From an uncultured Methanobrevibacter sp. (lineage in GTDB: Archaea > Methanobacteriota > Methanobacteria > Methanobacteriales > Methanobacteriaceae), in NCBI GenBank assembly GCA_900318035.1, contig ONJC01000002.1, forward strand, positions 62,001-126,000: a DNA stretch of 64,000 bases. The letters run 5' to 3'. Below are positions 1 to 64,000 of the stretch, in pieces. Made by a program: the position numbers and the translations under genes. The notes beneath the pieces are model-generated. The model was not told the DNA's origin. It worked only from the letters and a program-made list of their open reading frames with translations, and made no database searches. The number at the start of each line of letters is the position of its first letter. Within the stretch, counting starts at the first letter, position 1.

Positions 1-3000
1 CATCCATGACTGTTTGCTCTTTGGATACAACAAGTTGAACTGTTTTGGCCTGTTTTATGAATTTTTTATCACCATTGAAAGTCACATTAACATCATAATT
101 ACCTGCTTTTAAATCTGAAATTTTAAGGCTTGCTTTTCCTTTATTTAATTCCAAATCGTATTTTTCATCAGCAACCGCAACGGTTACGTTGCCTGTTGCC
201 AGAACAGAAAGTGAAATGTCAATCACTGCATCTTCACCTACAGTTATCTCATCTGCGCCGACTTCCATTCCAGGGTTCAATCTGTCGTCATTACCATAGC
301 TTATATGCCAATATCCTTCAAGGTAGTTTCCATAATTTCCAGTATAATTGACCAGATATGCATAATTTCCTACAGGCAAGTCTGTCGGCAGGTCAATGAT
401 GATTGATCCGTTAACGTCATATTCTTTTACAATGTTTTCAGGATTATCAAGGTCAATATCCCATATATTCGGTTGAATAATCAATACGGCCTTACCTGTT
501 GCATCGTCCGGCAGTTCAATGAATACTCTGTTATTGCCGTCCTCGTAGATATCTCCATATTTGGCTTCTGCTTTTGTTGGTTCGACAGTAAAATCATGTC
601 CTCCCTGATATCCAGGACCTACATCGGGTTCGTGAATTGCACGGACATGATAGTATCCCAATGTTAAATTATCAAAAGTATAGCTTGCAGTACCATTGAC
701 GAGTGGAATTTCAAGATCCCTTAATAATATATAGTTATCTTCCAACTCGTTGAATCTGTCCGGATTTCTGTAGAGAGTTAGATGCAATTTTCCTTCCTTA
801 TTATCTTTTGCAGTGAAGGTAATTGTTTTGTTATCACCTAAAACAGGGTAATTTTCACCCCAGTCCATGCCTTCACCTTCAACAACATCAAAGTTTAAAA
901 TGTAATCTCCCACAAGATAATCTTCACCGATATAGAATAAAAATACGGCATATCTATCAGGAGTTAGGTTTTTGAAAGAATAATATGCTCTACCGTTTAC
1001 CAATGGGATGATTTGTTCATCCAATGGAGGATAATCACCATAGGCCACATCAGAATATGCATCATTCAATACAGCTACTTTCATACTGCCTTTTGCATCT
1101 TCAGGTAAAACCAAAGTAACTCCAACATCAGTTCCTTCTACAACATCACCCTCAGGATAATCAATGTTTGCCACTGTATCAAATGTGAACTTTTGGTCTT
1201 TTGCAGGATATAGCTCATCACCGGCATATTGGACTGCAACATAATGACGGCCTAATGCAAGATCAGGTGGTGTAAGGACTATTTGATTCATTTCAGAATC
1301 ATAGGTCCAATTTTGAACTTTACCGTCAATAGTTATGGTCAAATCACCATTTCCCAAATATTTCGGTGGAGTAATGATTATTGAAGTATTTTTTCCATAA
1401 ATGGAATCTGTACTGAAAGTGAAAAGATAATCAAAATCAACAATATTGCTTTTTGAGATGCTGCCGTATCTGTCATCATTGACTGTAACAGTTACATTAT
1501 GGATTCCCCTGGCAACATCAGGTAGAGTAATGTATTGGGAACTGTATAGATTCTTTGCAAAATCAATAGTCTTGAATTCTTCACCATCTATATAAACAAC
1601 ATAGTTTCCTGAAGATCCATCTGAGTATCCGACATATATTCCTATAGGCATTCCATTTTCATTCTCATGATTTTCTATAATTTCATCCGGAATCCTTATT
1701 ATTGCAACAACAACATTGAATTTAACTGAATCAGAGGAGTTCTTTTGAGTGTCGCTTACATAGTCAAGGGTCAGTGTGTGTTCACCCACAGTTAAGTTTT
1801 CAGCGATAAATGAACAGCTATCGTCATTTACACCCATTGTGGTTCTGTCAACTACTTTTCCATCAACTTTTAAGATCAAATCACCATCAGCATACTCCGG
1901 CAAATCATAATAAACCTGATAAGGATAATCCTCTTTTATCATAACCTCTTCAGGATAATCTGTGATTTTTACATTAAAATTGAAATTATCAACAACATAA
2001 AGATTATAATTACTACGCCATTCGTAATCATTGTCATAATATGAAATACTTATATCATATATTCCACTAGAAAGGCCTGCTAACGGAAATTTAAACTGAC
2101 CGTTTTGAGTCTCTTCAGTTTCAATAAAACCTTCATCCCAATCAGATTCATAGTGTACACTTACAGTACCCTTAACATCCCCATTGACTTTAACAACACC
2201 ATACGCCTCATCACCGACAGCTATTGCTTTTGGAATTGTTACTTTTGGTTCGATTGTGACGGTTTCATATAAATATTCCACTTCATAGTTACCTGTGAAA
2301 TTTGCATAAATTCTATTCTCTCCTGTAGATAAATCGGTTATTGAAACCACAGCTTTTCCATCTTTCATATCAGCACTGCCGATTTCAACATCTGATACAA
2401 ACCAGTTATCATAATCATCATATCCTTCAACACGGGAATATACTGTCAGTCTGCCAGTTGCATTATCCGGCAAAGTCAATAAAATGTCAATTGATTCATC
2501 TGATGTAAAATTAGACATGATTCGACCGATGCATTCTACAGTTTGATTATCAGAAAATTCAGCGAAATCTTCACCACCCGGATAATACACACCAATTTTA
2601 TTATATCCAAATTCCAAATCCGGCACTTCAAATACCCATCGCTCATATTCATCATTATAAATTGAATGATACTTGTTCCCCTTGAATGTGATTACAACAT
2701 CACTCACTATATCCTGAGGAGCGGAGAAAGGAATGATATTTTCTCCATATACAGAATCAAATAAATTAATCAAATACTGAGTATTGTTTAAAAAATAGGT
2801 TTGCTCTTTTATAGTATTTGAGTATATGTCATTTTCACCGGCAGTATATTTTGCCTCAAAGAGATGTTCTCCAAATTCGTGAATGTAGCACTCAAAGAAA
2901 TATTTTCCATCCCAGTTATCCTCCCAATTTTGATAATCGCCATCAATATATAAAGAAACATATCCTGTGGCATTCTCCGGAACGGATACACTAGCCGAAA

Positions 3001-3250
3001 AGTAGCTATCATAATAAATATCATCAGGTATTGAAATGTTCATAGGCACTTCACTACCATCTCCAATCACATCACTGCCGCTGTTTTCCTCAACAGCCAT
3101 GATGTCCATTTCTTCCACCGGAGCTTCAATAAGGTCTCCGGCATCGTCACTCACCGTCAGATTTCCTGCCTCTTCGACAGCACTAACGGCACCTAGCGTT
3201 ATAATCGCCAGTATGAAAATACCGACTAAATAAATTCTATTTATCTTCAT
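1..3250 (-). CDS. Giant secreted Ig-like repeat protein (adhesin-like), 3' end missing
   Basis: An open frame runs from the ATG at 3250 to the left edge without a stop, at least 1,083 codons; the C-terminus lies outside the window. A GGTGTT ribosome-binding-like sequence sits 5 bases before the ATG. Residues 1-24 form a signal peptide (basic start, hydrophobic core, ending AVSA). The rest is a chain of roughly 90-residue beta-sandwich modules with recurring phrases such as LPDNATG and LTVGEHT, rich in Tyr, Asp and Asn. This is the usual look of Methanobrevibacter adhesin-like proteins. No catalytic motif was seen. A surface location is inferred from the signal peptide; the anchor, if any, is not visible. 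The gene has its own upstream region at 3251-3466. Confidence 0.85.
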   Translation of the reverse strand, partial: MKINRIYLVGIFILAIITLGAVSAVEEAGNLTVSDDAGDLIEAPVEEMDIMAVEENSGSDVIGDGSEVPMNISIPDDIYYDSYFSASVSVPENATGYVSLYIDGDYQNWEDNWDGKYFFECYIHEFGEHLFEAKYTAGENDIYSNTIKEQTYFLNNTQYLINLFDSVYGENIIPFSAPQDIVSDVVITFKGNKYHSIYNDEYERWVFEVPDLEFGYNKIGVYYPGGEDFAEFSDNQTVECIGRIMSNFTSDESIDILLTLPDNATGRLTVYSRVEGYDDYDNWFVSDVEIGSADMKDGKAVVSITDLSTGENRIYANFTGNYEVEYLYETVTIEPKVTIPKAIAVGDEAYGVVKVNGDVKGTVSVHYESDWDEGFIETEETQNGQFKFPLAGLSSGIYDISISYYDNDYEWRSNYNLYVVDNFNFNVKITDYPEEVMIKEDYPYQVYYDLPEYADGDLILKVDGKVVDRTTMGVNDDSCSFIAENLTVGEHTLTLDYVSDTQKNSSDSVKFNVVVAIIRIPDEIIENHENENGMPIGIYVGYSDGSSGNYVVYIDGEEFKTIDFAKNLYSSQYITLPDVARGIHNVTVTVNDDRYGSISKSNIVDFDYLFTFSTDSIYGKNTSIIITPPKYLGNGDLTITIDGKVQNWTYDSEMNQIVLTPPDLALGRHYVAVQYAGDELYPAKDQKFTFDTVANIDYPEGDVVEGTDVGVTLVLPEDAKGSMKVAVLNDAYSDVAYGDYPPLDEQIIPLVNGRAYYSFKNLTPDRYAVFLFYIGEDYLVGDYILNFDVVEGEGMDWGENYPVLGDNKTITFTAKDNKEGKLHLTLYRNPDRFNELEDNYILLRDLEIPLVNGTASYTFDNLTLGYYHVRAIHEPDVGPGYQGGHDFTVEPTKAEAKYGDIYEDGNNRVFIELPDDATGKAVLIIQPNIWDIDLDNPENIVKEYDVNGSIIIDLPTDLPVGNYAYLVNYTGNYGNYLEGYWHISYGNDDRLNPGMEVGADEITVGEDAVIDISLSVLATGNVTVAVADEKYDLELNKGKASLKISDLKAGNYDVNVTFNGDKKFIKQAKTVQLVVSKEQTVMD

Positions 3251-3466
3251 AGTTAACACCAATAATGTTTAAAATAAACATTGATATAATATATATTGTA
3301 TGCACTATATATATTCTACTATAAATGAATATTTTTAAAAAATAAGTGAATTTTGAGCGTCTGTTTAAAAAAATAGAAAAATAAAGTACATTTTTAAACT
3401 TTTAACTGTTTTTTAGTAGTTTAATTAAAAAAAAGTCATAACATATTATACATTTTTGCCAATTTT

Positions 3467-3486
3467 AGGGCATCATACATTGCCCT
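3467..3486 (-). terminator. Hairpin between two surface-protein genes
   Basis: AGGGCA and TGCCCT form a perfect 6-bp stem with an 8-base loop, about 45 bases past the stop of the leftward Ser-rich protein gene. An additional T-rich stretch lies just after that stop on the minus strand (about 3491-3517). Probably ends the three-gene unit 12511-3532. Confidence 0.45.
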
Positions 3487-3531
3487 GAGCATTTTTTTAA
3501 AATTAAAAAAAAAGAATGCCGGAAAATCCAG

Positions 3532-4053
3532 CTATCTCATGAATTTAAAGTATACAACAGCCACAATGATTATAATGACAATCAGCCCTATTATAAGCAG
3601 CCCGGAATTGTTCTGTGCATTTCCATTAGATGACATGTTGGTCACATTGGTCTGATTAGTCTGATTCAGGGTTTTGTTTGTAGCATTTGAATTGTTTGTG
3701 TTTGCCGGGTTTGATGAGTGTGAAGAATCACCGTTTGCTGACTGCTGGCTATTGGATGACTGTGAAGCCTGAGAGGATGATGGCGAACTAGACTGTGAGC
3801 TGGATGCCTGGTTACTTGATTGAGATGAATCAGAACCTGACTGTGAGCTTTCCTCATAATTTGATGAGTCTGAATCTCCTCCGGATAAACTTGCACTTGA
3901 TGATCCCCCTGAATTTGCCTCAGATATGTCAGCTGTTGTAATTTCCTCAGGAGCATGACCACCTTCATGACCAGGATGTGCAAAAACCAGTCCTGATGCA
4001 GACATAACCAGAACAAATGCCAATAATAATCCTAAAATCATATTCCTTTTCAA
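3532..4053 (-). CDS. Ser-rich secreted protein with His-rich N-terminus and C-terminal membrane anchor
   Basis: The protein has 173 residues. I start it at the TTG at 4053: AAAGGTGG lies 5 bases upstream, whereas a start at the GTG at 4062 would overlap that site. Residues 1 to about 27 are a signal peptide ending in LVFA. The mature N-terminus would then begin HPGHEGGHAPEE, a short His cluster that could bind metal (inference). Residues 50-150 are a flexible Ser/Gln/Asn linker. The last 25 residues are one hydrophobic helix followed by KFMR, a typical C-terminal stop-transfer anchor. It is probably the last gene of an operon with the two larger surface proteins upstream (37-base gap). Function unknown; likely a membrane-tethered surface or wall-spanning stalk. 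Confidence 0.75.
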   Translation of the reverse strand: MKRNMILGLLLAFVLVMSASGLVFAHPGHEGGHAPEEITTADISEANSGGSSSASLSGGDSDSSNYEESSQSGSDSSQSSNQASSSQSSSPSSSQASQSSNSQQSANGDSSHSSNPANTNNSNATNKTLNQTNQTNVTNMSSNGNAQNNSGLLIIGLIVIIIIVAVVYFKFMR

Positions 4054-4099
4054 TTTAACCACCTTTAAAAAAATAATAAAAAATAAAGATGTTTAATCC

Positions 4100-5920
4100 T
4101 TATTTTTTAATTGTAATTGTATTTTTAACACTAGATTTGCCATAGCTTGTAGTGATTTTATGCTTGCCGACTTTCAGATTGGTTAAAGTTGCAGTTGCTA
4201 TTCCTTTACTGTTTGTTTTGGCTTTAATGATTTTGCCATCGACTTTGAAAGTTACCTTCTTGTTTTTGACAATTTTGCCCTTATTGTTAAGTAACTTTGC
4301 AGTGAATTTGACCTTTTTAGCCTTTTTCTTTGAAATGTCTTTGGTTACCAGTAAAGGTTTGACTGTTATCTTTTTGGAAGTGGACAAGGAGTTACAGGCT
4401 GCCTTAATTGTGTATTTTCCAACATTAAGGGCTGTTGTATCCAAACTTACGACACCTTTGCTGTTGGTGGTAAGCTCAAAAGTCTGTTTTCCGAAAGTGA
4501 TTTTAACGACAGCACCCACTGCAGGAGTTCCGTTGCCATCCCTGATGCTGATTTGGAACTTGTCTTTTGAAGTGTAGTATTTAACCAGATTTTTAGCAGA
4601 AATCTCATATGATTTTACTGGGAATATGTTACGGGTTATGTTGTTTGCTATGGATTCGTCATATGTTGCTGTTGACATTTCCGGAGCAAGATTGTTGTTT
4701 GCAGCGCTTTCAGCAACGAATTCAACATCCAAGGTTTGGTTTCCAACATCAAGGTTTCCGATTTGCCAGACTAAATCCGGGTCATTGAATGTTACATTTC
4801 CCTGAGATGCTTTTGAACTGGCGTATTTTATGGAATTTGGAACTGCATATCTGAATATTGTATTTTCAGCAGCATCAGGCCCGTCATTGAAAACAGTATA
4901 TGTTACCTTGAATTTGTTTCCAACCGTGAATATTCCATCTACAGAACATGTTAATGCTGCGATTTTCACATAAACAGAGGACTGTGGGACATACAGGAAT
5001 GCAGAGGCCTTGAATGTTGTGTTGAACTCATCGAGATACTGTGCGGAATAGATATGCTTGCCACCTTTCTCTTCAATGGTGTAATTGAACTCGGCATTGC
5101 CGCTTTCATCTGTTAGTGCACTGCCCACCTTGTTTGAGTCTACGTAAAAGTCTATTTTTTTGTCTGCATCCGGACCAAGATAGTTTTTAAGACCTGCTTT
5201 AAGGAGAACATTCTGCCTGTTGTTTCCAACGATATCCTCAACTGTAATGAGTGTTGAATTTGCAAGAACATTCAAAGTCTTTGTAATTTCTGCCGGTGCA
5301 TAGACGTTATCCCCATTGAACTTGACGGAGATATTGTACTGTTTGGCTTCCTTTGGAGTGAATGAAATCAGCGCAACACCATCATTGGTTGTTTTTGCAG
5401 TGTATGATTCATCACCAATAGCTACGTCCAAATCCTTGTTTGAAAGCGGATTTGACTGATTGTCCAAAAGATGAGCTGTTATTGTATTCTGTTTGTCGAC
5501 AATACCAATTGAATCATCCAGAACAATGTTTGTTTCCTGTTTGGTATTGTTTAAAGTTATTAGGATATTGTATTGCCCTTTTAAGTTTGCACTGTTTAAT
5601 GCGACAGCTGAGACATAATACTTTCCATTTGGAGCATCTGAAGTATCCCATTTGCATGACCATCCGTCAGAAGGATTGTTGTCCTGTGAGTGGAAGTATA
5701 CAGTATTTGTCGGCATGTGGGTTGCAGTAACATTGACATAGAGTGTTTCATGATGATCATCAATTGTCATCTCAAAATCCACATCCCCTGAAACCACGGA
5801 GTTGATTTTCGGATTTTCAATGTAAGGTTCAGGATATTCCGCCTCATGTGCACATACGGAGTTAACCAAGCAAATAACTGCTATTGAAACAAACAATGCA
5901 AAGATTATTTTTTTATTCAT
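4100..5920 (-). CDS. Secreted Ig-like/DUF11-like surface protein
   Basis: The protein has 606 residues. The ATG at 5920 is preceded by AGGAG and is followed directly by a signal peptide (MNKKIIFALF to CAHEAEYPEP); an ATG 51 bases upstream adds an implausible N-terminal tail. The order is: an Ig-like module near residues 25-130, two Big-type Ig modules with TNDGVALISF and TDESGNAEF turns, a module at about 310-430 resembling the DUF11 family (YTVFNDGPDAAENT), and two basic C-terminal Ig modules rich in Lys (KTNSKGIATATL). No transmembrane anchor is visible, so attachment may be through the basic C-terminus to the wall (inference). It lies 51 bases after the giant SBBP gene and 47 bases before the Ser-rich protein start, so the three are likely co-transcribed. 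Confidence 0.8.
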   Translation of the reverse strand: MNKKIIFALFVSIAVICLVNSVCAHEAEYPEPYIENPKINSVVSGDVDFEMTIDDHHETLYVNVTATHMPTNTVYFHSQDNNPSDGWSCKWDTSDAPNGKYYVSAVALNSANLKGQYNILITLNNTKQETNIVLDDSIGIVDKQNTITAHLLDNQSNPLSNKDLDVAIGDESYTAKTTNDGVALISFTPKEAKQYNISVKFNGDNVYAPAEITKTLNVLANSTLITVEDIVGNNRQNVLLKAGLKNYLGPDADKKIDFYVDSNKVGSALTDESGNAEFNYTIEEKGGKHIYSAQYLDEFNTTFKASAFLYVPQSSVYVKIAALTCSVDGIFTVGNKFKVTYTVFNDGPDAAENTIFRYAVPNSIKYASSKASQGNVTFNDPDLVWQIGNLDVGNQTLDVEFVAESAANNNLAPEMSTATYDESIANNITRNIFPVKSYEISAKNLVKYYTSKDKFQISIRDGNGTPAVGAVVKITFGKQTFELTTNSKGVVSLDTTALNVGKYTIKAACNSLSTSKKITVKPLLVTKDISKKKAKKVKFTAKLLNNKGKIVKNKKVTFKVDGKIIKAKTNSKGIATATLTNLKVGKHKITTSYGKSSVKNTITIKK

Positions 5921-5971
5921 GTTACTTACTCTCCTAAAAAAAATAAGAATAGAAGAGAATTGAATTCTCAT

Positions 5972-8900
5972 CTATTTAATGGTCAATTTTGCTTTTGCAG
6001 TTGCATCTTCGTAGGTTTTGTCACCTTTGACACTAAGTTTGGCTGTGAATTTGCCTTTTTTGTTTAAGTTAGTGATTTTAAAGGTTGCTTTACCATTTTT
6101 AGTTGTTGCTGTGTATGTTTTGCCGTTTACTGTAAGTTTGACTGTTTTAGGACTTAAATACATTTTACCATCTAATCCTTTGATTGTGGATAAGGTAACT
6201 GTGTATTTTTTGGTTTTTGCAGATGCTTTGAATGATCTTGCAGCTGCTTTGATTTTTAACGGTTTTTTGTCCAAGTCAACACATACGCATGCAAATGCAC
6301 TTGTGTAGTTGTCATCGCCTGCGAAGCTAAATGCCATTGTATATCTTCCTGCCCTTACCATATTGAGTTTGTATGGATCGAATGTACCGTTTTCATTGGT
6401 TGTTCTGTTGTAGATTTTGTTGTTTACGGCAAATTCAATGTATGCATTGGCAATTGGGTTTCCTTTTTCATCAAGCAATTCAGTTGCATAGTAGATTCCC
6501 TGTTCATTGGCCTTACCGTCAACTGCATAACCTGTAATTGTTATTGCACGGTTTGTGATATTGAACTGGGAAGCCAATTTGGTAGGAGCAGTGACATTGC
6601 TGAAGGTGAATGAAGTGCTTACAGGTGCAATATCTTCACTTCCAGCATATTCAATGGTTAATTTTGCATTGTCTTTAGCGTTGATGGCAAATAAACCGTT
6701 TTCATCTGTCACTACAGTTCCGTTAACATCATCAAGTGAGTAACTGACGGTTGCATTTGCAATAGGATTGCCTTCACCATCTTTCAATATGCCGGATAAT
6801 GTCAGGTTACTGTCTATTGTGATGTCTGAAATTGAAGCTGTCTGTTCAATGACTTTCAGGGTAGCGGACATGTTAGCTCCTGCGTGACCTAAGGTTTCAT
6901 TGAATACGGCTGAATATACAACGTCTTTAGCACTGCCAGCTTTAAATTCTAATGTTGCAATACCGTCTTCATCACTTACCGCAGATCCGACAAATACTCC
7001 ATCTACATAGAAGTCAACGGATTTGTTTGCCAGGGCATGGCTGCCCATAGCTTCACATACAGAGGCAGTCAGATTAACTGTTTCACCTGATTTTGCAACT
7101 AAATCTACAGCAAGAATTATTGTTGGGTTTTCGAATACGACAAAGTAGTTGTCATAGTCGTAAAGATAATCTCTGCCCAATATGGAGGTGCCATATACAT
7201 CAATTGCATGCTCTTTTTGAGGAGCGTTTTTGTTTACTGGCAAGTTGGTTGATGTGGTTCTCATTTGAACAATGAAGCCGCCGTTGGCAAGTGTAATACC
7301 CATACCGAATTCACCTGCGTTTCCACCATAGAAACTGCCGTATAACAATTCAGAACCGTCTGCACTTAATTTTGCAATGAATGCATCGTGAGTAGGATAA
7401 TCGTAATCTACCACACTGTATGCAGGGTTTTCAAATGATTCGTAGTTTGGTTCGGATTTATTTACTTGGTATGCATCAGAAGTTACCGGGAAGTCTGTGG
7501 ATTGGGTCAATCCAGAAACATAAGCGTTTCCATCTTCATCTACAGTAATTGCTCTGATTCCATCCTGTAAGCTTCCGCCCAATAGGGTGGAGTATACAAG
7601 ATTCCAGTTGGAAGTGTCGATTTTCATGATGAATGAAGAAGCATCGAATACACTGCCATTTACAAGTTTGATTTGGGTTTGATATGCATTTTCGGTTACA
7701 GGGAAGTTTTCAGACCATGTGTCTCCGATAAAGTATAGGAAACCGTTTTTGTCCAAGAACAATCCGTCATCCTCTTCAGTTCCGTTTCCACCGATGTATG
7801 TGCTGAACAGGAGTTTTCCATTTTTGATATCAAGGGCTGCAAGGAATGAATCTGATCCTGCATCACGAACATCCCTGTATGCATTTTCGGTTACTGGGAA
7901 GTCGATTGAAGTGGTTGAACCTGTAAAGTACATTACCTCATTATTATCTACTGCAAGACCACCATAGGTGCTGTCTGAACCTTTTGCACCGAAGTAGGTT
8001 GCGTATTCAAGGTTTCCGGTGTTGATGTTGAATTTAGCCAGGAATAAATCGAAACTGTCCTGATATGTAATGTCATCAGGGTCTCCAACAGACCAGTTGA
8101 CACCGTCTTTGGATTTTTGGAATGCGTCAGGTGTTACCGGGAAGTTAAGGGAGTTTGTAATACCTTGGAGGTAGGCTGTGCCGTTATCGTCGATGGCTAA
8201 TGCCCATGCCCTGTCAACTACGTCTCCACCCAAGTATGAACTGTATACCAAATCAGTACCTTCAGGGTTTAAAACAACAAGGAATGCTGCCTGTGCACCA
8301 GGAAGCTCTTTTTGGAATGCATTATCTGTTACAGGTAAATCTGGAGAGTTTCCAAATCCGGTTAAATATACGTTTCCTTGGGAGTCCACTTTAATGTCCT
8401 TTTGCATTTCGGTTTTGCTACCACCGATGTAAGTTGCATAAATCAGTTCACCCTCAGCGGAATATTTTGCTACGAACAGGTCTTTTCCACCATTGTTTTT
8501 GCTTTGATATGCATTTGGAGTGGTTGGAATATCGGTTGAATCTGTTTCCATTGCAACATAGATGTTTCCTTTTTCATCCACGTAAACTCCTTTTGCCTTA
8601 TCGTTTCCGTTACCACCTAAATAGGTAGCAAATTTGTTTATAAGTGAGCTGTTAGGGTTTATTTCCACAACTGCATCTTCATCAACAGCAGGATAATCGA
8701 TTATTGCAGATGCATTTGCTTTAGCGTGTGTTAATGTTTCATTAAATACTACTTCATATGGAACTGTGCTGTAGGATGAAACTTTGTATGGTAATGTTGC
8801 AACACCGTTTTCATCGGTTAATGCAGTTCCTACAAACTCGCCTGCAACATAGAAATCAACAGATTTGTTGACGAGTGGGTTGTTGCCCATAGCTTCGTTT

Positions 8901-11900
8901 ACGGTTGCAACTAAATCAACATTGCCTCCTTTTGCCTTAAGGTCTTCAACTTTGATGATTGTTGGGTTTACAAAGATTCCTAAGTAGTTGTCCATGTAGT
9001 ATAAGTCTCTTCCATAGCTTGATGCAACTGAATCATTACCATGTTGTGGCTGGTAAGCGTCGTCGGTTACAAACATGTCTCCTGAGTAGGTTCTGATGAA
9101 GAGTACAAATCCGCCTTGGTTTAAGGCAAATCCGAATGCCTGTTCACCGGAAGATCCTCCGAAGAATGTGGAGTACAATATTTTTGAACCGTCTTCACTT
9201 AATTTGACTACTGCAGCATCCAATGTTGGATAATCATTATCAAATGTTGAAGGACCATATGGAATTCCATTTTTCTCCAGTTGATAAGCGTCATCAGTTA
9301 CAGGGAAGTCGCTGGATTCTGTGTGGAATAACAGGTAAAGGTTTCCGTCATCATCGATTTCAAGGTCTCCGATACCGTCATCACCGTATGAACCGAGATA
9401 TGAACTGTACATTACATCCCAGCTTGTGGTGTTGAATTTCATGATGTAAGCGTCTCCACCGATGACATTGTTTCCGCATCCGCCATATTCTTTTTGATAT
9501 GCATTATCGGTTACCGGGAATTCTTTGGACCAGGTGTCACCTACATAGTAAAGGTATCCTTCATCGCTTACGACTATTTCTCCACCGATGTCATCATCCT
9601 CTCCTCCGATGTATGAGGAGTAGACTAATTTCTTATTTACAGGATCAAGAACTGTTATGAATGCATCGTTGGTTCCTTGGAACTCTTTTTGGAATGCATT
9701 GTCAGTTACATTTAATAATAATCCTGATGTATATCCGCCGAAGTAAATGATGCCGTTTTTGTCAACATCAATTGTTCCTTCAGTAGTATCCATTGTTTCT
9801 CCGCCGAAGAAGGTGGAGTATTCTATTTTAGCGTCTTTAACATTGACTTTTGTAATGAATAAATCGAAACTGTCCTGGAATGTGATGTCTGCGCTGGACA
9901 TGGTATTGTTCCATACAGGACCGTTTTTCTCTTTTTGGAATGCATCATCAGTTACCGGGAAGTCAGGTGAGTTGGTGATTCCTTGAACATATGCGTTTCC
10001 TTCATCATCAAGAGCTACTGCAAATGCTCTGTCGACATTTACGCCACCAATCAATGTACTGAATGTGAGGTTACCGTTGCTGTCAAATACTGCTAAAAAT
10101 GCATTTTGAATTCCTTTTTTCTCTTTCATTATGGCATTGTCTGTAACTGGGAAGTTTGGAGAGTTGGTAAATCCGACTACATATGCGTTTCCGTTTTCAT
10201 CCACTTTAAAGTCTTTGTGCATTTCGTTTCCGCTGCCACCGAAGTATGTAAGGTATAATAATTCACCGTCTTTGGAGAATTTAGCGACAACAATGTCTCT
10301 TGCTCCGGCCATTTCGGATTGGAATGCTCCAGGAGTAGTTACATAATCCCTTGAGTTGGATTCCATTGCAACATAGATGTTTCCATCCTTATCTACAAAT
10401 GCTGCTTTACCTTTATCGAATCCGTTTCCACCAAGATAGGTTCCGTATCTTTGAATTATGCTGCTGTTGTTGTTTAGAGATACGGTTGGAATGTCATAGT
10501 ATGCAATATTGATGCTTGCTGATGCATTTGCAGCTGCATGACCTTTAGTTTCCTTAAATACAGCAGTATAATTGTCAGAAAGTGGTTTTGTTGGATTATA
10601 TGTTAAAGTTGCAACACCATTTTCATCAGTAGTTGCATTTCCGACTAGAGTGCTTCCAACATAGAATTCTACATTCTGATTTGCCACAGGGGCATTGCCC
10701 ATTGCCTGTTTAACGTTTGCGGCCAAGGATATTTCCTCACCCATTTTAGCTGAAATGTTTTCGATGGTGACAAATGTTGGGTTTTCAAATACTGCAATGT
10801 ATGAATCGAAATCATATACAGGGTCACGGCGTAACATTGAACCGTTAAATTTGTCCTGACCTTTGCTTGAGTTGTCTGTTACGTTTAAGTCATCTGAACA
10901 GGTTCTTATTTGAATAGCAAATCCGCCGTTTACGAATGTTATTCCCATTGCGAATTCACCGGAGTTTCCACCATAATATGTACTGTATAATAATTCTGAA
11001 CCGTCAGGACTGATTTTTGAGATTACTGTATCGTGTGTTGGGTAATCCACATCAGTACTGTTGGCATAGCTAATGAATTTCGGTCCGTTTTTAACTTTCT
11101 GATAAGCGTCATCGGTTAGTGGATAATCATCAGACTGGGACATTCCAACAACCCATGCACATTCGTTTTCATCGACTGCAAGCGCCCTTACACCTTCGTC
11201 GAATTTGCCTCCCAATAATGTTGCGTAAACCAGATTCCAGTTGGATGTGTCTATTTTCATGATGAACATGTCTCCACCGGAAATACCTTCTCCAACACCT
11301 GCAAAGGAGGTTTGGTATGCTCCTTCTGTTGTAGGGAAGTCTTCAGACCAGGTGTCTCCAACATAATACAGGAATCCGTTTTCACTAAGTACAATAGCTT
11401 CACCGTCATCAGTGCTGTTTCCACCGACGTATGAACTGAATAATAATTTGTTGTTTCTGATATCCAGTGCAGATAAGAATGAATCTGACTGCTCAGCACG
11501 AACATCCCTGAATGCATTTTCGGTTACAGGGAAGTCGAGTGAGGTTGTAGTACCTGCAAAGTAAATCACTTCATTTTTATCTACAGCCACACTTCCATAG
11601 GTGCTGTCTGAACCTTTTGCACCGAAGAATGTGGAGTATTGCAAATCACCAGAGAAAATATTGATTTTGGATAAGAATAAATCAAAACTGTTTTGGTAGT
11701 CAATGTCGTCAGGATCGCCTATTGACCAGTTAACGCCGTCTTTTGATTTTTGATAAGCATTGTCGGTTACAGGGAAGTTTATTGAATTTGTGATTCCCTG
11801 AATGTAGGCAGTACCATTGTCATCAATGGCCAATGCCCATGCTCTGTCAACTACATTTCCACCAAGATAGGTACTGTAAACCAGACCTGTACCGGTCGGG

Positions 11901-12511
11901 TTCAATACTGTTAAAAATGCATCCTGAGACCCATTAACCTCTTTTTGGAAAGCATTTGCGGTTGTTGGGAAGTTAGGTGAATTGGTAAAACCGATTACAT
12001 AAACATTTCCCAGGGAGTCAACCTTCAAGTCCTTCTGCATTTCGGTTGTTGAACCTCCAATGTAGGTGGCATAAATCAAATCACCTGATGCAGTATATTT
12101 TGAGACATACAGGTCTTTTCCGCCTGAAATATTAGTCTGGTATGCACCTTCTGTTGTTATCAAATCATTGGAAAAGGTTTCCATAGCCTCATAGATGTTT
12201 CCATCAGCATCGGTATAGATACCTTTTCCCTTATCGTTATCATTACCTCCAATATAAACCCCTACTGTCTGGTTTATTGACACTTGGGGTTCATTGCCGG
12301 CTTCATTATTACCGTCAGCCAGCAGCTGTGTTGATGTGTCCGCTGCCACAGCATTGGATTCGCTTTGAGTTGCGATGTCAATGTCTGCACTTTGAGCGAT
12401 TGCAATCTCATCAGCCTGTCCGATGATATCATCGGCATCTGATGCTGAGACTGTACCAATCAGACAGAAAGTACATAGTATTAACATCAATACAATTATC
12501 TTTTTATTCAT
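5972..12511 (-). CDS. Giant secreted SBBP-repeat protein, three tandem propeller modules
   Basis: The protein has 2,179 residues. The start at 12511 (MNKKIIVLML) has AGATGAT four bases upstream and gives a clean signal peptide; an ATG at 12520 is less likely. After a short linker, three modules of about 560-600 residues follow. Each is a run of SBBP-type repeats (GNVYVIGFTNSPNFPTT, FLTVLNP, YSTYLGG), which are known or predicted to fold as beta-propellers, closed by an Ig-like domain (AMGNAPVANQNVEFYV). The end holds a carboxypeptidase-regulatory-like module (SGILKDGEGNPIANATV) and Lys-rich Ig modules. The three modules are clearly paralogous at protein and DNA level. Probable role: surface adhesin or scaffold. 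First gene of a probable three-gene operon. No enzyme motif seen. Confidence 0.85.
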   Translation of the reverse strand: MNKKIIVLMLILCTFCLIGTVSASDADDIIGQADEIAIAQSADIDIATQSESNAVAADTSTQLLADGNNEAGNEPQVSINQTVGVYIGGNDNDKGKGIYTDADGNIYEAMETFSNDLITTEGAYQTNISGGKDLYVSKYTASGDLIYATYIGGSTTEMQKDLKVDSLGNVYVIGFTNSPNFPTTANAFQKEVNGSQDAFLTVLNPTGTGLVYSTYLGGNVVDRAWALAIDDNGTAYIQGITNSINFPVTDNAYQKSKDGVNWSIGDPDDIDYQNSFDLFLSKINIFSGDLQYSTFFGAKGSDSTYGSVAVDKNEVIYFAGTTTSLDFPVTENAFRDVRAEQSDSFLSALDIRNNKLLFSSYVGGNSTDDGEAIVLSENGFLYYVGDTWSEDFPTTEGAYQTSFAGVGEGISGGDMFIMKIDTSNWNLVYATLLGGKFDEGVRALAVDENECAWVVGMSQSDDYPLTDDAYQKVKNGPKFISYANSTDVDYPTHDTVISKISPDGSELLYSTYYGGNSGEFAMGITFVNGGFAIQIRTCSDDLNVTDNSSKGQDKFNGSMLRRDPVYDFDSYIAVFENPTFVTIENISAKMGEEISLAANVKQAMGNAPVANQNVEFYVGSTLVGNATTDENGVATLTYNPTKPLSDNYTAVFKETKGHAAANASASINIAYYDIPTVSLNNNSSIIQRYGTYLGGNGFDKGKAAFVDKDGNIYVAMESNSRDYVTTPGAFQSEMAGARDIVVAKFSKDGELLYLTYFGGSGNEMHKDFKVDENGNAYVVGFTNSPNFPVTDNAIMKEKKGIQNAFLAVFDSNGNLTFSTLIGGVNVDRAFAVALDDEGNAYVQGITNSPDFPVTDDAFQKEKNGPVWNNTMSSADITFQDSFDLFITKVNVKDAKIEYSTFFGGETMDTTEGTIDVDKNGIIYFGGYTSGLLLNVTDNAFQKEFQGTNDAFITVLDPVNKKLVYSSYIGGEDDDIGGEIVVSDEGYLYYVGDTWSKEFPVTDNAYQKEYGGCGNNVIGGDAYIMKFNTTSWDVMYSSYLGSYGDDGIGDLEIDDDGNLYLLFHTESSDFPVTDDAYQLEKNGIPYGPSTFDNDYPTLDAAVVKLSEDGSKILYSTFFGGSSGEQAFGFALNQGGFVLFIRTYSGDMFVTDDAYQPQHGNDSVASSYGRDLYYMDNYLGIFVNPTIIKVEDLKAKGGNVDLVATVNEAMGNNPLVNKSVDFYVAGEFVGTALTDENGVATLPYKVSSYSTVPYEVVFNETLTHAKANASAIIDYPAVDEDAVVEINPNSSLINKFATYLGGNGNDKAKGVYVDEKGNIYVAMETDSTDIPTTPNAYQSKNNGGKDLFVAKYSAEGELIYATYIGGSKTEMQKDIKVDSQGNVYLTGFGNSPDLPVTDNAFQKELPGAQAAFLVVLNPEGTDLVYSSYLGGDVVDRAWALAIDDNGTAYLQGITNSLNFPVTPDAFQKSKDGVNWSVGDPDDITYQDSFDLFLAKFNINTGNLEYATYFGAKGSDSTYGGLAVDNNEVMYFTGSTTSIDFPVTENAYRDVRDAGSDSFLAALDIKNGKLLFSTYIGGNGTEEDDGLFLDKNGFLYFIGDTWSENFPVTENAYQTQIKLVNGSVFDASSFIMKIDTSNWNLVYSTLLGGSLQDGIRAITVDEDGNAYVSGLTQSTDFPVTSDAYQVNKSEPNYESFENPAYSVVDYDYPTHDAFIAKLSADGSELLYGSFYGGNAGEFGMGITLANGGFIVQMRTTSTNLPVNKNAPQKEHAIDVYGTSILGRDYLYDYDNYFVVFENPTIILAVDLVAKSGETVNLTASVCEAMGSHALANKSVDFYVDGVFVGSAVSDEDGIATLEFKAGSAKDVVYSAVFNETLGHAGANMSATLKVIEQTASISDITIDSNLTLSGILKDGEGNPIANATVSYSLDDVNGTVVTDENGLFAINAKDNAKLTIEYAGSEDIAPVSTSFTFSNVTAPTKLASQFNITNRAITITGYAVDGKANEQGIYYATELLDEKGNPIANAYIEFAVNNKIYNRTTNENGTFDPYKLNMVRAGRYTMAFSFAGDDNYTSAFACVCVDLDKKPLKIKAAARSFKASAKTKKYTVTLSTIKGLDGKMYLSPKTVKLTVNGKTYTATTKNGKATFKITNLNKKGKFTAKLSVKGDKTYEDATAKAKLTIK

Positions 12512-12831
12512 ATTTATCATCTTTAATTCATATTACTCGACAATTTTGAGAAAAATCACTATTAAATTGTCACTTATTTTTTTATAGTAATACTTATTTA
12601 TAATTTTTTAATATTAAATGTCGAGAAAAAATAAACAGAATTTCCAAATATTCAAAAAAATTATACAAATTACAATATAAACTAAAATTTAGATAAGAAT
12701 AAACAATTTGTAAAAAATAAATTACATTTAATTAATAATACTTAACTATAATTTTATCATAATATAAATCATGAAAAATCAATAAAAAGTATTACTTGAT
12801 GAAAATAAAAAAAATAAAAAAAAGATAAAAG
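12512..12831. other. AT-rich promoter region of the SBBP operon
   Basis: This 320-base gap carries no gene. It lies upstream of the SBBP operon and downstream of the acidic-tract protein. A split inverted pair CTCGAC (about 12536) and GTCGAG (about 12619) brackets a very AT-rich core; its meaning is unknown. Several TATA-like stretches make the true promoter ambiguous. Confidence 0.4.
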
Positions 12832-14457
12832 TTAATTTAAAACATAAACGGTTCTTTTAACAGTATCTTTCATATATGTTGCCTTATAGGTTACCTTTTT
12901 GCCGGCTTTCATATAAGCATATGCCTCCTTTGGAATTGTGACTTTGGCAACACCTTTGGAATTGGTTAGCTTTTTGTATTTTATGTCTTTGAACTTGAAA
13001 GTGACCCATTTCTTTTTAAGGTATTTTCCGTTGATTTTGGCCAAAGTGGCAGTCAGTATAATCTTTTTAGATGATTTTTTAACATCTGTTTTGGCAAGAG
13101 TGACAATAGATTTTACTGTCAGTTTTTTGGATACTGTTTTACCCAGTGCGGTGATTGACAGTTTGTATGATCCTGGAACTTTGGATATTTTAAATGATGC
13201 AAAACCATTCTCATCGGTTGTTGTTGTTTTAACAGTTTTGCCGTCGATTTTAAATACAACAGTAGCACCTTCAATGGCCTTATTTCCAATCATGACCCTT
13301 GTCTTATAGATTTTTCCATCGGTATATTTTGATACTGCATTCTTTGCTACAATCACAGTATTTTTCGGATAAACAGCCTCAAATGAAATGAATGCTTCTT
13401 CCTCATCATAATTCGGAGATTCCTCCCAAACGAAATTGCCCAAATCATCATCTATTATTGCAAATGAAGTAATCTCGTAATGGCCAGGCATGAGTCCTGC
13501 TGAATTCATTTCAAGCTCCCCATCCTGATAGTATACGGTTAATTCCTCATCAGATCCATCTTCCACATTGTATAATGTGAATGTGATTTCACCTGATGCA
13601 TTTGGAGCCATATTAATATTAAATATGTTGTCCTGACCTATGACAACCTTGTTTTTAGCAGTGACCGGAGGATAAACCCAGAATTCTTCAAGTATATGTA
13701 TACCATAATCATCACTGTCAAAGGCAAGGTAATGTCTTCCCAGTATGAAATCGGATGAAGTGATTTTGCATATTCCGTTGGTTATTGGAACATCCCTATA
13801 TAAAGCATATTCCAAATCAAATTCATCCATCAGTTCATCACTGAATTCGATAATTCCTGAGACGTTTTTATGTAAATCAACTATTAATGTGACTTCTTCA
13901 CCTAAAACGGATTTTTGAGGCATTGTAAATTCATAATCAACAACGTTGACTGTGCCGAAATATTGTTCAACAAAATAGTCCCCTTCGGCATATGTTAAAA
14001 TAAGATCGTGATGCCCTATTTCATTTTTAAAATCCAAATCCCCCAGGGTTATTTCAACATGTCCTTTGGTCAATGGGAAATTAGCAAAGAATTTTTCATC
14101 CTTCCATACTTCAAGCTCTCCTGCAGCATCTTCAGGAAGGGTCATGCTTGCTATCGGCGCCTTATTATTCAGATAGTATATGGCGCTGTCAGCTTCCCAG
14201 TCGATTGTGTATTCTTCCCAATCGCCATCGTCCTCATCTTCTTCCTCGTCATCGTCTTCGTCTTCAAAATCTTCATCATCATCTTCGTCAAAATCATCTT
14301 CAAAATCCCCGTCGTCATCATCTGATATGACATCAATGCTGTTTTCAGGCAATGACAGGTCCGGAGATGTTGAATTAGTATCCGATGCACTTACGGCGCC
14401 AACCGTTAAAACAGCCAAAAGAAATATGGCTACAAGTAAAATTCTATTATGCTTCAT
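12832..14457 (-). CDS. Secreted Ig-like protein with long Asp/Glu tract
   Basis: The protein has 541 residues. A GGGG-containing leader precedes the ATG at 14457. Residues 1-25 are a signal peptide ending VSAS. Residues about 45-90 are almost purely Asp and Glu with a few Phe, encoded by GAT/GAA-type triplet repeats at 14215-14325. Ig-like modules follow, and the protein ends with two Lys-rich modules (KTTTTDENGFASFKIS and a final domain ending TVYVLN). The final domain resembles the end of the Cys-ladder protein at 60742-62682 (both have VTIPK followed by GKKVTY or GKKITY). The acidic tract could bind cations or act as a charged spacer; that is inference. Confidence 0.8.
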   Translation of the reverse strand: MKHNRILLVAIFLLAVLTVGAVSASDTNSTSPDLSLPENSIDVISDDDDGDFEDDFDEDDDEDFEDEDDDEEEDEDDGDWEEYTIDWEADSAIYYLNNKAPIASMTLPEDAAGELEVWKDEKFFANFPLTKGHVEITLGDLDFKNEIGHHDLILTYAEGDYFVEQYFGTVNVVDYEFTMPQKSVLGEEVTLIVDLHKNVSGIIEFSDELMDEFDLEYALYRDVPITNGICKITSSDFILGRHYLAFDSDDYGIHILEEFWVYPPVTAKNKVVIGQDNIFNINMAPNASGEITFTLYNVEDGSDEELTVYYQDGELEMNSAGLMPGHYEITSFAIIDDDLGNFVWEESPNYDEEEAFISFEAVYPKNTVIVAKNAVSKYTDGKIYKTRVMIGNKAIEGATVVFKIDGKTVKTTTTDENGFASFKISKVPGSYKLSITALGKTVSKKLTVKSIVTLAKTDVKKSSKKIILTATLAKINGKYLKKKWVTFKFKDIKYKKLTNSKGVAKVTIPKEAYAYMKAGKKVTYKATYMKDTVKRTVYVLN

Positions 14458-15563
14458 GATAACAACCCCATATATATTAATATATATAAAAAGGGTAATT
14501 TATATACTTAATGAGAAATGGGTGAAAAAAGTATACTAATTTTTCCATCATGAAATTTTTGAAGTATTTTCTCCAACACCCAAATGATTTATACAAATTT
14601 TTTGTGCTGTTGAAATGTTGGTCTTAGTTAATTACAATGACCTCTTCTGCGGTGCGGCATTTTAAAAAACCGTCAAAGAGAGGTGCATTTCAAGTGTAAA
14701 TGCTTAAAATAGCTATAATCACTGAAATAATTCCAAATTCAGATTTTTTATCTGACAGTTCCCGAATTTCTGAAAATGATGTCTGTGATTTTTAAAAGGG
14801 CAAATGTGTTGAAAATCCGGACTTACTCGCAGGAATTTCCCATACAGTAACAACATTAACGCCACCAGATTTGGCATTTGGATTTGAAATGAAGATAATT
14901 TGAAAAAAACAGGTGAAATTTAACTGGAAAACCCGTATCATGAATATTCTGACATTCCCACCTCAATTGGAGATTTTTCAAAAATCATGTTTTAAACGCC
15001 TGAAATTGCGTTATTTGAAATGAAAAGTATTCAAGAAAAATGCTGAAATTGCCTTAAATTTGATTTACTTTATCGAATTGCATGTTAATTTTTAAATGAA
15101 ATAAATTAAAATTGTAAATTTGCAAATTGTTATCGGCATCATTTTTCTGATGCATCCCAAATCCGATATCCCATTTTGGGCAAATTCAGGGCTTCTAAGT
15201 TCAAAACCTGAAAATGCCTGAAAATTCACATTAACATCTCTGAAATATTAGGCATGTCTGTAAGTGGAGAGAGAATAGAAATTCAAATCAAAATTATGAA
15301 AAGTTCCCCGGTTTATGCCAAATTCATGGAAAAATCAGCATTTAATCAAATCCTAATTAAAGTTGGTGAAATTAAAATCAGACCCTTCAAAGCACCCCTA
15401 AAAGATTTTGAAATTTTAAAAACATGTAATGTTAAAAAATCATTTGAAATTTAAAACAGTTTAAAAATCAAAAATAGTCACAAACTGTAATATGCATTTT
15501 AAAAACAATTCATCTTCAAATGAGCATTTAGACTAAAAACAGCTATTTTCTATAATGAAAAAT

Positions 15564-15582
15564 TTTTCCAGTAACTGGAAAA
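15564..15582. repeat. 19-base perfect inverted repeat
   Basis: TTTTCCAGT, one base, ACTGGAAAA. The ACTGGAAAA half also occurs alone near 14922. It has the size and symmetry of a protein-binding operator, but no gene starts nearby in an obvious position, so its role is open. Confidence 0.4.
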
Positions 15583-15668
15583 TTACGGTTATTTTGAAAA
15601 AAACAGGCTGAAATCGGATTGACATGGCCACAACAATCATGACCCATACCCGTACCCAACTGCAGCAT

Positions 15669-15691
15669 CACCCGTGTGAAATATTCGGGTG
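15669..15691 (-). terminator. Hairpin just after the 57-residue protein gene
   Basis: CACCCG and CGGGTG pair as a perfect 6-bp stem six bases past the stop codon of the small leftward gene. Placement suggests a terminator, although no long T run follows. Confidence 0.4.
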
Positions 15692-15696
15692 AAAAT

Positions 15697-15870
15697 TTAG
15701 CCTTCAAGTTCATCTTTAAGATGGGCGATCAGCTCATCAACTTTTTCAATCTGGAGTTTGAATTCATCTTCTCTTGGAGATCCCTTAACCTTTTCGAATT
15801 TAATTATCAAAGATTCCCTTAACTCTTCCGCTTTTCTGATTCTTGCATTAATGTTACTTTCATCTGCCAT
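15697..15870 (-). CDS. Small helical protein, 57 residues
   Basis: The frame runs from the ATG at 15870 to the TAA at 15697. A perfect AGGTGAT lies four bases before the ATG, which is the main reason to believe it. The product begins MADESNINARIRKAEELRES and is rich in Glu, Lys, Arg and Leu with heptad-like spacing throughout, so it is probably a two-helix coiled-coil hairpin broken at KGSPRED (residues 29-35). It has no signal peptide and no Cys. It is flanked by a gene desert downstream and a divergent membrane protein gene upstream. Function unknown; cytoplasmic by inference. Confidence 0.65.
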   Translation of the reverse strand: MADESNINARIRKAEELRESLIIKFEKVKGSPREDEFKLQIEKVDELIAHLKDELEG

Positions 15871-16055
15871 GAAATCACCTTGAAAATAGTATGTTTGAAC
15901 TTTAACTTATATCTGGCGGTTTAATTTCATCTGTAAACTATAATTGACAAAATTCAGCTTTTGGCAAAATCATTAGTAAAATTAATACTCTATAAAGTTT
16001 TTGCTTTATATAATTTAATTATAATGAAATACATATATACAAATTAGGTGATTTA

Positions 16056-16640
16056 ATGGATAACAAAACAAAATGCATTATAGGAATCATAATAGTATTC
16101 ATCATAATAGCACTTATCTTTTTCTGGCCGTCTGCACCGTCCGCAAAACCAACACACATGGTATGCGACTCACATGAGGCAGATGAAAACGGAACCGGCG
16201 GATACATCAAGATAACATGTTATGAGAATGGTACCAATGGCGAAAGAGATGTGGAACTTGAAAATGTAACCGTTCTTGTCAACGTAACATATACGAATAA
16301 GACAGTCGTTAAATATAACCTGACTACAGATTCAAATGGTGTTGCTAAAATTACTGACCTAGGCGTCGGCACATATACCGTTTCAGCAAAGATGGCTGGT
16401 GACAATACGCACAACACCTCCGTAATCAAGGACAAGGTGAAAATCAAAAAGGACACCACATCCAAAAAAACAAAAACAAAAACAAATACTGACACAGAAT
16501 ACAAAACAGAAACAGAATATGACACAGAATACGAAACAAAATATGACACGGAGTATGAGACACACTACGACACCGAATACGAAACATACACCGAGCCGAG
16601 CGAATCATATACCGTCGAATACTACTGGGTATATGTCTAG
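16056..16640 (+). CDS. N-terminally anchored Ig-like protein with Tyr/Glu repeat tail
   Basis: The protein has 194 residues; AGGTGAT lies 4 bases before the ATG. Residues 1-25 are a short basic start plus one hydrophobic helix without a clear cleavage site, so it is probably an uncleaved anchor with the rest outside. Residues 70-135 form one Ig-like module (TDSNGVAKITDLGVGTYTVS). The remainder is a Lys/Thr linker and then about five copies of a YDTEYET-type unit up to residue 180, ending EYYWVYV. The repeat is strongly acidic and Tyr-rich. Its function is unknown; it may be a wall-spanning or calcium-binding stalk (inference). Confidence 0.7.
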   Translation: MDNKTKCIIGIIIVFIIIALIFFWPSAPSAKPTHMVCDSHEADENGTGGYIKITCYENGTNGERDVELENVTVLVNVTYTNKTVVKYNLTTDSNGVAKITDLGVGTYTVSAKMAGDNTHNTSVIKDKVKIKKDTTSKKTKTKTNTDTEYKTETEYDTEYETKYDTEYETHYDTEYETYTEPSESYTVEYYWVYV

Positions 16641-16679
16641 ACATGAGATTCAGATTAATTTCTGAATCCCCTTATTTTT

Positions 16680-17582
16680 TTAACCCAAAAGGCTTATAAT
16701 GGCCGTCAGCGAGAATATGCTTAAAACGACATTTGTAAATATCATTGACCCCATCAAATCAGCATCCAATCCGTATTCGATGGCAAGCACCAATGCATTT
16801 CCTGCCGTTGACATTCCTGCTTCAAGAACAGCTATATTCAAAGCCGTTCCACCTATATTCAACCAAGTCGCCAAAACAAAAATTATAAGAGGCGAAATCA
16901 CCAGTTTGATGATTGAAACTACAAGTGAATCCTTAAGATTCTGCCCAACATTTCTAAAGTCAAGTGAAAGGCCAATGGAAAGCATTATCAGCGGAATTGT
17001 GGCATTTCCGAAGTAATTAAGAATGCTATCAACGGTGTATGTCAGCGGAATGTCAAACACGTTGAATATCAATCCGAATATGACTCCCCATATCGGCATG
17101 AAAAACACCGCCTTTTTCAATACCTCTCTGGTGTTTCCTCCGAATTGCCTTGCAAGAACAATTCCATAGACAACAACCAGCAGAGATGTTGACAGATCAA
17201 AGAATACTGCATTCAAAAATCCTTCATTTCCAAAAACGCCCAAGGATACCGGAAAGCCAATGAATCCGGTGTTCATGATTGATGCTGCAATCATTATTGT
17301 CCATGTTGTTTTTTTGGAATAGTTGCATGCTTTGCAGTAGAGGTAGGCCACAATCAAAAGCAGCCCGCTTGTAACCAGCCCCAATATAGGCAAATATGCC
17401 ATGTCCGGTGATATGTTGGCATCTTTAAGGTTGGTGAATATCATTGCCGGAAGCGCAATGTATAAAACTATTTTGGAGAGCAGTTCACGGTCGCTTTGCT
17501 TTAAAAAGTTAATCTGTTTTAGCAGGATTCCCAAAAGAATCATTACTGTTGGAACCAAAATGACTTCGAACGGACTTGGCAT
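16680..17582 (-). CDS. AEC-family (auxin efflux carrier-like) permease
   Basis: The protein has 300 residues, close to the usual 300-320 for the family; GGGAG precedes the ATG. The sequence is almost entirely hydrophobic, with about ten predicted membrane helices in two halves. Family hallmarks are the N-terminal PTVMILLGILLKQINF segment, the central NTGFIGFPV stretch after helix 4, and GNATIPLIMLSIGLSLDF at the domain boundary. Family members export or import organic anions such as malate or malonate and are secondary carriers; the substrate here cannot be told from sequence. It is convergent with the Tyr/Glu repeat gene and apparently monocistronic. Confidence 0.85.
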   Translation of the reverse strand: MPSPFEVILVPTVMILLGILLKQINFLKQSDRELLSKIVLYIALPAMIFTNLKDANISPDMAYLPILGLVTSGLLLIVAYLYCKACNYSKKTTWTIMIAASIMNTGFIGFPVSLGVFGNEGFLNAVFFDLSTSLLVVVYGIVLARQFGGNTREVLKKAVFFMPIWGVIFGLIFNVFDIPLTYTVDSILNYFGNATIPLIMLSIGLSLDFRNVGQNLKDSLVVSIIKLVISPLIIFVLATWLNIGGTALNIAVLEAGMSTAGNALVLAIEYGLDADLMGSMIFTNVVLSIFSLTAIISLLG

Positions 17583-17738
17583 ATTAACTCTCCCAATTTC
17601 TAATGATAATATTATATGTCATCTATCATTTAACTAAATTTTCAATGAAAAATAGATTACAGTTGAATCATGACATCCAATAAGTCAGATTGAAAATTTT
17701 GATGAAAAATAATTTGGTTCACTTTAAAATGTGCAGAT

Positions 17739-17895
17739 AAAAAAAGAGTTTGTTTAAAGCCAGTTGGCCCGGAATGCCTCCAGGTCCTTTGGCTAAATTT
17801 AGATATTTACAAAATCAAAATCAAAAATGTCTCCCATATTTTCGCCCCCATTAGTTTAATTATCATATATGTTCTCTACTATATACTTTATACAT
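17739..17895 (-). repeat. Duplicated intergenic element, copy 1 (promoter-less form)
   Basis: 157 bases that match 18072-18228 with a handful of differences, all in the first third. The minus strand carries a two-part hairpin (AGCCA/TGGCT outer stem, CCTGG/CCGGG inner stem). The right flank jumps straight from ATACAT to TTGCATC, so the TATA/operator block present beside copy 2 seems deleted between short matching sequences. Copy 1 may therefore be silent. Confidence 0.75.
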
Positions 17896-18071
17896 TGCAT
17901 CTTAAAATCACTAAAAAAGATACTAAAAACCTTATTTTAAAAAAATAACTGATTAAAAATAGAAATATTAAATTCAGCATTAAAAAAATCAGATTCAAAA
18001 TCCAATCCAAAATTGATGTTAAAAAAGTAGCGTTGATGTAACTGCCAGATGATGCGTTGTTTCATAGATTA

Positions 18072-18228
18072 AAAAAAAGAGTTTATTTAAGGCCAGTTGA
18101 GCCTGAATGCCTCCAGGTCCTTTGGCCGAATTTAGATATTTACAAAATCAAAATCAAAAATGTCTCCCATATTTTCGCCCCCATTAGTTTAATTATCATA
18201 TATGTTCTCTACTATATACTTTATACAT
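18072..18228 (-). ncRNA. Candidate small RNA gene, copy 2 of the intergenic duplication
   Basis: Read leftward, a BRE/TATA-like block (18235-18256) would start transcription near 18214. The transcript would include GGGGGCGAAAATATGGGAG, then a hairpin with outer stem GGCCA/TGGCC and inner stem CCTG/CAGG, and would stop at an eight-T run (18071-18078). Compared with copy 1, the base next to the outer stem changes as a pair (A-T to G-C) and the inner stem stays paired despite changes, which supports a functional RNA structure. A 14-codon frame (MGAKIWETFLILIL) lies inside; a leader peptide cannot be excluded. Confidence 0.5.
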
Positions 18229-18310
18229 ACAAGACCATATAAATAGTTTTTCGAGTGTAAGTGCTCACTTGCATCGCTAAATTGTAAAAAAAGAAATAAA
18301 TAGAGCAATT
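18229..18310 (-). promoter_or_regulatory. Operator plus TATA block, copy at the small RNA
   Basis: On the minus strand, a near-palindrome (arms 18255-18262 and 18267-18274) is followed by CGAAAAAC (BRE-like) and TATTTATATGG (TATA-like). The same arrangement, and similar AT-rich DNA further upstream, occurs at 52961-53022 before a wall-anchored protein gene. One arm here has two changes relative to the perfect palindrome there. Confidence 0.55.
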
Positions 18311-18358
18311 TATGAGTAAAAACCCCCCTACGTTTCTGCAATTATTTAGCAAAACACA

Positions 18359-18367
18359 ATATTATAA
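18359..18367 (+). promoter_or_regulatory. TATA box of the CstA-type gene
   Basis: ATATTATAA is centred about 29 bases before the ATG at 18393 and no ribosome binding site precedes that ATG. This fits a leaderless or very short-leader archaeal transcript. Confidence 0.45.
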
Positions 18368-18392
18368 TACCTGTTAAACCAAATAATAAACC

Positions 18393-19781
18393 ATGTATAG
18401 TTTCCTGATTTGCCTTATAGCTTTAATCTTATCATATTTCATTTATGGAAAAGCTATTGAAAAAATAGCAGGTGTTGATGAAAATATTGCCACACCAGTC
18501 CAACGACTGGAAAATGGGGTTGATTATACACCATTATCCAAGTCCAAGGCATTACTGATTCATTTTTTAAATATTGCCGGTTTGGGTCCGATATTTGGAG
18601 TTATACAGGGCGCATTATTTGGTCCTGCAGCTTTCTTATGGATTACTTTAGGCACAATCTTTATAGGCGCAACACATGATTTCTTCTCAGGATTTATGTC
18701 TTTAAGAAATGACGGATCAACAATGCCCGCAATTATCTCAAAGTATCTTGGAACAGCAGCAAGGCAATTTGTTGCATTTGTTACTATCATAACAGGCGTT
18801 CTTGGAGCAGCTGTTTTTGCAAACGGATCTGCAGCACTAATCGGTGATTTGACAAGCACATCAACATTTATCTGGGTCATATTAATATTCATATACTTCC
18901 TTATTGCTACATTGCTTCCAATCGACAAGATTATTGGAAGGTTTTATCCGATTTTCGGACTGCTATTTTTGGTTATGATAATATTAATGACTGGAGGTTT
19001 GCTATTAAATCCCTCATACCCCATTCCGGAATTCACAACACAGGGACTGTACTTAACCGACAAATCAATATTTCCATTTTTATTCGTGACTATTTCATGC
19101 GGTGCTATTTCAGGCGTTCATGCATCACAGTCACCTATCGTTGCCCGATGCATTAAAACTGAAAAGGATGCAAGGCCTGTATTTTTCGGGGCCATGGTTT
19201 TAGAAGGAATAACTGCCCTTTGCTGGGCGGCTATTGCAATGGCATTTTTCCACAGTCAGCCTCAACTTGCAGCAATTTATGCGGCGACCCCATCAGTTGC
19301 AGCAAATGCAATGGCAACAGAATTGCTTGGACCAATCGGAGTAATTTTAACAATAATAGGGATTGTAGTTTGTCCAATTACTAGTGGAGACACCGCACTT
19401 AGAAGTTCAAGAATTACAATAGCAGACGAGTTTAATTTAGACCAGAAAAAATTACTTTCAAGATTAAAAATTGGAATACCTCTGTTTATAATAGCATTTG
19501 CATTAACCTTTATTGATTTTGCCATTATTTGGCGATATGTTGCATGGGCTCAATTAATTATCGGCAGCACAGTACTGCTTTCAGCAACTGCCTATCTAAT
19601 CAAAAAAGAAAAAAACTATATTGTTACTTTAGTTCCGGCCATTGTATGCATTCTAATTACATTCGGATATATACTGCAAGCTCCGGAAGGCTTAAGATTG
19701 CCTTCAATGACTGCCAATATAATTTCCGTTATTGCAACAGCGATTACTACAATAATATTTCTTAAAAAAACTCTAAATTAA
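18393..19781 (+). CDS. cstA: CstA-family transporter (peptide/pyruvate type), short form
   Basis: The protein has 462 residues and about 12-13 membrane helices. The family signature runs through the first half: N-terminal YGKAIEKIAGVDE, then TPLSKSKALLIHFLNIAGLG, GPIFGVIQGALFGP, GATHDFFSGFMSLRNDG and later GAISGVHASQSPI and GDTALRSSRI. CstA proteins of bacteria (about 700 residues) take up peptides or pyruvate under starvation; this version lacks the long C-terminal part, as short archaeal and clostridial members do. The substrate is not predictable. It stands alone with a TATA box placed for leaderless transcription. Confidence 0.88.
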   Translation: MYSFLICLIALILSYFIYGKAIEKIAGVDENIATPVQRLENGVDYTPLSKSKALLIHFLNIAGLGPIFGVIQGALFGPAAFLWITLGTIFIGATHDFFSGFMSLRNDGSTMPAIISKYLGTAARQFVAFVTIITGVLGAAVFANGSAALIGDLTSTSTFIWVILIFIYFLIATLLPIDKIIGRFYPIFGLLFLVMIILMTGGLLLNPSYPIPEFTTQGLYLTDKSIFPFLFVTISCGAISGVHASQSPIVARCIKTEKDARPVFFGAMVLEGITALCWAAIAMAFFHSQPQLAAIYAATPSVAANAMATELLGPIGVILTIIGIVVCPITSGDTALRSSRITIADEFNLDQKKLLSRLKIGIPLFIIAFALTFIDFAIIWRYVAWAQLIIGSTVLLSATAYLIKKEKNYIVTLVPAIVCILITFGYILQAPEGLRLPSMTANIISVIATAITTIIFLKKTLN

Positions 19782-19884
19782 ACAAATCTTAAAGCTAATG
19801 TTATATTTAAGTGATACATCTATTAATTAATCAAGCAAATGCGAACAATTCGGTGAATTTTAAAAAATCGGAAAAAATTGTATG

Positions 19885-19904
19885 AGATGCGGTATAATGC
19901 ATCC
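19885..19904 (-). terminator. Hairpin after the 1,708-residue adhesin gene
   Basis: GATGC/GCATC stem with an 8-base loop directly after the stop codon, followed on the minus strand by ATACAATTTTTT. A nearly identical hairpin lies at 33026-33045 after the paralogous adhesin. Confidence 0.55.
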
Positions 19905-19907
19905 CAT

Positions 19908-22900
19908 TTAAATCAGTTTAAGTTTTTTGGCTGTTTTTTCATCCACTTTGCCTGTTACTTTAAGGCCATTGGCTTTCTGGAACTGTTTGACGGCCATTTT
20001 AGTATAGTCATGATAGATTCCATCAACCATCAGATAATGGCCATTATAGCTTAGATAATATCCGTTGCTTTTCAGGGCTCTTTGGATTTTTTTAACAATT
20101 GCATGGTTTTTGCTTCCTTTAGCCACTGTTTTCCAGACAGACTTGACCGTGATTTTGGCATTTTTGGTTGCCTTTTTGTAGTACTTGTTTGCCTTAAAGG
20201 TTACAGTTGCCTTGTATGTTCCTTTATTGGAGAGCTTGGTAATCTTAAAGGTGGCCTTGCCTTTGCTGTTTGTAGTTGCCTTGTATGTATTTCCGTTGAC
20301 CTTCAGACTGACTACGGCTTTCTTGATTGGGTTGCCCTTGCTGTCCTTTAAGGTTATTGTGTATTTTTTGGTTTTTGTTGTTGTACTGAATGTTTTTGCC
20401 TTGGCAGTAATTTTAGCAGTTGCCTTTTTGACTGTAACTTCAGCAGTAGTGTTGGATCCTGTGTAGTTGTCATTGCCTTTGAATGTTATTTTTGCAGCGT
20501 ATGTTTTTGGAACCAAATTGCTTACTTTAACTTTGATTTGGCCGTTTTCATCACTAGTGTAGTTTTTAGCGGCGGTTAACTCAACAGTTACTATTGCGTT
20601 TGCCAGAGGATTTCCCCTACTGTCAGCCAGATTGATTACAAGATATTTGCTGATTTTATATGTTGCAGTCACATCTGCTGCAGTTATATTTGTGGAATCC
20701 CTGCCTACAGTCAGTACAGCTGTCTTTGAAGCGGATTTGTAGTTGCCGTCACCTGAGTAGACGATTTCAATTGTGTGGTTTCCGCCACCTAATGAAGGTA
20801 TTTCGAGGCTTGCGCTTCCGTCTGCAACAGTGACATTATCTGCAATTTCACCGTCAACTTTAGCAACCACATTACCTGAAGCATCACCCGGCAGGACAAC
20901 ATTAACGGTCGATTTCTCACCAGCAGTCACGTTTTCAGGCATTGAAATATTTACATCCACATCCTGTTTTAAAACAGTTACTGCTGCGGTTTTGGTAACC
21001 TCATTGTGATTATCGTCCGGAATTGTGGTAACTGTTAAAATGTATGTGCCTGCAGTTAAATTAAAAACAGTTATGGTTTTGCCATTGACATCAACAACAG
21101 CATACAAGTCATTGACAACAGCAACAACGCCAGTGGCTCCCGTAAATTCCACCACTGATGAACCTGAATCGCCATAATCAAAGCTGATTGCAAGAACAGT
21201 TAAAGTCGAATCCGCCTTATTAACAGTAATTGTAGCGGTTTCTGTTACGGCAGTGTGGTTTTCATCAGGAATTGAAGTAACAGTTAAAGTATGAGTTCCT
21301 GTTGCTAAATCTGAAACCGGAACGACGAAATCAATAACACCAACATCAACATCGTCTATTTTTGCAGTGATGCCAATAGCTCCCTGAGCCTTTACAGTAA
21401 CATTCTTACTTTCACCATAATCCAAATCAACATCCCCAACCGTCAAAGTGGAATTAACCTTATTAACAGTAATTATAGCAGTTTCGGATACAGCAGTATG
21501 ATTCTCATCAGGAATTGAAGTAACAGTTAAAATATGAATTCCAGCCGCTAAATCAGAAACCGGAACGATAAAATCAATAACACCAACATCAACATCGTCT
21601 ATTTTTGCAGTGATGCCGGTAGCTCCCTGAGCCTTTACAGTAACATTCTTACTTTCACCATAATCCAAATCAACATCCCCAACCGTCAAAGTGGAATTAA
21701 CCTTATTAACAGTAATTGCAGCAGTTTCTCTTACGGCAGTGTGGTTTTCATCCGCAACAGTTGTGACATTTAAAGTGTAAGTTCCTGCAGCCAAACCTGA
21801 AACCGTAATTCTTTTGCCAGCAACATTAACAACTGCTTTTGGCTGGTTGATGACATTGGCAATGACTTTGTCTGCACCTGTGAAAGACACATCCCCGGAA
21901 CCTTCACTGTTATAGTCAAATGTGATATTGTCAACCGTTAATGTGGATTCCACTTTGTTTACAGTGATTTTGGATGTTGCAGTTACAGGGTTGTGATCCC
22001 CATCAGGAACTGTAGTGACTGTTAATGTGTAGTTTCCTGCACCCAAATCAGCAATCATTATAGTGTAATTGTTAATCACAGTAACGTTAGTGCCATTGAT
22101 GTTTGCAGTGATGCCGCTAGCTCCCTGGGCGATTATTGTAACATTTTTGCTTTCACCATAATTCAAAGTAATATTGTCCAGTGTTATTGTTGAATCGGAT
22201 TTAGTGATATTTATTGTGGCATCGTTGACAGCGACATTGTCCAATCCGACATATGATGCATTGACTTTAAATTCACCGTAATCATCAAACGTATGTTCTG
22301 CCCACCAGGTTCCGTTACCCGCATAATTTGCAGTGATGTTTTCACTGTTTGACAAGACGAATAGCAATTTACCCGGCATAACCTCATTAAATATATTTGA
22401 TTTTGCAGTGATGTTAACAGTTTTATTATTGGTTGTAAGTGAAGTGACATTTGCATATAATTTCATGTTTGTAAATAATGTTTCAGCAACTTCTGTGTAG
22501 TAGGAATCCTCCTTATGGCTAAGGATAATCCAATAATCGCCGGCATCGCCTAAAACGAATGAACCATTTTCATCAGTGCCTTTAATGGCATTTATAATAT
22601 TACCATTAACAATGCCCTTAACAGTTATGTTTTGACCTGCCGGTCCATTGGAAATATCTGGAGTGAAACTGTCGGTATTTGTAATTCCATCTGCACCCCA
22701 ATAGGTCACATTGCTAAATTTAACATCACCCCTGGAATAAATCGCATTTAAAAGGTTATTAAGACCTTTAAAAGTGATTTCAACACCATTTCCATTTATG
22801 GTTACATTGAAAGGTTCATCATCTGCATTTGCTCTATTGTTTAGGAAAAGAGAATCGGAAATGCTTTTAATGCCTGAAGCAAAATAGAAGTAAATTGCAG

Positions 22901-25034
22901 AACCTGAAATCGCTTTATTGCCTGTGAAATTACAATTAGTCACATCAACATCATAAAAGAAGTAAACTGCACCACTACTATTAGAAGCGGAGTTATTGAC
23001 AAAGTTACAATTTGCAATACTGCCTGAATCCATTCCGACAGCACCCCCATCTATAGTTGCAGCGTTACCAGTGAAATTACAATTGGCCACATTACCATGA
23101 TGCACGATTAAAACTGCACCACAATCTCCAGATGCAGAGTTATTGGCAAAATTACAGTCAGACACATTACCGTCATTGACTATGAAAACTGCACCTGCAT
23201 TGCCTGCAGAGTTATTGGCAAAATTACAGTCAGACACATTGCCGTCATTGACTATGAAAACTGCACCTGCATTGCCTGCAGAGTTATTGGCAAAATTACA
23301 GTCAGACACATTACCGTCATCAGAGAAGTAAACTGCACCGCCCTGCTTTGCGGAGTTACCCGCGAAATTACAATTTTTCACAGTACCTGATTTCATGCAG
23401 ATAGCTCCACCATTATCCGAAGCGATAGCGTTTGCAAATGTGATATTATTCAACACTACATTGCCTGCGGTAATCTGGAGAATTCTTGCTTTTTGCAGTA
23501 CGTTGATTGAATGGCCGTTACCGTTGATTGTGAGTTTTCTATTGATGGTGATACCATTTGCAAACTCTTCGTCGTAAGCAGAATCAAAATAAAAATCATT
23601 GTTTAAATTAATCACAGGATTGTCATTGCCGTTGATTGTATAATTCAAAAACCAAAATGTGTGTTCAGGAGCAGTAACTGCTATGGTTCCTTTATTGACG
23701 GTTACATTGCCCAATCCGGCATATGATGCGTTGACCTGATAAACACCATAATCGTCAAATGTATGTACTGCCCACCATGTGCTTTTGGAAGCATAAGTCG
23801 CATTAATTTCTGTGCCGTTTGGTAAGATAAATAGTAATTTGCCACCTATGATGTCGGTTGGTATGTTGGATTTTGCAGTGAGGTTAACTATATTGTTGTT
23901 GGTTGTCACAGGTGTTACATTAATATAGTATTCAATGTTCGGAATTACTGTTATGGTTCTGTTGATTGCTTCAAATCCTGCATATTCGGCATTGAAAATA
24001 GCATTATAGAAACCGATCGACAAATTCACGGCCCATCCTTCACCGCTTAAGCAGCTGTATTCTCCGATTAAACTGTCATTTTTGTCATATACGCTTATTG
24101 AGATATTTCCATTGTCGACAGACATGCCGCTGTTTGTTTTTAAGTCCAATATTAATTTTTCACCGGAATTATTAAGTGCTACGAAATCCTCCACATTCAA
24201 TGCAGGAGGAACAATCTGCACATTGTAAGTTGTGCCAGTATCTTTGAAGATACATGTGTCTGCAGTAACTGGATATGTTTCTGAATAGATATCAGAACCT
24301 TCCCGAGCATAATTTCTACTAAAATAACAATTTGTCACAGTAACATGGCCTTTTGCATTGAAAATTGCACCACCCCAACTATTATATGGGTCTGCCATGT
24401 TATTAATAAAAGTACAATTTGTAACAGCACCATTGAAATTGTCAAAGTAAATTAAACCCTTCAATTGTCCATTGTTATCAATAAAATTACAATCTAAAAT
24501 TCTAACGTCGTTGCTAGTAATATAAAATGCAAGACCCCATGTTTCACGACATGCATTTTTAATAGTCAGATTTTTAACTGTAATATTATCAACATTTATA
24601 TGGAATACTTGAGTAGATGATCCCTTCATGTCAATAACAGCACCGTTACCGTCAATAATACTGTTGGGATAACTTATTTCAATAAATTCGGGGCCTTGGC
24701 CCGTGCCATTGTAATTATAGAATTTATGTTTCAGTGTGATATTTCCTCCGCCACCAATCTCATTTCTTAGATCCTCAAATGTGGCATTGGTATTTGGATC
24801 AATATCCTCACCAATAATTTCATTATCTTTTACGCTTTGTATTTCATCATCATTTGTTTTGCTTAGTACCTGGTTGTCTTCTGTTGTTTTCAAATCCTTT
24901 TCTATAGATGTTGATTCTATTTCTGGATTTTCATCACTCATCCTTAATTTATCGTCAACTTCACCTGCGCTTACGCTGGCAATGCTGATTAGGATAAAAA
25001 TAGAAAGAATCAATATTATGCTTTTGTATTTCAT
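19908..25034 (-). CDS. Adhesin-like protein: beta-helix, Ig repeats, peptidoglycan-binding-like end
   Basis: The protein has 1,708 residues. Signal peptide at 1-24 (MKYKSIILIL to VSAG). Two parallel beta-helix regions follow: about 75-260 (IIDGNGAVIDMKG, CTFINN units) and about 470-760 (NNSAGNAGAVFIVNDGNVSD units). About seven Ig-like modules (860-1520) include two nearly identical ones with KAQGATGITAKIDDVDVG. Lys-rich Ig modules come next. The last 80 residues match the PG_binding_1 fold (KGSKNHAIVKKIQRALKSNG, then KMAVKQFQKANG and TGKVDEKTAKKL). That fold binds peptidoglycan in bacteria; in a pseudomurein organism it would plausibly anchor the protein to the wall (inference). Surface adhesin by architecture; ligand unknown. 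Confidence 0.88.
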   Translation of the reverse strand: MKYKSIILILSIFILISIASVSAGEVDDKLRMSDENPEIESTSIEKDLKTTEDNQVLSKTNDDEIQSVKDNEIIGEDIDPNTNATFEDLRNEIGGGGNITLKHKFYNYNGTGQGPEFIEISYPNSIIDGNGAVIDMKGSSTQVFHINVDNITVKNLTIKNACRETWGLAFYITSNDVRILDCNFIDNNGQLKGLIYFDNFNGAVTNCTFINNMADPYNSWGGAIFNAKGHVTVTNCYFSRNYAREGSDIYSETYPVTADTCIFKDTGTTYNVQIVPPALNVEDFVALNNSGEKLILDLKTNSGMSVDNGNISISVYDKNDSLIGEYSCLSGEGWAVNLSIGFYNAIFNAEYAGFEAINRTITVIPNIEYYINVTPVTTNNNIVNLTAKSNIPTDIIGGKLLFILPNGTEINATYASKSTWWAVHTFDDYGVYQVNASYAGLGNVTVNKGTIAVTAPEHTFWFLNYTINGNDNPVINLNNDFYFDSAYDEEFANGITINRKLTINGNGHSINVLQKARILQITAGNVVLNNITFANAIASDNGGAICMKSGTVKNCNFAGNSAKQGGAVYFSDDGNVSDCNFANNSAGNAGAVFIVNDGNVSDCNFANNSAGNAGAVFIVNDGNVSDCNFANNSASGDCGAVLIVHHGNVANCNFTGNAATIDGGAVGMDSGSIANCNFVNNSASNSSGAVYFFYDVDVTNCNFTGNKAISGSAIYFYFASGIKSISDSLFLNNRANADDEPFNVTINGNGVEITFKGLNNLLNAIYSRGDVKFSNVTYWGADGITNTDSFTPDISNGPAGQNITVKGIVNGNIINAIKGTDENGSFVLGDAGDYWIILSHKEDSYYTEVAETLFTNMKLYANVTSLTTNNKTVNITAKSNIFNEVMPGKLLFVLSNSENITANYAGNGTWWAEHTFDDYGEFKVNASYVGLDNVAVNDATINITKSDSTITLDNITLNYGESKNVTIIAQGASGITANINGTNVTVINNYTIMIADLGAGNYTLTVTTVPDGDHNPVTATSKITVNKVESTLTVDNITFDYNSEGSGDVSFTGADKVIANVINQPKAVVNVAGKRITVSGLAAGTYTLNVTTVADENHTAVRETAAITVNKVNSTLTVGDVDLDYGESKNVTVKAQGATGITAKIDDVDVGVIDFIVPVSDLAAGIHILTVTSIPDENHTAVSETAIITVNKVNSTLTVGDVDLDYGESKNVTVKAQGAIGITAKIDDVDVGVIDFVVPVSDLATGTHTLTVTSIPDENHTAVTETATITVNKADSTLTVLAISFDYGDSGSSVVEFTGATGVVAVVNDLYAVVDVNGKTITVFNLTAGTYILTVTTIPDDNHNEVTKTAAVTVLKQDVDVNISMPENVTAGEKSTVNVVLPGDASGNVVAKVDGEIADNVTVADGSASLEIPSLGGGNHTIEIVYSGDGNYKSASKTAVLTVGRDSTNITAADVTATYKISKYLVINLADSRGNPLANAIVTVELTAAKNYTSDENGQIKVKVSNLVPKTYAAKITFKGNDNYTGSNTTAEVTVKKATAKITAKAKTFSTTTKTKKYTITLKDSKGNPIKKAVVSLKVNGNTYKATTNSKGKATFKITKLSNKGTYKATVTFKANKYYKKATKNAKITVKSVWKTVAKGSKNHAIVKKIQRALKSNGYYLSYNGHYLMVDGIYHDYTKMAVKQFQKANGLKVTGKVDEKTAKKLKLI
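23130..23330 (-). repeat. 75-base tandem repeats inside the adhesin gene
   Basis: Three consecutive 75-base units, two of them practically identical, encode 25-residue beta-helix coils (NCNFANNSAGNAGAVF type). Length change by slippage or recombination would keep the frame. Confidence 0.7.
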
Positions 25035-25345
25035 GTTTTTATATCTCTCGTTTATGTTTAAAAATTTTGTTTTTAATGATTATAAAAATGTTTTTGTAAT
25101 GTTAAAATTGATTGAGTGGTCGATTAAATACAGATTTTAACTCAGAGTTATATTATCAATCAAGACAATATCTGGCGGAATGTTATAAAGCTGGAAAAAT
25201 CCTAATTTCATAATAAAACACAACCCTTTGGAATGAATAGAATTACAACTAATTTAAACGCCATTCCGGCTATGGAATCAGAATTGGTTATAGCGTAAAA
25301 TGATTTAAAAAAAGATAAAAAAATAAGGAATTTAAATCCTTATCT
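25035..25345. other. Intergenic region between two giant adhesin genes
   Basis: 311 bases without a gene. The right end holds the terminator of the 2,499-residue adhesin gene; the left end should hold the promoter of the 1,708-residue adhesin gene, but several TATA-like stretches compete. Confidence 0.4.
25323..25343 (-). terminator. Terminator of the 2,499-residue adhesin gene
   Basis: ATAAGGA and TCCTTAT form a perfect 7-bp stem with a 7-base loop right after the stop codon. T-rich sequence follows on the minus strand. Confidence 0.6.
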
Positions 25346-28300
25346 TTAAATTATTCCAAGTTTTTTGGCGGTTTTTTCGTCCACTTTTCCTGTGACCTTG
25401 AGTGTTTTGTCGTTTTGGAACTCTTTGACTGCCATTTCGGTGTAGTCCCAGAAGATTCCGTCAACTTTCAGGTAGCGGCCGTTGTATTCAAGATAATATC
25501 CGTGGTTTTTCAGAGCCCTTTGGATTTTTTTGACGATTGCACTGTTTTTGCTTCCTTTCTGGACGGTTTTCCAGACGGATTTGACCTTAATTATTACCTT
25601 TTTGGTGGCTTTTTTGTAGTAGTCGTTGCCTTTAAAGGTTACTGTGGCCTTGTATTTGCCTGCTTTGTTAAGCTGGGTGATCTTGAATGTGGCTTTGCCT
25701 TTGGAGTTGGTTTTTGCCTTGTATGTTTTTCCGTTGACTTTAAGGTAAACCCACTTGTTTTTCAAAGCCTTGCCGTTGGCCTTAAGTGTAACAGTGTACT
25801 TTTTGGTTTTTGTTGTTGTCTTGAAGGTCTTGGCCTTGACTGTTATTTTAGAAGTTGCCTTTTTGACTGTAACTTTGGCGGTAATGTTGGATCCGATGTA
25901 GTTGTCATCGCCTTTGAATGTTATTTTTGCGGTGTATGTTTTTGGAACCAAGTTGCTGACTTTTACCTTGATTTGGCCGTTTTCATCACTAGTGTAGTTT
26001 TTAGCAGACTTCAACTCGACAGATACAGTGGCATTGGCTATCGGGCTTCCATTGCTGTCAGTCAATGTGATTGTAAGGTATTTTTTGACCTTGTATGTTG
26101 CAGCAACATTATCGGCAGCCAACTTGGTTGAGTCCTTATCCACGCTGATTGTAGCTGTTTTTGAAGAGGATTTGTACTTGTCATTACCAGAGTAAGCAAT
26201 TTCCACTGTGTGGTTTCCTGCACTTAATTTAGGCAATTTGACACTTGCAGTTCCATCTGTTACAGGCACGGTGCTTACAACTGTATCATCAACTTTGACT
26301 GTAACGTTTCCAGCAGCATCGCCGGGCAATTTGACATCAACATTTGAACCCTCAACATCAATTTCAGGAGTGGTGTCTTGCTTGGAAACTGTTATGTCTT
26401 TGGTTTCGCTGACAGGATTGTATTTCTCATCACCAGAGTATGCAATCTCAACAGTATGATTTCCCGCACTTAAACTTGGCAATGTAAGATTTGCACTGCC
26501 ATCAGCTACAGGAACTGTATCTACAATTTCACCGTCAACTTTAAGTGTAATGTTTCCTGTTGCATCACTCGGCAATGTGATTTCAATATTTGAATCTTCA
26601 CCCACAGTGACATTTTCAGGAATGGAAACACTTGCATTTGCATCCTGTTTATTTACAGTTACTGTAATTGATGTTGTATTTTCAGCGTATATTCCGTCGC
26701 CGCCGACTTTAACAATGATAGTGGCAGTGCCTTCTTTCAGTGCAGTGACAACACCTTTATCATCAATACTGTAAACACCTGAATCATCAGGCACATAAGT
26801 CACATTCAAACCAGCAGGAGCAGTTGTGGGAACAATTGTGAAAGTATCGTCAACTTTTAAATCCAAGGTAGAGTTGTTTACACTGACGCTGGCATCCTTC
26901 AAGCTGACAGTAACAGTAATGTTTTTGCTTTCAGCAGCAGCGTATTTATCATTGCCAATAAATCGTATGGTAACATTGGCGATTCCCTCGCCGACAGCGG
27001 TAATTGTACCAATGCCATCAACAGTGACAACACTGACATCACTGGATGTGAAATCCAGCTCACCAGCATCAGAAGGCATCAGGCTAACAACAGGAGTAAC
27101 TTCATCAGTAACCTCCATATCAATAGTTGCATTCTGAACAATAATCTCCGTAAGTATCTTACTTACAGTAACAGTAATGTTTGTTGAATTTTTGGCATAG
27201 ATTACATCGTCACCCACTTCAACAGTAATAGTGGCAGTGCCTTCGCCGACAGCAGTAACAATACCATTTTCATCTACACCGACAACAGAGCTATTGCTGG
27301 ATGAGTAAGCAATGTCAAGCAGTATTGTATCAGGATTTTTGGTAGCATTAATTTTATATGTTTCACCAACTTTTAAATCTAAAGTATCGTTATCAACAGT
27401 AACGCTGGCGTCATTCAAGCTAACAGTTACAGTGATAGTCTTGTTTTCAGCAGCTGCATATTTATTATCGCCTGCAAAGGAAACAGTGATAATTGCTTGA
27501 CCTTTACCCTGAGCAATAACATTGCCTTCATCATCAAAATCAACAACATCATAATCACTTGATATGAAAGTAACATTGCCTGCACCAGCAGGGGTCAAAG
27601 TAGCATTAATAATGGTTTCATCACCAACAAACAAGTCCAATGAAGCAGTATTGACAGTGATTTCAGTAGGGACTTTGCTTACAGTTACGGTTACATTTGT
27701 GGAATTTATGGCATAGGTTTCGCCATTGCCGACAGTTAATGTAATAATGGCTGTACCTTCGCCCACAGCTTTTACATTACCATACTCTGTAACGGTAGCA
27801 ACGGATTCATTGCTTGAGGCATAGTAAACAGTCAGGAAACGTGGATTGGCTGTAGCATTAATTATGCAAGTATCATCAACATATAAATCAATTGTGTCGT
27901 TTTCAACGCTGACGCTTGCATCATTCAATGTTACAGTAACTGTAATGGTTTTATTTTCGGCCGCTTTGTACTTATTGTCACCTGCAAAGGAAACAGTAAC
28001 ATTGGCAGTACCTTTGACGCGTGCATAGATAATGCCGTCCTCAGATACAAGTACAATATCTTCATCGCTTGATGCGTATGTTAGATTTCCAGCACCTGCA
28101 GGAGCCAATGTTGCCAGATCACTAATGTTTTCATATGCCTTCAATTCAACAGTCGCATTTGTCAGAATAATCTCTGTAGCAATTTTGCTTACAGTTACTG
28201 TTACGTTTGTGCTTGATGCAGTATAGTTTTCACAGCCTTCAAATGTCACAGTAATAAGAGCAGTTCCTTCAGCAATTGCTCTGATATTACCATCCTGATC

Positions 28301-31300
28301 AACTTCAACCACACTTGTATCATTGCTTGTGAATTTAACATTACCAACTGCATTTTCTGGAGTCACATTATAAGTAACTTGGTCAGTATCATCGACAAAT
28401 AAACTGGAAGTGGCATTTGCAATGATTTCAGTCGGAATAATTAAAATATTGGCTGTAGCATTGGCCTCAGAGTTTTCATAAATATCATCACCAGAATAAG
28501 TGAATGTCCAGTTGTATTCGCCGACAGGATAAGCATTATTCATTATTTCAATTATCAGTGAATTGTTTTCTTTTCTGCCTTCTTTGGTAACATTTAATGT
28601 TATTGTGTTGCTTATGGTTATGTTTCCTGTTGCGTTTTCAGGCAATGTTACAGTAAAGATTAATCCTGTGGTGTCATTAACATAAATGTCATATCCAACG
28701 ACTTTGATGTCTGATTTTAACTGATTTACTGTTAAAGTGGATGTTGCGCTTGCATTGACAAATACACCATCACCTGAATATGAAACGATTACTTCGTATT
28801 CGTCAGGCAAAATATTATCTGGAAGAGAGATTGTTTTGTTCAAAGCAACACTTTCAATTGTTTGTGTATGTTTTTTACCATTTAAAGTAATATTGACTGT
28901 TCCTGTTGCAGTAGCATTATATTCAAGGATGACTGCAGCATTTTCACCATAATCAATCACTTGCGGATCAACTGCAACAGATAAATTAACATCTCTTTTA
29001 TTGTTATCTAAAAAGATTGTATATTCAGCATCCTCAACACTTGCAGTTACGCTGCCTTGACCAACTTTGGTCGGCATATATTCAACGGATTTGTCTAAAA
29101 CGGTACTGTTTGAAACCTCACCATTGATTGCAGTCAATGTTAAGTTAACAACAGGTAATTTGCTGTTGTCATATCCAGAAATATGTGTACCGTTTGTTGA
29201 GTATAATTTGAATAAGATATCTGATGAATCGAAAACTGAAATCGGATTAGGGTCTGCAGTAGCATTTAAGAACAACCAAGAATCCATTTGTATACCTGTG
29301 GTTTTCGGTTGGGTATTGTAATTGGTTGCATTGTTTCCAAACCAGTTATTTTTTGCCACCAATCCAGTTTTTTCAGCAAAAATTACGCCCATACTTTCAT
29401 TGTATTTGTTGTTTAAGAAAATTGCATTCTCAATAGTTACATTTGTTAGAATAGCTTGATCAAAAACCTCAAAGTATATTATCACACTCCTGCTTGCGGT
29501 GTTGTTGATATATGTTCCAGCTATATTTGAACCTGAAACACTATACCAGAAGTAGTTTGCTCCACCACCATTTGTTGCTGTGTTGTAGGTATATATTCCA
29601 GTAATATTTGAACCTGAAACACTATCCAGGAAGAAGTTTGCTCCACCACTGTCATTTGCTGTATTGTTGGCATATGTTCCACTAATATTCGAACCTGAAA
29701 CACTATCCTGGAAGTAGTTTGCTCCACCAACCTCTGCGGTGTTGTTGGTATATGTTCCACTAATATTTGAACCTGAAACACTATCCAGGAAGAAGTTTGC
29801 TCCACCATGTGCCAGCTCTGCAGTGTTGTTGATATATGTTCCACCAATATTTGAACCTGAAACACCACTCCAGAAGTAGTTTGCTCCACCATTACTTGTT
29901 GCTGTGTTGTTGATATATGTTCCACCAATATTTGAACCTGAAACACCACTCCAGAAGTAGTTTGCTCCACCATTACTTGTTGCTGTGTTGTTGGTATATG
30001 TTCCAGCAATATTTGAACCTGAAACACTATCAAAGAAGTAGTTTGCTCCACCATACGTTGCATTGTTGTTGATATATGTTCCACTAATATTTGAAGTTGA
30101 AACACTAGACAAGAAGAAGTTTGCTCCACCATACGTTGCATTGTTGTTGATATATGTTCCACTAACATTTGAACCTAAAACACTACTCCAGAAGAAGTTT
30201 GCTCCACCATACCATTCTGCAGTGTTGTTGATATAAGTAGCATTTAAATTGGAATTGGAAATATCATTTTCAAAAATAATTGCACCTCCTTTATCAGCTT
30301 TACCGTTTTTCAATGTAACATCAGTAATATTAATGGATCCTGCAGTTACATAAAAAATCCTTGATTTGCCTTTGGCATTAATCGTAAAGCCGTTACCGTT
30401 GATTGTTATTGGCCTGTTTATTCTTACACCCTCTGTTATTGTGTCGAATTCATTGTAGGTGTAGTTGCGTGTTAAGTTAATGACTGAAGAAGTTGCATTG
30501 TTGACTATTGTTTGCAATACATCAAAGTCTCCGTTTGTAAATTCAATTGTTTGCGTTGCATCTTCTATTTGTGCAGTTACTCTATTAATTCCACTTTTGG
30601 TAGGGCTGAATTTGACCGGTTCATCCAAGTCAACAGTAGATTTGTCAAGAATGCCGTCTGTTGTGGCAATAGTTAAATTGATTTTCGGCATTAAAATATT
30701 ATCATATTCACTTACTGTTGTACCATCATAGCCCATCAGGAAGAATTTAATGTTGTTATGATCATTTGTTCCATTCAGGAATAACCAACCGTCCATTTGA
30801 ACCTCATCATTAATATTAGGTTTATTCATAAAATTACTTGCATTATTACCAAACCAACTATCTTTTACCACAATACCTAGAGTGCTGGCAGAAATTTCAT
30901 ATGTGCAATTGTTATTTAAAAAAATAGCATTCGTAATATTGGCATCCAACCCCTCATTATAATAATCTTCGAAGTAGATTACTGCATTTGACGCAGTATT
31001 GTTAATATATGTTCCACTAATATTTGAAGTTGAAACACTACCCTGAAAGTAGTTTGCTCCACCATCCCATTCTGCGGTGTTGTTGATATATGTTCCACTA
31101 ACATTTGAACCTGAAACACTACTCCAGAAGTAGTTTGCTCCACCATCCCGTTCTGCGGTGTTGTTGATATATGTTCCACTAACATTTGAACCTAAAACAC
31201 TAATGAAGAAGTTTGCTCCACCATACAATTCTGCAGTGTTGTTGATAAATGTTCCACTAACATTTGAACCTGAAACACTACCCTCGAAGCAGTTTGCTCC

Positions 31301-32845
31301 ACCCCAGTCCTTTACGGTGTTGTTAATATATGTTCCACTAACATTTGAACCTGAAACACTATCAAAGTCGTTTGCTCCACCTCGTGTTGCAGTATTGTTG
31401 ATATAAGTAGCATTTATATTGGAATTGGAAATGGCATTTACAAAATAAATAGCACCCCCATTATCCGCTTTACCATTTTTCAATGTAACATCAGTAATGT
31501 TAATGGATCCTGCAGTTACCTTAAATATTCTTGATTTGCCTTTGGCATCAATCGTAAAGCCGTTACCGTTGATTGTAATTGGCCTGGTTATTCTTACACC
31601 GCCGGTTATTGTGTCGAATTCATTGTAAGTGTAGCTGCGCTCCAGATTGATGACGGACAATGATTCATTGTTCACCAGATCCTGCAACAGGTCAAAGTCT
31701 CCGCCCCCTACATTGATTTCGACTGTTTGGCGAACATCTTCAACTGTTGCGGTTACACTGGCAGTTCCACCTCTGGTTGGAGTGAACTGGATTGGTTCGC
31801 CCAATTTGGCAGTGCCTTTAACATTACCGTTTGTTGCGGTTATTGTCAGGTCAAGATTTTTGAATGGAGCATTATCATAATCAGAGATTACTCCTGAATG
31901 ATACTGGTATAGTTTGAATGTGATGTTTGATGTGTCCTTTCCGGTGATTGTATCCGGATTTGCAGTTGCGTTTAAGAACAATCTGTAGTCACATTTTACA
32001 TCACCAGTTATTGGCAGTTGATCGTTGTAGTTATCTGCATTGTTTCCAAACCAGTTATAATCCGCATTTAAATCATCATCTGCATAAATAGCATCACCAC
32101 CATCCCCTGCAGTGTTATTTATGAATGTGCAGTTGTAAACCCGACCATTAACACACAAGGTCTGCCAGCTAATTGCACCACCATCCAGTTCTGCATGGTT
32201 ATTTATGAATGTGCAATTGGAAACCCGACCATTATCACACCATTCAGACCAGCTAATTGCACCACCATCCAGTTCTGCATGGTTATTTATGAATGTGCAA
32301 TTGGAAATACTGCAGTCACGACTGTTATACAATTCAATAGCTCCACCATACCTTCCAGTATAACCGTTTTTGAATATGATGTTCTGTATTGTTATATTAC
32401 TAGACTGAGAAATAATGAATATTTGTATTTTGCCTTGTGCGTCCAATATTGTGGAATCTCCAATGATTTTAATATTACTCATCTGACTGATATAAATATC
32501 AGACCAATTTCCAGTGTATGTGCCGGGTTCCAGATAAATTGTGCTTTCACCTTCATCAATTGCATCTTTAATAGCTTTAAAAGTGTGGTTGGTGACTGTT
32601 TTTCCCATTTTTTTATCGTTGCCGATTGCGAGTTTGCCCGAATCATCTTCACTTAAGTTCACTTCATCATTATTGCTTGCCTGTATCGTATTTTCCTGAT
32701 TTTCGCTTGTCTGTATAATTTCATCGGTTAGCTGCCCATCTTCAACGGCCACTGCCGTATCGTTCAAATCAGCTGCGCTTGCTGTGGCCATTGCAAAAAG
32801 AAAAATGGCCGCCAGCAATATTATCATGTGCTTTTTATATCTCAT
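25346..32845 (-). CDS. Giant adhesin-like protein with beta-helix arrays, bacterial Ig (BIG) repeats and PG-binding-like end
   Basis: The protein has 2,499 residues. I use the ATG at 32845 because GGAG lies 8 bases upstream, the same spacing as in the paralogue at 37860; an ATG at 32851 would be too close. Signal peptide 1-25. Beta-helix parts occupy about 80-290, 385-560 and 790-1090; the last two are arrays of 22-23-residue GSNVSGTYINNTA units. From about 1380 come Ig-like modules of the Big_2 look (SSDEDIVLVSEDGIIYA, KGTANVTVSFAGD), then Lys-rich Ig modules. The final 80 residues are a PG_binding_1-type domain (IVKKIQRALKNHGYYLEYNG). It is closely related to the next gene upstream on this strand. 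Predicted wall-attached surface adhesin; ligand unknown. Confidence 0.88.
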   Translation of the reverse strand: MRYKKHMIILLAAIFLFAMATASAADLNDTAVAVEDGQLTDEIIQTSENQENTIQASNNDEVNLSEDDSGKLAIGNDKKMGKTVTNHTFKAIKDAIDEGESTIYLEPGTYTGNWSDIYISQMSNIKIIGDSTILDAQGKIQIFIISQSSNITIQNIIFKNGYTGRYGGAIELYNSRDCSISNCTFINNHAELDGGAISWSEWCDNGRVSNCTFINNHAELDGGAISWQTLCVNGRVYNCTFINNTAGDGGDAIYADDDLNADYNWFGNNADNYNDQLPITGDVKCDYRLFLNATANPDTITGKDTSNITFKLYQYHSGVISDYDNAPFKNLDLTITATNGNVKGTAKLGEPIQFTPTRGGTASVTATVEDVRQTVEINVGGGDFDLLQDLVNNESLSVINLERSYTYNEFDTITGGVRITRPITINGNGFTIDAKGKSRIFKVTAGSINITDVTLKNGKADNGGAIYFVNAISNSNINATYINNTATRGGANDFDSVSGSNVSGTYINNTVKDWGGANCFEGSVSGSNVSGTFINNTAELYGGANFFISVLGSNVSGTYINNTAERDGGANYFWSSVSGSNVSGTYINNTAEWDGGANYFQGSVSTSNISGTYINNTASNAVIYFEDYYNEGLDANITNAIFLNNNCTYEISASTLGIVVKDSWFGNNASNFMNKPNINDEVQMDGWLFLNGTNDHNNIKFFLMGYDGTTVSEYDNILMPKINLTIATTDGILDKSTVDLDEPVKFSPTKSGINRVTAQIEDATQTIEFTNGDFDVLQTIVNNATSSVINLTRNYTYNEFDTITEGVRINRPITINGNGFTINAKGKSRIFYVTAGSINITDVTLKNGKADKGGAIIFENDISNSNLNATYINNTAEWYGGANFFWSSVLGSNVSGTYINNNATYGGANFFLSSVSTSNISGTYINNNATYGGANYFFDSVSGSNIAGTYTNNTATSNGGANYFWSGVSGSNIGGTYINNTATSNGGANYFWSGVSGSNIGGTYINNTAELAHGGANFFLDSVSGSNISGTYTNNTAEVGGANYFQDSVSGSNISGTYANNTANDSGGANFFLDSVSGSNITGIYTYNTATNGGGANYFWYSVSGSNIAGTYINNTASRSVIIYFEVFDQAILTNVTIENAIFLNNKYNESMGVIFAEKTGLVAKNNWFGNNATNYNTQPKTTGIQMDSWLFLNATADPNPISVFDSSDILFKLYSTNGTHISGYDNSKLPVVNLTLTAINGEVSNSTVLDKSVEYMPTKVGQGSVTASVEDAEYTIFLDNNKRDVNLSVAVDPQVIDYGENAAVILEYNATATGTVNITLNGKKHTQTIESVALNKTISLPDNILPDEYEVIVSYSGDGVFVNASATSTLTVNQLKSDIKVVGYDIYVNDTTGLIFTVTLPENATGNITISNTITLNVTKEGRKENNSLIIEIMNNAYPVGEYNWTFTYSGDDIYENSEANATANILIIPTEIIANATSSLFVDDTDQVTYNVTPENAVGNVKFTSNDTSVVEVDQDGNIRAIAEGTALITVTFEGCENYTASSTNVTVTVSKIATEIILTNATVELKAYENISDLATLAPAGAGNLTYASSDEDIVLVSEDGIIYARVKGTANVTVSFAGDNKYKAAENKTITVTVTLNDASVSVENDTIDLYVDDTCIINATANPRFLTVYYASSNESVATVTEYGNVKAVGEGTAIITLTVGNGETYAINSTNVTVTVSKVPTEITVNTASLDLFVGDETIINATLTPAGAGNVTFISSDYDVVDFDDEGNVIAQGKGQAIITVSFAGDNKYAAAENKTITVTVSLNDASVTVDNDTLDLKVGETYKINATKNPDTILLDIAYSSSNSSVVGVDENGIVTAVGEGTATITVEVGDDVIYAKNSTNITVTVSKILTEIIVQNATIDMEVTDEVTPVVSLMPSDAGELDFTSSDVSVVTVDGIGTITAVGEGIANVTIRFIGNDKYAAAESKNITVTVSLKDASVSVNNSTLDLKVDDTFTIVPTTAPAGLNVTYVPDDSGVYSIDDKGVVTALKEGTATIIVKVGGDGIYAENTTSITVTVNKQDANASVSIPENVTVGEDSNIEITLPSDATGNITLKVDGEIVDTVPVADGSANLTLPSLSAGNHTVEIAYSGDEKYNPVSETKDITVSKQDTTPEIDVEGSNVDVKLPGDAAGNVTVKVDDTVVSTVPVTDGTASVKLPKLSAGNHTVEIAYSGNDKYKSSSKTATISVDKDSTKLAADNVAATYKVKKYLTITLTDSNGSPIANATVSVELKSAKNYTSDENGQIKVKVSNLVPKTYTAKITFKGDDNYIGSNITAKVTVKKATSKITVKAKTFKTTTKTKKYTVTLKANGKALKNKWVYLKVNGKTYKAKTNSKGKATFKITQLNKAGKYKATVTFKGNDYYKKATKKVIIKVKSVWKTVQKGSKNSAIVKKIQRALKNHGYYLEYNGRYLKVDGIFWDYTEMAVKEFQNDKTLKVTGKVDEKTAKKLGII
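29521..30240 (-). repeat. Tandem array of 66-69-base units, first array
   Basis: About ten adjacent units encode GTYINNTA...GGANYFW..VSGSN coils. Several neighbouring units (around 29878-30000) are nearly identical at DNA level. Confidence 0.75.
30990..31410 (-). repeat. Tandem array of 63-69-base units, second array
   Basis: About six units of the same GTYINNTAE...GGANYF coil family. They are similar enough to the first array and to the array at 36410-36740 for recombination between them. Confidence 0.75.
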
Positions 32846-32960
32846 CACCATTGCTCCAGAATATCATTATTAATTGATATATTATGTATTTAAAATTACA
32901 TATATCTGTTTTGATTAATCGCACAGATACGAACAATATTCACTGAATTTTAATATGGTC
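32846..32960 (-). promoter_or_regulatory. Promoter region duplicated between two adhesin paralogues
   Basis: About 100 bases upstream of the start at 32845 are nearly identical to 37861-37965 upstream of the paralogue. Both contain ATTAATTGATATATTATG, AAATTACATATATCTG and CGAACAATATTCACTGAATTT. Several TATA-like stretches are inside; which is used is unclear. Confidence 0.6.
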
Positions 32961-33025
32961 TGAAAAAAAGAATTAGTGTAGTTTTTAGTGAAATTTGAAG
33001 ATTTTAAAAAAAATAGAATTGTATG

Positions 33026-33045
33026 AGATGCGGTGTAATGCATCC
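33026..33045 (-). terminator. Terminator of the 1,598-residue adhesin gene
   Basis: GATGC/GCATC hairpin matching the one at 19885-19904, shortly after the stop codon, followed on the minus strand by a T-rich stretch. Confidence 0.5.
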
Positions 33046-33063
33046 CATTTATTTTTTTGAATT

Positions 33064-36000
33064 TTATATTATTCCGAGTTTTTTGGCGGTTTTTTCGTCC
33101 ACTTTTCCTGTGACTTTGAGTGTTTTGTCGTTTTGAAACTCCCTGACTGCCATTTCGGTGTAGTCCCAGAATATTCCGTCAACCATCAGGTAGCGGCCGT
33201 TGTATTCAAGATAGTATCCGTGATTTTTCAGGGCCCTTTGAATCTTTTTGACGATTGCACTGTTTTTGCTTCCTTTCTGGACGGTTTTCCAGACGGATTT
33301 GACCTTAATGGTTGCCTTTTTAGTGGCCTTTTTGTAGTAGTCGTTGCCTTTAAAGGTTACTGCGGCCTTGAATTTGCCTGCTTTGTTAAGCTGAGTGATC
33401 TTGAATGTGGCTTTGCCTTTGGAGTTGGTTTTTGCCTTGTATGTTTTTCCGTTGACTTTAAGGTAAACCCACTTGTTTTTCAAAGCCTCGCCGTTGGCCT
33501 TAAGCATTACAGTGTACTTTTTGGTTTTTGTTGTTGTCTTGAAGGTCTTGGCCTTGGCTGTTATTTTAGCGGTGGCCTTTTTGACTGTAACTTCAGCAGT
33601 AGTGTTGGATCCGACGTAGTTGTCATCGCCTTTGAATGTTATTTTTGCGGTGTATGTTTTTGGAACCAAATTGCTTACTTTAACCTTGATTTGGCCGTTT
33701 TCATCACTAGTGTAGTTTTTAGCAGTGCTCAATTCAACTGTTACAGTGCTGTTTGCCAATGGATTTCCTTTACTGTCGGTCAGATTGATAACCAAGTACT
33801 TGTTGACCTTGTATGTTGCAGTCACGTCTGCTGCAGTTATATTTGTGGAATACTTGTTTACAGTTATTGTAGCTGTTTTTGAAGCTGAATTGTACTTGTC
33901 ATCACCCAAGTAAGCTATTTCAACTGTGTGGTTTCCAGCACTCAATGAAGGAATTGTAACCTCTGCACTTCCGTCTGTTACTGCTACGGTATCAACGACT
34001 TCGCCGTCAACATTAACAGTGACGTTACCTGTTGCATCATCAGGCAGAATCACATTAACGGTTGAATTCTCACCAACAGTCACGTTTTCAGGCATTGAAA
34101 CATTTATGTTTGCGTCCTGTTTGCTTACACTAACAGTGATGTTTCTGCTAACAGCAGCATACTTCTCATTGCCATCAAACGCTACAGTAACAGTTGCGTT
34201 ACCTTCACCTACAGCTTTAATCATACCATGGCCGTTTATAAGTACAACAGTATCATTACTTGATCTGAAAGATAATCTGCCTGCGTTGGAAGGCATCAAA
34301 CTAACAACCGGATCAAATATGTCATCTACCACCATATCTACAGTGGTATTCTGAATAATGATTTCAACAGGTATTTTACTTACAGTTACAGTTACAGCGG
34401 TTGAGTTTTTAGCATATATTTCATCATCACCCACTTCAACGGTAATTATTGCAGTGCCTTCACCGACAGCAGTAACAATACCTTTTTCATCTACACTGGC
34501 AACAGAGCTATTGCTGGATGTGTAGGCAATATCAAGCAAAATTGTATCCGGATGTTTAGTAGCATTAATTGCACATGTCTCATCAACTTTTAAATCCAAA
34601 GTATCGTTATCAACAGTAACACTAGCATCATTCAAGCTGACATTGACAGTGATTGTCTTATTATCAGCAGCTGCATACTTATCATCACCTGCATAGCTGA
34701 CAGTGATAATTGCCTGACCTTTTTCATTAGCAATGACATTGCCTTTTTCATCAACAATTACAACATCTTCATTACTGGATGTGAAAGTAACATTACCCGC
34801 ATCAGCCGGAGTCAAAGCAGCAACAATAACAGTCTCATCACCAACAAACAAGTCCAATGAAGCAGTATCCACAGTGATTTCAGTAGGAATCTTTTTTACA
34901 TTAACACTAACAGTGGTTGAATTTTCAGCGTAAACGCCATCGCCACCAACTTTAACTGTAATATTGGCAGTGCCTTCTTTTAGTGCAGTGACAACACCTT
35001 TATTATCAACACTGACAACACCAGAGTTATCAGGAACATAAGTTACATTCAATCCTTCTGGAACAGTGCCGGCAATAAGATTAAATGTATCATCAACAAA
35101 TAAATCCAAAGTAGCATTATTCACACTGACGCTGGCGTCATTCAATCTGACATTGACTGCAATAGTTTTGTTTTCAGCAGTCGCATACTTTTTATCACCT
35201 GCAAAGTCAACAGTAATGGTGGCATTACCTTCTTTTAAACCTTTAATCTTGCCATTTTCAACTATAACAATATCTTCATCACTGGATTTGTATGTTAAAT
35301 TGCCTGCATTTGCCGGTTCTAAACCAGCACCAACATCCTTTTCGCCATTGACTTTCATATCCATATCTGAAGAGTTAACGGTGATTTGTGTAGGGATTTT
35401 TTTAACGTTAACTATGACTGTGGCATTGGATGCTGTATAATTTTCACTTCCGGAAAAACTTACAGTAATGGTGGCTGATCCTTCAGCATTAGCCATAATA
35501 TCTCCGGATAGAGAATCCACACTTGCAATATTGGTGTCATTGCTGGAAAATGAAACGTTTCCTAAAGCATAATCAGGGCTTAAAGTATATGTTATATTGG
35601 ATTTATCATCTACAAACAGGCCAATAGTTTTCTTATCCGGAATGACTTCTGTTGTTCTTTTTTCAACAGTGAAATATGCGGATGATGTGGCATTTGAAAA
35701 TACATTATCCCCCGAATACTCAATAGTAACATCATACTCTCCTGCAGGAAGGTCAGCTATTGTAATGGTCCGATTAATATCTCCTTCTATTGTTTTTTTA
35801 TAGTTTTTGCTTTTTAATGTGATATTTACTTTTCCGGTTGCAGTGTCATTGTAGGTTAATGTCAATATTTCATTTTCCAGATAAGTAATATTTTGAGCAC
35901 TTACAGACAAATCAACATCCCTTAAAATATTGTTGAAATAAATAGTATATGATGCATTTTCAATTTTTGCAGTTACGCTGCCTTTACCATGTTCTGTAGC

Positions 36001-37860
36001 CACATATTTAACAATATTGTCTAATGTGGTGGTCTTTTCAACATCACCATTAGTAGCAGTCAATGTTAAATTAACAGCCGGCAACCTGGAATTGTCAAAA
36101 TCAGAAACATTCGTACCGTCAGTAGAATATAATTTAAATGTGACATTTGAAGAGTCTAAAATTAAAAGAGAACTAGGATCAGCAGTAGCATTTAAAAACA
36201 GCCAATTATCTACTGTAACCTTATCATTAATATTTGGTTTATTCATATAATTGCTTGCATTATTACCAAACCAACTATCTTTTACCCTAATATCACTCGG
36301 GATACGGGCATAAATTTCATATATGCAATTGTTATTTAAAAAAATAGCATTCGTAATATTAGCATCCAAACCATAATTAAAATCATCTTCGAAGTAGATT
36401 ACTGCATTTGATGCCGTGTTATTAATATATGTTCCACTAATATTCGAACCTGAAACCTCCCTATCGAAGTAGTTTGCTCCACCATACCATTCTGCAGTGT
36501 TGTTGATATATGTTCCACTAATATTCGAAGTTGAAACACTATAGAAGTTGTTTGCTCCACCATCCTGTTCTGCGGTGTTGTTGGCATATGTTCCACTAAT
36601 ATTTGAAGTTGAAACCTCACAATCGAAGAAGTTTGCTCCACCATTTGTTGCGGTGTTGTTGATAAATGTTCCACTAACATTTGAACCTAAAACACTACCC
36701 CAGAAGTAGTTTGCTCCACCTCGTGTTGCAGTATTGTTGATATAGGTAGCATTAATATTGGAATTGGAAATATCATTTTCAAAATAAATTGCACCACCAG
36801 TATCTGCTTTACCGTTTTTCAATGTAACATTAGTAATATTAATGGCTCCTGAAGTTACATGAAAAATCCTTGATTTGCCTTTGGCATCAATAGTGTAACC
36901 GTTACCTTTGATGGTAACCGGACGATTGATTACAATACCATCTACAAAATCAGCATCATAAACTGAATCAAAATAATAATCATTGGATAACTCAATCACA
37001 GGATTATCATTGCCGTTGATTGTATGATTCAATGCCCAGAATGTATTGTTAGGCTTTACAGATATAAATATAGAATCTGTAGCTGGAATGTGATGCATGT
37101 CACCTGAGTATTTTCCTATAATCACATAATCTCCAATGTTTATTACTGGTAAAATGAAGTTTTCGCTTACATCAAATTCACCAAGGAATGTGCCATTGCT
37201 TAAATAATATTTTATTGTACCCATTGCATTATCTTCAAGTGTATTGGTAATAATAGGTGTTTCAGCATAAGCAAATTGACTATTATTGGTTTCAATCTCG
37301 AATAATGTGCCTATTTGGTAGACAGCAAATACAGTCATATTCGCAGCAGGATTATATTTATTGTCCTCCTTAAATGACACAGTTGCCAAATAAGTACCTA
37401 TCTCTAAAGTACCGCATTCATAGTATGAAATATTGTTCTTAACTGTTATAATGGTTGAAAAATCCCCAATTGTTAGATTATATTCACCATCTCTGCTAGC
37501 ATAAACAATGCATTCAACCTCATCAGGATAAATCTCATCATAGATAATAATATCTAAATCAATATCCTCTTTGGAAGCAATCCCATTAGATAATCTTGAA
37601 TTGTAATCAATACCATCATTTAATGCTAAAAAATCAGTTTGTAGACTCACAAGTTTATCTTCACCCGTTTGTGTCAATGTATCATTCTTTTCACTTGTTT
37701 TGAGATTATTCGCGATTATTTCATTGCCTACAGACAATTCCATTTGATCTGTATCCTCAACGGCCACTGCCGTATCGTTGGAATCGCTTGCGCTTGCTGT
37801 GGCCATTGTAAACAGAAAAAGGGCCGCCAGAAATATTATCATATGCTTTTTATATTTCAT
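33064..37860 (-). CDS. Adhesin-like protein, paralogue of the 2,499-residue adhesin
   Basis: The protein has 1,598 residues. GGAG lies 8 bases before the ATG at 37860, and this start gives MKYKKHMIIFLAALFLF, matching the paralogue; an upstream ATG adds 30 non-signal residues. Signal peptide 1-25; an Ig-like part at about 100-260; a beta-helix array at about 330-500; Ig and Big_2-like modules from about 600 to 1280; Lys-rich modules; and the same 80-residue PG_binding_1-type end. The last 600 bases are almost identical in DNA to those of the downstream paralogue, which points to recent duplication or gene conversion. Predicted wall-attached adhesin. Confidence 0.88.
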   Translation of the reverse strand: MKYKKHMIIFLAALFLFTMATASASDSNDTAVAVEDTDQMELSVGNEIIANNLKTSEKNDTLTQTGEDKLVSLQTDFLALNDGIDYNSRLSNGIASKEDIDLDIIIYDEIYPDEVECIVYASRDGEYNLTIGDFSTIITVKNNISYYECGTLEIGTYLATVSFKEDNKYNPAANMTVFAVYQIGTLFEIETNNSQFAYAETPIITNTLEDNAMGTIKYYLSNGTFLGEFDVSENFILPVINIGDYVIIGKYSGDMHHIPATDSIFISVKPNNTFWALNHTINGNDNPVIELSNDYYFDSVYDADFVDGIVINRPVTIKGNGYTIDAKGKSRIFHVTSGAINITNVTLKNGKADTGGAIYFENDISNSNINATYINNTATRGGANYFWGSVLGSNVSGTFINNTATNGGANFFDCEVSTSNISGTYANNTAEQDGGANNFYSVSTSNISGTYINNTAEWYGGANYFDREVSGSNISGTYINNTASNAVIYFEDDFNYGLDANITNAIFLNNNCIYEIYARIPSDIRVKDSWFGNNASNYMNKPNINDKVTVDNWLFLNATADPSSLLILDSSNVTFKLYSTDGTNVSDFDNSRLPAVNLTLTATNGDVEKTTTLDNIVKYVATEHGKGSVTAKIENASYTIYFNNILRDVDLSVSAQNITYLENEILTLTYNDTATGKVNITLKSKNYKKTIEGDINRTITIADLPAGEYDVTIEYSGDNVFSNATSSAYFTVEKRTTEVIPDKKTIGLFVDDKSNITYTLSPDYALGNVSFSSNDTNIASVDSLSGDIMANAEGSATITVSFSGSENYTASNATVIVNVKKIPTQITVNSSDMDMKVNGEKDVGAGLEPANAGNLTYKSSDEDIVIVENGKIKGLKEGNATITVDFAGDKKYATAENKTIAVNVRLNDASVSVNNATLDLFVDDTFNLIAGTVPEGLNVTYVPDNSGVVSVDNKGVVTALKEGTANITVKVGGDGVYAENSTTVSVNVKKIPTEITVDTASLDLFVGDETVIVAALTPADAGNVTFTSSNEDVVIVDEKGNVIANEKGQAIITVSYAGDDKYAAADNKTITVNVSLNDASVTVDNDTLDLKVDETCAINATKHPDTILLDIAYTSSNSSVASVDEKGIVTAVGEGTAIITVEVGDDEIYAKNSTAVTVTVSKIPVEIIIQNTTVDMVVDDIFDPVVSLMPSNAGRLSFRSSNDTVVLINGHGMIKAVGEGNATVTVAFDGNEKYAAVSRNITVSVSKQDANINVSMPENVTVGENSTVNVILPDDATGNVTVNVDGEVVDTVAVTDGSAEVTIPSLSAGNHTVEIAYLGDDKYNSASKTATITVNKYSTNITAADVTATYKVNKYLVINLTDSKGNPLANSTVTVELSTAKNYTSDENGQIKVKVSNLVPKTYTAKITFKGDDNYVGSNTTAEVTVKKATAKITAKAKTFKTTTKTKKYTVMLKANGEALKNKWVYLKVNGKTYKAKTNSKGKATFKITQLNKAGKFKAAVTFKGNDYYKKATKKATIKVKSVWKTVQKGSKNSAIVKKIQRALKNHGYYLEYNGRYLMVDGIFWDYTEMAVREFQNDKTLKVTGKVDEKTAKKLGII
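36410..36740 (-). repeat. Tandem array of beta-helix coil units
   Basis: Five units of about 66 bases of the same GTYINNTA/GGANYF type as in the neighbouring paralogue. Confidence 0.7.
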
Positions 37861-38087
37861 CACAATTACTCCAATATATATCATTAATTGATATATTATG
37901 TATTTAAAATTACATATATCTGTTTTGATTAATCGTTTAAATACGAACAATATTCACTGAATTTAACCTCACCGCAAAAGAATTGCAGACTTTAAAAGGC
38001 CGGCCAAAATGGATTAAAGTTGTAATGACCAACATAACAAACAATAAATATCCTTAGATACAAATTGAATATAAATGGTGATTAATT

Positions 38088-38528
38088 ATGAAAAGGGACC
38101 ATATGATTATAATGGCGCTGGTTGTAATCCTGGCGGTGATTCTGGCCGGAATGGGATATATGCTGATCGGCCATCCGGACGCTCCAAAAAAGGCTGAAAA
38201 CAATACCACCCATCTCAACACCACCACCAAGTTAAACAATACGACCGTTAAAGACACTGCACCTGAAAAGAGTGAAAGTGAATCCGAAAGCTCTCAAAAT
38301 TCTGAAAGCGGACAGTACGGATATTGTGCGATTTGCGGCAGGGCTTTAAGCTATTCCGAGGCAAATCACGAAATTACCCAGGGAAAAGTCTGTATAGACT
38401 GTGCCAACAACCCAGATTATCAGACCGGTGAAGGGGCGGATTACGCCAACAGAAAGCTGTATGAAGCATATCCGGATGAATATGAATGGATGTATGAGAA
38501 TGATGCCGCAGACAAAAGCAACCGATAG
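38088..38528 (+). CDS. Membrane-anchored protein with zinc-ribbon-like domain
   Basis: The protein has 146 residues; GGTGATT is 4 bases before the ATG. MKRDH and one hydrophobic helix (6-27) make an N-in anchor, so the rest should lie outside the cell. Residues 35-82 are a Asn/Thr/Ser/Glu-rich linker. Residues about 84-112 have two Cys pairs (CAIC and CIDC), the pattern of a treble-clef or zinc ribbon. The tail is acidic and aromatic (EYEWMYEN). A zinc site on the outside is unusual but possible. It is convergent with the helicase gene downstream. Function unknown. Confidence 0.7.
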   Translation: MKRDHMIIMALVVILAVILAGMGYMLIGHPDAPKKAENNTTHLNTTTKLNNTTVKDTAPEKSESESESSQNSESGQYGYCAICGRALSYSEANHEITQGKVCIDCANNPDYQTGEGADYANRKLYEAYPDEYEWMYENDAADKSNR

Positions 38529-38640
38529 CTATACTGCAGCGGCTCATAAACGGCCGTAAAAGGCTACACCCCCTAAAAGCTCAAATTTCATGATTATATG
38601 CGGTTTAAATGGCCGGCGAATAATCATTTTTCTTATTTTT

Positions 38641-41598
38641 TTAGTCATTTACAAAGTATGAGTAAATCTCGTCTGTGACCTCATCTTCAATGCGGAACTT
38701 GAAATTGACGATTGGATGGCTTTTACCGTCTATGGTTCTGTAAACCTGTTTATAGGTCAATGGCGTGAGTTTGCCTATATAATAAAATTCTATCCCCTCA
38801 TCGTTGCTTTTCTGAATGAAGAGCTGTGCGTCAACGCCATTGTAGTTAATCAGCGGCTCCAGTTCAGGCGAGGAGGTTTTCCTGTTGTTTCTGCTCATCC
38901 AGTTGAAGGTCTGCTTGTTAATGAAGTGATCCTCATAGTTTATGGTCTCGGAGATGTCCTCGGCCTTGTTGTAGGTTACGAATATCGGACAGGTATCGTA
39001 TTTGATTTTGTATCCTCCGATGTTCTGGCCGTTCATGAACCGCTCCCAGTTTAAAAGCCTTAAAACATCCTCCCTTGAGTATTTCTCATACAGCCTGAAC
39101 GGCTTTTCATCACCGTAAACAGTTTCATATTTGAAAAGCCCGTATCTCACGGCATCCTCCAGATGTTTGAGATAAGAAGAATTTGCCAGACTGGCCTTGA
39201 ACTTATCTGAAATTTTGAATCTGTAGTCTTTATTGTTTTTTAACTCATCATAGACGTTTTTGTCAAACTCAAAGAATATGTTTTCATAATCCGAAAAATC
39301 CTTTGATATGAAGCTTGTTACGGTATTTGCCTGATAGTCATCTGACGTTTCCTTTCTGTAGAAATTGGCACTTAAAACGTTTATTGCACTTTTAATTGAC
39401 TCGAACTGGTTTTCAAGACCGTATCTTTCACCCAGGTAATTTTCAACCTGGCTGACTGTAAAATAGCTGTTGAACCTGAGACATCCCAAAATCACCAGTT
39501 CATGAGGCCTTATTCCCTTGACGAGCTTTTTTGAAATGAACTTCAAAGATGCGTTCTGCCATCCGTCCAGGCTGCTTTTATAGTCGCCGTCCACATAGTC
39601 AAGAAACATGTCATAGGTGTCGAATTTATTATGGTTTAGAATAAGTTCCGGATTGAATTCCGCATTGACGGCGAAGTCATATAACAGGGGAATGCGTCCC
39701 AGCTTGTATTTCAGATTGTTGTACTTTTCCTTAAAGAGCGCCACCTTTGAAAATGAGGTGTTGTTTATAGACTCATATATGCGCCTTCTTGAAATCTCAT
39801 CGAAGTTGATTGAGGACGCTCCCGGAATTATTCGGTTTCCCTCAATGAGGTATTTTCTGATTCTGTCCTTGTCATAAGTCCTGTCGCCTGAAAGCGCTAT
39901 CGGAATCATGAAGTTGTTTTTGTAGTTTCCGATAAAGTCAAGAATTACCACATACTCCTTGTTTTTGTATTTCCTCAAGCCCCTTCCGAGCTGCTGTATG
40001 AAGATGATTGGAGACTCGGTCGGTCTGACAAGAAGCACCTGGTTGATTTCTGGAATGTCAACCCCCTCATTGAAGATGTCCACGGTGAAGATGAATTCCA
40101 GCCTGTCTGTGTTTTCATCGTTTGTAAGCCTGTCGATTGCCTCAAGCCTTGCCTCCTGTGAGTCGTCACCTGTAAGGACGGCTGATTTATATCCCCTTCT
40201 GTTGAACTTCTCTGATAAAAGCTCCGCCTCCCGCTTTCTTGAGCAGAAAACCAGAGCCTTTCTCCTATCACCCGAATATCCGTAAAACTCGGCCTTTTCT
40301 ATGAGATAGTCGACCCGCTTGTCAGATGCCAGAAGATTGAAGTCTGTAAAGTCATCATCGATTGTGTTATCCTCAAACTCAACGTCCGTGATTCCGAAAT
40401 AGTGAAACGGACACAAAAGATCCTCTTCCATGGCCTCCTGCAGCCTGATTTCATGAGCGATGTTGTTGTCGAAAAGCTCATAGATGTTAAAGCCATCTGT
40501 ACGCTCAGGCGATGCGGTCATTCCCAGCCAGAACTTCGGCGTGAAATATCTGAAAATCTTCTGATAGCTTAAAGCCCCTGCCTTGTGGACCTCGTCGATT
40601 ATGATGTAGTCAAAATGGTCTTCGGCATACCTTTTATGGATTTCCTCCTTGGACATTGTCTGTATGGTGGCAAACACGTAATCCCTATCGAACTGTTTGG
40701 AGTTTCCCGAAACAAGACCAAACTTTTCCGGGTCCTTGAAAACGTTTCTGTATGCATCTATTGACTGTTTTGCAATCTGTTCACGGTGAACCAGAAACAG
40801 AAACCTTTTCGGACTGAAATCCTTGACCGCAAAGGCGGACGCATAGGTCTTTCCGGTACCTGTTGCAGACACCAGAATTGCCCTGTTCTCGCCCCGCTTT
40901 ATGAGACCTCTCAGGTTTTTTAGAAAATCCTCCTGCATGACATTTGGAGTAAGGTCCTTGATTTCCTTTTCTTTAAGCTCATCTGTAAGCTCCCGTATAT
41001 GGCGGAAGTTCTTGTTGTCATTGTAAATCTTTTCATATGCAGGCAGCGCCTCTTCCAGAGAGTCTGCCGCATCCCACAGCTGGCTGAATTCCCTTTTGAT
41101 TGATGAAAGCATTTCACCCTCTTCAAGGGAGGTGAACTCGACGTTCCACTCCTTGTTGACGGTCAGGGCATTCATGGTGAGATTGGAGCTTCCCACAATC
41201 GCTTTTGAGACATTGTCCTTTGTAAAGACATACCCCTTGGTGTGGAAACCCTCATTTTCCTGGGAATACATCCGAACCTCAATGTTTGAAAATTCCTGAA
41301 GCTTTCTCAATGCATTGGGTTCAGTAAAATAGAGATAGTCTGTGGTTAAAATCCTGCCTTTGATGTTATTTTGCTCAAGGCGTCTGAAATCCTCCAGAAG
41401 ATACATCAGGCCGCTTTCAGTGATGAAGGCCGAAGACATGATAAACTCGTCACACCCCCGAAGCTCATCGATGATGGAGTTTACCACCTTGTTTTTGGAA
41501 TCGTTGTAGATGAGTCTTGGCCTGAAATCCAGACTGGAGTTTGAATGCTGGTCAATGAAAGCTGTCTTTGCTCCATTTAAGATTTCATCAGGGTTCAT
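38641..41598 (-). CDS. PLD-nuclease/superfamily II helicase/DUF3427 protein
   Basis: The protein has 985 residues. Residues 1-180 are a phospholipase-D-type nuclease-like domain with one HxK motif (HTK at 119-121) and GSSN at 136-139. Residues 220-600 are an SF2 helicase/translocase core: Walker A ATGTGKT (245-251), DEVH (335-338), TASPERTDG and motif VI QQLGRGLRK. The C-terminal part matches the DUF3427 family (YSREDVLRLLNWE, CPIFVTYNK). Such proteins are known from mobile and defence-rich regions and are thought to act on nucleic acids; the exact role is not established. The gene starts 2 bases after the NUDIX gene stop, so they are co-transcribed and probably translationally coupled. Confidence 0.88.
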   Translation of the reverse strand: MNPDEILNGAKTAFIDQHSNSSLDFRPRLIYNDSKNKVVNSIIDELRGCDEFIMSSAFITESGLMYLLEDFRRLEQNNIKGRILTTDYLYFTEPNALRKLQEFSNIEVRMYSQENEGFHTKGYVFTKDNVSKAIVGSSNLTMNALTVNKEWNVEFTSLEEGEMLSSIKREFSQLWDAADSLEEALPAYEKIYNDNKNFRHIRELTDELKEKEIKDLTPNVMQEDFLKNLRGLIKRGENRAILVSATGTGKTYASAFAVKDFSPKRFLFLVHREQIAKQSIDAYRNVFKDPEKFGLVSGNSKQFDRDYVFATIQTMSKEEIHKRYAEDHFDYIIIDEVHKAGALSYQKIFRYFTPKFWLGMTASPERTDGFNIYELFDNNIAHEIRLQEAMEEDLLCPFHYFGITDVEFEDNTIDDDFTDFNLLASDKRVDYLIEKAEFYGYSGDRRKALVFCSRKREAELLSEKFNRRGYKSAVLTGDDSQEARLEAIDRLTNDENTDRLEFIFTVDIFNEGVDIPEINQVLLVRPTESPIIFIQQLGRGLRKYKNKEYVVILDFIGNYKNNFMIPIALSGDRTYDKDRIRKYLIEGNRIIPGASSINFDEISRRRIYESINNTSFSKVALFKEKYNNLKYKLGRIPLLYDFAVNAEFNPELILNHNKFDTYDMFLDYVDGDYKSSLDGWQNASLKFISKKLVKGIRPHELVILGCLRFNSYFTVSQVENYLGERYGLENQFESIKSAINVLSANFYRKETSDDYQANTVTSFISKDFSDYENIFFEFDKNVYDELKNNKDYRFKISDKFKASLANSSYLKHLEDAVRYGLFKYETVYGDEKPFRLYEKYSREDVLRLLNWERFMNGQNIGGYKIKYDTCPIFVTYNKAEDISETINYEDHFINKQTFNWMSRNNRKTSSPELEPLINYNGVDAQLFIQKSNDEGIEFYYIGKLTPLTYKQVYRTIDGKSHPIVNFKFRIEDEVTDEIYSYFVND

Positions 41599-41600
41599 TT

Positions 41601-41993
41601 CTAATCATCCATGGTCTTTTTAAGATAATCTATAATCTGCAAGTCGGCAGGAATCCAGTTGACGCTGTCAAGCTCTTCTCTTGTAAGCCATCTGGCGTCG
41701 TTGTGCTCGAGAAGCCTTGGAGTGCCTTCAGTGATGACAGCCTCAAAACAGGCCATTTTCAGATAAAAAGTAGGATACTGGTATTCGAGGTTCAATGCGA
41801 ATTTAGTCGGCTTGATAGTGCAGTCCAACTCTTCTTTAATTTCTCTTATGAGAGCCTCTTTTTGTGATTCGCCAGCTTCAATTTTACCGCCAGGAAACTC
41901 CCACATGTTGATGAACTCACCATAGCCTCTCTTTGTGGCCAGAATTTTGTTTTCCTTTTTGATAATGGCTGCCACGACATTTAATGTTTTCAT
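41601..41993 (-). CDS. NUDIX hydrolase, MutT/NudG-like
   Basis: The protein has 130 residues, a normal size for MutT-type pyrophosphohydrolases. The NUDIX box is complete: GGKIEAGE followed by REIKEEL (residues 36-56 region), giving the Glu residues that hold the metal. The preceding WEFPGG and the late WLTREEL segment are also family-typical. It likely hydrolyses a (d)NTP or an oxidised or modified nucleotide; the substrate is unknown. Upstream, a TATA box sits about 28 bases from the ATG with no ribosome binding site, consistent with a leaderless mRNA for the NUDIX-helicase operon. Genes for DUF3427 helicases are often seen next to MutT-like hydrolases (from memory), so the pair may work together. 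Confidence 0.88.
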   Translation of the reverse strand: MKTLNVVAAIIKKENKILATKRGYGEFINMWEFPGGKIEAGESQKEALIREIKEELDCTIKPTKFALNLEYQYPTFYLKMACFEAVITEGTPRLLEHNDARWLTREELDSVNWIPADLQIIDYLKKTMDD

Positions 41994-42016
41994 GTTTTAT
42001 TATTTGGCAGCTTACG

Positions 42017-42025
42017 TTATATAGT
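42017..42025 (-). promoter_or_regulatory. TATA box of the NUDIX-helicase operon
   Basis: CTATATAAC on the minus strand, centred about 28 bases before the ATG at 41993. The spacing fits leaderless transcription. Confidence 0.5.
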
Positions 42026-42086
42026 TTAATGAAAAAATATTAGTAAAATAGCTTAATAAAAAAAAGAATGTAATCCGAGGATTACA

Positions 42087-42869
42087 TTAATAAGAAGTCA
42101 ATAAACAACCTCCCAGATATCTTGCAGAATATCCGCTCCTTCTAGCCTCGAAAGATATCCATGGGAAACAAAAATGTTCACCAGTATCATAGTCATACTT
42201 ACCGACATAATAAAAATCGGCGAATACTCTCATTTTAACAGTTTTATATTTTTTAACAGTCTTTTTTAAATATGCATAATGATTACCGTAATACCATTCG
42301 TGGTCATATTTTTTCCATCCCCTACTGTAATAGTTTTTTAAATTAGCGGTTTTGGTAATATACGGAAAATCCAGTCTTTCATAACGAACCTTTTTATAAA
42401 TAGTATGTTTTTTAACCAATATTTTTACTTTTTCTAAATTTTTGGTTTTTATAGTAAAATCAAAACCCCAATCAAGAAAAGTTTGTTTTTTACCTGCCTT
42501 TATAGCTCTTTTTACCATTTTATAGTAGTAATCTGGAAGTGTGAAAGTATATCCATTCTTATAGAAAGTATGTCCATTTGAAACGCTTACCGAAGTGGAT
42601 AAAACATTATCTGAGGAATTGGTACTTAATGCTAAAACTTCATCGGAAGAGCTTTCGCTAATGGATAAATTGTCCGCATCATTTGAATTTTCCTGACTTA
42701 AAGTGTCCGCCTCTTCAGGAGCATTCAAAGTATCGGAGACATTTGTATCTTCAACAGCGTTTAAACAGTCAGTTGAATTTGAATCATCAGCGGCCGATAC
42801 AGATCCTAAAGAGAAGCATACTGCAAATATTGCTAAAGCAACTAGAATGAAAAATTTATTTTTATTCAT
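42087..42869 (-). CDS. Small secreted protein with Tyr/Lys-rich C-terminal domain
   Basis: The protein has 260 residues. I start at the ATG at 42869 (MNKNKFFILVALAIFAVCF), which gives a standard signal peptide; there is no ribosome binding site, and a TATA-like TATTTAATA about 27 bases upstream suggests a leaderless mRNA. Residues 26-95 are an acidic Ser/Asn/Asp linker. Residues 100-260 are a compact Tyr/Lys-rich domain beginning NGYTFTLPDYYYKMVKRAI, followed by beta-rich sequence (VKMRVFADFYYVGKY). The first motif recurs in the proteins at 47424, 51325 and 55957. Function unknown. Confidence 0.72.
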   Translation of the reverse strand: MNKNKFFILVALAIFAVCFSLGSVSAADDSNSTDCLNAVEDTNVSDTLNAPEEADTLSQENSNDADNLSISESSSDEVLALSTNSSDNVLSTSVSVSNGHTFYKNGYTFTLPDYYYKMVKRAIKAGKKQTFLDWGFDFTIKTKNLEKVKILVKKHTIYKKVRYERLDFPYITKTANLKNYYSRGWKKYDHEWYYGNHYAYLKKTVKKYKTVKMRVFADFYYVGKYDYDTGEHFCFPWISFEARRSGYSARYLGGCLLTSY

Positions 42870-42936
42870 AATATAATGTATGTTTATTAACATATTAAAT
42901 ACTTTATTAAATTATGTTGAATAGTTTTAGAATGAA

Positions 42937-43356
42937 TTAATTCATTTGATCCCAGTACCCCTCTCTACTGTCAGGATTATACCTTCTTACATAGTCATGG
43001 CCGTCTTCAGTCTTTACAGGCTGGTCATGCAAATAAGCCCAAGTACCTTCATTTTTATTAGATTCATCCCACATTTCAACATATTCATCGGAACCGAATT
43101 CCGGTTCGGAACCACTGCCGGAAGATTCACTATTGGCTGATGAATCTGAAACGCTTGAAGAATCTTCACTGCCTGATGAATCACTTGAATTCAAAGTAGC
43201 GTTTACAGTACCATTGGTCATGTTTGATGTTGCATTTGTAGTGTTGTTTACAGCAACATGACCTGAATTATTTGAATACATCATTGCACCCAATATCCCT
43301 GCAAGAGCTATGCATACAATGACCAATATAATTATTATAACTTTTTTCGAATCCAT
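42937..43356 (-). CDS. N-terminally anchored small protein of the MDSKK type
   Basis: The protein has 139 residues. AGGGGGAT precedes the ATG. MDSKK plus one hydrophobic helix (6-27) is an uncleaved anchor. A Ser/Asn/Thr-rich linker follows, then a conserved-looking acidic and aromatic tail (residues 90-139, with MWDESNKNEGTWAYLHDQP and REGYWDQMN). The same head occurs at 48697-49389 (MDSKK) and 50707-51309 (METKN). The gene begins only 22 bases after the McrC-like stop, so it may be transcribed with that pair; whether it has anything to do with restriction is unknown. Confidence 0.7.
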   Translation of the reverse strand: MDSKKVIIIILVIVCIALAGILGAMMYSNNSGHVAVNNTTNATSNMTNGTVNATLNSSDSSGSEDSSSVSDSSANSESSGSGSEPEFGSDEYVEMWDESNKNEGTWAYLHDQPVKTEDGHDYVRRYNPDSREGYWDQMN

Positions 43357-43378
43357 AATATCCCCCTAAAATTTTACA

Positions 43379-45262
43379 TTAATAATTCACACTAGAGTAT
43401 TCCAAATTAATCAATCCATGATAATATAGGAGTGTCTTAAGCACATCCTTAATGAAAACTTCCAGATTGTCCTCTTCGACATCATCATTTCCCGGAGTCA
43501 GTGAAAATGCTCCAACAGACGGGATTACCATATCCGATTCGTTGAATCTTCGGGTTATGTTTCCCGGATACAGCACATAAGACCCCTCGGTTTTTAAGAT
43601 TGAATCCTTATAGGTGTGCATCTTATAAATGTCACCGTCTTTGAAAATATAATCCTTTTCCTCCTGTGAATCTCTTCTGTCAATTTCCTCATCCAACTCA
43701 TCATCTGAGGTTTTATCGATTTTTGAGTAGAAATCTGATATTTCAAGTTCGGATCTGTATTTTGCATCGAAATGAATATAGTGAGTTTCACCGCCGACAG
43801 TAACCAGCAGAGTGTAGTCCGGGCGGAATGCAAGGGAATATGACCTGTATTGGGAGTTTTCTGAAAATCTCAAATTATAAAACAAGTCTATCTCAATTTC
43901 ATGGCCTTTCAGGATTAGTTTAAAGTGCTTTGCAGATTCAACACCTCTTTTAATTCCTATTGACCAGTTGCCCCTGTTGATTATGAAAACATCCTCAAAA
44001 TTGATTTTTTTAATACTTAAATCATTTAAAACTTTCAATAGCTTGAAATAACACCAATATTCATATAATTCAGACAGTTTCTTTTCAAAACCCTTAAACT
44101 GATTGTTAACTTCATCCCAGCTCAATCTGAATGAGAATTCAAGCATTAAAAAGTAATGGAAAATTTCCCTGTATCCCTCCTTTTTCTGAAGGATCTGTGA
44201 GTTGAACGGGACATAATCCATTGATGAAATATGGTTGAAGAACTTGCTTGAGATATAATACTCGATTTCATCTCTAAAGTACAATAGCTTATCGTTAATG
44301 TAGCCTTCTGGAGAATTGGCGCTCAATTTTTCTATTAAGCTTTGAATAAGTTCTAAAAAGTATTTGAAAAATCTGTTTTCGGGAATGTCAATGATATCCT
44401 CATGTTTGACCTGCTCTATCTCATGAGGAAGATATCCATTTAATTTTCTGGAAATTTCCAAATCCGAATCTGTCTTGAACAGCTTATTCGACCTGGCAAT
44501 AATATTTTTCAAGGTATTCTGATTAACGTTTGAAGCAAGTGAAATCGGAACTGTTTCAACATGATTTTTAAGCTGAGAATGCAGGTTTTTGGACAGATAT
44601 TCAAATATTGACGGCAGATTATCCTGCCTGAAGAGATACTCCAAAAACATGAAGTCCTCATAAAATGTTTCCTTATCTCTGTAATCAAGTTCAAATTCCT
44701 GATACAGTGGAGAATTGACTTCAAAAATCAGACTTAATGCCTGTTGTGACAAATCGGCAATCATTGATGAGTACTGGTTGAAATAATCTATTTTTTTGGA
44801 CCTGACCTCAATTGGAATCCTAACAGATTCAACACCGTTTTTTCTAACGTCTAAAAATGACTTTCCAACATAGCTTCTGAAGTTTAGGGTTCCGGCTATC
44901 TTATACCTTTTATTGTCTCCCAAATCGAATCTGAATTGCCTGAAATGATTGTCATTCATTTTTGTTAAAGAATACAAGACATCGTATATTGCATTAACGT
45001 CATCCGATTCGAACAGTACCTGATATTCAGTCTCTTCCAAAAACATCAGATTTGCAAAATTAGAATCGGGATTTTGCCAATATTGAATTGGGGTCAGGTT
45101 ATCCGGCTCATCCACTAATGGAATATTGCTCAATGTTATTGAATCCGAAATGTTAATGTTGGATTCATTATCCGAATAATAATCAATCGAACTGACGCTT
45201 AAAACTCCCAAATCATTTGAATCAACATCAGTTAAATGGACAATAATATTCTGTTCAATCAT
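43379..45262 (-). CDS. mcrC: McrC-like restriction subunit (DUF2357 plus PD-(D/E)XK nuclease)
   Basis: The protein has 627 residues; AAGGAT precedes the ATG. The N-terminal 350 residues correspond to the DUF2357 region that docks on McrB-type rings. The C-terminal part has a PD-(D/E)XK nuclease core: FRPDYTLLV near residue 480 supplies the Asp, and FDAKYR near 496 supplies the Asp-x-Lys. The order and 9-base spacing after the McrB-like gene are as in McrBC-type, modification-dependent restriction systems, where the GTPase ring moves DNA and this subunit cuts. The target modification is unknown here. Confidence 0.85.
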   Translation of the reverse strand: MIEQNIIVHLTDVDSNDLGVLSVSSIDYYSDNESNINISDSITLSNIPLVDEPDNLTPIQYWQNPDSNFANLMFLEETEYQVLFESDDVNAIYDVLYSLTKMNDNHFRQFRFDLGDNKRYKIAGTLNFRSYVGKSFLDVRKNGVESVRIPIEVRSKKIDYFNQYSSMIADLSQQALSLIFEVNSPLYQEFELDYRDKETFYEDFMFLEYLFRQDNLPSIFEYLSKNLHSQLKNHVETVPISLASNVNQNTLKNIIARSNKLFKTDSDLEISRKLNGYLPHEIEQVKHEDIIDIPENRFFKYFLELIQSLIEKLSANSPEGYINDKLLYFRDEIEYYISSKFFNHISSMDYVPFNSQILQKKEGYREIFHYFLMLEFSFRLSWDEVNNQFKGFEKKLSELYEYWCYFKLLKVLNDLSIKKINFEDVFIINRGNWSIGIKRGVESAKHFKLILKGHEIEIDLFYNLRFSENSQYRSYSLAFRPDYTLLVTVGGETHYIHFDAKYRSELEISDFYSKIDKTSDDELDEEIDRRDSQEEKDYIFKDGDIYKMHTYKDSILKTEGSYVLYPGNITRRFNESDMVIPSVGAFSLTPGNDDVEEDNLEVFIKDVLKTLLYYHGLINLEYSSVNY

Positions 45263-45271
45263 TTTAAATCC

Positions 45272-47059
45272 TTAATTTATAAATGAAACATACCTTTGGT
45301 CTGACAATACTTTAGACATGCTTTGAAGCTTGACTGCTGAAGTGTAATATCTGCAATTGTCTCTGTTAATGTTGGCGTTTTTAGGATTTACATTTTCGTT
45401 TCTATCAACCAGACACATGTTGAATAAATTAGTTAAGACATTTCCGATAGCTTTTTCAGAGCCATGCAGTTTCGGAAGGATTTTCTGTTTGATTTGGGCA
45501 TCAAAATACCTCTCCCAGTTCTGCCAGTCATCAGGAGAGTTTTCATATCTCCATGCAACCACCATGAACCTTAAGATTTCATTGATTACCCTGAATCCGA
45601 AGTCGAATCCGGAACCCTGAAGGGATTCCTGAAATGCAGTTAGCTCCACAGCCAAAGTAAGCCATAAATTATCATCATTGAATGATATGTTAGTAAAAAT
45701 CTCCTTTAAATCCTGAATGTTAAGACTTGAAATGTCTGAATCAACCAATGGAGATTGCAGATAGTCAATATTGCCTTCAAAATCATTTGAATCAGGATCA
45801 GACACCATATACTCCCAGGCATGCAAGGTATCAAATTCAATCGTATTTGCCCTGTCCAAAACTTTTGGAGAAAACATGTAAGTAGTTTCATCAACATTAA
45901 CAGTGCCTATTATAAAAAGATTATCCGGAAGCTTTAAGGTCTTTTCTTCACCATACAGAGGAATTTCCTCGCCACTTTCAATCGCTGATAAAAAGTCTGC
46001 GAAATACCTTTCGACATGCGATAGGTTCATTTCATCCAAGATCAGGAAATACGGATTTTCAAGGTCTTCCTGAGCCTTTTTGATTAAATCATAAGCAGGA
46101 GTTGACTGATAATCTTCTGTGATTACATTATAATAACCTACAATGTTAGTGTTGTCCGTCCAGTTGGCTCCTACCGGAACTATTATGTATTTTGATTCGT
46201 TTAAAAGAGACTCCAATGATTCAATCTTTCGTGCTTTTGAACATTTCCAATTTGAGATAAAATCTTCAAAATCAAATTGGGTGATGTTTAATTCAACATC
46301 TACTTCTTTACCGTCATTTTCTTTTAAATAATCCTGCAACCTATTATTTTTTTTAAATGTAATTTTAGGAGTAATTCGAATTCTTGCAGATGATTTCATA
46401 CCATCAACCATAATATTACAACTAGAATAACCAGAATCAAAAGGATAATAATTAAAAATATTTTTATGTGCAAACCATTGTCTTTTTTCATAAGCAGATT
46501 GATTAGATTTTTGTTTTAGTAAAATTTTGCCATTAGGTTGAATATAATCTTTTGAAATAAAATCCTTTATATCATCACATAAAATCTTCAGTTCCGCAAA
46601 TCCATTTGGGTTTTGTTCATACAAGTTTTTAAAATGATCCTTAATTTCATCATTATCATAATATAATTGGACTAAAACTTTAATATTTCCTTTTGCTGGA
46701 ATCCCATCAACAAACATGTCAAATTTAGCTCCGCATTCATTGATTGGAATAATATCTGATAATTCTTCTTTAGGTAAAGTCCAACCATTATTTTCCCATG
46801 AAGAGTAATTAGTTTTAACTTTTAATGTGAAAAAACCGTCATCATCTACATTAGATTGCATTTGAATTAAGTCTCCTGAAATATACTGTGCGAATAATTG
46901 AGACAATTTAGTTTTTCCAGTTCCAGAATTTCCAGTTAAAATTTCAAAAGGCTTAACTTTTAAGGATAAAAGATAATTTTCTATTAACTCTTTTTCGAAG
47001 TAATATCCATTTGATATTAAATATTTATAAAATGATTCAACCTGTGATTTATTTGACAT
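45272..47059 (-). CDS. mcrB: McrB-like AAA+ NTPase with duplicated domain inserted in the motor
   Basis: The protein has 595 residues; an AGGT-type site precedes the ATG. Walker A is GNSGTGKT at 43-50, Walker B FLILDEMN at 338-345, then GTVNVDETT and KVLDRANTIEF (384-409), which are the McrB-family sensor and arginine-finger regions. Unlike E. coli McrB, which has its DNA-reading domain before the motor, about 230 residues (65-290) interrupt the AAA+ fold between Walker A and the next strand. This insert is a tandem duplication: LKVKTNYSSWENNGW (79-93) lines up with LKQKSNQSAYEKRQW (181-195), and MFVDG (115-119) with IMVDG (216-220). It probably recognises DNA (inference). Operon with the McrC-like gene. 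Confidence 0.85.
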   Translation of the reverse strand: MSNKSQVESFYKYLISNGYYFEKELIENYLLSLKVKPFEILTGNSGTGKTKLSQLFAQYISGDLIQMQSNVDDDGFFTLKVKTNYSSWENNGWTLPKEELSDIIPINECGAKFDMFVDGIPAKGNIKVLVQLYYDNDEIKDHFKNLYEQNPNGFAELKILCDDIKDFISKDYIQPNGKILLKQKSNQSAYEKRQWFAHKNIFNYYPFDSGYSSCNIMVDGMKSSARIRITPKITFKKNNRLQDYLKENDGKEVDVELNITQFDFEDFISNWKCSKARKIESLESLLNESKYIIVPVGANWTDNTNIVGYYNVITEDYQSTPAYDLIKKAQEDLENPYFLILDEMNLSHVERYFADFLSAIESGEEIPLYGEEKTLKLPDNLFIIGTVNVDETTYMFSPKVLDRANTIEFDTLHAWEYMVSDPDSNDFEGNIDYLQSPLVDSDISSLNIQDLKEIFTNISFNDDNLWLTLAVELTAFQESLQGSGFDFGFRVINEILRFMVVAWRYENSPDDWQNWERYFDAQIKQKILPKLHGSEKAIGNVLTNLFNMCLVDRNENVNPKNANINRDNCRYYTSAVKLQSMSKVLSDQRYVSFIN

Positions 47060-47423
47060 GATAAAAACCTACCAACTTTTACTAAATGACAACAATTTTA
47101 TGAAATGAAAGCAATTCTTCATAATTAATACAAGTTATATATAACAAGATATTAAAAAATGTCGATCGTTATCAAATGAAGAGGCCAATACTAACAATTA
47201 ATATATATTGTAAATCCGATGACATTAACGGCTAGAATTGGCAAATTCCAACTGAAAATTTATGTGGATATATATCCCCAAAAGAAAACAAGTCTAAAAA
47301 TCAAAATAGCTGCCGTTAATGTAAAAAACACAAAAATAAAATAAAAAACAAACCAAAACTGCAAAATTTAAGGAAGGTAATTGTAATTTAAACAAACTAC
47401 AATACCTCAAAACTAATTGAAAA
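47060..47423. other. Region upstream of the McrB-like gene
   Basis: 364 bases with no gene. It contains copy A of the ATTAACGG element and AT-rich DNA on both sides, and should include the McrB/McrC promoter. Confidence 0.5.
47222..47322 (+). repeat. ATTAACGG element, copy A
   Basis: 101 bases bounded by ACATTAACGGC and GCCGTTAATGT (11-base inverted ends, one base apart from perfect overall register) with a central GGATATATATCCCC. The AT-rich flank after the right end is also shared with the other copies. Confidence 0.8.
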
Positions 47424-48404
47424 TCAAGGATTCAAAGTATACAAATTAATTTTTCTCTGAATTGTACTGTCTATTCCCCTTCCATTATCAATCCAGACCT
47501 GTACATAATCTCCTTTTTTTGATTGCATATCTTTTGGAAGAGTATTAACAGCCATGTGAATAGGATATATTCCATACTGTTTTCCAACGACGAAGGCGAA
47601 TGCCCTATACTTCTTATTGTTTTTAGCAGTAATCAGCTTCACATACTTGCCATAGCTCATCTTACAGCTGTATTTGCCTGCCTTAAATGTATAATAGCTT
47701 TTAGCCTTTTTTATATAAACATTTGAGGATTTGGTTTTTGTCTTATAGTTTTTAGAGCTGAAGGTGGCCTTATATGCGTATGTTTTCGCCTTTGTAAGTT
47801 TCACCTTCTTAACGGCAACACCATTTTTAACCTTAACGCTGTATGTTTTGCCGTTAATACTGAATTTTACAGTTCCCACACAGACAGGACTATAAAATTC
47901 ATCCTTAACAGTGGCTTTTAAAGTGGCATAATTCTTTGTTGTTGAAATCCATTTATGTGCAGTCAGCATTACAGGCGCTTTTGTGATTTTAACATTTATC
48001 GTTACCGGTTTGATTTTATATGAATCCTTAAAGACGTCTGATACCTTTATGGTTGCCTTATAGTTTCCAACACCCGCATCAACATATCCGTATCCATGAT
48101 TGAAATTTGCAAGATACGTGGCCTGGCCTATTAGACGGCTGGTGTTATTGTCAACAACGTCAAAATCTATATTCCCCTCCACCACATCACTTGGCTGCAG
48201 TTCAAAATATAACTCATCATCAGACATATAGTGTGCAGTGTAATTCTCTGCAGTTACAATTTCTGCATCATATTCTTCTTTTATATCCCCCAGATTAGTT
48301 CCATCACTTTCCATTGTCACATTTTCATTTGCACTGACCATTCCAATGCTTAAAGATAACAACATTAAAAGTGAAGCCAAAACAACGAAATTTTTTAAAT
48401 TCAT
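47424..48404 (-). CDS. Secreted Ig-like protein with C-terminal Tyr/Lys domain
   Basis: The protein has 326 residues. Signal peptide 1-25 (MNLKNFVVLA to VSAN). Residues 40-140 hold an Ig-like module (VGNYKATIKV), 145-230 a Lys-rich Ig module (GTVKFSINGKTYSVKVKNG), and 235-326 a compact domain starting YTFKAGKYSCKMSYGKYVKL. That start matches the small secreted domain also present in three neighbours. There is no C-terminal anchor. ATTAACGG element copy B lies 36 bases upstream of the ATG and may supply or control its promoter. Function unknown. Confidence 0.75.
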   Translation of the reverse strand: MNLKNFVVLASLLMLLSLSIGMVSANENVTMESDGTNLGDIKEEYDAEIVTAENYTAHYMSDDELYFELQPSDVVEGNIDFDVVDNNTSRLIGQATYLANFNHGYGYVDAGVGNYKATIKVSDVFKDSYKIKPVTINVKITKAPVMLTAHKWISTTKNYATLKATVKDEFYSPVCVGTVKFSINGKTYSVKVKNGVAVKKVKLTKAKTYAYKATFSSKNYKTKTKSSNVYIKKAKSYYTFKAGKYSCKMSYGKYVKLITAKNNKKYRAFAFVVGKQYGIYPIHMAVNTLPKDMQSKKGDYVQVWIDNGRGIDSTIQRKINLYTLNP

Positions 48405-48439
48405 GATAAAAAGTATATAATTTGATGTTAAAATAGTTT

Positions 48440-48541
48440 ACATTAACGACCGGAATTTGCAAATTCCAACTGAAAATTTAATGGGGATATATATCCCCAT
48501 TGAAAAACAATTCTAAAAATCAAAAAGCTTGCCGTTAATGT
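48440..48541 (+). repeat. ATTAACGG element, copy B
   Basis: 102 bases with ACATTAACG and CGTTAATGT ends and a perfect central GGGGATATATATCCCC (48483-48498). Directly upstream of the leftward secreted-protein gene. Confidence 0.8.
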
Positions 48542-48696
48542 AAAAAACACTAAAATAAAATGAAAAAACAACTAAAACCATGAATTTAAAGAAAGGCAAC
48601 CGTGATTTAAAATCGTTAATGTTGATAAAAACTAATTGTTGCAATCTACAAAAACACTAAAAAAATAATTAAAGAGTTACAGATTGTAACCCCCTG

Positions 48697-49389
48697 CTAA
48701 TTACCCCCACTATCCGTAGTGGTTTCAACATTGCTTGCACTACTACTCTCTGAACTTGAACTCTGACTAGATTGAGACTGTGAATCATCAGAATAATATC
48801 TACTACTATCCGAACTGGAGTCATCATATCCGTTCCAATAGCTTTCCTGACGAGCTCTGTTCATATCTTCCTGAGTATACTTCTTGTCATCACCATTATT
48901 GGAATTATCTTTATTATCAGCGTTATTGTTACTTACTGCAACGCTGCTGCTTGCGGTGTCATTGGTCTTGTTGTTTGTGCCGTCAAAATGAACCGTGAAG
49001 TTTGCCAGGGCATCATTGCTTCCAACATTATCATAAAAGCTTACCACCGCATATGAAGGAGTTCCGTCAACTACAGCACCAAGACCGTTTCCTACACTGA
49101 TTTCAGATCCTTTTTCAAGATCCCTCATGTTCCAGGCACATGGAGCCTTGCCTATTATTGTGCCGTGTTCATCATAAAATACTATCCGTGCCTCCATATA
49201 TGCATAATCCTTTTCAGGCGTGATGTGGCCCTGAAGCTTGTATATCCCAAATTCATCCTGCTTAATGTTTAAATCATCAACCTGAAGGGTCTGCTGGCTT
49301 TGGCTTAAAAATCCGGAAGCCAATACTGCAAAGAGTATGACAACCACGACCACCAATACCACGATTATTGCCGTTTTCTTTGAATCCAT
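48697..49389 (-). CDS. N-terminally anchored protein with FxLYD-like domain
   Basis: The protein has 230 residues; GGTGAAATA precedes the ATG. MDSKK and a hydrophobic helix (6-27) form an uncleaved anchor. Residues 35-135 resemble the FxLYD family of extracytoplasmic domains (YKLQGHITPEKDYAYMEARI, then DLEKGSEISV). After this comes a long Asn/Asp/Ser/Gln-rich tail with YWNGYDDSSS. It belongs to the same head group as the genes at 42937 and 50707. It lies upstream of the secreted protein at 47424-48404 with the ATTAACGG element between them. Function unknown. Confidence 0.72.
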   Translation of the reverse strand: MDSKKTAIIVVLVVVVVILFAVLASGFLSQSQQTLQVDDLNIKQDEFGIYKLQGHITPEKDYAYMEARIVFYDEHGTIIGKAPCAWNMRDLEKGSEISVGNGLGAVVDGTPSYAVVSFYDNVGSNDALANFTVHFDGTNNKTNDTASSSVAVSNNNADNKDNSNNGDDKKYTQEDMNRARQESYWNGYDDSSSDSSRYYSDDSQSQSSQSSSSESSSASNVETTTDSGGN

Positions 49390-49559
49390 TATTTCACCAC
49401 TCTGATATTATCTATAGAAATTCAAGGATTAATAACTTTTGAGTTTACTCTTGATTTTGAAGAGATTTAATTTTGCGTTCATGAGGCGTTTTTAGAAAAA
49501 ATGATTTAAACCATTAACATCAAACTATCAAATAACACTAAAGAAAATGAGGAATAACA

Positions 49560-50444
49560 ATGAAAAAGCTGAATATTTTCTTAATCATATTGATTTTCTG
49601 TGTTATTTTCAGCATATCAAGTGTTGCTGCAAGTGATTTGAACGACACTTCAATAGCTAATACCATAGAAAACAACCCAGACACGCAGGATACAACTTTA
49701 CAAGCATATGATAAAAGTTTGGAAGACAAATACACAGAAACTTATAAAGAGCCGACTAAAGTAACTGTAAAAACCATTTCCGGAAAGGAAAAATCAAAAG
49801 CCAATGTCAAGGTAAATGTCAAAACAGATTCAAACACCCCTGTTTCCGGAGTTAAAGTAAATTTAAAGATTGACGGGAAAACATATCATGGAAAAACCAA
49901 TTCACTAGGCATTGCAAAAATAAACGTTAAAATCCCTAAAACAGACATCTATAAAGTATCTTCAAAAATCAAGAACAACAAAGTAACCAAAACAACAAAA
50001 TACAAAAAAACCTATAATTGCATAGCAAGCGTTGAGGGAAATGACAACTATGACTCCAGTTCAGCAAAATTTAAGGTGATTTCCAAGAAAAACAATAAGA
50101 TTCAAAAATATAAAATCATTAAAAAGCAAATAAAAACAATAACAATACCATATAAACAGTGGGGAATTCGAAAAAAAGTTTCAGGCCATTATAGATTCGC
50201 TATCGTTCATGATGAGCTTGAAGTAAATAAAATAAGCATTTTAGTAGGAGATGCAATCCTACAGAAATTTATCAAATTTTCATCAAAAGTATTTTACAAG
50301 AACAATGGTAAGAACGTCTATATTCCAAGTAACAAGTGGCTTAACAGCAAACGTTCTAGCGACATCCATGAATATCGCTACACAGGTGAAGCTAAAATGT
50401 ATGTAACCATCAAATACAATGCATACACTTTTAAAAAGATTTAG
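49560..50444 (+). CDS. Secreted Lys-rich Ig-like protein
   Basis: The protein has 294 residues; GAGGA lies upstream of the ATG. Signal peptide 1-23 (MKKLNIFLII to VAAS). Residues 60-165 are one Ig-like module with the PVSGVKVNLKIDGKTYHGKT and SLGIAKINVKIPKT phrases. Residues 170-294 are a basic, Tyr-rich domain (YKQWGIRKKVSGHYRFAIVHDEL) without a recognised family. The whole protein is strongly basic, so electrostatic binding to the wall or to DNA/polyanions outside the cell is possible (inference). The only rightward gene in this cluster. Confidence 0.7.
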   Translation: MKKLNIFLIILIFCVIFSISSVAASDLNDTSIANTIENNPDTQDTTLQAYDKSLEDKYTETYKEPTKVTVKTISGKEKSKANVKVNVKTDSNTPVSGVKVNLKIDGKTYHGKTNSLGIAKINVKIPKTDIYKVSSKIKNNKVTKTTKYKKTYNCIASVEGNDNYDSSSAKFKVISKKNNKIQKYKIIKKQIKTITIPYKQWGIRKKVSGHYRFAIVHDELEVNKISILVGDAILQKFIKFSSKVFYKNNGKNVYIPSNKWLNSKRSSDIHEYRYTGEAKMYVTIKYNAYTFKKI

Positions 50445-50483
50445 TGAAAATAGGATAAAAATAATATTCTTAAAGGGTTTACT

Positions 50484-50585
50484 ACATTAACGGTCGAAAT
50501 TTCACTAATTTAGCCTAAAAATTAGTGGGGATATATATCCCAATAGAAAAACAGGTTTAAAAATCGAAATGCTTGCCGTTAATGT
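50484..50585 (+). repeat. ATTAACGG element, copy C
   Basis: 102 bases with ACATTAACGG and CCGTTAATGT ends and central GGGGATATATATCCC. It sits between two convergent genes, so it cannot be a promoter for either. Confidence 0.8.
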
Positions 50586-50706
50586 AAACAACTATAAAAT
50601 AAAATTAAAAAAACAACACCTCAATAACTTTAACAGAGAATCATTTCCATAAATTCAAAAAAAAGAAAAATGCATGGCTAAATCGCCATGATATTTGCTG
50701 ATTTAA

Positions 50707-51309
50707 CTATACCATTCCTGTTGGAGGAACATTTTCATAGAACTGCCTTGCACCTTCATAGTCATAGTCTGAAGTAACACCGTTTTTAGATCTCACATCC
50801 AAATCCCTTTGGATATATGCATCTATTTCCTCATCCGTCAAACCTGAAGCATGTGTTTTTGGCTCTGAATTTGATGAAGTATCTTGTGTGCTGGAGGCAG
50901 GAGTAACTTCAGCCGCCTTTTCTTCAATAGTTATATTTTTGGAAGTTGAATTTGCAGTGAAATTGTCATTTCCTCCAAAAGTCACATTAACAGAGTATTT
51001 ACCCGGTTTCAAATCCAAATCAACACTGGCCTTACCTTTGGAATTTGTCTTAACAGATTCATTTACAACAACCTTTCCGTCTTTATCAGTGACTGTTACA
51101 TTGACAGCGCCCTTTCCAATAGGAGTCTTATTCAAATCAGTCAGCTTTACTGTTAAATTATCCCCCTCATGCAAAGTTTTATTGCCCACAATAGCTATTT
51201 TAGAGTCCTTTTGAGCATTCAATGACGGCATAAACATTGAACCCAAAATAACCCCCAAAACAACAACTACAATCACCAAAAGAACAATTATGATATTTTT
51301 AGTTTCCAT
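50707..51309 (-). CDS. N-terminally anchored Ig-like protein
   Basis: The protein has 200 residues; GGAGGT precedes the ATG. METKN plus a hydrophobic helix (6-27) is an uncleaved anchor. Residues 38-130 are one Ig-like module (NLTVKLTDLNKTPIGKGAVN, GKYSVNVTFGGNDN). A Ser/Thr/Glu linker and a conserved-looking tail (GLTDEEIDAYIQRDLDVRS, QFYENVPPTGMV) follow. It starts 15 bases after the stop of the secreted protein gene at 51325-52146 and is surely co-transcribed with it. Same head group as the genes at 42937 and 48697. Confidence 0.75.
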   Translation of the reverse strand: METKNIIIVLLVIVVVVLGVILGSMFMPSLNAQKDSKIAIVGNKTLHEGDNLTVKLTDLNKTPIGKGAVNVTVTDKDGKVVVNESVKTNSKGKASVDLDLKPGKYSVNVTFGGNDNFTANSTSKNITIEEKAAEVTPASSTQDTSSNSEPKTHASGLTDEEIDAYIQRDLDVRSKNGVTSDYDYEGARQFYENVPPTGMV

Positions 51310-51324
51310 TTTTAAACCTCCATT

Positions 51325-52146
51325 TTACCAGACACTGTAGCGGTTATAAACACCTCTTGTGCTTCTAAGGCTGGATTTTTTTAATTTGGTAAAATCGGCA
51401 CTGCACCTGCATTTGCCGAAGTATTTGCTGTCACTGCCAAGGACTTTACCCGGACCGTCATAAGAACGGTCATAGGTTTCATAATAATGTGTTAAAAATA
51501 CCATATGCCTATAAGCAACGCCACATTGTCCCTGACCATATGCAAACATCATATAAACACGGGATTTTTTATAGCAAACCTTGTTTCGCATTTTAAGTTT
51601 TACCTTAACGTATTTATTAGTTTTAAGCATGAAATTTTTTCTCAATCCACTGCTTGTTATGTCATAACCCCTGAATTTCTCTCCCACATAATAATAGCTA
51701 TTATAACCTTCATCAAAGAATTTATCTTCAGTGCTTGAAATCATATAAAGTTTTTTATACTGATATGGAGTCAAAACTGCTTTAAACCTTCCTATTGAAA
51801 ATGTCCTTTCCTTTTTGGTAGGCTCCTTATAATAGCTTGAAGCAAGAGGAGTCACTGTTACTGTTGTGTTTAAAACATCGTTTGTAAGAGGAACCGCCAA
51901 AGTTTCATTCCCATCAGCCATTCCAAGAATCTGTCCGTCATCCACATTATTAGAGGAATTTTCACTGACCACACTTACCGCTTCACTTTCGCTTGAAGCG
52001 GAGAGGTTGTCAATTTCCTGCTGGTTTTGGCCCATCAAATCGCAAGCCTGCTCTTTTACAATGTCCGTGCCGTTTTCAGCTGCACTGACGCCGGATATGG
52101 CCAGAGCGAAAATCAGACCTAAAATAAGAATATATCTCTTTTTCAA
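51325..52146 (-). CDS. Secreted protein with Tyr/Arg/Lys-rich C-terminal domain
   Basis: The protein has 273 residues. I choose the TTG at 52146 because GGGTGG lies 5 bases upstream; the GTG at 52155 would overlap that site. Signal peptide 1-23 (KKRYILILGLIFALA to VSAA), then an acidic linker, then a 160-residue basic domain starting FSIGRFKAVLTPYQYKKLYM. That motif recurs in the neighbours at 42087, 47424 and 55957. It has several Cys (CYKK, GQCG, CRC), unusual in this protein set. First gene of a two-gene operon with the anchored Ig-like protein. Function unknown. Confidence 0.73.
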   Translation of the reverse strand: MKKRYILILGLIFALAISGVSAAENGTDIVKEQACDLMGQNQQEIDNLSASSESEAVSVVSENSSNNVDDGQILGMADGNETLAVPLTNDVLNTTVTVTPLASSYYKEPTKKERTFSIGRFKAVLTPYQYKKLYMISSTEDKFFDEGYNSYYYVGEKFRGYDITSSGLRKNFMLKTNKYVKVKLKMRNKVCYKKSRVYMMFAYGQGQCGVAYRHMVFLTHYYETYDRSYDGPGKVLGSDSKYFGKCRCSADFTKLKKSSLRSTRGVYNRYSVW

Positions 52147-52219
52147 TCGTACCACCCATAAGTTGTATTAATCCTATGTTTATTTAAGGCTTATAATAAA
52201 TATTTCTAAATGAATCGCA

Positions 52220-52320
52220 ACATTAACGGTGAAAATAACAAAATTCAGTCTAAAAATTAGTGGGGATATATATCCCCATAAAAAAACAGATTTAAAAATC
52301 GAAATGCCCGGCGTTAATGT
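52220..52320 (+). repeat. ATTAACGG element, copy D
   Basis: 101 bases with ACATTAACGG and CGTTAATGT ends and a perfect central GGGGATATATATCCCC (52262-52277). It lies about 75 bases upstream of the leftward secreted-protein start. Confidence 0.8.
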
Positions 52321-52390
52321 AAAAACCGCAAGATTAAAATGAAAGAGACCAAAAAAAGTTCAATTAAAATCAGAAAAAATATGGAGGATT

Positions 52391-52415
52391 AAAAGCATGA
52401 AAAAATCATGCCTTT
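52391..52415 (-). terminator. Hairpin after the LPATG protein gene
   Basis: AAAGCATGA and TCATGCCTTT pair around a short A-rich loop, about 30 bases past the stop. A very similar hairpin follows the second LPATG gene at 63544-63571, so this 3' flank is conserved between paralogues. Confidence 0.55.
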
Positions 52416-52442
52416 AACAAAAAATGAATAAAAAGATAAGTC

Positions 52443-52868
52443 TTATTTTTTTCTGTATAATGATGCACCGCCGAGAACAGCACATACTGCCAATAATGCT
52501 ATGAGAGGATTACCGGTTGCAGGTAAGCTGTGAATTGCAGTTGCATTGGTTGCGTTGGTTGTGTTTAAAACATTACTGCCTGCAGCATGAGCAGTTGCAT
52601 TGGTTGTGTTAACTGCTGTCTGGTTTTGAGCGGTATCATTCAAATTAGGTGAATCAGTCATGTTTAATGATCTTTGAGTTCCGTCGAAAAGGTCGTTCAT
52701 TCCGCTTTCATCCACTTCAACATCATCATAAGGATAATCGTTGCCAATATCATCATGAGTATCGTTGAACCCCATTACATCGTCTCCGTCAGCTGCACTT
52801 ACTGCGCATACTGAAAAAATTACACAGAATATTATCATTATTGCGAATAATTTGCTTTTAAATTCCAT
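52443..52868 (-). CDS. Small LPATG-type wall-anchored protein
   Basis: The protein has 141 residues. AGGTGAT lies 4 bases before the ATG at 52868. Signal peptide 1-25 (MEFKSKLFAIMII to VSAA). The middle is acidic and Asn/Thr-rich. The C-terminus has LPATGNP, a hydrophobic helix and RKK, which is the sortase sorting-signal layout (LPxTG, membrane helix, basic tail). Sortase homologues are known from Methanobacteriales; none is in this window. Paralogue of the gene at the right edge (both share HAAGS and NTT phrases before the LPATG). A perfect palindrome plus TATA box lies upstream. Probable cell-wall linked protein. Confidence 0.75.
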   Translation of the reverse strand: MEFKSKLFAIMIIFCVIFSVCAVSAADGDDVMGFNDTHDDIGNDYPYDDVEVDESGMNDLFDGTQRSLNMTDSPNLNDTAQNQTAVNTTNATAHAAGSNVLNTTNATNATAIHSLPATGNPLIALLAVCAVLGGASLYRKK

Positions 52869-52960
52869 CACTATCACCTCATTATTGAATTAATTTGAAA
52901 TGTAGCCACTGATTTTTTTGATTTGACACATCTCTGCACAAGTAAATATATGAATAAGAC

Positions 52961-53022
52961 CATATATAAAGTTTTTCGAATGCAAGTACTCACTTGCATC
53001 TTAAAAAATAAAATAAAGCAAT
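52961..53022 (-). promoter_or_regulatory. Palindromic operator plus BRE/TATA of the LPATG gene
   Basis: On the minus strand the perfect palindrome with arms ATGCAAGT/ACTTGCAT (52980-52999) is followed by CGAAAAAC (BRE-like) and TTTATATA (52963-52970); transcription should start near 52940. The block matches 18234-18310. Confidence 0.6.
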
Positions 53023-53114
53023 TAAATAATGAATTTAAAAGATTGAATAATTTTAAAGTCTTAAATTGGATATTAACTATTAAACATCATGAGATTTCAC
53101 ACGAACATATGTTA

Positions 53115-53150
53115 AAAAAAAGGCCTGTAAAATTCTATAGACCCAAAAAA
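53115..53150 (-). terminator. Probable terminator of the beta-helix/Ig protein gene
   Basis: An imperfect stem (GGTCTATA with TACAGGCC) ends in an eight-T run on the minus strand. A similar sequence lies after the ATA-start gene (55258-55290). Confidence 0.4.
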
Positions 53151-53215
53151 AGAAAATGTGTAAAGGCAGCATTACCTTTACATTTTAGTGTTCTGTTTAT
53201 TGAACTATCATAACA

Positions 53216-55144
53216 TCATCTGTATAGGGCTCTCTCATCGAAACACGGTTTATAATAATCATTTCCAGCGAATTTGAATATTATTGTACCGTATAATACC
53301 GGAACATATGACATTACGCCGGAAGTAATCTCATATAGCAGGTCTCCGTCTGGAGAATATATTCCTATTTTTTGATTTTTTAACTCCTTATCTCCGGCAT
53401 ATAGATAGAATACACCATCACCGCCCACTATTGTGTCTGCCGCATATCTATAGGTAAAGAGGTCATTCTTGATAAAAGTTGAACTTTTACTCTTAATAAT
53501 TTTTACAGAACTTTTAGCAGAACCCTCATTATATTTGGAAGTTCCCTTAACATTTACAAGGACTTTGTGAGAGGCGATGCTTAAAGATTTAGTGGAAATG
53601 CTTGCTGTTCCTTTAGTATTTGTTTTAGTGGCGAATATTTTATATTTTTTACCTGTATAAACTTTAAAAGTTACTTTAATTCCACCCATGCCTTTTCCGG
53701 ATTCCTTGTTTTTGACACTGACCTTAAATGTTCCTGATTTATAAACATTGACAACTTTTGGCGCCAATAATGTTATGGCCGCTTTAGAAACTTTAACTGA
53801 ACTTTCCTTTGATGACCCGCTTACATCTTTAGAATTTGGACTAACAACGATTTTATGAGTGCCTAAAGCTAATTTTGATGTGGAATACTTTGCAATACCA
53901 TTTGAAGCAGTAGTTACAGTAACTTTCCTATATTTTTTACCTGTATAAACTTTTAAAGTGAGTTTTACACCAGGCAGCGCATTGTTAGTTTTAGTATTTA
54001 CCACTTTTATCTGGAAATACTTTCCGGATGCATAAGTAGTTGATAATTTTGTTGGAGTGATACTGACAGGTGCTTTGACAATCTTTATAGAATCCATTTT
54101 GACGGAATCAACTTCAAAATTTTCAGTAGTCACTGATATTGTTGCGCTATATGTTCCAACTCCAAATGGAACTGAATAAGTTGCTACACCACCAGAATTT
54201 GTTTTAAGTTTTGCAGATTTGCCATTGGAAAATGTTATAAGAATTTCGGCATTTTCAATAGCTTTGCCTTCAGAAGATAAAAACTTGGCAGTTAACATTT
54301 TTTCATTATAATAATTTTTTGAAGACTGTGAAACCACAAGATTTCCCTTAGTCAGCATAGTGCAATTATTTAATTCAGCCTCCCATGTTTGCAAATATGA
54401 ATTATATAAAAACAAACAATTTGATGCAGATCCGCCATACATTGCACCACCTTTATCAGGAGCATAATTCTGCCTAAAAATACAGTCAAATGCTTCAACA
54501 TGATAAGTTGCACCGCCACTGATATAACCCGTACCATCTACAGAATTTTCTATAAAAGTACAGTTTTTAGCTGTGCCAAAAGCCATAGCGCCTCCGGCAT
54601 GAGCGAAATTATTAATGAATGTGCAATTTATTGCATCACCATTACAAATAGCTCCACCGCATACCTTTTCAGAACTATTGCCATTGTTAATAAAAGTACA
54701 ATTTATGGAAGTTCCACCACTAACTGCACTTCCATCACAACCTACACCATTAATAAATACCACATTTTTTATATAAACAGAACCCTTTGTATCAATGCCT
54801 ATAATTCCGGACAGCTGCCGAGCATCCAATACAGCCCCATTGCCTTCAATCGTTAATGATTTTCCAATACTGATACCGGATCCTTTCCCAGTATAATTGC
54901 CTAAGAGGACTACGGTGTCTCCCGCTTCTGCATTATCAATTGTGTTTTGAATATCCGCAAATGTATTGCCACTTACATTATGAGTTGTTGACAACGTATC
55001 TTCTTGAATTACTTCCAAATTTTCATCAATGACTGTTTCGCCCATAACTTCATCAGTTGAGTTAAAATCTGCTGCACTCACTGCAGAGATTGTAAGTAAA
55101 GTTAAAATGAAAATAGTCATGAACATGAATTTTTTGTTTAACAA
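53216..55144 (-). CDS. Secreted beta-helix/Ig-like surface protein
   Basis: The protein has 642 residues. I choose the TTG at 55144: GGGGAT lies 6 bases upstream and the product then begins with a regular signal peptide (LNKKFMFMTIFILTLL to VSAA). The ATGs at 55126 and 55120 lack a site, and the longest frame (55198) starts with non-signal sequence. Residues 50-300 form a parallel beta-helix (KSLTIEGNGAVLDARQ, CTFINN coils, GGAICNGDAINC). Three Ig-like modules with the phrase KVYTGKKY follow (300-560), then an unassigned C-terminal domain (DLFTYRYAADTIVGGDGVFY). Surface protein by architecture. Confidence 0.8.
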   Translation of the reverse strand: MLNKKFMFMTIFILTLLTISAVSAADFNSTDEVMGETVIDENLEVIQEDTLSTTHNVSGNTFADIQNTIDNAEAGDTVVLLGNYTGKGSGISIGKSLTIEGNGAVLDARQLSGIIGIDTKGSVYIKNVVFINGVGCDGSAVSGGTSINCTFINNGNSSEKVCGGAICNGDAINCTFINNFAHAGGAMAFGTAKNCTFIENSVDGTGYISGGATYHVEAFDCIFRQNYAPDKGGAMYGGSASNCLFLYNSYLQTWEAELNNCTMLTKGNLVVSQSSKNYYNEKMLTAKFLSSEGKAIENAEILITFSNGKSAKLKTNSGGVATYSVPFGVGTYSATISVTTENFEVDSVKMDSIKIVKAPVSITPTKLSTTYASGKYFQIKVVNTKTNNALPGVKLTLKVYTGKKYRKVTVTTASNGIAKYSTSKLALGTHKIVVSPNSKDVSGSSKESSVKVSKAAITLLAPKVVNVYKSGTFKVSVKNKESGKGMGGIKVTFKVYTGKKYKIFATKTNTKGTASISTKSLSIASHKVLVNVKGTSKYNEGSAKSSVKIIKSKSSTFIKNDLFTYRYAADTIVGGDGVFYLYAGDKELKNQKIGIYSPDGDLLYEITSGVMSYVPVLYGTIIFKFAGNDYYKPCFDERALYR

Positions 55145-55257
55145 ATTAATATCCCCATAATCATTTTTTAAATATTTCAATAAAAATATGTTTATCAATT
55201 ATATATAATATAACTTCCCATCAAGTCTCAAAACTAAAAATAAGCATTTTTTTATGA

Positions 55258-55290
55258 AAATGAGTCTGTAAAATTTTATAGGCTTAAAAA
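55258..55290 (-). terminator. Hairpin after the ATA-start gene
   Basis: AGTCTGTA and TATAGGCT pair with two wobbles around AAATTT. It is related to the sequence at 53115-53150. Confidence 0.4.
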
Positions 55291-55310
55291 AAGAAAAAAA
55301 TGTAGAAAAA

Positions 55311-55733
55311 TTATTTCCTACGAATAAAAGGACAAATACCTATTGCTGCAATAGCTGCAACTAATATTACTAAAGGATTACCGGTTGCATTAGCATTAGC
55401 GCTTGCTGTTTTTGCATTATCGCTACTTCCTGCTGCATTTCCAGCATCACTTGAATTGTCTGGTGAGTCTGCCAAAGCAGTTGCTTCATTAGATGTTAAT
55501 TCACCATGACGATAAGGATTGTCCCCTACATCAAGGTCTTCTTCATCTTCCAGGTCTTCATCGTCTGTTTCATCACCAGTGACATCGTCATCATCTGTGG
55601 TATTTTCCAGAGATGTATCATCAGCATCATCATCAGCAGCGATTACAGCATCAGTAGTGTCTGCTGCAGAAACAAAGCTTACGCTTAAAAGGACAATGAA
55701 AATTGCCAGGATTGCAAAAATTCCTTTGTTTAT
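55311..55733 (-). CDS. LPATG-family paralogue with ATA start and degenerate sorting signal
   Basis: The frame encodes about 140 residues: signal peptide (NKGIFAILAIFIVLL to VSAA), an acidic Asp/Glu stretch, an Asn/Ser/Ala linker and a C-terminal ATGNP, hydrophobic helix and IRRK. The layout is that of the LPATG proteins at 52443 and 63597, but LP has been replaced by NANATG. There is no Met codon, GTG or TTG in frame; a TAA lies 9 codons upstream. The strong site GGGGGTGAT stands 3 bases before an ATA that aligns with the expected ATG. So translation either starts at ATA (rare) or the gene has just lost its start codon. It could equally be called a young pseudogene. Confidence 0.6.
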   Translation of the reverse strand: MNKGIFAILAIFIVLLSVSFVSAADTTDAVIAADDDADDTSLENTTDDDDVTGDETDDEDLEDEEDLDVGDNPYRHGELTSNEATALADSPDNSSDAGNAAGSSDNAKTASANANATGNPLVILVAAIAAIGICPFIRRK

Positions 55734-55956
55734 ATTATCACCCCCGTAAATAATATTTTACACAATCATATTTAAATGTTTATCAAGAAGCCTTAAAAAA
55801 TTAAAATTCCTGTGAGGATATCAAAAAGTGTAAAATTAAATCGCTTAAAAGATTGGGTAGAGTTAAAAGAATAGAAATTATAAAAAAAATAAAATTGATG
55901 GTGACATATAATTCCACACGAAATTATAATTATCACCACGTAGTTAAAACTTTAAA

Positions 55957-58900
55957 TCATTCAATTGCAATACCTTTAATTTTTAAAGTATCTCCATGTG
56001 CATACAGTTTAATTCCAGGTACCGGGAGTTCAGCAGGTTTATTCAATATTAATGCTTTAACAGGATATAATTTTGTTTTGTATGCAGTTTTATAGGATAC
56101 TTTTACCCATTTACATACTGCATAGGTGTATGCACTTAATCCTATACCATACCTGTTTTGAGGGTTTGCTTTGGTGTAGGTATATTCAGATACCAATGTC
56201 CAACCATTATCTTCCATTCTATTTATCATAGGCAAATAAGAACCCGCATACCATGTTTTTACAGCCTTAGTAGTCTTATAATGTTTAACTGTTTTAGTAT
56301 AAGGCACTTTAACTTTATATTTATAGTTAGTGACAATTTTAAGTGACTTATATTTTCCTTTATTGAATGCTTTAACTAATGATTTATATTGTTTTGATGA
56401 AAGTTTTATAGTATATTTACCTATTTTAATACTTTTGTTCTTTTTTAATATAGCCATATAAGTTTTAACTAATTTGACTTTGAAAGTCGCAGAACATCCT
56501 TTATAATTTTTATCTCCTGAAAATTTAAGACTGGCTTTATAAGTTTTAGCCTTTATAGGCATTTTAACATTCTTAAATACTGCCTTACCATTTTTAACAT
56601 TGGCCTTGTATGTTTTACCAGCTATTTTGAGTTTAGCAGTACCTCCGATGTTTTTACTGGAACCCGATTCATCAAAAACATATTGCTCCAAATTCTCTCT
56701 AGCCCCAATGAACTCTTCAAAGGATTTAGGATTAGTATGAGTTGGTGCTTTTTTGATTGCTATATTTGCTTTGGCCAATTCATTGCCGTTTTCATCAGCA
56801 ATTACTGCCTTGTAGGTTCCAACAGCATTTATTTCAGAACCCTCATAAGAATATTCATGTTTATCATAGGACATATAATCAGAAACATAACCATTTGTAT
56901 TTAATTCCTTTTCATATATTAGGCTGTTTCCTTTATATATTCTGAAATAACATTTCAAATTACCTTTCCAAGAGTAACTGATTTTGTTTTTACCGTTATA
57001 ATGACCAGTCATAGGTTTGACATATACATTCTTGTAATCATTTGCCACATAAACATTATTGACAGTAAGTTTCATCGTATTGGAAAGGCCGGCGTATTTT
57101 GTGGTAACTTCATAGGTGCCTGCTTTTAAATGAGTTTTAAAATATGCGTAACCCTGGCTATCACTAGTAGAAGTAAAATCCTTGCCATCGCAATTAAAGG
57201 TAACCTTTTGTCCTGAAACGAGTTTACCATCTTCAGAAATGCGAACCTTAAATTCAACATCACTTGTACAATTTCCCGCCACACCTATAAATTGAATATT
57301 TCTGTTATAAACAGTCAATTTGGCACTGCCCATTACATTTTTATCAAAATAATTTACAATTTTAATGGTGTAAACACCAGGATTTAAACTTTTAGCGCTC
57401 AAACTATATGATTTATAAGAAGCCGAGCTGGTATCTGAATACAGCTGAGAAATCTTCTCATTATTGCTTGAATCATAAACCTTCAAAAAATAATAGTAAT
57501 CATAAGAAGTACGGGAAGCGGGAGAAATCTTCATAGAAATAGAACCACTATACCCATAATTCACACTAACATCAGAAACACTGACAGAATAATCCGAAGA
57601 AGAAGGATACGTATTAGATTTAACAGTCAAATTAGCAGTATCCATCACATTTCCATCATAAAAATTAATAATCCTAATTTCATAAATTCCAGGACTTAAC
57701 TGAGTTGAATCCAAACTGTAGGTTTTAGAATAAGAAGAATCCCTACCAGAATACACCTGAGAAATCTTCTCATTATTGCTTGAATCATAAACATTCAAAT
57801 AATAATAATACTTATAAGAAGTACGAGAAGCAGGAGAAATCTTCATAGAAATAGAACCACTATACCCATAATTCACACTAACATCAGAAACACTAACAGA
57901 ATAATCCGAAGAAGATGGGCAATTAGAAGATTTAACAGCCAATTTAGCAGTATCCATCACATTACCATCAGCATAATTAATAATCTTTATATCATAAGCT
58001 CCCATGCTTAACTGATATGAACTCAAACTATATGTTTTAGAATAATCTGAACTTGTACTGTAATACAACTTAGAAATCTTTTCATTATTGTTTGAATCAT
58101 AAACCTTCAAATAATAATAATATTTATAATACGAACTAGCAGGAGAAATCTTCATAGAAATAGAACCACTATACCCATAATTCACACTAACATCAGAAAC
58201 ACTAACAGAATAATTCGAAGAAGACGGATAACTAGAAGATCTAACAGTCAATTTAGCAGTATCCATCACTTTACCATCAGCAAAATTAATAATCTTAATA
58301 TTATAAACTCCAGAACTTAACTGAGATGAACTCAAACTATATGTTTTAGAATATGAAGAACTAGAACTGTAATACACCTGAGAAATCTTCTCAATATTGT
58401 TTGAATCATAAACCTTCAAATAATAATAATACTTATAAGAAGTACGAGAAGCAGGGGAAATAATCATAGAAATGGAACCACCATTTCCATAAGTTATACT
58501 AACATCAGAAACACTAACAGAATAATCCGAAGAAGACGGATAACTAGAAGAATAACTAGAAGACTTAACAGTCAATTTAGCAGTATCCATCACCATACTA
58601 TCTTTATAATTCACCAACTTTATAGTATATGTTCCGGCACTCAATTTATTAGCCTGAATTGTATATTTATAGCTAGTTGATTTAGTTGAACTATATAAAT
58701 TTTGGCTAATCTTTTGATTGCCATTTGAATCATAAACCTTGAAGTAGAAATCATAGGCATAGTAAGCACTACTAGAAACTGGAGTAATATATATTGTTAC
58801 ACTTCCAGAGCTTCCAGCATTAATTGTAGTATCATAAACAGATAAAGAATATTTATCATATGATGGAGAACTTAAAGATAAAACATCATTATTGTCATCT

Positions 58901-59130
58901 ATGGAAACTTTTTCATCTCCACCAACGGCCAAAACATCCTTATCCTCACTCACATTATCATCATCACTTATCACTTCTTCTGTTTTTAAATTATCCGAAG
59001 AAGTGACTTCATTAATTTCAAAATCCGTGCTCGCAACATCATCAGTTAGATTATCTGCTGCAGAAACTGCTGAAAATGCAAATAAACCAACAATCAGGAT
59101 TGCAAGCACAATTATCTTTCTATTTGTCAA
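55957..59130 (-). CDS. Secreted protein with five roughly 104-residue repeats and Tyr/Lys C-terminal domain
   Basis: The protein has 1,057 residues. The start is a TTG at 59130 with a strong GGGAGGT 8 bases upstream. Signal peptide 1-25. Residues 90-610 are five tandem repeats of a Ser/Tyr-rich beta module (YSVSVSDVSVNYGYSGSIS, YYYYLKVYDS, MDTAKLTVKS); repeats 2-5 are very similar in DNA (309-312-base spacing). Ig-like modules follow (YAYFKTHLKAGTYEVTTKYA), then a Lys-rich Ig module and a C-terminal domain starting GKYTIKLSSKQYKSLVKAF. That last motif recurs in the small secreted proteins at 42087, 47424 and 51325. Function unknown; surface-exposed. Confidence 0.82.
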   Translation of the reverse strand: MTNRKIIVLAILIVGLFAFSAVSAADNLTDDVASTDFEINEVTSSDNLKTEEVISDDDNVSEDKDVLAVGGDEKVSIDDNNDVLSLSSPSYDKYSLSVYDTTINAGSSGSVTIYITPVSSSAYYAYDFYFKVYDSNGNQKISQNLYSSTKSTSYKYTIQANKLSAGTYTIKLVNYKDSMVMDTAKLTVKSSSYSSSYPSSSDYSVSVSDVSITYGNGGSISMIISPASRTSYKYYYYLKVYDSNNIEKISQVYYSSSSSYSKTYSLSSSQLSSGVYNIKIINFADGKVMDTAKLTVRSSSYPSSSNYSVSVSDVSVNYGYSGSISMKISPASSYYKYYYYLKVYDSNNNEKISKLYYSTSSDYSKTYSLSSYQLSMGAYDIKIINYADGNVMDTAKLAVKSSNCPSSSDYSVSVSDVSVNYGYSGSISMKISPASRTSYKYYYYLNVYDSSNNEKISQVYSGRDSSYSKTYSLDSTQLSPGIYEIRIINFYDGNVMDTANLTVKSNTYPSSSDYSVSVSDVSVNYGYSGSISMKISPASRTSYDYYYFLKVYDSSNNEKISQLYSDTSSASYKSYSLSAKSLNPGVYTIKIVNYFDKNVMGSAKLTVYNRNIQFIGVAGNCTSDVEFKVRISEDGKLVSGQKVTFNCDGKDFTSTSDSQGYAYFKTHLKAGTYEVTTKYAGLSNTMKLTVNNVYVANDYKNVYVKPMTGHYNGKNKISYSWKGNLKCYFRIYKGNSLIYEKELNTNGYVSDYMSYDKHEYSYEGSEINAVGTYKAVIADENGNELAKANIAIKKAPTHTNPKSFEEFIGARENLEQYVFDESGSSKNIGGTAKLKIAGKTYKANVKNGKAVFKNVKMPIKAKTYKASLKFSGDKNYKGCSATFKVKLVKTYMAILKKNKSIKIGKYTIKLSSKQYKSLVKAFNKGKYKSLKIVTNYKYKVKVPYTKTVKHYKTTKAVKTWYAGSYLPMINRMEDNGWTLVSEYTYTKANPQNRYGIGLSAYTYAVCKWVKVSYKTAYKTKLYPVKALILNKPAELPVPGIKLYAHGDTLKIKGIAIE
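57500..58760 (-). repeat. Tandem 309-312-base coding repeats
   Basis: The phrase catagaaatagaacc and its neighbours recur at 57532, 57844, 58153 and (with one change) 58465. Near-identical DNA in frame allows gain or loss of whole 103-104-residue modules. Confidence 0.75.
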
Positions 59131-59190
59131 AGAAATTTACCTCCCAAAAAAATATTCATTGATATATATTTGTGTTTAAATTAATATATA

Positions 59191-59268
59191 ACAATTGCTA
59201 ATTTATTAAAATTGGATATATCCCTAAACCAAAACACAACAAAAAACCGAAAAGCCTGCCGTTAATGT
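59191..59268 (+). repeat. ATTAACGG element, copy E (left end decayed)
   Basis: A GGATATATCCC core and an intact GCCGTTAATGT right end remain, with the shared right flank. The left inverted end is not recognisable. It lies between divergent genes. Confidence 0.6.
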
Positions 59269-59375
59269 AAAACACGGCCAAAATTAATGAAATTCAAATC
59301 CCAAAGTTCATTTAATTAAAGCAATACCCACAAAATAACGACCCTTTAATTACTATTAAAAACAAAGATTCAGAT

Positions 59376-60281
59376 ATGAAGGTTAAAGATGGAATTATAG
59401 GTTTGATAGTTGGGGATGCCCTGGGCGTTCCGGTCGAGTTTTCAAGCAGGCGTGAGCGTGAAGCAGACCCCATCACCGACATGAGGGAATACGGAACCTA
59501 CGACCAGCCAAAGGGAACATGGTCTGATGACTCCTCCATGACAATAGCTACAATGGCAAGCATCACCCACAGACAGAAAATTGACTACGAGGACATCATG
59601 AAGGAATTCCTCAACTGGGCATATCTTGATGACTACACAAACAGCGCCAGCGGAACATTTGACATGGGAAATACCACATCAAGGTCCCTTAGAAGATATG
59701 CCGACGGAGCACCTGCCCTCAAATCAGGGGGAACAGGCGAACGTGACAACGGAAACGGATCGCTTATGAGGATTCTGCCTTTGGCATTCATCAAAGACAT
59801 CGACTACGACACTGTCGAGGCAGTATCATCCCTGACACACGCACACGAGATATCCAGAACAGCGTGCGCATTATATGTAGAAATAGCAAAATCAATGATT
59901 GAAAATGACCTTGAAATCAAAGAGCACATTGACAACGCATGTGATAAAATAAAAGAGCACTATAAGGATTCTGAAGTGCTTGGGAAATTTGAGAGAATCT
60001 TTTCGAATGATTTGGATGACGTTCGGGGAAGGTCATTTGTTGTCGGTTCGCTTGAATGCGTAATTCACTGCATGCTAACTACCGACAGCTACAAAAGCGC
60101 AATTTTAAAGGCAGTCAATTTCGGTGAAGACACCGACACAACCGCTGCGATTTGCGGAGGCCTTGCCGGAATCTATTACGGATATGACTCAATACCCCAG
60201 GATTGGGTAAACTCAATCACCTGCATCGAGGAGGTCAAGTCACTGTGCGCAAAATATGAGAAGTTCTGTGATGGTCATTAA
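59376..60281 (+). CDS. ADP-ribosylglycohydrolase (DraG family)
   Basis: The protein has 301 residues, normal for the family. Signature metal- and ADP-ribose-binding motifs are all present: GLIVGDALGVP (9-19), WSDDSSM (49-55), NGNGSLMR (near 127), THAHEISR (near 155) and GEDTDTTAAICGGLAG (near 248-263). The two acidic clusters hold the dinuclear magnesium site in characterised members, so the enzyme should be active. It removes ADP-ribose from proteins or small molecules; the target is not predictable. It has no signal peptide and is cytoplasmic. It has no partner gene (no DraT-like transferase) in the window. DNA composition is noticeably richer in G+C than the adjacent surface genes. Confidence 0.9.
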   Translation: MKVKDGIIGLIVGDALGVPVEFSSRREREADPITDMREYGTYDQPKGTWSDDSSMTIATMASITHRQKIDYEDIMKEFLNWAYLDDYTNSASGTFDMGNTTSRSLRRYADGAPALKSGGTGERDNGNGSLMRILPLAFIKDIDYDTVEAVSSLTHAHEISRTACALYVEIAKSMIENDLEIKEHIDNACDKIKEHYKDSEVLGKFERIFSNDLDDVRGRSFVVGSLECVIHCMLTTDSYKSAILKAVNFGEDTDTTAAICGGLAGIYYGYDSIPQDWVNSITCIEEVKSLCAKYEKFCDGH

Positions 60282-60375
60282 CTGAGGAATTTTCAAAAAG
60301 GCCATCACCAGATTTTCAGGAAATATCTGCATTATAACGGATGAATTTGCTAAAAATCGGAAATTTTTATACATG

Positions 60376-60384
60376 TTTATATAA
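60376..60384 (+). promoter_or_regulatory. TATA box of the zinc-ribbon miniprotein gene
   Basis: TTTATATAA centred about 28 bases before the ATG at 60408; no ribosome binding site is present, which fits a leaderless mRNA. Confidence 0.5.
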
Positions 60385-60407
60385 TACGATGACAATAATA
60401 TATTATC

Positions 60408-60662
60408 ATGATTGGAACAATTGTAGCAATAATATTCATATTGATTGTCGTTGCCGCATGCTGTTCAAGTGACAGCGGCTCAACAAACACAAACAGCAAC
60501 ACCTATCAGAGCAGAACTGTGAATACACGCAGAACAACCAGAAATTACCCGCCAAGCACATATTCCGAATGTCCATGCTGCGGAGCACCGGGATATGACG
60601 GATACTGTGAGTACTGCGGATATCCGGACATAAATCAGGGATGGATTGGAGAAAATTACTAG
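60408..60662 (+). CDS. Small membrane protein with zinc ribbon
   Basis: The protein has 84 residues. Residues 1-18 are one hydrophobic helix (MIGTIVAIIFILIVVAACC). The middle is Ser/Asn/Thr-rich with several Arg, and residues about 54-76 hold CPCCGAPG and CEYCGYP, a two-knuckle zinc ribbon. Basic residues after, not before, the helix suggest that the ribbon faces the cytoplasm. The VAAC stretch also resembles a lipobox, so a secreted lipoprotein is an alternative. Function unknown. Confidence 0.65.
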   Translation: MIGTIVAIIFILIVVAACCSSDSGSTNTNSNTYQSRTVNTRRTTRNYPPSTYSECPCCGAPGYDGYCEYCGYPDINQGWIGENY

Positions 60663-60741
60663 ACCGCACCCCCTTAGACCTCAATACACGGCACAAAATT
60701 AATATAAACATGACCTAAAATATATTATCATAGTGATTAAA

Positions 60742-62682
60742 ATGAGGTTTAAGAGAATATTATTCATCAGTATTGTGCTGATTGCATTAACTGTCGGTGC
60801 AGTCAGCGCCCATGACAATTCAACACTGATGTCGGATGACAGTGCAGACGCACAGACAGCAAAGACATTTGCAGATGTTCAAAGCATCATCAATTCAGCA
60901 AATGAAAACGACACAATTGAACTTGACGGATATTATGAGGGAAGCGGAACACCAATAAAAATCAGCAAAGCCATAACCATAAACGGGAACAATGCGGTTC
61001 TGGACGCCAAATCCCAGTCCAAAATCATTGACGTTAGACTGGAGGATTCCACAAACAAAGTATTTTTAAACGGCATAACATTTACAAACGGACACTCCAC
61101 AAGAAATGCCGGTGCAATCAACGGAGGCACACTTACAGACTGCAGCTTTAAAAACTGCATTGCAGACCAGAGAGGAGGCGTGGCAACTGACAGCATCCTC
61201 AACAGATGTACCATAACCAACTGCCATGCACAGAGAGGAGGAGCATTATATGACTCCACCGCCAACGACTGTACATTTAAAAACTGCTACAGTGAAATGA
61301 ACGGAGGCGTTCTTGTAAACGGCAAGGCAACCGGATGTGAAATCATAAACTGCTATTCCGGAACCTATGGAGGAGCAATATATGAGGGTTCAGCATACGA
61401 CACAACCTTTAAAAACTGCACCTCAGGCGAAGACGGAGGAGCAATAGCTTCAGGCTTTGCGGTTGGATGCTCATTTACAGACTGCAAGGCAGGAAACAAA
61501 TTCAAAAACGACCACAACCATGACGGAGGAGCTATTTCAAACGGATGGGCAGACAGGTGTAACTTTACAAACTGCCGTGCCGACAAATTCGGAGGAGCAA
61601 TCTATAACGGTTCAGCAACCAATTCAATATTCAAAAACTGCAGATGCGGAGATACCAAGCTTAAAGTAGTTGATTCCAAAACCAGCCATCTCGGTACAGG
61701 TGACGGAGGCGCCATTTCCATGGGATCAGCAACCGGCTGCAGTTTTATTGACTGCTACACTGAAAACTATGGCGGCGCCATTGACAGCGGAAATGCGTAC
61801 TACTGCAATTTCACACACTGCGGATGCCGTAAGGACGGCGGTGCAATAGGAAAAGGAAATGCTGAAAACTGCATCTTTAAAGAGTGCTATACAACAAGTG
61901 ACGGAGGCGCCATTGACCGTGGAAATGCTAAAAACTGTGAATTCATAAAATGCCAGTCCATAAAATACGGCGGCGCAATCAACAAAGGGGAAGCTATAAA
62001 CTGCAAGTTTACAGACTGCAAATCCACCACATCAAGCGGAGGATCACTTAGAGGTAATGCAAACAACTGTACATTCACCAATTCCTTTGCAGATATGGAC
62101 GGAGGTGCAATCTATGACGGTTCTGCAACCAAATGTACCTTCACCAACTGTAAAGCCAACAGATGCGGAGGAGCAATCTATTACGGAAACGCCAAAAACT
62201 GTGTCTTTACAAACAATCACGCAAAATCATGCGGAGGAGCGATAAGCGCTGCAATCTACGGAACCCCTGAAGAAAAATACAACCTTCACAAATGCACAGC
62301 AACCGGCTGCAAGTTTAGCAAAAACTCTGCCGAATTATGCGGAGGCGCATTATGCGGAGTTGCATACTCATCATCAACATTCAAGAAAAATACTGCCCCT
62401 AAAGGCAAAACTGTAGGCCATTATCTCTCACTAAGCAGCGTCACAGTGAAAAAGTCAGCTTCAAAACTCGTGCTCACAGCAAAACTCCTGAGAAGCTATG
62501 ACGGCAAAAAGGTCGTATTCAAATTCAACGGCAAAAAATACAATGTAATGACCAAAGCAGGTGTTGCAAAAGTCACCATTCCAAAATCTGTCCTTAAAAA
62601 GCTTAAGGTCGGCAAAAAAATCACCTACCAGGCAACATGCATTGGCGAAACAATAAAATACACAGTTAAAGTGAAAAAATAG
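60742..62682 (+). CDS. Secreted Cys-ladder beta-helix protein
   Basis: The protein has 646 residues. The ATG at 60742 (MRFKRILFISIVLIAL) follows TGATT; the upstream GTG at 60733 only adds three residues. Signal peptide 1-24 ending VSAH. Residues 60-555 are a right-handed beta-helix of 21-22-residue coils, each carrying a CxFxNC-type pair and a GGAI turn (CTFTNCKANRCGGAIYYG). More than 20 coils place Cys in the same two positions, so the residues should stack as ladders. A final Lys-rich Ig-like domain (570-646, ending YTVKVKK) resembles that of the acidic-tract protein. Surface protein; function unknown. Confidence 0.82.
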   Translation: MRFKRILFISIVLIALTVGAVSAHDNSTLMSDDSADAQTAKTFADVQSIINSANENDTIELDGYYEGSGTPIKISKAITINGNNAVLDAKSQSKIIDVRLEDSTNKVFLNGITFTNGHSTRNAGAINGGTLTDCSFKNCIADQRGGVATDSILNRCTITNCHAQRGGALYDSTANDCTFKNCYSEMNGGVLVNGKATGCEIINCYSGTYGGAIYEGSAYDTTFKNCTSGEDGGAIASGFAVGCSFTDCKAGNKFKNDHNHDGGAISNGWADRCNFTNCRADKFGGAIYNGSATNSIFKNCRCGDTKLKVVDSKTSHLGTGDGGAISMGSATGCSFIDCYTENYGGAIDSGNAYYCNFTHCGCRKDGGAIGKGNAENCIFKECYTTSDGGAIDRGNAKNCEFIKCQSIKYGGAINKGEAINCKFTDCKSTTSSGGSLRGNANNCTFTNSFADMDGGAIYDGSATKCTFTNCKANRCGGAIYYGNAKNCVFTNNHAKSCGGAISAAIYGTPEEKYNLHKCTATGCKFSKNSAELCGGALCGVAYSSSTFKKNTAPKGKTVGHYLSLSSVTVKKSASKLVLTAKLLRSYDGKKVVFKFNGKKYNVMTKAGVAKVTIPKSVLKKLKVGKKITYQATCIGETIKYTVKVKK

Positions 62683-62705
62683 GGTTTGACACTCTATTTT
62701 TTTAT
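62677..62705 (+). terminator. Terminator of the Cys-ladder protein gene
   Basis: AAATAG/CTATTT hairpin overlapping the stop codon, followed by a T run. Confidence 0.55.
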
Positions 62706-62803
62706 TTTCAATTATTTAAAACCACACCAAAAAAATAAGAAATTGACGATTGGAAAAATCCTAATGCTCTGATTTGCCAATCGCCGGTTCAGCTAAAAAA
62801 AAC

Positions 62804-63361
62804 TTAAAATACTATTTTTATCTCATCATTTGAATTGCTTAAGGTCAGGTTTCCGGATTTGATTTTGGCACTGCCTTCTCCGTCAACAATCTTATCCTGA
62901 TGGTCAAATGTGAAATTTGTTTTAATCACTTTTCCATCAAACTCGAATCCATCACAGCTGCCATAAATCGATTGGTTGAAATTGGAATCATCAACAACAG
63001 CATCAATATGAACCATATTCTTTCCCAACTTTTGAATCTCTTTGATTTGGCTTTCACTGGCGTTTGTTAACTTGATTTCGAGAGTGCCGTTGAAGTTATT
63101 AACGTCGGAAGTGTTGAATGTGGCGTCAGTTCTGCCGTTTTCATCAATGCTGAAACTTGTAACTCCCCCCATCTTTCTTACGCTATCCCCTTCAACTCCG
63201 GTTACTATGGACTCTGTATCCCATGTGACTGTTGAATTAATAATTTCAGCAGCTATCGGCCCTTTGTCTGAATTCATATCAAATAATCCTGCAGAAACTG
63301 CAGAAGTGCAACATATAACAGCAATCAAAGCTATTATTAACAGAACAGTGCTTTTTCTCAT
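62804..63361 (-). CDS. Small secreted protein of unknown function
   Basis: The protein has 185 residues. The ATG at 63361 has AGAGGTGA 6 bases upstream and starts a signal peptide (MRKSTVLLIIALIAVICC to VSAG); the longer frame (63424) is not supported. The mature part (GLFDMNSDKGPIAAEIINST...) is beta-rich with no repeats, one Cys and phrases such as GTLEIKLTNASE and GEGSAKIKSGNLTLSNS. It does not resemble the Ig-like or beta-helix proteins around it. No anchor is visible. Convergent with the Cys-ladder gene. Confidence 0.7.
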   Translation of the reverse strand: MRKSTVLLIIALIAVICCTSAVSAGLFDMNSDKGPIAAEIINSTVTWDTESIVTGVEGDSVRKMGGVTSFSIDENGRTDATFNTSDVNNFNGTLEIKLTNASESQIKEIQKLGKNMVHIDAVVDDSNFNQSIYGSCDGFEFDGKVIKTNFTFDHQDKIVDGEGSAKIKSGNLTLSNSNDEIKIVF

Positions 63362-63543
63362 TTTTTTCACCTCTAATTGAACTGGAAAATGTCCAATACT
63401 TAAAATAATATTTAACAGCGTCAAATCTGTTAATACTACTATACAGATATAGACTATTAAAGTTATCTGTAAAGTAATCGCTTTATGGATAAAAAAAATA
63501 GTTTTAAAATTTTATGGATAAAAGAGAATAAAAGGAGGAGGGG

Positions 63544-63571
63544 TTAAAGCATGAAATTAATCATGCTTTAA
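63544..63571 (-). terminator. Hairpin after the second LPATG protein gene
   Basis: TTAAAGCATGA and TCATGCTTTAA pair perfectly around AATTAA. The sequence is shared with 52391-52415. Confidence 0.6.
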
Positions 63572-63596
63572 CATGGGAATAGAATTTCAATATGAC

Positions 63597-64000
63597 TTAT
63601 TTTTTTCTGAAGACAGATACCCCGCCAATAACAGCCAGGCATCCTAATAGGATTACCACTGGATTACCGGTTGCAGGCAAGAAGTTTTTAGGGCCATAGT
63701 TTCCTGTTGCATTTCCAGTTGTGTTTACAACATCCCCGCTTCCTGCAGCATGTGTGGAGTTGGTTTGATTCACCATTGCCTGCTGGTTGTGAGCTGCATC
63801 AGGTGAAATGACTGTACTGTTTTGAGCGTCCTGGGTTTCGTTCACGTAAGGATCCATGCCCGCAGCGTGTTTTGCCTCATCATGAGGAACGATTGCATCA
63901 CCATGACCATCACCATTTATGAGAATACTCTCATCAGCAGACAATAAGCCGGCATCTTCAACTGCACATACTGCACATGCAGAGCATAATAAACAGAAGA
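63597..64000 (-). CDS. LPATG-type wall-anchored protein, 5' end missing
   Basis: 134 codons are visible; the frame is open through the right edge, where the end of a signal peptide (FCLLCSACAVCA) can be read before VEDAGLLSADES. The middle is Asp/His/Asn-rich with AKHAAGMDPYVNE and THAAGSG. The C-terminus is LPATGNP, a hydrophobic helix and FRKK, a sortase-type sorting signal. Paralogue of the gene at 52443-52868, with a matching 3' hairpin. Probably linked to the cell wall or to another surface polymer. Confidence 0.75.
   Translation of the reverse strand, partial: FCLLCSACAVCAVEDAGLLSADESILINGDGHGDAIVPHDEAKHAAGMDPYVNETQDAQNSTVISPDAAHNQQAMVNQTNSTHAAGSGDVVNTTGNATGNYGPKNFLPATGNPVVILLGCLAVIGGVSVFRKK

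Follow-up and report, generated by a model that had tools for sequence, protein, structure and literature searches.

The window analysed here, a stretch of 64,000 nucleotides from an uncultured Methanobrevibacter sp., carries four full copies (A to D) and one half copy (E) of an intergenic element, all members of a family of two-fold symmetric elements of about 106 bp. The copies and the genes between them are listed below; gene names outside the Pfam scan, here and throughout, are readings of the sequence.

47220..47325, + strand: element copy A (ends 47222-47231 and 47313-47322; core 47264-47279)
47424..48404, - strand: gene between A and B, secreted protein with an Ig-like domain (domain matches below the Pfam cut-off)
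48438..48544, + strand: element copy B (ends 48440-48449 and 48532-48541; core 48483-48498)
48697..49389, - strand: gene between B and C, no family assigned
49560..50444, + strand (opposite strand): gene between B and C, Ig-like, below the Pfam cut-off
50482..50588, + strand: element copy C (ends 50484-50493 and 50576-50585; core 50527-50542), with convergent genes on either side
50707..51309, - strand: gene between C and D; the G037 homologue (L071) has an element of its own in front of it
51325..52155, - strand: gene between C and D, whose homologue in G037 (L071) is likewise preceded by its own element
52218..52323, + strand: element copy D (ends 52220-52229 and 52311-52320; core 52262-52277)
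59214..59271, + strand: half element E, comprising core, right arm and right end (59259-59268)

Directly to the left of copy A, at 43379-47059, lies a two-gene restriction-like operon (DUF2357 with a PD-(D/E)XK nuclease, and an AAA protein), and the adhesin-like gene at 55957-59130 contains five repeats spaced 309-324 bp at 57289-58771. Past the left flank of copy D, the sister species G026 has a different gene.

Anatomy of the element

Copies A to D share 68-76% identity across about 150 bp, including an A-rich right flank. The earlier note on this DNA had described four full copies and a half copy with common ends and core in one orientation, and this arrangement is indeed present beyond chance: with up to 3 mismatches allowed, the window has 5 occurrences of the core where shuffles predict 0.12 (a single one of these, at 40181, lies outside the family), and 14 of the end motif where 2.8 are expected. 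Two details require amendment. The shared core is found in all copies but is not identical across them, because copy A has GTGGATATATATCCCC and copy C has GGGGATATATATCCCA; and the half copy, whose match is limited to the right half and right flank, starts near 59214 rather than at 59191, with homology to G026 beginning at the core (59214) and the sequence to the left being unrelated.

The layout of the element is TTnACATTAACG, an arm of 50 bp, [G/C]ATATATAT[G/C], an arm of 50 or 54 bp, and CGTTAATGTnAA. Among 109 copies the A arm measures 49-51 bp in 94, the centre is ATATATAT in 89 and a G or C stands on each side of it in 106; the lengths of the B arm cluster near 50 or at 53-54 bp. Conservation ends 3-4 bases outside GTTAATGT, giving a sharp border to ends of the form TTnACATTAACG. 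Facing pairs of end motifs have spacings sharply concentrated at 80-95 bp, and outward pairs show a small peak near 50 bp. These comparisons show, at the level of sequence, a fixed geometry in which three constrained blocks (two inverted ends and the [G/C]ATATATAT[G/C] centre) stand about 50 bp apart, with arms between them that evolve freely. Beside one full element elsewhere (L318:3907-4400) there is a small array of short inverted end-motif pairs about 40-65 bp apart.

Distribution, gain and constraint

Using a strict gapped pattern (CATTAAC, centre ATAT and GTTAATG at fixed distances), we found 22 copies in the host genome against 0 with a reversed-pattern control, and between 0 and 31 copies per genome across 66 related genomes of the genus; other genera gave 0 or 1 copy. 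A slightly stricter pattern, applied to 84,980 genomes, returned 73 stretches, all from Methanobrevibacter assemblies bar four, two of which (L287 and L329) are misbinned contigs with genes of Methanobrevibacter-type proviruses and two of which are chance matches in genes, unlike the family. Among these 84,980 genomes the element is found only in Methanobrevibacter and its tailed proviruses. A sequence-model search, whose counts include both strands of each copy, added further, more degenerate places, with almost none in G010, G011 and G034. On viral contigs, a scan with a loose core, a weak pattern, returned contigs mostly from unrelated metagenomes, and a stricter pattern gave two matches, both chance. 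A search confined to open literature turned up no account of the element.

The comparison of occupied with empty sites that the earlier note had put forward as a check could be made at four loci where relatives are without the element. At the SDR-HEAT locus the two genes are joined without an element in G029, G057, G053, G051 and G001, and in the host and G026 there are 158 additional bp, bordered on the right by the element end and including 53 more bases on the left; in the variant of G016 the left side has about 24 more bases. At the ftr locus the host and G026 have an element that is missing from G001, G048, G004 and G028, and at the glmS locus the host has one where G049 and G023 have none. 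At the fourth locus, between a gene for a 338-aa dehydrogenase-like protein and one for a hydrolase-like protein, the host has a 187-aa gene and an element, and G001 has neither. A further locus, L062, is too rearranged in relatives to display insertion borders. The empty sites in relatives indicate gain by insertion, either of an element by itself or of an element together with a gene.

All ten host sites tested hold an orthologous element in G026. Across these ten sites the host and G026 are identical at 157/160 positions in the ends, 96/100 in the core, 632/770 in the arms and 2582/2890 in the flanks, which include coding sequence; divergence is 2.7% of bases for ends and core together and 18% for the arms. 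The host copies had been picked for intact ends and core, and therefore about half of the expected changes are hidden; corrected for this selection, the excess conservation of ends and core has a P of about 4e-5 when the arms serve as reference and of about 0.03 when the flanks do. The contrast of 2.7% with 18% indicates that the three blocks are under selection and the arms drifting, and the nearly unchanged ends and centre suggest recognition by a protein. Thus the proposal of a dispersed family, gained by insertion and functionally constrained, is borne out by the 22 host copies, the empty sites and the conserved ends and core.

The same data bear on the possibility that a transposase acting in trans moved a MITE-like mobile element, some copies of which were co-opted afterwards. 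As with MITEs and REP-type palindromes, the element is short, non-coding, intergenic and many-copy, has terminal inverted repeats with a sharp border, is patchy in copy number and represents an insertion relative to empty sites. Unlike them, it has ends and a centre under selection at orthologous sites and a fixed internal geometry, including a conserved centre that a MITE would not need. No target-site duplication was seen at the few sites examined, among them SDR-HEAT, where just one border is the element end and the extra bases (53 or about 24) lie on the other side only, and no transposase stood out among the recurrent neighbour genes inspected. At the ten orthologous sites the copies do not show the neutral decay after insertion that marks a MITE, and G026 retains the element at every one of them. 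A strict MITE is not supported by these observations, and we consider the looser version, with later co-option, unlikely as well.

Position, orientation and cargo

Nearly all elements are intergenic (108/113), and for the 103 with both neighbours the gaps are tandem in 65, convergent in 31 and divergent in 7, so that convergent gaps are favoured and divergent gaps avoided; no conserved position upstream of start codons emerged among these 103 contexts. The earlier note had placed copies upstream of leftward genes and proposed that the core could serve as a TATA box with operator. That placement holds, yet A, B and D sit just as much on the downstream side of the next leftward gene, and with just 7 of 103 elements in divergent gaps and 31 in convergent ones the TATA-box proposal is not supported: gene positions are mixed in a way that argues against a promoter. 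Nor are the copies limited to promoters or to this region, two outcomes that had been named as fatal to the original idea, as the contexts are mixed and the host holds 22 copies.

A structured-RNA gene has been weighed together with a promoter and operator, since the core resembles a TATA box and folding gives a mean z-score of about -2.3 for either strand. This low energy seems attributable to the end stem by itself, and beyond that stem the fold differs from copy to copy. An Rfam scan of 46.5-60 kb gave no match near the copies and one weak, sub-threshold match elsewhere. A conserved RNA fold was rejected, there being no common fold among the copies, and with gene contexts that are not promoter-like we regard either explanation as hardly credible.

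Neighbouring elements form 22 direct, 0 inverted and 2 unclear pairs; a less clear-cut, profile-based call gave 16 pairs with the same and 3 with the opposite orientation, and agrees for 28/28 pairs at orthologous sites. Some of the direct pairs are tandem duplications, and pairs around unrelated cargo (L073, L075, L286, L298) are also direct. Orientation does not follow transcription. In proviruses with terminase, capsid and integrase genes the elements adjoin or bracket swapped cargo, for instance restriction systems (a MutH-type nuclease with a C5 methylase; GmrSD), FprA with TrmB, and MATE, and chromosomal elements often stand beside adhesin-like proteins and toxin-like modules. One provirus position holds a solitary element in L082; in L332 and L290 it carries 3.3-4.9 kb of cargo with an element on each side.

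Relatives switch between homologous and unrelated sequence at the element: where a pair of elements has any homologous flank, the homology is on one side in 77 pairs and on two in 15, several of these 15 being repeat retrievals of one locus. The breaks fall at either edge and sometimes at the core, as in half element E against G026, so there is no single crossover point; crossover at the core only was rejected, its cases being few and edge breaks commoner. Between a provirus integrase and the element, a 600-bp flank shared by L275 and L286 is 96% identical overall, and the 60 bp next to the element (L275:984-1043 against L286:1396-1455) differ at about one third of positions, mostly by transitions.

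Like provirus attachment sites, the element occurs in proviruses and chromosomes and lies near integrases in several proviruses. Unlike such a site, it is unrelated to the attachment repeat of the 50-kb G029 provirus, whose attL and attR are a different repeat of 38 bp at 399929 and 449680, and this candidate was rejected. That tailed provirus (G029:C1, about 399.9-449.7 kb; L339-L341, L082) carries as cargo a GmrSD-like gene and a gene for a 2273-aa protein.

The arrangement also recalls integron attC sites and their cassette arrays: an imperfect palindrome of about 100 bp with conserved inverted ends (AAC...GTT), in direct orientation, with accessory-gene cassettes between copies. The arms of an attC site would pair as a folded single strand; here the arms within a copy are not complementary, their own-arm similarity (0.38) being no higher than that between different copies (0.41), and this already largely refutes the reading. 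Unlike attC, the element further has a conserved [G/C]ATATATAT[G/C] centre, no shared fold, breaks at both edges, scattered solitary copies, and an archaeal host with its viruses. Neither does a matching integrase track it. The element-rich G019 (19 strict copies) has just one tyrosine recombinase, of about 365 aa and of a type present in nearly all genomes, element-poor ones included, rather than one of integron type; judged by eye, the number of tyrosine recombinases does not correlate with element count, and serine recombinases occur in 2/67 genomes and not in the host genome. An attC site is accordingly very improbable. In role the element is like the cassette sites of integrons and in dispersal like MITEs, but it fails defining features tested for each.

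A candidate site at cassette edges

Our preferred reading, to which we assign a probability of roughly 45%, is that the element is a site recognised by a protein, delimits cassettes of accessory genes in both Methanobrevibacter and its tailed proviruses, and is a candidate site of exchange. A symmetric protein complex on the three blocks represents the simplest reading of the fixed geometry and constrained blocks, and the action of such a complex we infer: a putative host or viral protein would bind the three blocks, two sites in direct orientation would form junctions where the DNA between them can be inserted, lost or exchanged for other DNA, and a copy standing alone would be an empty site or boundary, kept under selection through continued use by that protein. 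An exchange site would explain the orientation, the bracketing of cargo and the switching of homology. Against it we count that no candidate recombinase tracks the element, that the breaks in homology have no single crossover point and that solitary sites are stable between sister species, and the direct orientation is weaker as evidence for exchange because tandem duplication can partly produce it and the profile-based call was less uniform (16 against 3). It is doubtful, in our estimation, that these sites amount to an archaeal gene-exchange system, in which a candidate protein would load, swap and drop cassettes between Methanobrevibacter chromosomes and tailed proviruses at a three-block recombination site with an integron-like role and an unrelated site structure.

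Alternatively, the element might be a site for a regulatory or architectural protein (e.g., an insulator, or a roadblock to transcription, at the 3' ends of genes) that travels with the accessory genes that need it, recombination being a by-product of repeated sequence. A boundary or regulatory role would explain why ends and core are constrained in solitary copies that stay in place, and why the 3' ends of genes are preferred, as seen in the 31 convergent and 7 divergent contexts among 103, and breaks at both edges and the core are as expected from recombination through short shared blocks. Stoperators, the dispersed operator sites of phages, are short asymmetric repressor sites repeated in intergenic positions in temperate viruses; the element is like them a repeated intergenic site at operon edges in temperate viruses, and unlike them in its 106 bp, its three blocks and its abundance in the host chromosome. 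For a regulatory site it is odd that neighbouring copies are direct although orientation is independent of transcription, and absence from many genomes of the genus is odd for a core architectural site. We hold this alternative to be possible, and keep it as a tentative one.

Even if the protein-recognised site at cassette edges acts as a boundary, its strict geometry makes a candidate binding protein easy to search for, and the presence or absence of the element between close species permits a direct genetic test. If it is an exchange site, it would point to a DNA-binding or recombination protein new to archaea, and would offer a way into the trade in genes for defence, redox and surface functions between gut methanogens and their viruses.
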